Below are positions 1-49,908 of a stretch of DNA of 49,908 bases, one piece after another. Both the position numbers and the translations under genes were made by a program. The first letter of the stretch is position 1. Every line of letters begins with the position of its first letter. The notes under the pieces are model-generated. The model saw only the letters and a list, made by a program, of their open reading frames with translations, was not told where the DNA came from and did no database searches. The DNA comes from Agmasoma carcini (nom. nud.). Its lineage: Eukaryota; Microsporidia; Thelohaniidae. The stretch covers positions 1 through 49,908 of the forward strand of contig JAOXFI010000002.1 in assembly GCA_029232285.1 (NCBI GenBank), written 5' to 3'.

Positions 1-3000
1 ACGGCACCACAAGTATGTTTAGAGTTATTAAATGTTTTTTATTAAATTTTGTTAAAATTTTTTTCTACAAAAATAAATATAAGCTTCTTATCTATGCTCA
101 TAAAATAATGTTTTTTTGTCTTTAGTATGAAACATTCATTCTTTATTTAAATAATTTAAACAAATAAACTTAAACTGGTGAATATAATTATTCTAAGGAT
201 GACTAATAAAGATTATTTTGGATTGTATTGGGAATAATCCATCAGTGCTTTATTTTTTTAAACAATAACTGGAAAATTCATAATAATGTTTAAGATATAA
301 AATATTGATATCAATTCTATTTTTAAGAAATTAAAATATAGATTGGTTTACTATATTATGAACTAATAATATATAGATTAATTTTTTTATTTTTATTACA
401 TTGTTTTAATATTCATTTCTGCAATATACAAATCATCTACTTTAACAATTATTAGAATATCTTATATTTTATTTAGCAATAAAAACATATTTATTTATCG
501 GGATCATTATACGACAAAAAGTCTAGTCAAGCAAAAAAAATATACATCCAATTCATTTTACAATAGGTACCGTAAACTCAGTCACGTCACCATTCACTAC
601 TAGTGCTTTGGCAAAAAGTTTTTTAACGCCATGAGAACAGGGTAAAGTTATTAGTGATATCATCATTAGAAAAATTGATCTATTAGTTTATGGATAGGTA
701 AGACTTAAGAGAAGTCAAAGCCTCTAGTGTCTTTGTCTCCTATATTCAGGAACAGGATAATCTTCCTCACGAGAATTGTCTATAGTAGCCACATGCTTTA
801 CTATGTTGTAATACACAGATAGATTAATTTCAGATTTGTTTTTATGCATTCTAAGACAGATTTTATTGCTTTGTTGCAATTTATTATTATCAATAAATAA
901 AACCTTTTAATATTCTTTATACTGTCATAAGACCGCTAGATGACAAGACAATTAACCTTTTAAAAACCCTAATTTAAATTTTTTTAACTACTTAAAATGA
1001 AACATAAAAGAATTATCAATTTTTACAAATCGTCTCAAAGAAAACAAAATTCCAAGAACAGAAGCTCGTCGATGATGAACAGTATAATAATTAATTTAAT
1101 TGAAATCGGTTCTTTATTACATTCCTGAGATATTGGGACACTTCACACTTGTGAGTCAAGATATTTTGAGCTAAAACACAGTTACATACAAAAAAGAAAT
1201 ACAGTAATTAAAAGCAAAATTTTATCGAATATAACATACCCATACGTCACATAGAGCTAAACTCTCACTTTGTAAGTTTACAGACCTACAGAAACAAGAT
1301 AAAACCAAGTAGATCTACTTATTTTACACCGCCACGAAATATGCTCATAAAAACATGAGACACAATTCTTTATTCTAAAGAGCCTATTGACATCAGAAAT
1401 ATGTATACTTTACAAAAATGATTGAGACTGAAAAATTATTAATAAAATAATTAAAGAATGCTTCCATAATTTAAAATGATTTTTATCGCAAAAAGATTAC
1501 AAATTCAAAATTTTTTTTATATATCAAAGATTATTTTGAAGAGCTGTAAGAAATAAACCGCAGCAATACGACTTTTAAAAATCTTAATGAAAGAGAGTCA
1601 AACAATTTCAGAGGAATTTTTTGACTTTTCTTTCTTAATTTGACAAAAACACCATAACCCAAATTTTGCAGAATTGAAAAGGTTTTGGAAGTGGTTACGA
1701 TAATAGGAAAAAGCAAAATTATTTCGACATAAACTAATATTTTATAAGATATAACTTTAGAGAAAACAACAAAACACCACACCTTGAAAGTAGTAAAAGC
1801 TGCAAAAAATATTTGCATGACAATGCAGAAAATAAAAATTTTTTACAATTAAATTTAAAAACAAGAAAAATAAACCATAGCCATAGCATTCCTTTACTTA
1901 AATCTCAGCTGATTTACATCTTTTGGAAAGTACAAAATAATTTCTTTATACTTTTTTAATATCAGAATTTGCATGTAATATAATCAAAAAGGTTAAACTA
2001 AATGACATCAAAAAGATGATAAAGAGTCATAAACTATTAAAGTAGACAATGAGAAACCTTTTAGAGTTGAAAACATTAAAACAAAAAGTCTTTTTCAACT
2101 TACTACTGCATAACAACCTTAAAAACATTTTTATTTAAACCTTCACTATTACCAGATAGCATATTAAAAATACTATTCGCGTGCGACTCAAAAGTCGTAT
2201 TAGACTGACAAAACAAAATCGACCATATCAAAAGAAAATAGAAACACATACCAGGGCTTATCGACAAAGGTTACACGCTAGAGAACTAACTTACAATCAA
2301 AGCGCCTTGCAAAATTACTTTACAAGTCATTAAAAACCAACTTGTTTATTATAATAAAAGGGAACTTTAGTAAATATAAAATCATGAAACTTATAAGTTT
2401 TTTTATTCTTTAAGAACATTTTTGCACTCTCATTCAAAACAAATATTGTCTATTTTAGACTAATAAATCAAACAATCTTATACTTTATCAGATTAAGACA
2501 TGTAGGGATTTTTGTGAAGAGCTGAAATAGAATATTAAATTTAACTTATCCGAAAAAGGGTCATTTAGAGATATATAAACCAATAAATCTTAGATAATTA
2601 AATTAAGAGAACTTAACGCATATCCATTTCTTTTATATTTTCTTTTTTCTTATTAATTTTAAGGCGATTTTTTTAAAAAATTGACCTTCCAATTGCTTTA
2701 CATTTAATTTAAAATCAATCCCAAAAAAGAAATTTATTAATTAAGATCTTTTGATGATAGCTTGTAAAAATGGTTTTAACACAAAGTTAACACTTTCTGA
2801 ATATAGTTCTCGTAAACAGGGCTTACACTATCATTTCTTTCGTAAAAAGAAGTAAAACTAATTGTTAAATTATTATCAACAGAGTAAATAGTTTATTATT
2901 ACGGCCTAAATCGTTTAAAAGGGTAAATCTTACTGAAAAGATCAGTTAGATATAAAACCTCTATATCCAGAAAAAACACGCCTGGATCTCACCAGCGTTC

Positions 3001-3324
3001 GCACTTCCTACGAAAGCAAAATATAAACAAAAACTTTTTTATTATTGGTTATTAATTAACATCTTCAGTTTTTCATATAATTTGATTGGGTTACCGCCAG
3101 GTTGTCTTTCTTTTTACCACTTTGCCAAATGCTAGCGCTTTATTGTTTTGGGTTGCTTTAATTAATTTTATGGCTAGCTCTTTGTGTACCATGATGAAAA
3201 AACAACGCGTTGTCTAAAAGTTAAGATTATTCTATCCATATATGTTTTTTAGCTCTTTCTTTCCGTTGGCTTACTTTGCACACTATTTCAAAATAAAATA
3301 CAATATCATTTTTTTTCTATATCT
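1..3324. other. Non-coding stretch, no intact gene
   Basis: All frames are closed by frequent stops; the longest open frame (about 95 codons near 1531-1818, minus) is hydrophobic low-complexity sequence with no recognisable motif. Two patches, about 560-790 and 2940-3200, are visibly less AT-rich than their surroundings and may be remains of old coding sequence, but I could not match either to a family. No RNA gene was recognised. Confidence 0.5.
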
Positions 3325-3780
3325 TTCCCCGTTTAAAATGAGAATATGTAAAAATGAAAATTCACACTATAATATTTATATACATAAAAAAACATAAAAT
3401 TTATTTATTAATACATGTAAATTAATACTGTTAAAAATTAATAATTTGTTGGGGTTTTTTAGGTTTGTATATATATATTTCAGAAACATTAAAAAACATT
3501 TTTACTAGCTTGATTATAGAAAATTACAACTGATTTAAAATCTTTTCTGGGAATAAAATTTTTTTATTTAAAACCCAAAATTTTGAACCCACAAATAATA
3601 AAATTTCAAAATTTTACAAATATTTTGAAATCAAAAAGTTTCATCTATTAATAAATAAATATTTTGTTTTTTAAATTATTTATATAAATATTATAGTGTG
3701 AATATTTATTTTTTACATATTCTCATTTTAATTTTTTTATTCTAGTTTTAAAGTTTACTATTCTAATTTTAAACGGGAAA
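3325..3780. mobile_element. MITE-like inverted-repeat element
   Basis: The left end (CCCGTTTAAAATGAGAATAT, from about 3328) recurs inverted near the right end: a near-copy of the TTAAAATGAGAATATGTAAA arm lies at about 3710-3730 inverted, and ATTTTAAACGGG closes the element at about 3767-3778. The arms also share CACACTATAATATTTATATA. The right arm carries an extra partial duplication of roughly 45 bp. There is no coding capacity, so this fits a non-autonomous hairpin element. The parent family and target-site duplication are not clear. Confidence 0.55.
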
Positions 3781-6215
3781 ATGTATAGTCTAAGTTACTA
3801 ACCTTTCATACATTTAAAAGTCATAATACAATTATTTTAAGTTCTACAATAAATTCAATTATAAGCACTGCACGTATAATTGCATAAATTAATAGAATTT
3901 TAAATTCATCATAATTTTTGAAATGAATAAATAGAAAAAAAACCAAATCTTATACTTTCTCATACTTAATATGCTTAAAATATGTTAAGATTTTTGAATA
4001 CACTCAATTATTATAACAATGGGTTTGATAGATGCTATAATCATCTTTAAAAGCAATAAATCGTCTTAAACCCTTACCGAGTGAACTTTGATAACAATTT
4101 AAAGAAATTTAACACATGAAAAAAAACATATAATTTTTAGCATCACTTTCTATTTAGGTTTTCAAATATCTTTAATAAAAGAATATGTCATAAAGGAAAA
4201 TCAATCATACTTAAAATTCATAAATTTATATGTTTAATCTCAGTCAACCCTCTCCCATTCTTTGAAACCTATCTACTCTCAAAATATTCTCAAACTAGAA
4301 ACGACTTTCAAATCTTTTTGTTAAAATAAAAACCCATATCTCTAATCATATTTGGTACATGAATATCTATTTACATTTACTAGGAACCTATTCATTTTTA
4401 ATATCGTGCAAATCATTTATACATAAATATTTATAACACATGAAAAATAGTTTTTTCAAAAAAAAATTGTAGGTGATGATATTAAAATGGTGTAGGATTT
4501 GGTTTTGAAGAACGACAGTTTGTTTATAGATGAATAAATTGTTTATATTAGAAATGGTTTAGACTTATAAATAAAAAAGTTAAGATAGTTAGTTAATTGT
4601 ATCAAACAGTCAAAGTATTATTATAGATACAAACATGATATAAAACACTTTTTGTATTATGAATCAATTTGCAAAGTTTCTAAACTATTATAATAATTAT
4701 TAAACTATATATTTATAAAGTGTTTTTATAGCATCACATTGAATCCATAAGTATATTCTATCATTATTCAAAACAAAGAATCATTTTATTAAAATCAAAG
4801 AACTTTTGCTTAATATATGTGGATTTCATGTTAAGACCCATACGACATTTATAAAGATCATATACAGCATATAAAGTTACTCAGATTGATATTTTTAGCT
4901 AATGTGAGACCAAATACAAGTAATTATATCACTCTGAATTTCAATAAATATATTACTCAAGTTTATGAAGAAAATATAAAATATAACATTTTATAACTAA
5001 AATATTTTTTTAAAAAATGTATCATTTTATTTTAACCATGTTTATTTATAAATAAAATTTATAATAATACAATATAAATATTTAGTATCAAGTAAAATAT
5101 TAAATACAAATTCTAGACCTAAATTGTTAAAATATCTTAAGCTCAGTAAATATTTAAATTCTAAATATCAGTTTAATTAGTGTAAAAAGAAGTTCCATTG
5201 AATATTCTTAGAGCAAAATTTTTTAAATTTTAAAGTTCCAACCTACTTAGGGCACTTAAGCTGTAGTTAAGTTGGATAAGGTTACTAAAGTTTAGATAAT
5301 GATGATTTAAAGCTTAAATTAAATTAATTTATAAAAAATTTGAAATAAAAACTTGTTTTTACATAGATTGTTGAGACTGATCCTATATCGGATAGAAATT
5401 TATGTTGAATTACTGATTTAATGATGTTTGATCAGTCCATAAGATTACTGATAAGTTTATAACCATTGTAATGCGAAAATCACACTGCTGACATTTACTT
5501 TAACTTTCATATGCTATATGCCATTTTAATAACTACAGATATTGTAATTTATACTTAAAGAAAAGGTTTTAATTATATCTAAAAATAATCTATTCACAGA
5601 GGCAGCGTTGTAAATGTTAACCTTTATTATGTGATTTAATTCGATCTGCTCAAAGCAAGAATATATTTGTTAGATTATTTATTTTTATGATAACATAACA
5701 TGTATACTTATATATAACTATACTAAAGGATTAAATGTAGAGCGACTTTAATATCTTATACTAAATGAGAATTTTATAATAAAATTCACACATATCTTAA
5801 AGCTATAATCTTTGCTGATGTTTGTTTTTACAGGTTACAGACTTCTTTTCGAAAAATTGGCACCAATCGGACACTACTGTCAATGAAACTACTTGTTTGT
5901 TCCTTAAAATATCTATGAAGCAATAAAGACAAATAAATAAATACATAACATTACACTATATACAAAGAAATTTCTATAGTAAAACTAGAAATATGATAAA
6001 TAAATTTTATTTTGATTTTCGTAAAAAATGATAAATACCAAAAATGAAAATTAAAATTTGATTTACATAAAATATGAGAAATAAAATCTTATCTTCAAAA
6101 CAATATATATAAATTTGAATTTTTAATATTTTATGTTTCAACCTATATTTGACCAGTTGATATCTCTAAACACATTCATTTTTATATGTCTAATTTCAGA
6201 ATCGATTACATTTTC
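3781..6215. other. Non-coding AT-rich stretch
   Basis: No open frame of useful length or recognisable protein motif on either strand. One sequence resembling a transposon end, GGCACCAATCGGACACTACTG at about 5859-5879, reads on the opposite strand like a Tc1-type terminus (CAGTAGTGTCCG), but no partner end was found. Confidence 0.45.
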
Positions 6216-6890
6216 GGTAGGAGTAAAGTATAGGTTTTGAGGGAAGAAAATTTAATAAACTTTTTAATTAAAAATATATGAAATAAACATAAATAGATAA
6301 ATAAATTAATAAGATTAATATATTAAAATTAATTAATTAAAAATGAAAATTTTAAAAAACATAAACACTGCCATCAATCAATCATAGATCATATGAAAAT
6401 TTTTTTTAAGCATCAAATAAATTTTAAAAATTTGTATCTCTTATGATTGTCAAAAACCATCAATTTTCACATTTTTTCAGGCTCGCAAATTTTGAGTTTT
6501 AATTAAAGCTTATTTTTAAAAACAAAAACTTATAATTTTGATTTATATTTGAAAATAATTATATAATTCTTTAATAAAAAAATCAATTAAAACCCCAAAA
6601 TTTGCGAGCCTGAAAATGTGAAAATTGATGGTTTTTGACAATCATAAGAAATACAAATTTTTAAAATTTATTTGATGCTTAAAAAATAATTTTCATATGA
6701 TCTATGATTGATTGATGGCGGTGTTTATGTTTTTTAAAATTTTCATTTTTGATTAATTAATTTTAAAATATTGTTATTAATTTATTTATTTATATATTTA
6801 TTTTATTTCATATATTTTTAATTAAAAAAATTATTAATTTTTTCCCTCCGGCCTTATACTTTCCCTCCGGTCCTATACTTTACCCTTACC
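6216..6890. mobile_element. Long foldback (hairpin) MITE-like element
   Basis: Two arms of about 300 bp are inverted copies of each other around a spacer of about 60-80 bp (near 6508-6585). They are nearly identical over about 6340-6507 and 6586-6760; for instance GCGAGCCTGAAAATGTGAAA on the right arm matches the complement of the left. The outer ends are GGTAGGAGTAAAGTATAGG on the left and CCTATACTTTACCCTTACC on the right. The right end has a duplicated CCCTCCGG block absent from the left. No reading frame is present. A transcript through it would fold into a long double-stranded RNA. The strong arm match suggests the element is young compared with the decayed relics nearby. Confidence 0.75.
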
Positions 6891-9475
6891 TCCTTTTGCG
6901 TATAAAATATGAATATAATTTTTTAAACCAAACCTATACCAAATAAAAAAAAATATTTCAAAAAATGTTATATGTTAAATTTTTTATTTATTCCTAAATA
7001 ATTGTATGTTCATTTGTATATAAAATATATCAAAAAGTGATATCCAATATTTTCCCTAAAATTTTAAATTCGATTAATCTATAACTGAATTAATTTATTT
7101 ATAGAGAAAGGTGGGTATAATAAATATGCTAAGTTTTTGCTGAGTTTACAGATTTATTATTGATAAAAATGTTATTATATTGAATATTTCAAAATTGAAC
7201 TTCTATAATATTTTTGGAAAGTGTTTTGAACAAACCATGGATATCAAAATGGTATTCTACAGATTCTTAAGATTATAATGTATCAGGATATTTATGATAA
7301 TGTATTTTTATTAATAATAAGTTACAAAAAGATACAATAATCAATTTTTTAATTACTCAATTCTGTCGATGAATTTAATACTTTGTGTTTTAATTTAAAA
7401 AACGACAAAGGTCAATGAATTAAGTATTAATATAATAAAAATAATGAAATTAAAAAAATCGGTTGAATATAAAAGTTCAGATAAATATGTGATAAAGTTA
7501 TTTTGCTTGTGAATTAATTAAACAATAAAAAAAGATTTTAATAAAAGTTTTGAAAAAAGGGTCATAGTGTGTGGTTTGATAATGTACTTTATTATTTTAT
7601 TATCAAAAAATAAAAAAAATTGACATTTTAAATTATTTCCTAACAACAGATGGTGATAAGAAATTAATAACTTCTATTAATGATCCCAAATTGATTATAG
7701 AATATTAAATTAATGTGTCTTTGGGGACTAAAATAATTTGCTATGTAATTTAAAAATATTTCTATGAACGTAAAACGTTTTGCTCTGAATTTTTTAAAAA
7801 ATATTATTCTAGTATATGTGAAACTAATAATAATTTAAATTTGGGTTACTTAAATATAGTCATAGATAGTTTTGGCGCAAAAAATTAATAATAAAAAATA
7901 CCATCTACAGTTTATTATTTGGAATCTTTTAGATTGGATAAGATATTCATTAGCTACAAAAGTAATAATTCTTTTGTAATAAGAAGGATTATAAGTTTTT
8001 ATCACCTGCAAACAAATTTTCAAATGGATTTAATTTAAAATTCATAAATTAACTTAATCAAAGTAAGGTATGGGAATCCTCCCATATTTTAAAAGTAAAA
8101 AAAATAAATTTATTATTCCTATTACCATGTATTCATATGAAGAAAATAGTGCAATGCTGATGATAAAGGTTAATGAACGTTTTATAAAAGAATTGAACTA
8201 TTATACTATTACAAATGCCGCAAAATATAAAGCCTCTGAAGTTTAGAAAAAGGGTAGAATGTCATCAAAACAAGTTTTAAAAATACATAAAACCATTTTA
8301 TTTATAAATTTTGATATAAAAAGATATTTTAATGAAATTAGCAACATGAAAAAAAATTAAGATTTTTATTAACTCAATTCATTTTAATAATTAAAATATG
8401 TATTTTTTGAAATATTCAGAGTCTGATATGTTAAATATTATAAAAATATATAAATGATCAGTTATAAATAATAAAATCTCTAAAGAGAAAAAAATATACG
8501 TAAAAATATTGTAAAAAAAGTTTATTGATGATATCATTAATTTGGATTGTTATTAAACCAGTTCTTTATAAAACACTAAGCCATCAGAGAAATAAATCAG
8601 CATTAATGAAAACAGTTTTAATAATTTAAAATACTATATAATAACTATAAAATTTACCATAAAATTAAAAGGTTTAAATATTGTCAAAATTTAGAAACTT
8701 TAATAAAAAACCTAAAAGTTTTTTTTTTGCCTCTCTTAACTTAACTAAATGCGATATTTTAAATATATGATTTCCAACCACTTCCTTCCTCTACTTCCTA
8801 GTGTCCCAGTTTTTTCAATTCAAAACAACGTGTAACGATTTTTAGTGCTTAATTTATATGATAATGTTGATTAGTTCATAGCTACTCTTCCAATCAAAAT
8901 TTTAACAAAAAAATACTTCAATAAATCTTTTACTCTCTTAAAAATGATAAAAGGTTCTTTTAGTAGAAAGATTAAGCCAGCTTTATAAGATATTATCAAA
9001 AATTACTTTAAATGAATTAATAGAATTTTTTTATAATAAAAAAATTTAGATGTATATTGTTTCTGAACTATATATTTTCAATATTATATTATTAAATAAT
9101 AAATAGTGAAGGAATACATTTTTTGCTTGTAATTTTAACGGAAAAGAATTAATATAAATGATTGTTTGAATGAATTTATAAATATTCAATAATTTTATGT
9201 TTTTATACATTTGTGGTCGTAAAACATATATGTAATCATATCAGTTCTAATTACAACTTTAAAAAAATAAACGTTTAATATTATATTAAAAATAAGATAA
9301 TAAGAATAATAAAACAATATTAAATTATACACTTATCGATGTTTTAATTTAAATGAATTTTTAAATTTATTATATTAATTAATACAGCATAGGATTGGAA
9401 CATATAAATATATAAAATATATAGATTTAATATTAAATAATGAACGACAGTTGGATTATTATTATCTGAGAACAG
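6891..9475. other. Non-coding AT-rich stretch
   Basis: No recognisable gene. A short open frame at 8127-8246 (+), followed in the same frame after one stop by about 30 more codons with mixed composition, could be the remains of a coding region, but it matches nothing I recognise. Confidence 0.4.
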
Positions 9476-9479
9476 ACAT

Positions 9480-9585
9480 CTAAAGAATAGACAGCTAAAA
9501 AGTGGACAAAGGAAGAGTGGACGGCTGAAAACTAGTCAGTTGCCAAACGAAACTTGTTACTTCAAAATTTTTACATTATTGTTAG
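9480..9585 (+). repeat. Direct repeat, copy 1 (partner near 11.3 kb)
   Basis: This block contains repeated AGTGGAC-type words, then TTGCCAAACGAAACTTGTTAC and AAAATTTTTACATTAT. A related block with the same order lies at about 11290-11375. The two are about 1.8 kb apart in the same orientation and could be the ends, or two copies, of an unidentified repeat. Confidence 0.4.
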
Positions 9586-9589
9586 TTAC

Positions 9590-9844
9590 TTAGATAAAGA
9601 AATTGTATAAAAAGTGTATTAATGAACATGAAGTGACTCTTTTAATTAAACTTTTATGATCTATTTTATTGTTTGGCAAAGAATTTATTTTTAATATATC
9701 TAGACTAGATAACACCGAATCTTTATCTTTATAAGAGTATTTTATAAGTTTCTTCATATCTTTAAGTTTTATAAGAACTGTATTACCATTGTTTAAGCAA
9801 ACATTGACTCTTAAATCTATAAGCGCTTGGATAGAGATTATCAT
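9590..9844 (-). pseudogene. Possible decayed ORF, unknown
   Basis: An 84-codon open frame of mixed composition (including SIQALIDLRVNVCLNNGNT near its start) lies just downstream of the 9.5-kb direct repeat. Scattered short coding-like stretches continue upstream on the same strand to about 10.8 kb, interrupted by stops and frameshifts. I do not recognise a family. It may be the remains of a gene carried between the two direct repeats, or chance. Confidence 0.2.
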
Positions 9845-11289
9845 CTGAGAAATTGGTTAGTTTTTTATTAAATTTTGATATGAAGCTTTTGTATTATTGT
9901 TTTTGTATCATAATAAAGAAAACTTGTTTCTAATGGAATTAAACAAAAGGATTTGTAAAAGCTCGGCTATATATTGTATTATACTGACATTTTGGATTAT
10001 AAAACGAACAAATGTGTTGTAAAAGTTAATATTAGTAAAGTTTAGGATTGACTTTTTTTATCATCAATTTATAATTTACAGCTTCTATATATATTTATAA
10101 TAGTAGTTGTGCTAAATCATTTATAAAAAGTATATATGTCTTTACATTGTCTAGAAACTTTTATTTGAAGAGAAAATGATATGTTTATGGTTGAAAAATC
10201 TTATTCTTAATCAAACGTCAATATAAATATATTGTTTGACTGTATTAATACACCAAAGTGTAATTCATCTAATATCTCGGAATAACAATCGAAAAGGTTG
10301 TATAGGTTTTACAACTGAGGTATTCAATGAATAAATAAAATTTCATAGTATAATTTACTTTTCATTCATTAAAAACTTAAATAAAGAGTGAAGTGCGGTT
10401 TTTAACACCTTTTAAAACAATATCAATAATAGTTTCATAACTGTTTTTGTTCAAAACAATTTATAACAAATCATTAGATTTATCAATATTTAATTTTCAA
10501 AGATGATTTGGGACATAGACGATATCAAATCATCCTTGTAAACAATACTATTTTTGTATTAGTTTATCTAGACAACATGATAAAACAGTTACAATGAATG
10601 TTTTAATATATTTATTTCATCAATTTTAGCGTATTTAGTTTGTGAATGCTGAAAAGAAGGATTATTGAGTTTAACAATTCTACAGTTTATGATCCATTAG
10701 TTGAAGTAATTTTTTGAAAAAAAATTTAGCGGAAAAACTTTTCTAAAAGTTGAACTTTATCTAATGGCATAATACCATAAAAGCTATCGATGTTCCAATA
10801 ATAATTTTCAGTCATATGGATGAAAAAATAAAAGATTATTTATATGTTTTAAAATGTTGTTTGATTTATTCGTATTTTTACATTTTTGATATATTATAAT
10901 GGGTTATAATTGTATAAATACAACGAATGGAATATAAATATTATAAATAATTAATCATATATTAATATTATTTTAAAAAAACTAAATAGATTTATAAGAA
11001 ATTTAATTAATTTTACTTAGAAATAATTATAACAATAACATATAAGTATATCTTTAAAATTATATATTTTTGATCATATATTAAGATTAAAAATAGGTTG
11101 ATAAAGATATTATATTAAAATCATATTATTTAATGTATAAATTAAAAGTAAATTTTTTAATGGAAATGTATTAAGTGAAAAACATTTAGTAATAGGCAAA
11201 AACAATAAGAAGAAAAAAGTGGAAATTTTTTTAACGTAAGCCAGAGGATGTTTCTTTCTGGTATATTTTGTACACCTTTTAAGAAAACT

Positions 11290-11375
11290 GAAACAAAAAA
11301 GTCTATATAAAGAGTATACAAATAAAGAGTAGACTGTTGCCAAACAAAACTAGTTACAGTAAAAATTTTACATTA
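11290..11375 (+). repeat. Direct repeat, copy 2 (partner at 9.5 kb)
   Basis: It contains an AAAGAGTATAC / AAAGAGTAGAC pair followed by TGTTGCCAAACAAAACTAGT and AAAATTTTACATTAT, in the same order and orientation as the block at 9480-9585. Confidence 0.4.
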
Positions 11376-14300
11376 TATACATCTATATAAATAATATTGG
11401 TAATATTCTTTATAGTTTGTATTTTCTATTGTATCTAAATCGGAAATGTTTTGTTTTAAAAGGTGTGTAAATCCAATGTAATTAAGTCTTTTGTAATATA
11501 AAAGTTTTTAATTATATTGTAGATATTTAAATTGTTTGATAACAGAAAATAAATGAGAAAAAGATGTAGAAATTTTAAATCTATATGAATCAGAGAGTAA
11601 ATATATATATATATATCGACGTTTTTCTAGCTTATTAATAAACATATTATATTTTAAAAACAACCAATTGCATTTTTTGACAAACAACAATATTCTTATT
11701 TTAGATAGCAGAAAATATAATCTGTAATAATTGAGGGGTACATTTGTTTATCTCATGATTTTAAAGTAAGAAATTACTAAAGCTAGAATAGAAATTAAGC
11801 TTTGTTTTTCTTCAGAAATATTTATGGTCTTTAATTTTTTGCTTAAAGCTTATGGCAGAATTTGCGAAGAATAAAAATATGAGGCTTAACATTAGCAGAA
11901 TAAAAAAAATATTAGAAAGAAAATAAGAAAAATCAACATCTTCAAGAATGAATTTTATGCATACATCAATAATTATATGTTCTGTTATCTTTTTATCAAA
12001 CCAAGCACTAATTTCATCTTTAATAGAATCTTGGTATCTATAAATTGGTATAAACTCTTGAAACTAAATGACTCGAAGTATAAGTAAAGTTAAAGAATAG
12101 AAATGTCTAGATTATTATATAATTGCACTAGAAATAATAATCAATTATTGTTTTATAATCCATATGTATATTAAGCATATTTTCTTTATATTGTTTTATT
12201 GAATTTTATATACAAGTGTTTTTAAACACTTCATCGTGTATGTTGTTATTAACAAATCTCATTAGTTCATACAATATCAATTTGACTTGATTTAATAATG
12301 TCTGGCTTAATTTCAGCAATATAAAATAATTCATATATATTAATAATAACTATAATTTCCCTAATTTTTAGATGGTATGAGTTTTTTAAAAGTTTTTTTT
12401 TCTTACATTGAGAATCTATGTGTGTTGATCTATATTGTTAAGAATAAGACGAAAAATTGTTTTTTAAGTATGATAACTGATTAAAGAAGATACATCCTTA
12501 TAGCTCTTGAATATCAAATAAATAAAATTGTCTATATATATAAAAACTATAAAACGTGTCTGTTTATCTGTTAAATTGGCATAGTATTTAACAATTGAAC
12601 AAAGTGAAAAACACCCAGAACATCTGTGATGTTTTTTTAAAGAACTAAGCTCGCGTAATACTTGTAGTAAATAATCTATATCATCTTAAAATGGTTTATA
12701 TTATTGTTTAAACAATTGCTCATAAAAATTAAAAATTATTATTAATTTAATTTTTTTCTGAAAACTGGACTAAAATTTTGGTCATGATTTAAAAAAAGTA
12801 TAATAAAAATATGAAACTTTTAATTATACATTTAATTTTATAACAAAATATTTTTAAATTTTATGTATTATGTTTTTATTATTTAAATTAAAATTTTTTT
12901 AAGTATTCGGTTTTTATTTTCCAACACTGTATTTAGTCTCCAATTATGTAGAATGATTATTTTCAAGCTCTTGTAATGATTAATCTATCAAATCTATACA
13001 TATACACATGATCAAATTATAATTGTTTTACAATATTTTCAAATTTAGGTCTTTATTTAAAGAATACAAACATATATTTTGTTTAATTTAAATATTTAAT
13101 TGTTCTTGCTCTGAATATTTACATAATTCTCTTCATAACCTCATTATTCGAAACCGAGCTTTTTCTAAATAGCTTAATTTTGATATCATCGATTATTTAT
13201 TAATAGAGCTATCTTAAATAACAAAATAATCACTCTCATATGTAAACAATACTTTTATTTCTATAGATAACAGTCCTCATATTAGTTACCTCGAATCTAA
13301 CCAAATTCTTTATCTATTTATATGTTTTATGATTATTACGAATAAATATATTTTGCACAAAAATATCACACATGAAATATAGATTGAGAGTAGAGATGGT
13401 TTTCATTATTAACCATAACGTTTTTTGGCATAAAACAGAATAGTATAGAGTGTTTAAAATGTATATAAAAATCATGATTGTAAAATTAGATTCTATTTTA
13501 AATTTTACTATGATTTACAAAATGATAGAAGGATTGCTATATAAAATGAGTTACAGATGTATAAACTATTATGTAAAAGTGTTAATGAGCCCGTTACTAT
13601 ATCATCCTTGAATACCATGATTTGTTTGTGTGCTTTCATAAACATAACATAGATGAATTCACAAACTTATTTATAATCTATTATCAGTAATCATAAAAAA
13701 ATATGAAATATAAATTATGATAATAATTTTGGAGTTATAAAGAACATTTCTTAATATTATTTATGATAAATGTTACAAAATAAATATAAATGAACTATTA
13801 TGTATATTTTTAAGTTAGCTATTTACATTTGATATAATAATAAAATTTAATTATGGGCTGTGATTTTTAAATGTAGTAATTTAATCTAATGAGTTGTCAC
13901 ATAATGCTTATTTGTTAATGAAAATATTATTCTTTATTGTATTACATGGATTCTCTTGTGTTTCTGATGATGTAAATTCTTGATTTTGTAATAAATTTAT
14001 ATATTTTTAAATTTTTTAATATATCATTTAATCAAATAGGATAAAAATTTTGGTCTTCAAATTTGATATTACTTATTAAATAGTGTAATTTGAATTATTC
14101 AAAATTTTAAATTCAAGAAATATTTAAATTTTTTATTTTTTATTCTTAAGAAACAATTTCTTAAACAATATGCAAATAATATCATATTAATCATTATAAT
14201 AGTAAATTTAACAACTAATATAACTATAAAGGCATTCTTAAATAAGAAAAAAATTATTTAAGTGATATTTTTTGAATCATTGTAAACGTTTATAAAGAAT

Positions 14301-15269
14301 ATAAAAAAATCATATTTTATAGTCTTTAATGATGATATAAGCCATCAAAACTATTAAAACTCAATATGGTGAATTTAATGTTATTTAAAGGTTGTAAACA
14401 TTCAAAGAATACAAAGTATATATTTTTGAAAATTTTAAAAATATCTATTAAGTAATAGTTCTTTGATAAAAATAATAAGCTAAAGCCAATTGTAGCTCAT
14501 CGATTACTATTTCATTTCTGTCTGATAAACATATAAATTAGATTTATTTGGGAACTTTCAAACAATTTTATCATCACCAATATGAAATTTATCTTATAAT
14601 TTTGAAAAAATAATCTAATCTATTATTATAACGTGAATAATCTGTTTTTAATTTCATCATCTAATTTTCATATATTTGATCTATCTCTTCATTTACCTTG
14701 TATTTACTTGCTGATGATTTTATTATGGATAAAAATGTAACATTTAAACAATAAAGGTTTTGACAAATGTAATAAATAACAATTAAATTAGGTTTGTGAA
14801 CAAATATTATCAAAAATATATTCTTGGTACATGTTCTGTTTTAAAAGATTTTTGAACAATTTTCGACTCCCCTGCCAAAAATAAATTATAACACAACTTT
14901 AGTGATTAGAACTCAAGATCATATGCATTAGAGCTCATTATGACAATAAACAACATTAAACCTTTTTCTTTCTTGATATTTTTTGAATAAAAATTTTATT
15001 AGATAATAAAATAAATCATTTTTTTCTTCTTAAATTATATTTTACCAGTGACCATAGATTCTCAATTGATTTCGTGTGAATCAGAAAAATCTAAAAATTT
15101 GTAAGAATGATTTATAGTGAAGTGTCCATAATGATTTCAAAACAGCAGCACAATTTTTTTTAATTCTTCATGTCAAAAAAATTTTTAAATATATAAAAAA
15201 CAATAAATAGTAAACTTGTTTTATAAATTAAACATTTATTTATTTATGAAAGGCTTGGAGTAAATGTTG
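11376..15269. other. Non-coding AT-rich stretch
   Basis: No intact gene; the few open frames are short and low-complexity. At about 12905-12932 the sequence CGGTTTTTATTTTCCAACACTGTA resembles, on the minus strand, a Tc1-type terminus with a flanking TA (TACAGTGTTGGAAAATAAAA), but I found no partner end. Confidence 0.4.
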
Positions 15270-16357
15270 CTTGAGATTAATCATTTCTTATAATAGCATA
15301 ATTTCATGTACTTTGCATTCAAAACATGAATTACTTAAAGACAATGAAATCAAAGCCTTTGAAACGAAAGAGAAATTAAAAAAGGCGCTGTGGATTCGTT
15401 AGAAACTACAAGCTTACTTGTTGCATATAATAAGTAGTTGTTCTATAGATGATTTTGAGGTTTTATTAAAATAAAGAACTATGCAGAATCTTGTAAGTAG
15501 AATAAAATTAAAGAAGGCACCAGATTTTATAAATCAATCCCAGAAATTTCTAAACCCAATAATTAGAATTTGAAACGTTTTTTTTCGATTTGATTTAGGT
15601 ATATATAACATGAATTGATTTCGTATTTCTTATACATACTTTCAATCAGAAATATTACCAAAAAAACATTATTGGTTAATTGATGGAACATATAAAAGTG
15701 TACCTTTTACATTTTCATTAATTTATTACAATTAAAAACAAAATTTTAAAGATTTTGGTTTGTTGTTCATATTCTTATGAAAACAAAACGAAAAAATCTT
15801 ACAGTGAAGTATTTAAAAAAATTAAAGAATTTATTAAGTGTACACCACATACTATAATAATAGACTTTGAAAGTGCGCTCATAATTGAATCAACAGTGTA
15901 TTTTCTGATATACTAGTTTTTGATTGTAATTTTCATCTCGGTCAAATAATATGGAGAAATATTCAACAATTGAACTTATCAGTTAAATAAAAAGAACAGA
16001 CATGGCAGCAAACTATACTTAGAAAATGTTCTTGTTGTCTTTTGTTTCAATTAATGAATTTACTGTGAATTTAAAAAAATAAAATATTAATTTAAAAACA
16101 TGAAAATAAAATAAATTTGTTTTTAAATTATTTTGATTTGAATTTTATTAGTAATGAACGTGATGTCAAACCTCAATATAATATTAAATTTTAGTCATGC
16201 TATACTAGGGTATTCAATAATATACCAATTACTACAAATATTTTAAAGCATAACATCGTTGTCTCAATGCAGAAGCTCGGCAGGCAAATCCTAATATTGC
16301 TTGATTTTTAGCAATTTTATTAAAAGAAGAACAGAACAAGATTTAAAATTGCACATA

Positions 16358-17790
16358 CATTACTCCAAAAAAACCGGACACCCCAAAAAATTTGTTTTAA
16401 AAGTGTAAATTTATGAATAAAAAATAATTTGAGTATAATTGTATAAGTATATCTATAACATTTTTATGTTTTAAATCGCGAATTTTATATAAACTTTTTT
16501 AATAATTTTGATAAATTTTTAATTAAAAACCAATAAAAAAACGGACACTCTTATTTAATATGATATATGACCACCTTTTCCGACGATAACTTCTTTAATT
16601 CTGTCACTCATAGAATCTACTAGTGTTCTACAATATAAAGTATCAATATCAGCTCATTATTTTACTAATTTTTGATATCAAATGCGCCTCGTTTTCAAAA
16701 ACAACATTTCTATATTTTTTATTTAAATAGCGCATAGATGTTCTATTGGGTTAAGATATGGGCTCTGTGAAGGCCATTCTAACACCCCAATGTTCATATA
16801 TTTAAAAACTCTGATGTCATCTTACTTTTATGCTTTGGATCATTATCTTGTTAAAATTTAAATTTTGAAAATTAGAATTTTCGTGCACTCCTATTTAAAT
16901 TATTGCTTAATATTTAAGTATAATATGGTGCATTTAAGATTCCATCTAAAAACACCAAATTCCCAACATTATTTCTACTCATACAACCCCAAACAAATAT
17001 TTTCTTCTTACCAAATTTGACAGTTTCATTTATAGGCGTATGTTTTCCTTCTTCAACCCACACCTTTTGCCTCTTAGAGTCATTATAAATGTTAAAAAAA
17101 CTTTCATCTGTAAAATAACATCGCTAAAGTAATCTTTGCAGTTCTAAATCTTTTATTGATTTGTACATTTGATAATTTTTGCTTAGATGAAGGATAAAAC
17201 ATCTAAAATGATTTTTCTTTAAGAAAAGACGCGCACTTTCATCATAGATACTTATATTTGACTCACATTCAATTTTTTTATATTTTTTGGCATGTAGCGT
17301 AAAAGTTTTTATTGATCATTTTTTTAATTGATTTGATATTGTTCATATCAATTAATTTCTTCCTACCACTAACACCTTTTCTTTTATCTTCTTCATCATT
17401 CTTGTATTTTCTAACGTGATCTTTTATTTTAGATCTTTTTAAGTCGGTTTTTACACTGATTTCGCGTATTGAAAATCCCATAGAAAATAGCTAAAAAATT
17501 TGATTTGTCGAACTCAAAAACATGTTTACCCATAAGGGTATTTGTTCTGTATTTTTTATTTTTAGTTATACGAGGAGAGAAAATTATATGGTATTTTTCT
17601 TGGTGTTAGGTTTTTTTATTGGTTTTTAATTAAAAAAATTATCAAAAGAGTTTATATAAAATTTGCGATTTAAAAAATAAAAAAATGTTATAGATATAGT
17701 TATGCAATTTTACTCAAATTATTTTTTATTTATAAATTTACACTTTTTAAACAAATTTTTTGGGGTGTCCGGTTTTTTTTTGGAGTACTG
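16358..17790 (-). mobile_element. Tc1-like element (copy A), nested in the MULE relic
   Basis: This 1433-bp element is flanked by TA at 16356-16357 and 17791-17792, the usual Tc1/mariner target duplication. Its ends, CATTACTCCAAAAAAACCGG on the left and (minus strand) CAGTACTCCAAAAAAAAACC on the right, begin long inverted repeats of about 190 bp (16358-16552 and 17597-17790). The interior encodes a decayed transposase on the minus strand. Removing the element and one TA joins the MULE frame exactly, so this is a real insertion into that gene. A related copy on the other strand lies at 40786-42068. Confidence 0.88.
16600..17532 (-). pseudogene. Tc1-like DDE transposase, decayed
   Basis: The transposase would bind the terminal repeats and cut and join DNA at TA. 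The N-terminal helix-turn-helix is still open at 17278-17481, with GFSIREISVKTDLKRSKIK and a basic GRKK patch. Further along the minus strand, recognisable catalytic-core pieces appear: DESFFNIYND (first Asp, about 17090), KIFVWGCMSRNNVGNLVFLDG in pieces around 16950-17010, a QDNDPKH-like block (second Asp, near 16840) and SPYLNPIEHL (third acidic residue, near 16745). Frameshifts and stops separate these blocks, so no full protein can be made. Compared with typical Tc1 transposases (about 340 aa) the overall length is right. Confidence 0.8.
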
Positions 17791-17870
17791 TATTAAACAG
17801 AAAGAATGGTCATCGAGTTAAATATATGCGAATAAAAACAAGAAGAATTTTTATGTGTATTACTCTATAA

Positions 17871-19269
17871 TTATTATGAATTTTAATCAAATGTTTTATA
17901 AAACACTTTATAAATAAATTAATATCAAAATAAAAATGTTTTTTCTATCAAACACCTTTCTCAACTCGCCTTAAGACAAGTTGAGGATCACCGTCGGTAA
18001 ATCATTTAAAAAAATTTATTTCGCCACAAATTCAGAATGTACACACAAACTATAGAGTCTTTGTGAGACATCATGTAAAAGTAATTTATTACCAAAAACT
18101 ATAAGAGAAAAAATATTTTGAGTAATATCTTAATGAATTTGTTTTCTGAAGAAATAATAGGTCATCGAGTAGAAAACAATTTTTAAAAAGATTATTTTTA
18201 AATTTTCAACATTAAAATTATATTACAAACACATTTCATATTTAAACATTAACGAGAATCTAATAAAATTACAAAAATTCTTATTTCTCAGTTAATTTCA
18301 TATGTCGCGTTTTATTCACATGATCCTGTTAATAGAATAATCTCATTTTCGTATGCTTTAAACTATTTTTACTTGTTCAAAAAACAATCTTCATTAGAAA
18401 ATGTAATGGTTTAATGTTTTCTATAATATATATTTTTCTCATGTTATTTCTGTGTTCTTAATTTTTAATTTTATTAAGATCTCTTTATTTTAGAAAGATC
18501 AATGTTTAAAAACTTTCAATATTTTCTATCATCTCTAAACCTCATTTGCATTATTGATCTTATTTTTCATTTCTACCTTAGTTTTTTATTAATAACACTT
18601 CTATTTTTGTTTTATCATTTTAATATACAAAAATGTATAATATTTAGCACAAATTTAGTTCTATTAGTCTTTATAAAGTAAATGTCATTTTGTTTTATTT
18701 TTTCCAGATTTATCAAAACAAAAGCAAATAGTGAGTTTAAAGATCATTAAAACTTTATATTTCTTTTTTTTTTCATTTTCGGAATTTAGCAAAATCATAA
18801 TTCCCGTATTTTCACCCACTAACTTATTTTTTGATTTTAGACGTACTATATCAAGACCAGTTACATAGGTAAAAACCTTCTTAAAACCGATATGCTTTGA
18901 TCAAAGTTTTGATTTTTGAAATATGTAACTTTTCTATCAACTCTGTAAAGTTAAAAATCAGCTCTTTAAAATGTAACTAAAGTAAGCCTTTTCTGTTCTT
19001 CTGTTTTTTATCAATGGATGTAATATCTCTGTCAGCAATTGAATTCAAATACTTAAGCACTTCGGTTGCTTGCTAAAATTTAAATATTGTGAATAAATGC
19101 TATTTTATATCCTAACAACATAGGGTAATTATCGTATTTGCCCTTATACCATTTTCCTCTTTTTAGTTTTATCAGAGATATCAGATAATTGTTTAATCGT
19201 AAATCAATATTGGTTTTAGATATCACAGATATATTTCAAAGAATCAATTACAACAGATTTTGCTTAAGA
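17871..19269. other. Non-coding AT-rich stretch
   Basis: Nothing recognisable on either strand, apart from ordinary A/T runs. Confidence 0.4.
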
Positions 19270-19880
19270 ATATGAATACAAAAACTATTGAAAGCACATC
19301 GTGAAAAACGATCACACCACATAAATTCTTGTAATATAAATGCAACAAATCTCATTTTACGCTCGCATACATTGTTTTATAATATATTTATATTTATTCT
19401 AGTACGATTCAATATCTGTATATGTATACCGTTCAGCAGGTTTACAAAGTTTAAAGCGAGGTTAACTGTCGCAAAAATATCCAAGACTTTAAATATTATA
19501 AGCTCTAAATTACCACATTGTATTATTGAACCGTGTTAACTAAACCAAGAATTATAGAAACAATTGTTGTAGCAGCTCTCTTTTCTACCATATCTATATA
19601 ACCAACAACGGACAAAAAACTTGAATCAACTAGATCAAAAACTCATAATGTACTAATAAGCGACGTGCTCTATAAATATTTTAGTTTATGTGAAAATTTT
19701 GATTTAACAATTTGTATTATCACATCCGGTTCACCAAGGCACAAAAGGTGCATCAAAAAATATATTTCACATACATTTCTAAAAAAATATAAATGTGTAT
19801 TGATGCTTTTTGCTTACACTTGGTTGCTTATGTGCTTTTGTCTCTCCTATATCTTGACTCCATAAATATAAAACATTTAT
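19270..19880 (-). pseudogene. Merlin/ISXO2-like transposase relic
   Basis: Minus-strand fragments resemble the catalytic region of Merlin-type transposases, relatives of bacterial ISXO2/IS1016. GEPDVIIQIVKSKFSHKLKY (about 19669-19728) aligns with the family's GGPG-VVEIDESKF-RKYxRG block; the first catalytic Asp-Glu appears as Val-Lys. VVGYIDMVEKRAATTIVSII (about 19535-19600) aligns with the strand that follows it. Stops and frameshifts interrupt the rest. Two plus-strand open frames here (19288-19539 and 19665-19865) are antisense shadows. Ends were not found. Confidence 0.5.
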
Positions 19881-20529
19881 CAATTTTAAAGTGATAGATT
19901 AGATTGTGCAAAAAATGAACCAGTGCGAATTGATTGAGTAGATCTGGTTATTGAACGGCTAGCTCTCAAGTATTTCAAAATATAACCTTCGTGTTTTTAA
20001 TGTTTTACTCACGTCATATTTTCCCGCATCCTTGGCATGTTAAAAAAATTTGAAATATTATTGCCTTTCATATAATTGATAACTGATCCAATATTTTTTA
20101 TTCGAGAGTGATAATATGACTTCTTGAAATACATTCCCTTTTAACATGAGTTAAAATAAAAATATTTCAAATCTACTTTAACTATTAAAACATTTAAAAT
20201 TAATATATTATATAATTTTTCGGTTATTATGTTTTAAATGAAGTAAAAATTTGAGAAATGTTTTTTAAATGCAAAAAAAGAGTATATTTATAGATAAATA
20301 GAATAATAAATATGTTTTTCATGATATTGTGACAATTTATAAACCGAAGATCGTGTTTTACACTTTTAATAGAAATACATTTTAAATCACAATAAACCTT
20401 GAGCGTAAATAAGATCGTTTTTAAGGCATTGACATAAGTGTAATAAAAAAGTATGTAGGTATGTTTCACTCTTGTTTAATAGTGCATTTTTGAACAAATT
20501 AATAATAAATTTTTTTTAATTGCCTTATA
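19881..20529. other. Non-coding AT-rich stretch
   Basis: The only open frame (20227-20469, minus) is biased and unrecognised. I treat it as spurious. Confidence 0.4.
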
Positions 20530-21020
20530 ATGTTTATTGCGAGAAAATATTACTTTGAAATACTTCATCAGTTAATAGATATTTTAAAGTTTTTGACAGA
20601 TTTTTATACCAAGCAAGATGTAAATGATAATTTGATTAGAGATCCAGTCTTACAGTGTAAATTTATAAAACAAATATGTATACATGTAGAAATAATATCG
20701 GTCAAATACTGAATAATGGAAGGGCGTGGGTGATAGGTAGATTATACCGCGAAATGAAGCAAGATTTTGTGATGTAAAGCTAAAGAGGAACAACAATACC
20801 TTAACAAACATAATAACATCAAAAATTTGTTCAGAATTCTAATATAATAACTGATAATTGGTTGGGATATTTTTGAGTAGAAAATTATAATTATTTTCTT
20901 AATTCCGTGTATTATTCAGTTCAATTTGTTGATCCAAATGTGAAAGACGGACTATTGAAAAGTTTGCGAGAATATTATAACAATATGTAAATCAAATTCG
21001 ATAGAAGGTTTGAAAAAAGA
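20530..21020 (+). pseudogene. Merlin/ISXO2-like transposase relic
   Basis: A 60-codon open frame (20530-20712) ends in ICIHVEIISVKY, which aligns with the VEIDESKF region of Merlin transposases (Asp-Glu lost). After a frameshift comes WVIGRLYREMKQDFVM (about 20727-20775), then a TDNWLGYF-like block near 20850 and SVQFVDPNVKDGLLKSL near 20920-20970. These correspond to the TDxWxxY and VNHSxxFVDP...HTQxxE blocks of the family. The HTQ-E motif is not preserved. The copy is dead; its terminal repeats were not identified. Confidence 0.5.
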
Positions 21021-21361
21021 TCAAAATTATAAAAATATAACCCTAGAATTATTTCTTTTCTTAATTTTTTTGCCAATAAAATATATTGTTTTTATTTTAT
21101 AAAAACTCTACCAACTAACTTTTTAACTAATCAATTCTAAAAATATCATATAATATAAAAACATATAAGATTAGACATAAATAGAAAATTGTATTATTTT
21201 TAAACGTTTTAACTAACTGAAATAACATAAAATGATTTTAAATATTCTATATTTTATATTTACTTTATTTCGTATTTAAAAAATCATAAAATCTCTTTGT
21301 TAAGTAATACACTACCCAATTTTTTTCAATATTTTATTTATAAATATTCTCTTTTTTATAT

Positions 21362-22560
21362 AAGGTTTCACGATCTTTTTCAGTTATTGCAACCAAGTTT
21401 TCTATATTTGCAATCAACTTTCCAATATTTTTTAATTAATATAATGAAAAACTGCAATTTCTTAAAATCATTTATTCTAAAACGTTTTCTATCTTTACAA
21501 ATTGATGATATATATCAGTACTTTTCTAAAATATCTATCATAATCGTGAGCATTCTCTCTCCAAAACCAGATTCAATGAAGAATTTAAATTCTGATTCAT
21601 TTTTTGTTTTTTAATAACGAAATTCTTTCATTTAGAGAAGAAATTCTCGATTAGATTCAATAAGAGAGAATATAGTAAAAGTATTTCAATTTATAAATCC
21701 ATACAACATATGTTTTTAGACAACTTTTTGTAATTGTGTATATGGGCATATTTCTTTTATAAAAACTAGATCAAAAATGCATTTTTACGAGCAATAAAAC
21801 AAGTCTTAAAGTCTTCCCCCTGTAAAAGCTTATCATAATTTTATGGTATAACATACCATTTATGTTCATGGTAACAAGAACAGAAATATTCGTGTTCTTA
21901 CCTCAGGTATATCTACGATTGCTGATGTTCTAATTAAGAATAATTTCTTTTGTCTAGATGATACGACAAAGCCAACCTCTCCAAAAACATGAATTTATCA
22001 AAGCTATGAGTTATTTCATAGTCACTTAACGATTTTCTTAAGACGAAAGTTTTCTATTTGTGGTTTTTGTGTTCCGAGAGGCAGTTACTATTGTTTTCCG
22101 CTTCATAGTATAATAAAACGATAAATTTGATTGTTTAAATAATCTTTAATTCCTCCACAGAGTTTCTTTAGTTAAAGAAGGCAATTTTGATCGACTCAAT
22201 TTCGCACTTGTTTTTTTTAATCAGAATCAAGCTTAGGCTTACGGTTTCCACCCTTTTTTTCAAAGTTATTTGGCTGTTCTTTTGATAGTTATTGATCATC
22301 TTTACAACAGACCAAAAATTTAAATTTTGGGATTTTGAAATAAATTTGGTTAATCATAATTGCCCGTTAAGCACAAATATTTAACTCTGTTCAATCAACA
22401 AATAAACATAGTTCCTCTTGACCAAGATAATTAAAAAATGGAATCATGGTTGCAACGATTAGAATGTTGATTACAAATATTAGGAAAAATTGTAGAGAAT
22501 TTTATTTAAAAAATTAAAAGTTGGTTGCAACAACTAGAAAACAGATCGTAAACTCTTATT
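21362..22560 (-). mobile_element. IS630-like DNA transposon relic
   Basis: Minus-strand fragments between about 22,350 and 21,780 resemble the IS630/DDE_3 superfamily. They include an N-terminal GGNRKPKLDSD and QVRN-VDQNCLL-LKKLCGGIK block (about 22,245-22,150) and FGEVGFVVSSRQKK (about 21,990-21,950), the usual context of the first catalytic Asp, here FGE where FxDExGF is usual. KNTNISVLVTMNINGM follows near 21,880. Related sequences face each other at the two sides: TTGCAACCAAGTTTTCTA (about 21,388-21,405) and TTGGTTGCAACAACTAGAAA (about 22,524-22,543), consistent with inverted terminal regions. Multiple stops show it is inactive. Confidence 0.55.
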
Positions 22561-23589
22561 AATTAGTTAGGTTTTGATAAAAAACTAATTGATGGCTACT
22601 TTAAGAAAGATACATATAAAGCAATCGATTTTATCGATCTAAATAACATAAAAGTGAAGAATCTTGAGTTCAAATAAAAATTATAAAATTTTGAAGAATT
22701 AAAATAATAAAGTAAATTTTGAAGATTTGATGTTTTAACTATTTATTACTGAGAGTTATTTTTAAATATAAAAAAATTCTATAAGTGTAAATTATAAAGA
22801 GGACTTTATAATACACCACAAGTGTTTTTTACAAAGTGTTTGATTTTTCCGCAAATTTACAAAATTCGTAAAATACAAAAATTTTACATGATATAAAACG
22901 TGTAAAAAGTTGTAATAATTTTATTATTAGTTATAATTGTTTATTTTTTACACGTTTTTAAAAATATTATGTGTGTGTTTGGTCTTTCCTCTATTGCATT
23001 AGAGTTAAAGCATTTCTATTCCGACAAATACAACTTAAAATATGGTAAGTCTTATAGAAGTGTCTGCAATTCCAAAAACCCATATGTATTCAAGTAGCAA
23101 TCTACCTCGCGATACTTGTAATTGAAAATTAATTTGTCTATTTGGCAAACAATATCTCTTCTTTATAAATGATACCAATTTTCACAAAGTATTTAGCAGC
23201 CTTAGACCCGAATTTATAATATATTTTCTAAATAGTAGAGTTGTGCAGATTTAGTTGATATAATAATATTCTATTATTACATAAACAATATATAAATCTT
23301 TTAAATATTATAAAACTACTTTCGAGATCATATATATCTTAAAATTTATATATGCCGATTCATTATATTATAGGATAATACCATCTCAATTCATGTTAAA
23401 TTTCGTGTGTTAAGCTTCTACGCAAATTACAATAAATTATTCTTTTTAACACCTGTTATTTCTTTTAAAAAATACAATTCTTGTAACCAAATTTTAATTA
23501 AAAGTATAAATTAATGTTTGTAATAATCATTTATATATTTTTCATACGTCATTGATCTATAAAGAGTAAATTGATCGTATAATTAAAAT
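22561..23589. other. Non-coding stretch with one hairpin
   Basis: No gene was recognised. It contains the perfect 14-bp inverted repeat described at 22895-22958. Confidence 0.4.
22895..22958. repeat. Hairpin with 14-bp perfect arms
   Basis: AAAACGTGTAAAAA at 22895-22908 is matched exactly, inverted, by TTTTTACACGTTTT at 22945-22958 around a 36-base AT-rich loop. It could be a small transposon footprint or a structured transcript; no gene adjoins it. Confidence 0.5.
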
Positions 23590-24810
23590 CAACGTTGCAA
23601 AAAAAACTGCATGCTGAGAAATTCTATAAAATTTATTATTTAAAAAATGTAAAATAAAATAATTATGTCTAAACAATTCACGAAAGGCAAAAATTAAATA
23701 GTAAGTGATTTAGAGTCCAGAATGAGCCAAATATTAATCTCAAATAAACATAAAATTTCTCGTAAAAGTGTCTATAATATAAAATGTAATTTGGGTAAAA
23801 CATTACATTAAGGTGAAGAATAGCTACAGGGTGTAGAAGAGGCTTTACTTTATCAGAATTAGCTAAAAAGCTTCATTTTTCACATTTATTTTAATAAGCA
23901 ATATAAAAATATATAGCGCATTGCGAAATAGTAATATTGGTGCACATACCGAAGGTAAAACCACTAAATAAGATAATTATTATCTTGAGAAAACAGCTTT
24001 ATGATGAATTTTTGGGATATGCTCGAATGAAAAACTAAAAGAAAGAATATTTTCTAATGAATGCAGATTTAGCCTTTACCAGTCAGATAGTAGTCTTTTG
24101 TTTAACAAGAAGAGGTATAAGGTTAAATCCTAAGTATGTTCACTCTCTAATGAATGCAGATTTAGCCTTTACCAGTCAGATAGTAGTCTTTTGTTTAGCA
24201 AGAAGAGGTATAAGGTTTAATCCTAAGTATGTTTACTCTTTGATAAAACATAATGGTGGATCAATTTTGGTTAAAGGTTGTATATCATCTAAAGGTATTG
24301 TGAAACTTATATTTGTCGATGAAAATAGATGAAGCTACATACAAACTACTATTAGCTAAAAATCTTGAAGAGTCGGTGCGTATGATGAAACTTTCAACAT
24401 TTTTTCAGCATGATAATGCACCTTGTTACACTTCGTCTCTGATCAAGATATTTATTGAAAAGAAAAAATGAAATGTGTTACTTTTGGCCACCTCAATTAC
24501 CTGATCAAAATCTTATAGAGTATATTTAGGCTTATATTAAAATAAGTTGAATGGTTTAGGGTTCTTTTAAAAGGGTAAATTTAAATCAAAAATATCTAAA
24601 TATGGTAATACTTAGACCCATTGAAGATTAAAAAAATATTATTTAAGTTCTCAGAAAAGAGCTTTACATATTATTAGTAGAAATGTTGATTATTAAATTA
24701 AGGGTACGATTTTTTTACATGACCAATTTTTCAAAATATATTATAATGTATATATAGTTAAAAAAAAATTTTATATATTTTTGGGGCGCGACCTTTTTTT
24801 CAAAGCGTTG
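23590..24810 (+). mobile_element. Tc1/mariner-like relic with internal duplication
   Basis: The left end CAACGTTGCAAAAAAAACTG (23590) and the right end, read on the minus strand as CAACGCTTTGAAAAAAAGGT (next to TA at 24811-24812), are recognisable inverted ends about 1.2 kb apart. The plus strand carries a decayed transposase: MSKQFTKGKN starts at 23665, followed by SDLESRMSQILISNKHKIS and RKSVYNIKCNLGKTLH (helix-turn-helix region). Later come HNGGSILVKGCISSKGIVKL (about 24249-24308) and a QHDNAPCYTSSLIK-like block (about 24409-24446, second catalytic Asp). In-frame stops make it inactive. A 93-bp tandem duplication lies inside it. Confidence 0.75.
24057..24242 (+). repeat. 93-bp in-frame tandem duplication in transposase relic
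   Basis: Bases 24057-24149 are repeated at 24150-24242 with only a few changes. Each copy encodes 31 codons starting MNADLAFTSQIVVFCL and ending NPKYVHSL or NPKYVYSL, the region before the KHxGGS block of the transposase. The duplication is in frame, so the surviving open frame (24057-24332) contains the segment twice. It happened within this copy. Confidence 0.85.
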
Positions 24811-24812
24811 TA

Positions 24813-25449
24813 ATTGCAAACCTTTTATTAATATTTGATTAACATTTCTCATATGAGATAAAATTAACTACTTGTGATGTTTTCAATTCTTAAAATATAA
24901 TTTAGTTCTAAATATTCTTATAAAGATAAAATTCAAATAACCAGATTTTTTATCAAATTAAGAAATCATTTTTTGTTTTGATTATTATTTTTAACTTTTT
25001 ATACAATATTATGGTAGTAAGCTTTAAATTATATTTGGATTGATTTATTGTTCAATATTCCTAATTATAATCTAAAATAAAAATAGAATATGTAATGATA
25101 TGAATTATACACAATTATTAGCTGTGATGGTTTTAAAATAATTAAAAGCCCAAGCAATCATCAAAAATTATTGAAAAAAAATTATTATTGAAGTAAGTAA
25201 AAAGTTTATGTTGTATTAATGGGTTTAGTATTTGTAATAGATAATTTTTACATATTTAAAACTTCTTTTTTCTTTGATTTATAATAATAATATGATTATT
25301 TGTCCAATATGCTGCTTACTCAGGCAAAAGTATAAAAAAGTAAAATATAAACATCAAAAATAGTATCAATTAAAACCTCTTCACTAATATTCACAAAGAT
25401 TTATAATTATCAATAAACTTACCATAGGAGAAAGTCGAACCATCAATTA
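24813..25449. other. Non-coding AT-rich stretch
   Basis: No gene or repeat of note was recognised. Confidence 0.4.
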
Positions 25450-25810
25450 AAACCCTTAATCAAATGAATATAATAAAATAAGAGATATAAAAGGGATGAT
25501 TAAATACTTGTCGTATTTTTGTGAAAGGCTTTAGAAAATCTTGATTGTCATGATATATTAAACCAATTAAGTGGTGACAGTATGACTTCAAAGACGGCAA
25601 ACTATAGAATGCGTCTGTAGCTGGCTTTAGTGTTATCACACACCAACTTATATCTTTGAGCTCCCTAAGTGGCATTTCTCTTCCAATGAAGAAAGGTATC
25701 AGTTCATCAACCGCAAAGAGTTTTAAAGGGTAAACAAAGATATCTGTATCCCCTACGACCTTGCTTAAGCACCTATTAGGAACTGTTATAATCCAATTTG
25801 TTATTGTTTT
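25450..25810 (-). pseudogene. piggyBac-like transposase fragment (tentative)
   Basis: The minus strand is open over about 110 codons around the ORF at 25460-25675. It reads LFAVDELIPFFIGREMPL and then RELKDISWCVITLKP, ending in a tract that includes HHLIGLIYHDNQDF. The VDE-IPF-GR-LR-K-W order and spacing match the catalytic core of piggyBac transposases (VDEQMIPFKGR...KWG). The VDE Asp would be a catalytic residue. No N- or C-terminal parts or TTAA-flanked ends were recognised. A second, shorter relative lies at 45780-46040. The assignment rests on one motif, so confidence is limited. Confidence 0.4.
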
Positions 25811-25959
25811 AGATTATTCATGTTTCCCCAATGATTTTTTTACACTTTATTATTATAAAAATATAAAAAGCAATTAAATAAAATTTTAATTATATTTAAA
25901 CCCTGTTTTAAAGTATTATTCTTGTTATTAAAAAAACCTACAATTTCTCTTTAGAATTT

Positions 25960-26870
25960 TGAATTAGTTTTAAATTGTTTTTTTATTTTTACTTCTAGCT
26001 TCAAACGAGCATTGTATAATTTTACAGCTTGTGTGTTTATTAAATTGCTTAAGATTATAAACTTGTATTTATGTCACCCGTTACCATGTGTAAAATTTAA
26101 TCAGCTCAATAAATTATAACTTTTATGATCATCAGTCTAAATTATTCTGCCAGTGAAAACATTCTACATATTATTGATATTAATGTTGATGATTTCTGTC
26201 TGGTATTATTTGTGTAAAGGCTCTTGTGATCATTTTGAGACTTAACTATGCATAAGACATCGGTTTTATTATCAAGGGCCCTCCCTCTATGATGCTTAAG
26301 CTTGAAGTGTATTATAATTTCATCAATTTGTACAATAAAACCGGGTTTTTTAAGTTATTGTTTGAAGAATCATAGAGAGGCATGATATTAATAAAATAAT
26401 CAATTAATTTATTGATTAAAGATTGGTATTTTTGATTAAAATTTGATCTTGCTTAACCAAATAACAAATTAGTATTTATTAAGTAACTAAGGTCATGCCT
26501 AAAGAGCTCAAAGAAAGAATGGTATTTGATATGGTACAAACAATTTACACTGTTACATTTTGAAGCAAAACCATTGACGTTTTGTTTATAAGATTTTAAA
26601 CACATTGTGATGTTGTAAGTTCTGCATACTTGTTCTCGTGATATATTACTACAAGAACATTTATTTAAACTTCTAATCAGTTGGTCCAAAGTATTAACTT
26701 TAACCACTATACAATAAGAAAAGAAGTTTGACTTATATATTCTTTTCTTATTGTTTAGTGGTTTTATTTTCAAAATGATGGTAGTCATATCAATTATCAC
26801 ACACTTAAGCAGTTTTTGTTGAGTATAGGGATACTTTATGAAATGTTTTAATTTCTTAAATATCAACCAT
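25960..26870 (-). pseudogene. Merlin/ISXO2-like transposase relic
   Basis: The first 137 codons are open (26453-26866). They include a Cys-rich zinc-finger-like stretch (KCSCSNISREQVC, later KCNSVNCLYHIKYHSFF), as at the N-terminus of Merlin transposases. Downstream on the minus strand are FIVQIDE (about 26320-26340, first catalytic Asp-Glu), KHHRGR, ALDNKTDVLCIVKSQNDHKS (about 26220-26280) and finally NTQAVKLYNARLKLEVK (about 25990-26045), matching the HTQxxExxWxxxK block with the catalytic Glu replaced. Frameshifts and stops break the frame. A different Merlin relic runs in the opposite direction from about 27.0 kb. Confidence 0.6.
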
Positions 26871-27029
26871 AATAGTCATAAAACTTTTGGCTTAAGATAT
26901 TATACAAAACTTACAAGAAAAGATATGATATAAGATAACTTTACCTTTTTAAAGACAACATTTAAGAATATGTGAAATTCTTCATTTTCTAAATAATTAT
27001 GATGTTGCGAGATAGCAGTAAAAATGAGG

Positions 27030-27600
27030 TGTTGTTATAATTCAAATAGATAAGAGAAGATAAAAGACTACATTGACGCTGATTATAATAAATTGGGCAG
27101 AGAACGTGTGATTGAGATCGACGAGACATTGTTGTTTAAGAATCAAAAATACAAGAGAAAGGTTAATTGATGAACAATGTTTTTTTGATCTGTTGAGAGA
27201 TGTTCAGTAAAACTACAGTTAAACGAGATTATAAGTCAGAATAAAAATACTTTGGATAATAATAATAATATTATTGAAAATGCTAAAGTGATGAGTATTT
27301 GCTGACCGGCCTATATGTCATTCTTTAGCGAAGAATTCTTTCGGTCATGATTCAGTCAACCACTCCAAAAACTTAGTATCACACATTAATCGAGATGCTC
27401 ATATTCAAACAATTGAGGATTTATAATAATAATGTAAACTGTTTTAGCTTAAAAGCTGCAATTGTATTAATTATATTGAGCTTTACCTCAGCGAATTAAT
27501 TTTTACGAAGAACGGCTTACAATTGCTCAAAGTGGATTTGTTTGATCCATTATTAACTGTTGCCTTTAATAAGGTTGTTAAACTTTTTATTTATAATAAG
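27030..27600 (+). pseudogene. Merlin/ISXO2-like transposase relic
   Basis: GRERVIEIDETLLFKNQKYKR (about 27099-27161, shown here in part) holds the first catalytic Asp-Glu and the following basic block. NTLDNNNNIIENAKV lies near 27250. A stop codon replaces the Trp expected in the TDRWPAY block (about 27300), leaving PAYMSFF. HINRDAHIQTIE (about 27382-27416) is the histidine-rich catalytic block with its Glu intact. Several frameshifts separate these. No terminal repeats were recognised. Confidence 0.6.
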
Positions 27601-27708
27601 ATATATACAATTTTAAATACTTGATAATAATAGAAAACACTATAGTCAGATAACTTTTATATTTTAAAATGAAAGCGAAGCGGAACAATTTATATATTTA
27701 TATATATT

Positions 27709-27920
27709 AACAATATTGAAGATTAATACTACAAATATTTTAAAATATAGACACTTAATATTAAAAATTTGAACAAGTTTTATGTTGCATTTTTTGGGTT
27801 TCTTATAGTATTAAATATAGACTGAAATATCAAATTTTTAGTATTAAGTGTAATATTTACTATTTATAAAATCATTATTTTAAAACATTGTGATATTAAT
27901 CTTCAGTATTATTTGTTATA
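27709..27920. repeat. Imperfect inverted repeat (MITE-like)
   Basis: TGAAGATTAATACTACAAAT near 27717 and ACACTTAATATTAAAAATTTGA near 27750 reappear inverted near 27835-27910 as TCAAATTTTTAGTATTAAGTGT and ATATTAATCTTCAGTATTAT. The right arm has an insertion of roughly 25 bp. No coding content. It is probably a small hairpin element. Confidence 0.45.
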
Positions 27921-28505
27921 ACGTTTTCCTCTATTCTATATTACTCTTTTAACAAAAATAATTTTAAATTTATTTATTTTAAATTTGTGAAAAAAAGTCT
28001 AAACCTCTGTTAATTCACTGTGCCCCGTTAATACAATCGAGCCAGTAAAAGTTTATTGAGTATAAAATATTCAATTTATTATTGTTAGTGATTCACATTG
28101 GTGTTCAATAAATTAACAGCTCTCTCAAACTTATTCTTTGTAAAACCCATTGGTTTGAATCTTACAATATTTTTTATATTTTTAGTGTACAAGAAATTAT
28201 TTTACGTTGCACTGTTTTAAACGCTTCTATTAGTTTTACAATTCAATTTTTTTATTATTCTTAGACTTTGATCTCATTGCTGTGACATACGAAAATATAT
28301 ATCTATAAATATTATTGGTTGAAAATTATATTTTTTATTTGAATATTTCTAAATGCAATAATAATTATTATTAGCTCTGCTAGGCGCCTCGGTAACTTAA
28401 CCGAATCTTAATATTACAAATAAATGTTTTTAATCAATCTTTTATTTGATTCTAAAGCATTTATTACTATTCGTTTATATCTATTTTCCCTTTAAGCGTT
28501 TAATT

Positions 28506-28550
28506 CGTGATATCAGCAATTAATGGAGTTTATAATTGGTAGGTATCACG
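28506..28550. repeat. Two-part hairpin
   Basis: The outer arms CGTGATA (28506-28512) and TATCACG (28544-28550) enclose a second imperfect stem (CAATTAAT with ATAATTG). I tested it against tRNA architecture and it does not fit. Its role is unknown. Confidence 0.35.
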
Positions 28551-29287
28551 AGCTATCGAGATTCTTGAACTACACGTTATTAAAAGTGAGTAAATATAGA
28601 TTAGACTATAAAATGATAGTGCAGATATAAAAACGGTAACCTTATTCAATTTGAAAAAAAAGCTTGTGGTAGATAAGTAAAACACTTTTCTTATTTGTAA
28701 AGAGAGTCAATCTAGGACTTCAATAATATAAATTGCCATTGTATGCAATAGAACTAATCATAGCTACAGTCGTATCTTATATTTTGTTTATTTTACTTTT
28801 GCCGCCACAATCTAAAATAATGTCATTCTCCCTTTGTTTCAATATTTATCAAGTAAGAAAAGGGTGTGATTGTTATTTCTGTCATCCATTTCTTTACCGA
28901 TGAATCTTACTGTTGAATTGTTCCAATTTTTGTATCTAAATATTTAAATATTTGATCTCATTATAGAAAAGTGGAATAATAAAGATATTTTTAAAAAAAC
29001 TATTATAAACTGTTTTAATTTCAAAAACTAGTTAAAGACATGGTAATAACAATAAATTGCAATTTAATCCTCTCATTCTTTGACTTAATAACATCAATTG
29101 ATTTGATGTTACCTTTTTTAAATTTAGAACAATATTGTATATAAAAACGAACTCAATTAAATACTAACTAACTATACAATATAATTTATATTTCTTTCAA
29201 CCAATACATACATTTCATATCTTTTAATATCCAAACAATATGTTATTTATTTGAAAATATGGAAAATTTTAACAAACAAAAATTTTA

Positions 29288-29292
29288 CCCAT
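29288..29292 (+). promoter_or_regulatory. CCC motif before the tubulin start
   Basis: CCC lies two bases before the ATG at 29293. Short C- or G-triplet motifs directly upstream of start codons are a known feature of microsporidian genes. This supports the ATG at 29293 rather than any upstream non-ATG start. Confidence 0.45.
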
Positions 29293-30627
29293 ATGAGAGA
29301 ACTAGTTAGTATTCATATAGGTCAAGCAGGTATACAAATGGGTAATGCTGCTTGGGAATTATATTGCTTAGAGCACGGCATAAACCCTGATGGTACACCT
29401 ATGGGTGAATTTAGTGACCAAAACGAGCCAGCATCCATCTTTTATAGGACTGATAGAAATAAATTCGTTCCTAGAGCTTTAATGGTAGATTTAGAACCCT
29501 CAGTAATTGACCAGGTAAAAGCTAGTAAGTACGGCTCTTTATATCACCCTCAAAACCTGGTTCACGGTAAAGAAGACGCTGCTAACAACTATGCAAGAGG
29601 TAACTACACCGTTGGTAAGGAAATGCTAGAACCTACCGTTGATGAAATTAAAAGAATCATCGAAAGATGCGACAGCACAGTACAAGGCTTCCTCATTTAT
29701 CACTCCTTTGGTGGAGGTACTGGTTCTGGATTTACAGCCGCACTTATGGATCAGTTAAACTACATAAGTAAAGCTTCTAAACTTGAATTTGCAATTTATC
29801 CATCACCTAAGCTTGCCACAGCTGTTGTTGAACCATATAATTCAGTTTTAACAACACACACTACAATTGCTAACTCTAATTGTACTTTCTTAGTTGATAA
29901 TGAGGCCATTTATTCTATTTGTCAAAGACTTGGTATTGAAAGACCAGCTTATAATGATATAAACAGGATAATTGCTCAAGTTTCTTCATCTATTAGTGCT
30001 TCTCTAAGATTTAAAGGTGATTTAAATGTTGATGTTGCTGAATTCCAAACAAATTTAGTTCCATATCCACGTATTCATTTCCCAATAGTTAGCTATGCCC
30101 CAATATACAGTCAACAGAAGTCTTATCATGAAACTAATGATGTTAATTCTTTAGTTAGGGCTTGCTATTCTCAAGAAAATCAAATGGTTAAATGTGATAT
30201 TTTCAAGGGTAAGTTTATAAGTTCAGTTTTGTTATTCAGAGGTGATGTTAATTCACATGATGCTAATAAGTCATTAGTTAGTTATCGTAATGGACGAGCT
30301 GATGCTCGAAGATTTTCTTTCGTTGAGTGGTGTCCTACTGGATTTAAGATTGGTATTAACTCTAGGAAGCCAACTGTTGTTCCTGATAGTGCTATTGCAG
30401 AGACGAGTAGATCTGTTTGTACTTTATCTAACACTACAGCTATAAGTTCAGCTTGGGTTTGTTTACGTGATAAGTTTGATAAGATGTTTAACAAGAGGGC
30501 CTTTGTTCATTGGTATGTTAGTGAGGGAATGGAGGAAGGAGAGTTTTCTGAGGCTCGTGAGAATTTGGAAACACTTATTAATGAGTATGATGCGATTGAA
30601 GCACCTGTATCTGCTGATGAGTATTAA
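29293..30627 (+). CDS. Alpha-tubulin
   Basis: The 444-residue product is an alpha-tubulin, which pairs with beta-tubulin to build microtubules of the spindle and cytoskeleton. It starts [21 protein letters not shown], where MREC is usual in animals and yeast. The GTP-binding signature GGGTGSG is near residue 142. [19 protein letters not shown] keeps the Glu that triggers GTP hydrolysis on the neighbouring beta subunit. [11 protein letters not shown] and [21 protein letters not shown] mark the C-terminal domain, and the protein ends in EY like detyrosinatable tubulins. The loop that carries acetylated Lys40 elsewhere is shortened and has no Lys. Several C-terminal positions are unusually changed ([18 protein letters not shown]). 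There is no intron. The ATG at 29293 gives the conserved N-terminus; open frame upstream of it has no ATG. The neighbour downstream converges on it. Confidence 0.97.
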
Positions 30628-30796
30628 AAGGTTAGTTTATTGTTTTTTGATTAGTGTTGGTCTGTTTAAAAATGTAAATAATATTTAATTGTATGTATTT
30701 AGTATAAAAATAATCAAATCTTTAATTATTTTGTGTATGATTTAATTATTTATATGATATGAACCACTTAAGAATAAAAAAATATCAATTAAATAA
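30628..30796. other. Convergent intergenic spacer
   Basis: Only 169 bp separate the stop codons of alpha-tubulin and the minus-strand 677-aa gene. AT-rich, with AATAAAAAAA near 30774 on the plus strand as a possible polyadenylation context. The two 3' ends may overlap in transcripts. Confidence 0.4.
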
Positions 30797-32830
30797 TCAT
30801 GAAATTTTCTTTATTTTAACTTTTTTGATTGAGCAATTTCTAATAGCTTCGTTAATTTCAAATTCATCTTCAAATTTTATTAAAAAATATGGTTTAAAAA
30901 CATAATTTTCAATTATTAAGGATAATTCACCATTATTTATTCCTTTAATATAAATTTTAGCTTTTTCTTCTTCTAAAAATCCAAATCCAATTTCTTCGTC
31001 ATTTTGAATTATATGAATTTTCTTTACATTCTCAAGACAGTAAAGAGATTCTGAAAAATCAAGATATAAAATAAAATTATTGTTGTTAAGGCCTGTGGTT
31101 GATGTCGTAGAAGGGTTTGACGATATTGCGTTTGTATCATCGGATGATGTCTCTATTTGAATATTGTCTTGTTCAATGGTGGCTTCCACATCCTCAAATG
31201 TTATTTTATTATTATAAAATGTGCCATTTGATATAATACTGTGATCAGTAATTATTTTTAAAATTTCAAATTCCACAAAATTTGATCTTAAATCTTTTAT
31301 ATGATCTAAATTTAAATTTAAATCTTTCTCTACATAAAGAGATTGAACTGCAATAAGCTCAAGTGGTGGGTCTTCAAAATCTGAAGATGTGTTGATGTCT
31401 GCATGTTCAGTATTAATTATATTCATATCATCATTATCAATTAGATCAAATGATTCTTCACTCAAAAGATTCAATGTTGGGCTATTAAATGAGCCATAAC
31501 CATCATCCGATCCTTCTATTGATAAATCATTGCTTGTATCACTTTTATAACCACTAGAATCTGATGATACAGAACATAAACTTAATATTGAATCAAATGA
31601 TGTATTTTTATCATCAATAAAATCATCATTGTTTCCTTTTATTGGTGTGCTTGATATTGGTTGTTTGATGTTGGTTTTTGAAAATGATTCCTTATCACTT
31701 GAAGTGGTAAAACTGACATTTATTGTTGAATATTTGTTATTAGTTGTTTGTATTGGATCTGAATTATTTGTATTGTCATTGTTTGGGTGTTCTTGTTTTA
31801 ATTTTTTTATATAGCTATGATCGCTTGAAGTATCTAGACTTGTGTTTATTAGACCATCATTAACCAAAATTTTATTAATTGGTCTCTTAAGCGGGTTTTG
31901 ATGCCCATTAGTATCAGAATCGTCATATTCTAGCTTTTTATCACTATTATTACTCGTATCTGAGATTGATGGTTTATCGATGACATTTATTGAATCTGTA
32001 CCAGCATATAAAAGTATTAATTTTTCATATTTGTTTGAATCTTCAACATTTGTTTTTACAAATTCATCATTGAAAAGATTTTCTGACTTTTCTATTTCTT
32101 CATATTTTAAATCAATAGATTCTATTCTTTCACAATATTTCTGGCCACATAAATCATTACCCTTTTTTATGATTGATTTTGTATCAATTGATTCTTCTTT
32201 TACGCTAACTACCTCGATTATATTAATATTGTCTGATTCTTCACTATATTTCAATCCATCATTGATGTTAGAATCATCTAATATTGTTTTTGAAGATTCA
32301 AAGTCTTTTAATATTTCCTTATCTTCAGCCATTTCAACCTTTAATGCTTCATTATTAAGTTTTGAATTTGATATTACAGCATCTCCTTCTTTATTACTAA
32401 CATTTTCAGCCATTTCAACCTTTAATGCTTCATTATTAAAGTTTGAATTTGATATTACAGCATCTTCATCTTTATTACTAACATTTTCATCACAATCAGC
32501 AAACATTTCAGATAATGATGCTCCTGATAAGTTATAGTAATGTGAATCAAGATCATCACTTACTTTATAGTAATTTATGTTAAATATCAATTTATATGAA
32601 CTAGAATAACAATTTAACAAACCAAAGTCTAATTGATTTTGAAATCTATCAAAAATCACAATAAAACTTGTTTCATCAATTTCATCTAAACTAGAAAATG
32701 AATTTGTTAAAGTTTCTTCAATTTCATTATTTGATTCAGTCTCATCATGTTCTGATTCAGAAGTATCGCATATATTGTCTTTAATATGTTTTAGGTTTGC
32801 TTTTATGATTATAAATAAAAATAAAAGCAT
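30797..32830 (-). CDS. Putative secreted two-module family protein, 677 aa
   Basis: I do not recognise this protein. It starts with a short hydrophobic segment (MLLFLFIIIKA) that could be a signal peptide. Residues about 38-100 (EETLTNSFSSL, SFIVIFDRFQNQ, YKLIFNINYY) resemble the first module of the other four family members. Residues 115-168 are a 27-residue unit (ENVSNK...ALKVEMA) repeated twice. A long Ser-, Asp- and Asn-rich, acidic stretch follows to about residue 490. The C-terminal part contains the second module: KITFEDVEATI near 542, NFILYLDFSESLYCLENVKKI near 585-605, IGFGFLEEEKAKIYIKGINN, LSLIIENYVFKPYFLIKFED. It ends with a basic tail (IKKVKIKKIS). There is no obvious transmembrane helix after the N-terminus. 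A secreted or surface protein is inferred from the leader alone. Open frames on the plus strand inside it are shadows. Confidence 0.8.
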   Translation of the reverse strand: MLLFLFIIIKANLKHIKDNICDTSESEHDETESNNEIEETLTNSFSSLDEIDETSFIVIFDRFQNQLDFGLLNCYSSSYKLIFNINYYKVSDDLDSHYYNLSGASLSEMFADCDENVSNKDEDAVISNSNFNNEALKVEMAENVSNKEGDAVISNSKLNNEALKVEMAEDKEILKDFESSKTILDDSNINDGLKYSEESDNINIIEVVSVKEESIDTKSIIKKGNDLCGQKYCERIESIDLKYEEIEKSENLFNDEFVKTNVEDSNKYEKLILLYAGTDSINVIDKPSISDTSNNSDKKLEYDDSDTNGHQNPLKRPINKILVNDGLINTSLDTSSDHSYIKKLKQEHPNNDNTNNSDPIQTTNNKYSTINVSFTTSSDKESFSKTNIKQPISSTPIKGNNDDFIDDKNTSFDSILSLCSVSSDSSGYKSDTSNDLSIEGSDDGYGSFNSPTLNLLSEESFDLIDNDDMNIINTEHADINTSSDFEDPPLELIAVQSLYVEKDLNLNLDHIKDLRSNFVEFEILKIITDHSIISNGTFYNNKITFEDVEATIEQDNIQIETSSDDTNAISSNPSTTSTTGLNNNNFILYLDFSESLYCLENVKKIHIIQNDEEIGFGFLEEEKAKIYIKGINNGELSLIIENYVFKPYFLIKFEDEFEINEAIRNCSIKKVKIKKIS

Positions 32831-33599
32831 ATAATAAAAAAAAGTTCAATTTTTATATTTAATTATGACATTAATTTGTTAATAAAAAATATTCCAAATT
32901 TAGTACTTTTTTTAAAAACAATATAATATTGTTCGAATAAAGTTATTTTTTAGAATTTTTATTATTTATTGTAGTTTTATTACAAGAAGGACGTGTAATT
33001 AAGATTAGCAGTCAATCAAATAAATAATTATAACTTATAAATTATACTTTTTTATTTAATTAATAAATATCAATCCCTTTTTAAAATATCAAATTGATAG
33101 CTGAAATTATTTTGACTTCAATTGATTTTTAAGAACACGTTATTAGTCTATGTGAGTTAGTTATATGTTGGATATTGAACATTTTAATAACAATAATCTT
33201 CAATTGCGAGCTTAAAAAATATATTTTTATTAATCGGGATATTTAATAAAATATTTAAATTCTTATTATAGAAATTGCATCTTTGGCTTGAGTAAATATT
33301 TTATTTTTATATTTGATTAGGTATTTGTATATGAATTAATACTATATTGGTCCAAAATATATATTAATGCAAGATAGATATCATTTTTATAAATATTAAA
33401 ATGATTTTTGTATATTTATATTAGATTTAAATGCTAATATTATAAATTTTTATATACACTTGAAAAAAAAATAGACAATCCTAAAAAAATTAGTTTTTTT
33501 GTGAAACGAGAATTATTTCAATAAATATAATTTTTATCATATGTATTGTTGAATAAGTGTTTATTCGCTTACAAAGACGTTTTAAAACGAATATGGAAT
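32831..33599. other. Intergenic, 5' region of the 677-aa gene
   Basis: AT-rich spacer with no recognisable gene, repeat or RNA. Confidence 0.4.
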
Positions 33600-34260
33600 T
33601 GATTTATTGTAAATTAAACTGAAAACCTGTTCTAGGTTTGCTGTTCTTGTCTCTTAGTTTTATAAATATAAAACTAACTAAGCTAAATATACAAATATAA
33701 TCAATATTGCTTTCAGGCACGTGTTTAAGATAACATTTTATGAATTTTGTAAATTTGCTAAAAAAAATCAAATTCGACAAAAAATATTTATAAATTATTT
33801 ATTGGGTTATTATTTAGATTAATATAGAATTTATACCTATTTTTAATTATATAAATTAATCCTTTAAACATATTATACCATGTTCTAAATTTTCATTATT
33901 AAAATCATTAAGTGTTTAAAACCTGTTTTTAAAAATCTTTTAATATAGCTCGAAATATTATATTTGTTTTAATTCGGGTGATTGATCCATAAATTCATTG
34001 TCTTTATAATACCAATTGTGTCAAATACAAATATAATCATATTAACTTTATCATTATAATATTTTATCTGACATACATACGACCCCGTTACATTAAATCA
34101 CCAAAAAACATTTGTGGTTTTATTGATGCATTCTTCTTTGAGCCAACCATTTGAACATTTCTACATTAACTACTTCCTGTCAGTCTCGTTTAGCTTAAAT
34201 CTGCATTCATTGTTCTATATTTTAATATACAACAATCTTTTGTGTTAAAAGACTTTGAAT
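33600..34260 (-). pseudogene. Tc1-like transposase relic
   Basis: On the minus strand from about 34,215 the reading CRFKLNETDRK, then KCSNGWLKEECINKTTNVFW, aligns with the region after the first catalytic Asp in Tc1 transposases (SDESKFxLNESDRRKxVWR...), including the LNE-DRK block also seen in the relic at 40 kb. The catalytic Asp itself falls at or just before the fragment and was not identified. Stops are frequent, and the C-terminal half is only faintly visible toward 33.7 kb. No ends were found. Confidence 0.45.
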
Positions 34261-34866
34261 TGATCCTGAACTGCTTTATTTAAGTAATTCTTTAATAAAT
34301 ATTTATATTTTATAATTTGTTTTTATCTTGATCACTATCTCAAAATCCTCTTCAAACTATAAATTCTTGAGATTTTTTGCACTAAAGACCTATATAATGT
34401 CATACTTATTTACATTGGACTTTATAATAAATATTTTTAATAATAATAAAGCCAATAACCACTTTAAAGGTGATATATAAACAATATTATTATATTTTTT
34501 TCAAAAATTTACAAAATAAATAAATATATTTTGGTATTATCATCATTCACCATAAGGATTATTATAAAAGTTCACCAAAAATTACCCAATGGGGTTTAAA
34601 GATAAGAATGAGGACAATGGTAAACCTTCTAGTGGTTATGTGGACCACAAGTGATAAGATGAATAAACTATCCTTAATAAACTTTTACTTGCTCGATAAG
34701 CGGGTTACCTCAATAATAAACATTAAATAATGCTTTGTTGTACGTAAATATTATTTCAAGAGAAATTGTAAAGTTTTACCGATGTCTAAGCATTTAATAA
34801 TATTTTTCAAGTGTATTTTTTAATAAATTGTAAGTTTTATAATTACCAACTATTAATAATTAATTT
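34261..34866. other. Intergenic, 3' region of the 359-aa gene
   Basis: No gene was recognised. The 34,540-34,720 part is somewhat less AT-rich but has no open frame or tRNA-like fold that I can support. Confidence 0.35.
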
Positions 34867-35946
34867 TTATTTTATTAACCTCATTTCACCATTATTATCA
34901 TTTTCATTAATTATTATTTCAATAAAGGGATTACAATTATGAAATGTAAGTTCAATTGTTATTTCATTAACGATAGTCGATTCAGGTGTTAATTCAATAC
35001 AAGCATCATCTACATGATTAACGTTAGTCGATTCAGGTGTTAATTCAATACAAGCATCATCTTTTATCTTTTCTACATGATTAACGATAGTCAATTCAGG
35101 TGTTAATTCAACACAAACATCATTTTTAACATTTTCAACATGATTAACGTTAATCAATTCAGGTGTTATTCCAATACAAGCATTATTTTTAATATTTTCA
35201 ACATGATTAACCTCTTCATCTTTTACAAAAATCTTAATTTTATAATTTTTAAAATTATCATAAAATTTTAAATTATTAAATAAAATTATTTCATTATTAT
35301 TTATACCACAACTAATCATAGAAATATCACATAATTTACATTTAGAAACTTGATCTTCATGTAAATATGAATCTATGAATGTATCATCACATTCTGAAAT
35401 ATTATTTTTTAGTAAATTACAGTTCTCACAATATAATTTAATAGCTTTAAAGCCATCATTATTATTAATTATGTTTATTTTGCATTTTACATCTTCATAA
35501 GTTATAATAAAATAGTCAAACTTAATTGAATTGATCACATAATCATTAGACGTACCAAATAAGAATTCTTTAAAATTGTAATCTCTAAAAACTTCATTTG
35601 AATCATCAAAAGCAATAAAAGTAAATTTTTTTGAGTTAATTTCTAAATCTTCAATAAAATTTATAATTTGTGATTTTATATTTTTTAAGGTTAATTTGTT
35701 AGTTATTTCACATTTTTCAAATATAAAAGAATGAACATCAAAAGTAAATGAATCATTGTTGTTTTCTGATGTAGAACCATCTTCTGATACATGATCATAT
35801 GTAAAACCATCTTCTGATACATGATCATATGTAGAATCGTCTTCTGATGCATGATCAGGTGTAGTTATAAAAGTAAAAACTGGTGATATGTTTAAATATA
35901 ACAAAATATTAGTAAACATATTCAAATATTTAAGATTTAGAAGCAT
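34867..35946 (-). CDS. Putative secreted two-module family protein, 359 aa
   Basis: Unrecognised protein. The N-terminus holds a hydrophobic stretch (residues 10-27) that could be a signal peptide; translation may start at Met1 or at Met10. Residues 28-59 hold three near-copies of a TYDHVSEDG unit. The first family module spans about 85-160 (LTLKNIKSQI, KFTFIAFDDSNEVF, DYVINSIKFDYFIITYED). A Cys-rich stretch follows (CENCNLLKNNISEC, CKLCDISMISC). The second module begins at about 219 (EIILFNNLKFYDNF, YKIKIFVKDEE). It is interrupted at 246-328 by about four copies of a roughly 21-residue repeat (VNHVENIKNDACIELTPE-type, one Cys each), and its end reappears as ITIELTFHNCNPFIEIIINEN. That ending closely resembles LYLEFHNISYIEIFILEF in the 236-aa protein. 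The Cys-rich content would suit an extracellular protein. Confidence 0.8.
   Translation of the reverse strand: MLLNLKYLNMFTNILLYLNISPVFTFITTPDHASEDDSTYDHVSEDGFTYDHVSEDGSTSENNNDSFTFDVHSFIFEKCEITNKLTLKNIKSQIINFIEDLEINSKKFTFIAFDDSNEVFRDYNFKEFLFGTSNDYVINSIKFDYFIITYEDVKCKINIINNNDGFKAIKLYCENCNLLKNNISECDDTFIDSYLHEDQVSKCKLCDISMISCGINNNEIILFNNLKFYDNFKNYKIKIFVKDEEVNHVENIKNNACIGITPELINVNHVENVKNDVCVELTPELTIVNHVEKIKDDACIELTPESTNVNHVDDACIELTPESTIVNEITIELTFHNCNPFIEIIINENDNNGEMRLIK
34955..35215 (-). repeat. Coding tandem repeat, about 60 bp unit
   Basis: Four imperfect in-frame units inside the 359-aa gene encode VNHVE..., ACIELTPE and similar words; the fourth unit is shorter. One Cys is conserved per unit. 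Confidence 0.8.
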
Positions 35947-36423
35947 AGAAAATTTATAAAAAAAAATTTTATAAATTTAAAAATTAATATAAAATATTTG
36001 ATAGTTGATATGTATATAAGGTTTAACATAATAATAAATAGTGATTTATTAAATATAAGAATATAACTTAAATATTCTTTAATTACAAAAATTAAAAAAA
36101 ATAATCTTTCAAAAAATAAATAAATCTGTCAATAAAAAGTGCTATAAAATATTTAACATTTGTTATAATCAATTTTATTAGTGGTTTGTTTGTTAGCATA
36201 GCTCAAAATTAAGTTTTATCTATCTAATTGCAAATAAATCATATCAAACAACAAATATTCAATATATTTATTGATATGAAGAGTTTGCAAATTGATAGAG
36301 AAATTACATATTAAAATCAAGTCGAGTATAATTTTTTTAATAAATTTTACCAAATTGTTTTTTATATTTTTAGATATGAACCAAGTTTGGTTAAAATAGC
36401 TATTTATAACTAAAACTATATAT
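35947..36423. other. Intergenic, 5' region of the 359-aa gene
   Basis: AT-rich spacer. No motif was recognised except A/T runs directly before the start codon. Confidence 0.4.
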
Positions 36424-36428
36424 TTAGC

Positions 36429-36466
<38 letters not shown>

Positions 36467-36549
36467 AGTATATAGTGTATATGTATATAAGTATGTAAGT
36501 ATATAAGTATGTAAGTAAATAAGTATATAAGTATGTAAGTAAATAAGTA

Positions 36550-36626
<77 letters not shown>

Positions 36627-36646
36627 AAGTATATGTGTGTATAATA
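36424..36646. repeat. Hexanucleotide (TATATG)n simple repeat
   Basis: Long runs of TATATG at both ends flank a middle part made of TATATAAG and TATGTAAG variants. The apparent minus-strand ORF across it (His-Ile repeats) is an artefact of the repeat. Confidence 0.9.
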
Positions 36647-38125
36647 ATAAACATTTTAAACTAAATTTTATAATTTATTAAAGCATGAGTTTCTCCTTTT
36701 CTTAATAATATATCATTATTATTCAAAGTAAATATTATTAATTGTGAATAATAATATTTTCTAACCTTAACAATTATATTTTCTTTATATTGAAATTTAG
36801 ATTTAAAAGACAAAGATTCTTTATTGTAATAAAAATAATTTTTTGTTTTATAATAGGATAATATATTCAGATTTATAGGTTAAATAACTATTAAATTTAT
36901 CTGTTATAGATTTAGAATGTTAATTATTAAAGGTTCATGTAGTGATAATTTTACATAAAAATGATTATTATTTTTATTGATTAAAAAATTGAAAATCATT
37001 ATCAATTTATAATTACATAAATCATAAATAAAAATATTTACTCTTATTTTGATATTATTAAAGTTGTATGTTCTAATATTTTAAAATATGACTAAACCTT
37101 TATTTAATAAAATACACATTCTTTGACTAGGATTAGGTAATGGTATAATAAATATTAAATATTAAATATATAAATATATAAATATATAAATTTATAAATA
37201 TATAAATATATAAATTTATAAATATAAAAATATAAATTTATTATTGACTTAGATTAGTTCCCTTTTACTAATAAATTGAATTTAAACAAATATTTAAATA
37301 TAAATTAACATAACTAATACATATACTAAAGTTATAACACTTAATATATTTACTGTTAGATATTAATTACAATTGTAGTTATTTTATACTTAACTTAATA
37401 CATAATCATTATTCTACTGTATATTTCTGACCAGGGTAAAAAATTTTAAAATAGTGAATAGTGAATAGTGAATAGTAAATAATAAATATTAAATAATAAA
37501 TATTAAATAATAAATAATAAATAGTGAATAGTGAATAATAAATAATAAATAATAAATAATAAATAAATATTAAATATTAAATAATAAATAAATAAATAAT
37601 AAATAAATATTAAAAAATAATTCCATAATTTTCTAAAACAACATTAATATTTATTATAACAATTATTGTGATTTACCAAAATTTTAAGATAACTGTGTTA
37701 TATCATAGTAACTTAGTTCAATACTAGCTTATATCTTAAAAATGAATCTTTAATGCCAACGAAAAAGAGGTATCTATCTATAGACTGCAAACAAGAGTTA
37801 ATTATACCTAACGGTATTACTTAACCTCTTTGAATCAATTTCTATTTACACCAGGTGTTGTTAGTATAACTTATAATAATTTATTTCAACCCTTTTAAAT
37901 TCTTATAGTAACAAAAATTATATAAATACTGATAAAAATAATGTTAATATTTATGAGAATGTATAATAACATAACTGGTTGTAAACTTTAGATAATACAA
38001 GTATTTGTTATTGGAGTTGAGTGTGTAATCTTGCATGTCTAAGCTCGGTGCTTTGTTGTGGGTAAGAATATAAATATAAATATTAAGATAATACAATTTT
38101 AATATAAATGAATAAAGGGGTTTTT
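36647..38125. repeat. Intergenic stretch with several AT-rich tandem repeats
   Basis: It contains an ATATAAAT-type array at about 37149-37245 and a 7-bp array of AATAGTG, AATAAAT and similar words at about 37448-37612. The remaining sequence has no recognisable gene. Confidence 0.6.
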
Positions 38126-38280
38126 TAATATTATCATTTTTGATATTATTAATTTTTGATATTTTTTTTATAATTATTTTTTTAATATTATCATTTTTTT
38201 GATATTATCATTTTTATAATATTATCCTTTTATAATATTATCCTTTTTTGATATTATCATTTTTTGATATTATTTTTATA
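38125..38280. repeat. Degenerate GATATTATCATTTTT repeat upstream of the 309-aa gene
   Basis: GATATTATCATTTTT and AATATTATCCTTTT words recur about eight times at roughly 15-22 bp spacing immediately upstream of the start codon. This could be promoter sequence or a decayed minisatellite. Confidence 0.55.
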
Positions 38281-38321
38281 ATTAATTTTTTTAATATATT
38301 AAAAATTTTAAAAATTTTAAT

Positions 38322-38325
38322 CCCA
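38322..38325 (+). promoter_or_regulatory. CCC motif before the start of the 309-aa gene
   Basis: TCCCA directly precedes the ATG at 38326. As with alpha-tubulin, a CCC triplet next to the start agrees with microsporidian start contexts and supports this start over the open frame further upstream, which has no ATG. Confidence 0.45.
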
Positions 38326-39255
38326 ATGAAAATTTATTTCTTTTTATTTTTAATAATAAATTTTGTTTCTTCTACACCACAATTTAAAGTTCAAATCAAT
38401 AAATTAGATAAAAGTATTACAATTAAGAACTTTAGATCTATTTTTGAAAAAGCTTACTTTAATAACTTAATTTTCACTTTAAAACATAAAGAATTTGGTA
38501 TAATTTATGAAAAATTATATTTGATTGATTTTTATAATTCTGATCAAGAAGATTACACTTTTAATGTTGAATCATTAGAAATTAATTCTAAAGATTTAAT
38601 TTTTAAATTTAATTTTATAGATATTCATGAAATAAGAAAATATAAATTATTTAAGAAAAAAGTTGAAAAAGTTGAAAAGGTTGAAAAGGTTGAAAAGGTT
38701 GAAAAGGTTGAAAAGGTTGAAAAAGTTGAAAAAGTTGAAAAAGTTGAAAAAGTTGAAAAAATTGAAGATTTTGAAAAGGTTGAAAAGGTTGAAAAGGTTG
38801 AAAAGGTTGAAAAGGTTGAAAAAGTTGAAAAAATTGAAGATTTTGAAAAGGTTGAAAAGGTTGAAGATTTTGAAAAGGTTGAAAAAGTTCAAAATTATGA
38901 AAATTCTATAAATTTTGAAGATTTTGAAATTGTTCAAAATTATGATAAAATCAAACTTAAAAATATTTTAAATTTATTATCAATTAAATGTAACACATTT
39001 TTTGTTAGAATATTTGATCAAGATAAAAATTTATGTATTTATTTACCAATAAAAAAGGATAAAAATTTTGAAATTGATCAAAAAGAATTTTTTATAAAAA
39101 ATGATTTAGATTTTATGAAAATAGATTATCTTGATATAAGAAGTATCAATAGTTTAGGATTTATTGAATTTGAATTTAAAAATGTTGATCTTTTATTAAA
39201 TGATGTTAATCAAGTTTTAAATTGTATTTTTTCTAAGTCTGAAATTGAAGATTAA
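38326..39255 (+). CDS. Putative secreted two-module family protein with KVE repeats, 309 aa
   Basis: Unrecognised protein. Residues 1-16 (MKIYFFLFLIINFVSS) look like a cleavable signal peptide. The first module (31-96) has ITIKNFRSIF, NNLIFTLKHKEFGIIYEKL, EDYTFNVESLEINSKD and LIFKFNF. It is nearly colinear with the 236-aa protein, where the same motif also starts at residue 31. Residues about 112-189 are almost entirely Lys-Val-Glu triplets, broken by a few IEDFE or VEDFE words. The second module (about 208-295) has KIKLKNILNLLSI, FFVRIFDQDKNLCIYLP and LGFIEFEFKNVD. The repeat separates the two modules and would form a highly charged, probably extended or helical linker. The ATG at 38326 was chosen because it gives the signal peptide; the frame upstream lacks an ATG. 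Function unknown. Confidence 0.85.
   Translation: MKIYFFLFLIINFVSSTPQFKVQINKLDKSITIKNFRSIFEKAYFNNLIFTLKHKEFGIIYEKLYLIDFYNSDQEDYTFNVESLEINSKDLIFKFNFIDIHEIRKYKLFKKKVEKVEKVEKVEKVEKVEKVEKVEKVEKVEKVEKIEDFEKVEKVEKVEKVEKVEKVEKIEDFEKVEKVEDFEKVEKVQNYENSINFEDFEIVQNYDKIKLKNILNLLSIKCNTFFVRIFDQDKNLCIYLPIKKDKNFEIDQKEFFIKNDLDFMKIDYLDIRSINSLGFIEFEFKNVDLLLNDVNQVLNCIFSKSEIED
38659..38890 (+). repeat. 9-bp coding minisatellite (GTTGAAAAG)n
   Basis: About 25 units of GTTGAAAAG or GTTGAAAAA encode Val-Glu-Lys; blocks of the G and A variants alternate, and ATTGAAGATTTTGAAAAG words interrupt the array. Because the unit is a multiple of three, other frames are open too (Leu-Lys-Arg forward, Phe-Asn-Leu reverse). 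Those are artefacts. Confidence 0.95.
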
Positions 39256-39639
39256 ATAACTACAATAAAAAATTTATAATTAAAATATAGAAAATATACT
39301 ATTGATTAAATAAGTGGTATAAGTACAATGTTGCTTTTTTATTTCTATTTGTTTTTGTAATAAAGAACAGGTATCCATCAACCGAAAACCAGTTTTATAT
39401 TTTTGTACAAAGTCATACGTTTCTTTTAAATTTATTTTAACCCATGAGCAGTGTTGACCTATTATAATCTAATTAGCAGAGATTTATACAAGTTTTAAAA
39501 CAGTTTAATAAATTAGTTTAATAAATTAGTTTAATAAATAAGTTTAATAAATATGTTAAATAAATATTATACGATATTAACATATATTAATTTTTTATAT
39601 TGCTATATATTTTATATGAATTTTGTAAATTTGATGAAA
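39256..39639. other. Intergenic, with a 13-bp tandem repeat
   Basis: AGTTTAATAAATT recurs about five times at 39502-39566. The rest is AT-rich spacer downstream of the 309-aa gene with no recognised feature. Confidence 0.5.
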
Positions 39640-40560
39640 AAACCAAATATCCGGGGAAAAAAGACGTTTTCTTCTATTATTTTTATTCCTTAATTGTTTT
39701 TTAGATATTTAGAAGATGAAATCTCAATAAAAGATATTTATATCAATAATTTATAAGAGCTAGAAGGGATTAGATTCTTGAGATAAACAATTTAAATCAC
39801 GAAAATTCTATTTTTCACATCAACAGTGTTATCGAAAAACTTGTCATTAAATGTAAAACCAAGAACTATAAAAAATGTATTGGATATTATGAATTTTTCA
39901 TACAAGAGTTGCAGCTAAAAAAGACCTTTTTTTACTAAGGCAAGATTAAAAAATATTAAATATAAGCTAATACAAAGCAATGAGTGCGGGTTTTAGTTAA
40001 ATGAAAGCGATCGAAAGAAATTGGTGTGTAAGAGTTTAAATAATAAAATATCAATAAAAATACAAAATTTAGAAGAATAAGTTTTATGTATTGGGGTTGT
40101 ATATCAGGTAAAGGATTGAGAAACTTGGTACTAGTAAATGAAAGTTAAATCCATGTGGTTATATTAATCTTATAGCACAATTTATGTCATTAGATCAGTT
40201 AATCTTTCACAAATAAAAATCATGTCACATTTCTAGGTTGACAAGGTAATATTTTAATGGTATAAATGTCATAGACTAACTAATTCTATTACACGATTTA
40301 AATCTATTTGATGATACTCAAAAAAATAATTAAAAAGAGGATTAAATCACTAATTAACTAACTAGACAACCTTGTCAAAAATTAAATTATACCATAAGAA
40401 ATTATTGTATAGCAGTTATTAAAGCCAATAATGATCCAATGAATTATTAATAAAGATTATTTTCTTTGTGTTTGGTTTTTTAACCCAAATTTACAAAATA
40501 TAAAATATAATATAAGTTAGCAATTTTAAATAATTTTGAAGTTTCCGTTTTTTTTCCCTC
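39640..40560 (+). pseudogene. Tc1-like transposase relic
   Basis: Plus-strand fragments match the Tc1 transposase core. NECGF then LNESDRKKLVCKSLN (about 39979-40035) corresponds to the SDESKFxLNESDRRK region, with the catalytic Asp changed to Asn. MYWGCISGKGLRNLVLVNES (about 40087-40146) corresponds to the VWGCIS block. The C-terminal part is faint. Stops and frameshifts occur throughout. Ends are uncertain; CCGGGGAAAAAA near 39651 and TTTTTTTTCCCTC near 40549 are possible remains of the termini. It resembles the relic near 34 kb. Confidence 0.55.
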
Positions 40561-40785
40561 TATTATACATGTTTTAATATAAAAGCAGAAAATATATAAT
40601 TTTACATATTACAGAGTGATAACGTTATAAAAAACGAGTAATTAGGCTATAACATTTCAGATATATATAAAGAAATTATATAGTAATTTTTAAAAGGGTT
40701 AGTAAGTTAAACTATTATCATTATATTAGCTGTTGTTATTTTTTTATAAAATCAATTAGATGGTTTAATAAAACGTTTTCACTTA

Positions 40786-42068
40786 CAGTATTCCAAAAAG
40801 AAATATATAAAAAATTGGTTTAATTTAATGGTATAAGTATATCTATTTTATTTTTAAATCGTGTATTTTATATAAACTCTTTTGACAAAATTTTATTTTA
40901 AAAACCAATAAAATACCGGACACCTAGAAAAATACAAAAAATACCCTAGTGGGTAAACAGTTTTCTGAATTTGACAAAAGCCGAATTTTTAAGCAATTTT
41001 CAATAAATGTTTCAATACTCTAAATCAGTGTAAAAACCGACTTAAAGAGATCTACAATACAAGATCACGTCAGAAATTACAAAAATGATGAGAAGATAAA
41101 AAAAAGGTGGTAGTGGCAGGAAGAAATTAATTAATATCGGTAATATCAAATTAATTTAAATATTATTAATAAAACCCCTATGCTACATTCCGTAATATAA
41201 AAATGATTGAAGTTAAATCGAATTTAAGTATATGTGATGAAAATGTATTTCTTTTTCCAAAAATCATACATTGGATGTTTCATCCTTTTCTAAGCCAAAA
41301 TTTTCAAATAATTAACAGAATAAGAATTGCATAAAGGTGGCTATTTGAAGTAGTAAGACTACTTTAGCGATGTTATTTTTCAGATATAATTTTATTAAAA
41401 TTTATAACGATTCTAAAAAAAACAACATCTAAGAATAAAACTTCAAAATTCTGTTAGAAGAAAATATTTTTTTGGAGTTGTATGAGTAGAAATGGTGTTA
41501 GAAAATTTGGTATTTTTAGATGAATTCTTAAATTCGCTATATTATAGTCAAATATTAAGTAATATTTCAAATGAGAGTGCACGAAAATTTTAATTTTCTA
41601 AATATAAATTTCAACAAGACAATGATTCAAAGCATAAAAGTAAAATAGCTTAAGATTATTGAATATATGAATATTGATGTGTTAGAATGGCTTTTACAGA
41701 ACCCAGATCTTAACTCTATAAAACATATGTTGATTATTTAAAGCAGAAACTAAATGTTGTTTTTTAAAAAAAGGCACGTTTAATATTAAAAATCAATAAA
41801 ATATAGTCTGATATCGGCGCCTTACATTATAGAACACTTGTAGATTTTTTTGAATGGCAGAATTAAAGAAGTTTTTGTTGCAAAAGGTGGTCATACATCA
41901 TATTAAATAAAAGTGCACCTTTTTTTATTAAAAATTTCAAAATAGTTTATATATGATAAGCGATTTAAACAACAAATAGATATACTTATACTATTAAAAT
42001 CAAATTTTTATTAAAAAATACACTTTTTGTATAATCTTTTAAAGATACCCAGAATTTTTGGTATACTA
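40786..42068 (+). mobile_element. Tc1-like element (copy B), decayed
   Basis: The left end CAGTATTCCAAAAAG follows TA at 40784-40785; the right end, read inverted, is TAGTATACCAAAAATTC next to TA at 42069-42070. The interior is a relative of copy A (16358-17790) on the opposite strand. Shared blocks include ACCAATAAAATACCGGACAC near 40900, a helix-turn-helix region with GRKKLI-type codons near 41115, TTTGGAGTTGTATGAGTAGA (WGCMSR) at 41472-41491, and a decayed QDND and LNSIKH region near 41620-41735. It is about 150 bp shorter than copy A and has many stops. Confidence 0.75.
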
Positions 42069-42070
42069 TA

Positions 42071-43247
42071 AAAAGTTATTTAACGAATAGCCCATGTTAA
42101 AACATCTTTCAGAAAAGCAAAACGTCAATGTTATTAGTGATTTAATAAATAGTTTTAGGCAAAATTATATATCTTTTTAAAACACAGTATTTTTTTAAAA
42201 CATCAGCAATAAATAGAAAACAAACAAATCAATCGATCAACTAACATGATCTAGACGATACGCGAAGCTTTATTCTTTATCAAAAAATATTTAATAAAGT
42301 TTATTGGTGAAACCTTATTCATCAATTTATCAGAAACAAAAATCACACTTTTAAAGCAATAAGATATCAATCCATCCACATAAACTATATCAAAGGTTTT
42401 TAATAAACAATGTATCAACACATTTTTTTCTTGCTATTAAGCAAAAACAATATTGTTTTACGAAAAAAAATGTAATAATTTTTTGATTTTTTTAAAATAG
42501 GATTGAATCAATTATCTTAGTATAAATGCAAATTTAACCTTTATCAGCTAGAAAATTCTGGTTTTTTTTTGCGACGAAGGAAAGGGAAAAAGCTAAATTG
42601 CAAGTATATTTTACCATTGGAAAACATGGTGGAGGATCAGTAATGGATAAGGTTGACATAACATCTAAAATGGTAGATAGACTTGTGCTTGTTAATCAAA
42701 CTATTGACGTTGGTACGTATAAACAACTTTTGCTCAAAATCTCGAAGAATTTGCATTTATGATAAGCATTTCGGATTTTATTTTCCAGCAAGACAATGCA
42801 CCTTGTAACAGAGCAAAGTTAGTTCAATAAATGATTAGTTGTAAAATTGATTTTTAATAAAATGATCACCACAATGATTTGATTTAAACCCCATCGATCA
42901 AATTTAAGCAAAAATTAAGAAATTTTGGGTTTTTGAAAAAATATGATAAAAAAAGATAAAATCCTTTAAATATAAATCATGGAATATTGAGGCATTATGC
43001 TTTGAGATTCCAAAGGAATGCTTAAGTGTTTTTAGGAGAGACATGTTAATATTTAAATTTCTGGGTGCTACTTTTTTTGGCAAACATATGTTCACACTAA
43101 ATATTATGATTAGAATTCATATTAAGTTGTTGAAAGACAAAAAAACATATGTATTTAAAGTGTTAATTTTATTATATATTTTTTAACTAGTTTCATTTAT
43201 CTCAAGATATTCATTTATGGGGTGCTACTTTTTTTGACCAACCAGTG
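42071..43247 (+). mobile_element. Tc1-like relic, right end intact
   Basis: A transposase-like start MLKHLSEKQNVNVISDL lies at 42092. Then come CKFNLYQLENSGFFLRRRKGK (about 42530-42590, partial), KHGGGSVMDKVDITSKMVDR (about 42621-42680), TYKQLLLKISKNLHL, and FQQDNAPCNRAKLVQ (about 42784-42828) with the second catalytic Asp. The right end reads inverted as CACTGGTTGGTCAAAAAAAG and stops at TA 43248-43249. A second copy of the GGGTGCTACTTTTTTTG word lies 156 bp upstream (43063-43079), so the right end may be duplicated. The left end is unclear and seems to merge with copy B. Confidence 0.6.
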
Positions 43248-43249
43248 TA

Positions 43250-44183
43250 CACTGCCAAAAAAATCTGAATATCTTACTAAGATATTTTTTTGAAATAGTT
43301 TAATTTTGTGATATATATATTAAGAAAGTTATGAATAATTATTTAGAATTTGATAAATATAAATATTTTGTTAATTTTCACCATATGCTAATAATGTAAC
43401 AGAAAGTGAGAATTTTTTACAGTTTTTTTAAAAATAGATATAAATTATACGAAACATACATAAAATTTACGCGAACATTTATAATATTGTTAAAAAATAT
43501 AACTAAACTTGTAATAATGAACAAAAATCGATTCTGGTCATAAAAAATGCATTAATTAATCGTGTTTATTTTTAAAAATTCAAAAATCTATTAATTTAAG
43601 AAAATTCACCGAGAAACCGTAACCACACAAATAATATAATTTATTTAGTGTAGCGAGATTTTATAATGGTAAATATATTAAAAATAAGAAAATGTTTTTT
43701 AGTGATGAAATCAATATTTACTTGTATAACCTTTCAAACACATTTAAAATCTGTAAAAACCTGTTGAGTCATCAATAAATCAAAATTATATAAATTCAAC
43801 AATTAAATTTAGGGCTAGTAATGTAATATTCTGGGGTTGCTATAGTTATAGTGAAATAGGCATGGTTAAATATCAATATGCGATTTTTTGGTGAACAATA
43901 TTGAATCTTCTGTTGAAAAATTAGGATTGATAAAAATATTTTTTCTAATAAGATAATGATCCAAAGTTACGTTAAAGTTCTGATATAACTATTATTAAAA
44001 ATATTTGGAGTTATTTAAAGTCTAAATTGATTATAAAAGAGATTAATATTATGTTCAATTTTATTGAGTCTAAATATTCCAGAATTTGATTTTATCAATG
44101 AAGAAATGTACACTGTACTGTGTAAAAAAAAAGATGATCATATTCTTTATTGATTAAATAAATCATTCGGAATTTTTTGTATG
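43250..44183 (+). mobile_element. Tc1-like relic abutting the previous one
   Basis: It begins CACTGCCAAAAAAATCTGAA directly after TA 43248-43249, so two element ends meet as CCAGTG-TA-CACTGCC. The plus strand holds VIFWGCYSYSEIGMVKYQ (about 43827-43880), a DNDPKL block near 43953 and IKNIWSYLKSKLIIKEIN (about 43997-44050), all from the Tc1 transposase C-terminal half. The N-terminal half is shortened. The right end is uncertain; TCGGAATTTTTTGTATG next to TA at 44184-44185 is the best candidate. Confidence 0.55.
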
Positions 44184-45779
44184 TAAATTTAAAATAAATA
44201 TAAGAACATCAAAATTGTAGTATTTAGCATTGCTTTTAAGAATAGGAATAGACACAAAACTAATTAGTAAGGATTTTCTTTTAAAAAATTACAAATAAAA
44301 TATCTATGAATGCTTACCTTGAAATAATAAGCATATCATAAAAGATTTTAAGGTTGTTGATAAATACAGAAATAAAGTTTTGAATATCTAAATAGAATAA
44401 AAATGATTTGGTTGGTGCAATATTATAATATAAAACAAGAATAGAAATTGAAAAAAAACTTAAAAATATATAAATTTAGATTTACAACATTTATAAACAA
44501 ATTTTGATTAGAAAAAACAGTTTTTATATTTAATAATCTTTTTTCTGAAGACTTAAAAGCTAACATAAGATGTAACAATATAATATTTATATTCTCATAT
44601 GTTGTGGTAAGTTGAATTTACGGATTATAAGAGTCTATAGACAGAGTATTTGTCTATAGACCCTTCCTAACTAATTTTTATCTATATTATCACAAATTGA
44701 AGAAATATGATTTTTTATAGCCTATATGTATGATGAAGTTGAAATATACGATTTCAACCTTAAGAAGCATTCTAATTAAATATCATGGTACGTAGTATGT
44801 TGTTAAAAACCCACAATAATATATTTAAGCTATAAATATTTAAACATGTTATACAAATAATTTTACAAAATAATACGTAATTAAAATTAATAATGAACTT
44901 TTTAAGAGTGATTGAGGTATAAATCAAGTTGTATAGTATTCAAAGTATAGGCAGTGTGATGTAGAAATATAAAATATTAAATAATAAAATAAATTTATTT
45001 GTATATTTACGTATTTGGGATAGATTTTATTTATCTATTTACAATAAATAAATACCATTATCAAAACTTTAAACCTACAAATTTTGTTAATAATACTTTA
45101 CTTTATGATAGTCAAACTTACAGAATATTATACAAGCCACATGATAAATAGAAATTGTATTTTTTAAGTAAATTAAATTGATATTTTACGAATAAGAGAT
45201 GAATTGGTTATAACTAATAAAGACCATGTGTAAATAAATGAATATAAATTTGTGGGTAATAGACAGAATGATATATCAACATTTCTCATTTATCTAGAGG
45301 TTAGAACACATAATAACGATAGTAAAAATGATATTAACAGAATTTGGGTTTTGATCTTATCAAAAGTGATAATTTCAAATATTTTATGTTGAAAAAATAT
45401 ATTAATCTGTTCAAAAGAAAATAAAAATGTTTAATATTAATAATTTAAATTTTATCGTAAATTAAATAGATTCTATTATTGTCAAATTTTAAAATTGATG
45501 AAAATTTTAATCACATCATGATTTTTTTATTGTGTTAGAAGGATATTTAATAATAATAAAATGTTTATTTCTCATTTTCTTGCTTAGCAAAATTATGAAA
45601 TAAGACTTAAAGCAGTATCGATTGTAAACCTGTCCGCTCATTTTCTACAAAGGATTTAAGAATTAATCATCTTACAAATAGAAAAAATCTTGACCAGCAA
45701 GTAAAAACTCTTAAATCAAATAACAATAATAAAATGTAGAAGATACGAAAACAGATATTAATGACTATTACTATTTGTG
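44184..45779. other. Non-coding stretch with a repeated palindrome
   Basis: No gene was recognised. The palindrome GTCTATAGAC occurs twice, at 44633-44642 and 44652-44661. Confidence 0.4.
44633..44661. repeat. Twice-repeated 10-bp palindrome GTCTATAGAC
   Basis: Two perfect copies are separated by nine bases (AGAGTATTT). Each copy is its own reverse complement, and the pair can also form one longer stem. It may be a protein-binding site, a transposon footprint or a structured transcript; no gene adjoins it. Confidence 0.6.
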
Positions 45780-46040
45780 CTTTGGTAAAAGGCAGTGAAA
45801 AAAAACTGATTGTCATGCCGTCTTAAACATCTTAAATTCTGATTTTAAGATTTTAAAGACACCATAATATATTATAGCTGGGCTTAGTGCTATTACACAC
45901 ATCCTATCTTTAAGAAGAGGAATCTGTATATCGACCTCAAACCAATTTCCAAGAGTGAACAAGGTTATCCTTCCTTATCCCAGGCTTGACATGTTAGACC
46001 CCAATTAAACTTTTTTATCTTCTTGAAGATCTGTAATCTT
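45780..46040 (-). pseudogene. Relative of the 25.5-kb piggyBac-like fragment
   Basis: The minus strand is open over about 60 codons, reading ITLFTLGNWFEVDIQIPLL and then KDRMCVIALSPAIIYYGVFK. Compared with the fragment at 25450-25810, the shared features are F-VD--IP, L-D, CVI-L-PA and a following aromatic-rich stretch. A block upstream (INWGLT versus NWIITV) also matches. It is shorter and more decayed. Whether it is piggyBac-like depends on the same single motif. Confidence 0.35.
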
Positions 46041-46504
46041 GGCAGATCTTGAAATATAAACTATAATATTTTATTGTTCATGTTATTCCTTAATAAGGTT
46101 GACAGGAATTTGTAAATAAAAAAACACAAATGATATTTAATCAACAGTCTTGACATAGTTTAGTATATTAATGTTATATAAGTAATGTCTTCTTTTCTTA
46201 TTTTCATAAATAAAATATAAATATTGACATAGAAATTAGTTACTATTGTATCTTATTGATCCAAAGTGTTATTCATCATGTATGTCTACTGGGATAAGTA
46301 TCTTTATATAATTAATTAATAGGAATAATTGAAAATCAATCACAATATATAAAAATACAATATTAACCTTTTTTAATATTATAATGTTATCCTAATTGAG
46401 TACATAACATATATATTTCACTTTCAAACTCTAAACCATGATATATTATATTAGATACAAATTTATAAAATTAAAAATTTTATAATTTAAAAAAAAAATA
46501 TACC
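46041..46504. other. Intergenic, 5' region of the 236-aa gene
   Basis: AT-rich. TACC directly precedes the ATG at 46505, a weaker form of the C-rich start context seen at the tubulin and 309-aa genes. Confidence 0.4.
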
Positions 46505-47215
46505 ATGAAAATTCAAAGTATTATTTTGTTACTGCTAAATTTTGTTGTTCTAACGGTAAATATTGATGCTATAGTAGACAAAGAACAAGATTTAATCACA
46601 ATTAAGAACTTTAGATCACTCTTTAAGCCTACTTTATTTAACAATATTTGTTTTTCCTTAATACATAAGAAAAATGGTATAATTTTCAAAATGTTAAGCC
46701 TTAGGGATTATTTTGATTCCAATGAACAGGATTTTTCTTTTAAACTTAATCTATTAGATTTGAATTCTAAAGACTTGTTATTTAAATTCAATCTCAAACA
46801 TTTAGAAATCTCAAAGGTTTATGAATTGCAATACATAAACGATCAAACAATTTCAATTTTAAACACAAATTCAGTAATGTCTTTTGATTCTAATGTTATT
46901 ATAATTGAAGGTGATATATTATTGCAACCTTTAGATTACGATGATAATTTTTTGAAAATTTTTGATACTTACGATAATTTGTGTGTTTTAGTTGAATTAC
47001 ACAAAAGAGACTTTAATAATAAAAGTTTATTATTGTATGTAGGAGAAAATTCAATACAGAATAAGTTATTATATCTTGAATTTCATAATATATCATATAT
47101 TGAAATTTTTATTTTGGAATTCAAAGATGACTTTATGTTAGAGGATGGAAGCTGTGATCCAAAAAGATTATGTAATTATCATGAGGATGATGATCAATAT
47201 GAGCCTGAAAGATAA
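46505..47215 (+). CDS. Putative secreted two-module family protein, 236 aa
   Basis: Unrecognised; this is the most compact clear example of the family. Residues 1-22 (MKIQSIILLLLNFVVLTVNI) form a likely signal peptide. Module 1 (31-97) reads ITIKNFRSLFKPTLF, NICFSLIHKKNGIIFKML, QDFSFKLNLLDLNSKDLL. It matches the 309-aa protein at the same residue numbers. Module 2 (131-208) starts VIIIEGDILLQPL, then DNFLKIFDTYDNLCVLVEL and LLYLEFHNISYIEIFILEFK. It repeats the pattern of module 1, so the protein seems to be an internal duplication. The C-terminus is acidic (EDDDQYEPER). Here the two modules are joined by a linker of only about 30 residues, without the repeat found in larger relatives. Function unknown. 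Confidence 0.87.
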   Translation: MKIQSIILLLLNFVVLTVNIDAIVDKEQDLITIKNFRSLFKPTLFNNICFSLIHKKNGIIFKMLSLRDYFDSNEQDFSFKLNLLDLNSKDLLFKFNLKHLEISKVYELQYINDQTISILNTNSVMSFDSNVIIIEGDILLQPLDYDDNFLKIFDTYDNLCVLVELHKRDFNNKSLLLYVGENSIQNKLLYLEFHNISYIEIFILEFKDDFMLEDGSCDPKRLCNYHEDDDQYEPER

Positions 47216-47426
47216 ATAAATATGTTTCGAATGATAATTATTGTAGTATGTTATTTAGACCCCCTCTTGTCATAGTGACTCCCCTCAAAAATTTAATAAA
47301 ACATCAAATTGATGTAAGTATGACCAAGAAGTAATGTTTTTTTATTATAATAACCTAATAGTCTGTTTTTGATAATAAACGTTTATTGTTTAATTAAAAA
47401 AAATTGTTAGAATATTATAACATATT
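47216..47426. other. Spacer between the 236-aa gene and the Merlin element
   Basis: Short AT-rich spacer; no feature recognised. Confidence 0.4.
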
Positions 47427-48539
47427 GGTGCTATTATAGTATGCAGTCTATCCGGCAAACTTTTTTACATGGTCTACCAAAATTGACTATAAATTTTTAA
47501 CTATTTATATTGTATTATTTTAATAAATGTTTTTAACAATAAACAACATAAAACAATTTTACAATACTATAATATGTACAGAAGAAGATATTGTTAGGCT
47601 TCTAAGAGAAAATAACCTTCTAGATACACTTGTTGATGCATCTCCTCGCTACAGATGTGGTTCAATAATGAAAGAAAAAAATAAAAAATACAGAAAAAAA
47701 AGAGAAAATTCAATAACAGTATTGAGATGCCCTAAAAAAGGCTGTCATAAAACACTTTTAATACGTTAAAAGTCTGTTTTTTTATGCTTTACTGATGTAT
47801 ATGGAAGCTAACATTATGTGACATTTTGGAACTAATATATTTATTTGTACTAGAATTTCAATTTCAAACGTGGTAGAGAAGGTCATCAAATATTGTCACG
47901 AAATGGTTCGAAATGTGTAGAAAAGTCTGCTAAAAACTAAGATTGTGTGATCAATGCGCAAATGATTTTATCGACTGAAAATCCAATACAGATTGATGAG
48001 GCCAAATTTTCTAGCCGAAAGAAATATAAAAGAGGAAAAATGTTTTCGGGTAATGGACTGAGTTTATATGAGGATCAAACTGTTGAAATTTTTAATAAAA
48101 TTAACCATGGGGTAGAATTGATGAGTAATGATTGCAGATACTTTTGGGTAGAAAGCTGTGATCTAAACACACTTGTTGAAATAATAAATAGAGGGGTTAA
48201 ATTAAGTCTTTTAATTCACTCTGATGAATGACCAGCATATAGATGTTTGAGTTCGATAAGATATCAGTATGTGACTGTAAATCATCAACTTAATTATGTT
48301 GATCTAATTACAGGTACGCATACTCAAGGTGTTGAACGTTCATGGCTTGAGTCTAAGATAAGAATATTAAAAAAACGAAAGGGGTTAAAACGCAAACCTT
48401 TCAATCACATCTTGATTACTTCTGTTGAAGGATTGGTAGGTTCAAACAGTGAAGATTTGCGTAGTGTAAATAAATATTAGTATTATGTATGCTTTTAAGT
48501 AAATAAAATTTTTAGTAGACTGCATACTATAATAGCACC
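47427..48539 (+). mobile_element. Merlin-like DNA transposon with matching terminal repeats
   Basis: The 24-bp ends are exact inverted copies: they begin GGTGCTATTATAGTATGCAG at 47427-47450 and the complement occupies 48516-48539. The interior codes for a Merlin/ISXO2-type transposase in one main plus-strand frame. The flanking bases AACATATT and CATATATT agree at 6 of 8 positions and could be a worn 8-bp target duplication, the size usual for Merlin. Perfect ends with a broken gene suggest a fairly recent copy or one still mobilised by another transposase. Confidence 0.88.
47527..48480 (+). pseudogene. Merlin/ISXO2-like transposase, broken
   Basis: This encodes the transposase that would cut and join the element at its 24-bp ends. 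Three open segments in the same frame (47527-47769, 47947-48231, 48247-48480) hold the family's blocks in order: a Cys-pair zinc finger (YRCGS and RCPKKGC), IQIDEAKFSSRKKYKRG with the first catalytic Asp-Glu, LIHSDE followed by a TGA (48229-48231) where Trp is expected, then PAYRCL, QYVTVNHQLNYVDLITGTH, and TQGVERSWLESKIRILKKRK with the catalytic Glu. A stretch around 47770-47940 has stops and frameshifts. The final blocks are well preserved. It cannot make a full protein as it stands. Confidence 0.88.
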
Positions 48540-49104
48540 CATATATTATAAATGATTTTTTTGAGTGAAAATGTTTATCATAATTGTTGTAAGGTCTGTT
48601 GATTTAAACTTAGTGGAATTTAACCTCTTTATTTACCTCATGATCAGACATGGGTTGATTCAGTTTGAGAGTTTATATAGTTATTGATCATCTTAGACCT
48701 GTCGGTAATATTCCTTGTTATTTCAGATGATCACAACAAACTCGTATTTAGGGTCGTGGAGTTTATGTATAGACATGAATTTAATAAATATCTTTTTAAT
48801 AAAATTCTGTTTCAAATTGATATATTATAATATAAGTTGAGATGTCTAAGATACAATTTAAATTAATTAAAGATTTTTTTATAAATATGTTTAAGGCGAT
48901 AACTATATTTAAACACTGCCTTATCATAACAATTGTCTCGTCTTTAAACTTTAATACTTATTAAACACGACACAATTAACTATCTATAATAATAAGAATA
49001 TCACAATATTACATACTAAACACATCAATCTAATTTAATTAAAATTTAACTTTTATATTTTTTAATTAATTTTCATAAATTTAAAAAATATTTTAAAAAA
49101 AAAC
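48540..49104. other. Intergenic, 5' region of the 233-aa gene
   Basis: AT-rich with A-rich sequence directly before the start codon. No gene, repeat or RNA was recognised. Confidence 0.4.
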
Positions 49105-49806
49105 ATGTCCTTAATATTTCTTTATATTATTGAAGTATTTACTTTATTAGTTTATTTTGACAATCAGAACGAAGAATTGGTGTTTAAGGAGCTAAAACAA
49201 TATTTAATAAGTTCCAAATCCAATTTTTTATATTTTTTTAGTGAAACCCGCAGTTATAAAATTTCTATTTCAAAATATTTCATGGAAAGTCCCAATCAAG
49301 ATTATATTGTATCATATAATGATTTACCAAGATTAAATTACAACTTTACACTAAAAATAGCTTATTTAGATGAAATAAGTCATTTATATGGTATTAGTCA
49401 ATTGGAAAGCAACCTTTGGATGTTAAATTCATCAAATACTAATGCAAGTATTTATTTTAGTGATGAATGTGTTGTTATTAAAGACATAGGTCAATTATTT
49501 AAACCTTTTGGTAATTTAAAGAAAAGAAATTATAAAATTACTATTTATGGGCAGGTGAACGATGGGAATGATTCATGTAAAGTATTAGAGAAAAGTCTTT
49601 ATTCAGGATACTTTAAGAAATATAACATAGTAAATATGATATATAAAAATTCTAAAGCTAATTTTTATTGTATTGAGCTTCAAGTTTTTTATTATAAGTT
49701 TTTTTTAAGTTTTAATTTTTTAAGTGAAATAAAATTTAGAAATTGTATTCAAGGTGAAAATAAAATAATGGAAATGGTAGAGGAAAATGAAGTAGAGGAG
49801 AAATAA
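49105..49806 (+). CDS. Putative secreted two-module family protein, 233 aa
   Basis: Unrecognised. The N-terminal hydrophobic stretch (MSLIFLYIIEVFTLLVYF) could be a signal peptide or a signal anchor. Module 1 (about 24-88) has ELVFKELKQYLI, NFLYFFSETRSYKISISKYF, NQDYIVSYNDLPRLN and FTLKIAYL. Module 2 (about 123-208) has VVIKDIGQLFKPF, NYKITIYGQVNDGND and FYCIELQVFYYKFFLSFNFL. The linker word NTNASIYFSD matches NTNSVMSFDS at the same place in the 236-aa protein. There is no repeat insert. The tail is acidic (MEMVEENEVEEK). It is the most divergent of the compact members. The Merlin element lies upstream between it and the 236-aa gene. Function unknown. Confidence 0.83.
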   Translation: MSLIFLYIIEVFTLLVYFDNQNEELVFKELKQYLISSKSNFLYFFSETRSYKISISKYFMESPNQDYIVSYNDLPRLNYNFTLKIAYLDEISHLYGISQLESNLWMLNSSNTNASIYFSDECVVIKDIGQLFKPFGNLKKRNYKITIYGQVNDGNDSCKVLEKSLYSGYFKKYNIVNMIYKNSKANFYCIELQVFYYKFFLSFNFLSEIKFRNCIQGENKIMEMVEENEVEEK

Positions 49807-49831
49807 ATTATTGTTATAAATGATTATATTC

Positions 49832-49908
49832 TATACTTATATACTTATATACTTATATACTTATATACTTATATACTTATATACTTATATACTTATATAC
49901 TTATATAC
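49832..49908. repeat. 8-bp tandem repeat running off the window end
   Basis: About nine and a half copies of ACTTATAT follow each other without interruption to the last base, starting 26 bp after the 233-aa gene's stop codon. The full length is unknown. Confidence 0.95.

Follow-up and report, generated by a model that had tools for sequence, protein, structure and literature searches.

A probable old duplicated pair of orphan, putatively secreted proteins on a repeat-rich microsporidian contig

Gene content and repeats of the contig

The window analysed here is the entire contig C44 (49,908 bases), one of the 69 contigs of a 4.26 Mb genome. It is a repeat-rich microsporidian contig with a mean GC content of 23% (16–29% across 2-kb steps). 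The ORF list placed five ORFs, of 677, 359, 309, 236 and 233 aa, beside one alpha-tubulin, as the first-pass annotation had described. These genes, and the repeats located within them by a repeat scan, are:

29293–30627, + strand: alpha-tubulin, the sole conserved gene recognised adjoining the five ORFs
30797–32830, − strand: g677, a 677-aa orphan; relation to g236/g309 unconvincing
32324–32489: 81-bp in-frame duplication in g677 (27-aa units)
34867–35946, − strand: g359, a 359-aa orphan; relation to g236/g309 unconvincing
34966–35211: repeat block in g359, 51/63-bp units (17/21 aa), in-frame
35769–35864: another repeat block in g359, 30-bp units (10 aa), in-frame
38326–39255, + strand: g309, a 309-aa paralogue of g236, with an EKV repeat in-frame between two modules
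about 38657–38945, + strand: 9/27-bp tandem repeat inside g309, encoding EKV/EDFEKV units
46505–47215, + strand: g236, a 236-aa orphan with a hydrophobic leader, paralogue of g309
49105–49806, + strand: g233, a 233-aa orphan with a hydrophobic leader; no convincing link to g236/g309

The closest relative of the alpha-tubulin was that of Agmasoma penaei (70% identity; protein search, best 120 of 2755 matches) and, among the matches listed, further named microsporidian tubulins were 60–64% identical. The ~29 kb upstream of the tubulin (positions 1–29292) contained no ATG ORF of at least 112 aa. Long ORFs were also scarce in some other sampled stretches, with none of at least 150 aa in 10 kb of contig C15. 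The claim that the five products carry no known domain was borne out, as none of them had a Pfam family reaching its cut-off. A weak match on g309 (PF20854, E = 0.00027) falls on the EKV repeat, and another was found on g359 (PF18213, E = 0.014). By eye, Asp, Ser and Asn were abundant in g677. No published description of these genes was found in the literature searched, where sequence could not be queried.

Comparison of C44 with itself revealed several diverged repeats. One of these has two inverted copies (40803–42027 and 16399–17733; 72% over 1357 columns). Both copies have inverted repeats at their ends (40807–40904/41920–42011, 79%; 16355–16542/17610–17793, 89%), and a piece of it (17281–17490) gave a sub-threshold match to HTH_40. 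A 638-bp palindrome (6225–6862) was 86% identical to its own reverse complement, and weaker palindromes occurred at 3333–3731 (69%) and 26702–26763 (81%). At 24053–24239, a short ORF that is transposase-remnant-like by eye contains a 93-bp in-frame tandem duplication, and the segment 24150–24430 matches 42522–42810 at 68%. A DNA transposon remnant was located at 47427–48539, with terminal inverted repeats of 24 bp (GGTGCTATTATAGTATGCAGTCTA at either end). Its ORFs are broken and by eye resemble a Merlin/ISXO2-like transposase; the three ORF pieces had no Pfam match at E ≤ 0.01. The end of the contig (49832–49908) is a perfect (TATACTTA)n array. This end is more suggestive of an assembly break than of a telomere, because the TATACTTA unit recurs inside C2, C23 and C55 and is also present on C33 and C57. 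According to the accessible part of PMC12558613, transposons are annotated across the microsporidian genomes of that study.

The g236/g309 pair

g236 and g309 were clearly related to one another. In the genome search, 45 of 107 residues were identical without a gap (E = 1.5e−20), and phmmer within the five-protein set aligned residues 1–107 of each (E = 2.2e−24). This agreed with the proposed ungapped N-terminal alignment of the members at 38.3 and 46.5 kb, in which the first motif starts at residue 31 of both; the two quoted motifs lie at residues 31 and 47 in each. Homology was colinear through to the C-terminus, where only 2 of 2000 shuffles scored as well as the genuine C-terminal parts. 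The first module showed selection against amino-acid change, with a dS of about 1 that is rough, being drawn from some 47 synonymous sites. In g236, the N-terminal module spans residues about 25–107 and the C-terminal module about 113–236.

An internal module duplication found no support. Shuffles matched the score of the first against the second module in 679, 539, 1388 and 68 of 2000 cases (four pairings), and hhalign assigned the comparison a probability of 0.08%. By eye, the predicted strand order of the two g236 halves was similar in what is a poor model (mean pLDDT 44.8). Statements on the fold are weak, since the model of the first module was built from two sequences and reached a pLDDT of about 50–75. 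The top row among the structure matches of this poor model was the Epf adhesin domain 4es8, a row that carries no fold class.

Relatives of the pair were sought at three scales. Searching 5.8 billion proteins with g236, g233 and the alpha-tubulin as queries returned no match to g236 at E ≤ 10 (384 candidates). Within the 4.26 Mb genome, two members were found at E ≤ 10; this count is a lower bound, as the search scores first-look candidates only (two per query here) and diverged members may escape it. Scans of the window by tblastn and six-frame HMMs (best eight per model) detected no extra or pseudogene copy: g236 and g309 alone scored strongly, followed by a 39-residue piece at 12365–12481 (E = 0.016). 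The local five-gene expansion proposed earlier was therefore unsupported, because a third member of the pair was not found in the genome; what the contig holds is one pair, and DNA outside the coding sequence had no similarity (E ≤ 1e−5).

Another duplicated family was seen in the background set. Its two ORFs start with MRLNNHIF (L010 9190–9999 on C5; L017 3–866 at the start of C40), match each other at E = 2.4e−91 and are both cut by a stretch or contig end. Their leader hydropathy was 1.9–2.0, under the cut-off of 2.3 used below.

A lectin-like match to g233 and the hydrophobic leaders

The search of 5.8 billion proteins likewise found nothing for g233 at E ≤ 10 (163 candidates). Its sole second match in the genome was C29:68543–68908 (24% identity, E = 0.002), which falls within one of the following ORFs:

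C29:68537–69649: leader-bearing, ricin-B-lectin-like ORF of 370 aa, matching Ricin_B_lectin below threshold (E = 0.0013)
C4 (L027 646–1170 and 1267–1770): two ricin-B-lectin-like ORFs in tandem, both with a leader; relatives of each other and of the C29 ORF

A further weak match, with one stop, was noted at C27:13251–13433 (E = 0.009). That g233 might belong, as a highly diverged member, with the secreted ricin-B-lectin-like proteins of microsporidia, giving the five-gene set at least two origins, draws on this match and on the lectin-like character and C4 relatives of the C29 ORF. The reverse search from the C29 ORF also recovered g233 (E = 0.07, third of three), and none of 500 shuffles reached the C29–g233 score of 18.5 bits. 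Against it, g233 scored only 2.1 bits with one C4 protein and 3.0 bits with the other (matched by 19 and 10 of 500 shuffles, respectively); with a three-sequence lectin-like profile it scored 3.1 bits (16 of 500 shuffles equal), close to the 2.9 bits of an unrelated ORF. Furthermore, g233 had no Pfam family at E ≤ 10 and was absent from a genome search with PF00652 (Ricin_B_lectin), which picked up C4 and C29, neither of them reaching the cut-off; its 233 residues include one Trp and no QxW. The structure model of g233 had a mean pLDDT of 35.4, and this model and that of g236 were too poor for a comparison of folds. The sequence comparisons point weakly to a lectin link, which we treat as a lead short of membership, and we consider the kinship possible though rather unlikely.

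Leaders were measured as the best 10-residue Kyte–Doolittle mean near the N-terminus, with a cut-off of 2.3 of our own choosing. Values were 2.84 (g677), 1.74 (g359), 2.85 (g309), 3.19 (g236) and 2.61 (g233), compared with 1.1 for the tubulin. A hydrophobic leader had been described in all five; it was strong in four of them, while g359 fell under the cut-off. Of the six window genes, four reached the cut-off; among 56 sampled ORFs of 150 aa or longer, eight did (Fisher test, P = 0.011). Some ORFs of that sample are truncated at the stretch end and have thus lost their true start. Several of the eight passing background ORFs resemble membrane proteins by eye. There was modest support for the window being a cluster of leader-bearing genes.

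From leader hydropathy, secretion of the products is plausible; leader hydrophobicity alone does not prove it. The leaders could instead be signal anchors or chance hydrophobic starts of proteins acting inside the parasite, for example in membranes or the spore, and a charged residue does interrupt the hydrophobic run in g233 and g677. This seems unlikely to us, given that strong leaders were commoner in the window than among the sampled ORFs and that, in the portion of PMC5423893 available, signal-bearing clade-specific proteins typify the host-exposed proteins of Nematocida.

Relationships among the five genes and known systems

All five genes had been proposed to form one family. We compared them by pairwise phmmer, by Smith–Waterman alignment against shuffles and other ORFs, with two-sequence HMMs, by module-level hhalign and by a motif scan. 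The 94 background ORFs contain near-duplicates from overlapping C23 loci (L030–L036); HMMER scored 87 and 89 of them with the N-terminal and full-length HMM, respectively, and another family comparison used 68 of the 94. A smaller set of 56 background ORFs was drawn from 20 of the 69 contigs, using the first 10 kb of each.

Pairwise phmmer gave g677, g359 and g233 no meaningful score against the pair or each other. With the HMM of the shared N-terminus, g359 scored 0.8 bits (39/200 of its own shuffles and 10/87 background ORFs as good), g233 0.1 bits (75/200 and 26/87) and g677 −3.2 bits (191/197 and 80/87). The full-length pair HMM gave 2.9 bits for g359 (4/200 shuffles and 2/89 ORFs as good), 1.9 bits for g233 (6/200 and 3/89) and −0.4 bits for g677 (27/200 and 11/89), and the best shuffle in these HMM tests reached 8.3 bits. 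In the profile–profile alignment that had been suggested as a check, hhalign of nine segment profiles yielded a top probability of 5% in 36 comparisons. Under a lenient matrix, one of the 56 background ORFs outscored g236–g233, and one outscored g236–g677; these scores failed to recur with g309. The few lenient tests favouring a five-gene reading, with 1–3 of 56–89 background ORFs doing as well, did so against one paralogue only.

The shared motif order held in g309 and g236. It was not confirmed for the others: four strings had been offered for five proteins, and those of g359 (residues 85 and 107) and g233 (residues 24 and 40) were not above chance. In a scan of the first 150 residues for the best motif pair, the score of g359 was equalled or exceeded by 181 of the 500 shuffles and by 36 of the 94 background ORFs, that of g233 by 443 and 73, and that of g677 by 259 and 68. 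The motif letters quoted for g359 and g233 are what their composition yields. Where I, K, N, F, L, D and E abound, as in very AT-rich proteomes, motifs aligned by eye are apt to suggest families that fail composition control.

Of the family of five, then, the part concerning g236 and g309 stands, and g677, g359 and g233 scored at or near shuffles or background ORFs. Descent of all five from one ancestor by local duplication, with divergence past sequence detection and retention of the leader, motifs and acidic turn, is improbable in view of the background or near-background results of these three in the pairwise, HMM, hhalign and motif tests. Most improbable is that the five belong to one rapidly evolving superfamily of secreted beta proteins built from two modules, with a linker tolerating the EKV, 17/21-aa and 27-aa repeats, kept in a repeat-rich, gene-poor compartment; if true, this would give microsporidia an equivalent of two-speed effector compartments.

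The reading we favour, and hold to be probable, is that g236 and g309, duplicated long ago, form a lineage-specific orphan family that is presumably secreted, and that g677, g359 and g233 are separate orphans. One old duplication would have yielded g236 and g309. Their leaders would route both into the secretory pathway and so, possibly, to the surface of the parasite or into its host cell. Each may be a two-module binding protein with beta-rich, possibly sandwich-like modules, joined by a linker presumably free to vary in length, which in one copy carries the EKV repeat. g677, g359 and g233 would share composition and a leader with the pair, and g677 and g359 are also repeat-rich. On this reading, the pair adds an apparently undescribed two-gene orphan family, in an organism whose alpha-tubulin is at most 70% identical to any other among the matches listed.

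Comparable families are known. As far as the consulted sections of PMC5423893 go, the host-exposed proteins of Nematocida show an enrichment in signal sequences, are clade-specific and often belong to large families (defined there as at least 10 homologous proteins per genome), and large families of this type are common across microsporidia. The pair resembles NemLGF and other families of that account in its leader, in having no outside relatives found and no known domain, and in its duplication. It differs in that two members were found rather than at least 10, and in that host exposure, reported there, is only putative for the pair. Secreted ricin-B-lectin-like families arise by tandem duplication in Spraguea and Nosema bombycis (PMC3749934, PMC9224602), the domain being kept in 30 of 52 members in N. 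bombycis (PMC9224602), as stated in the excerpts of these papers at hand. Such proteins are likewise leader-bearing and duplicated, and g233 weakly matches one such ORF of its own genome. Unlike them, g233 has neither QxW nor a Pfam match, and g236 and g309 have no similarity to the lectin profile. Ig/FN3-like beta-sandwich modules also occur among the structure matches of the low-confidence g236 model. A duplicated orphan pair of presumably secreted proteins is ordinary for microsporidia, and the present one is a small new case of a kind already described.
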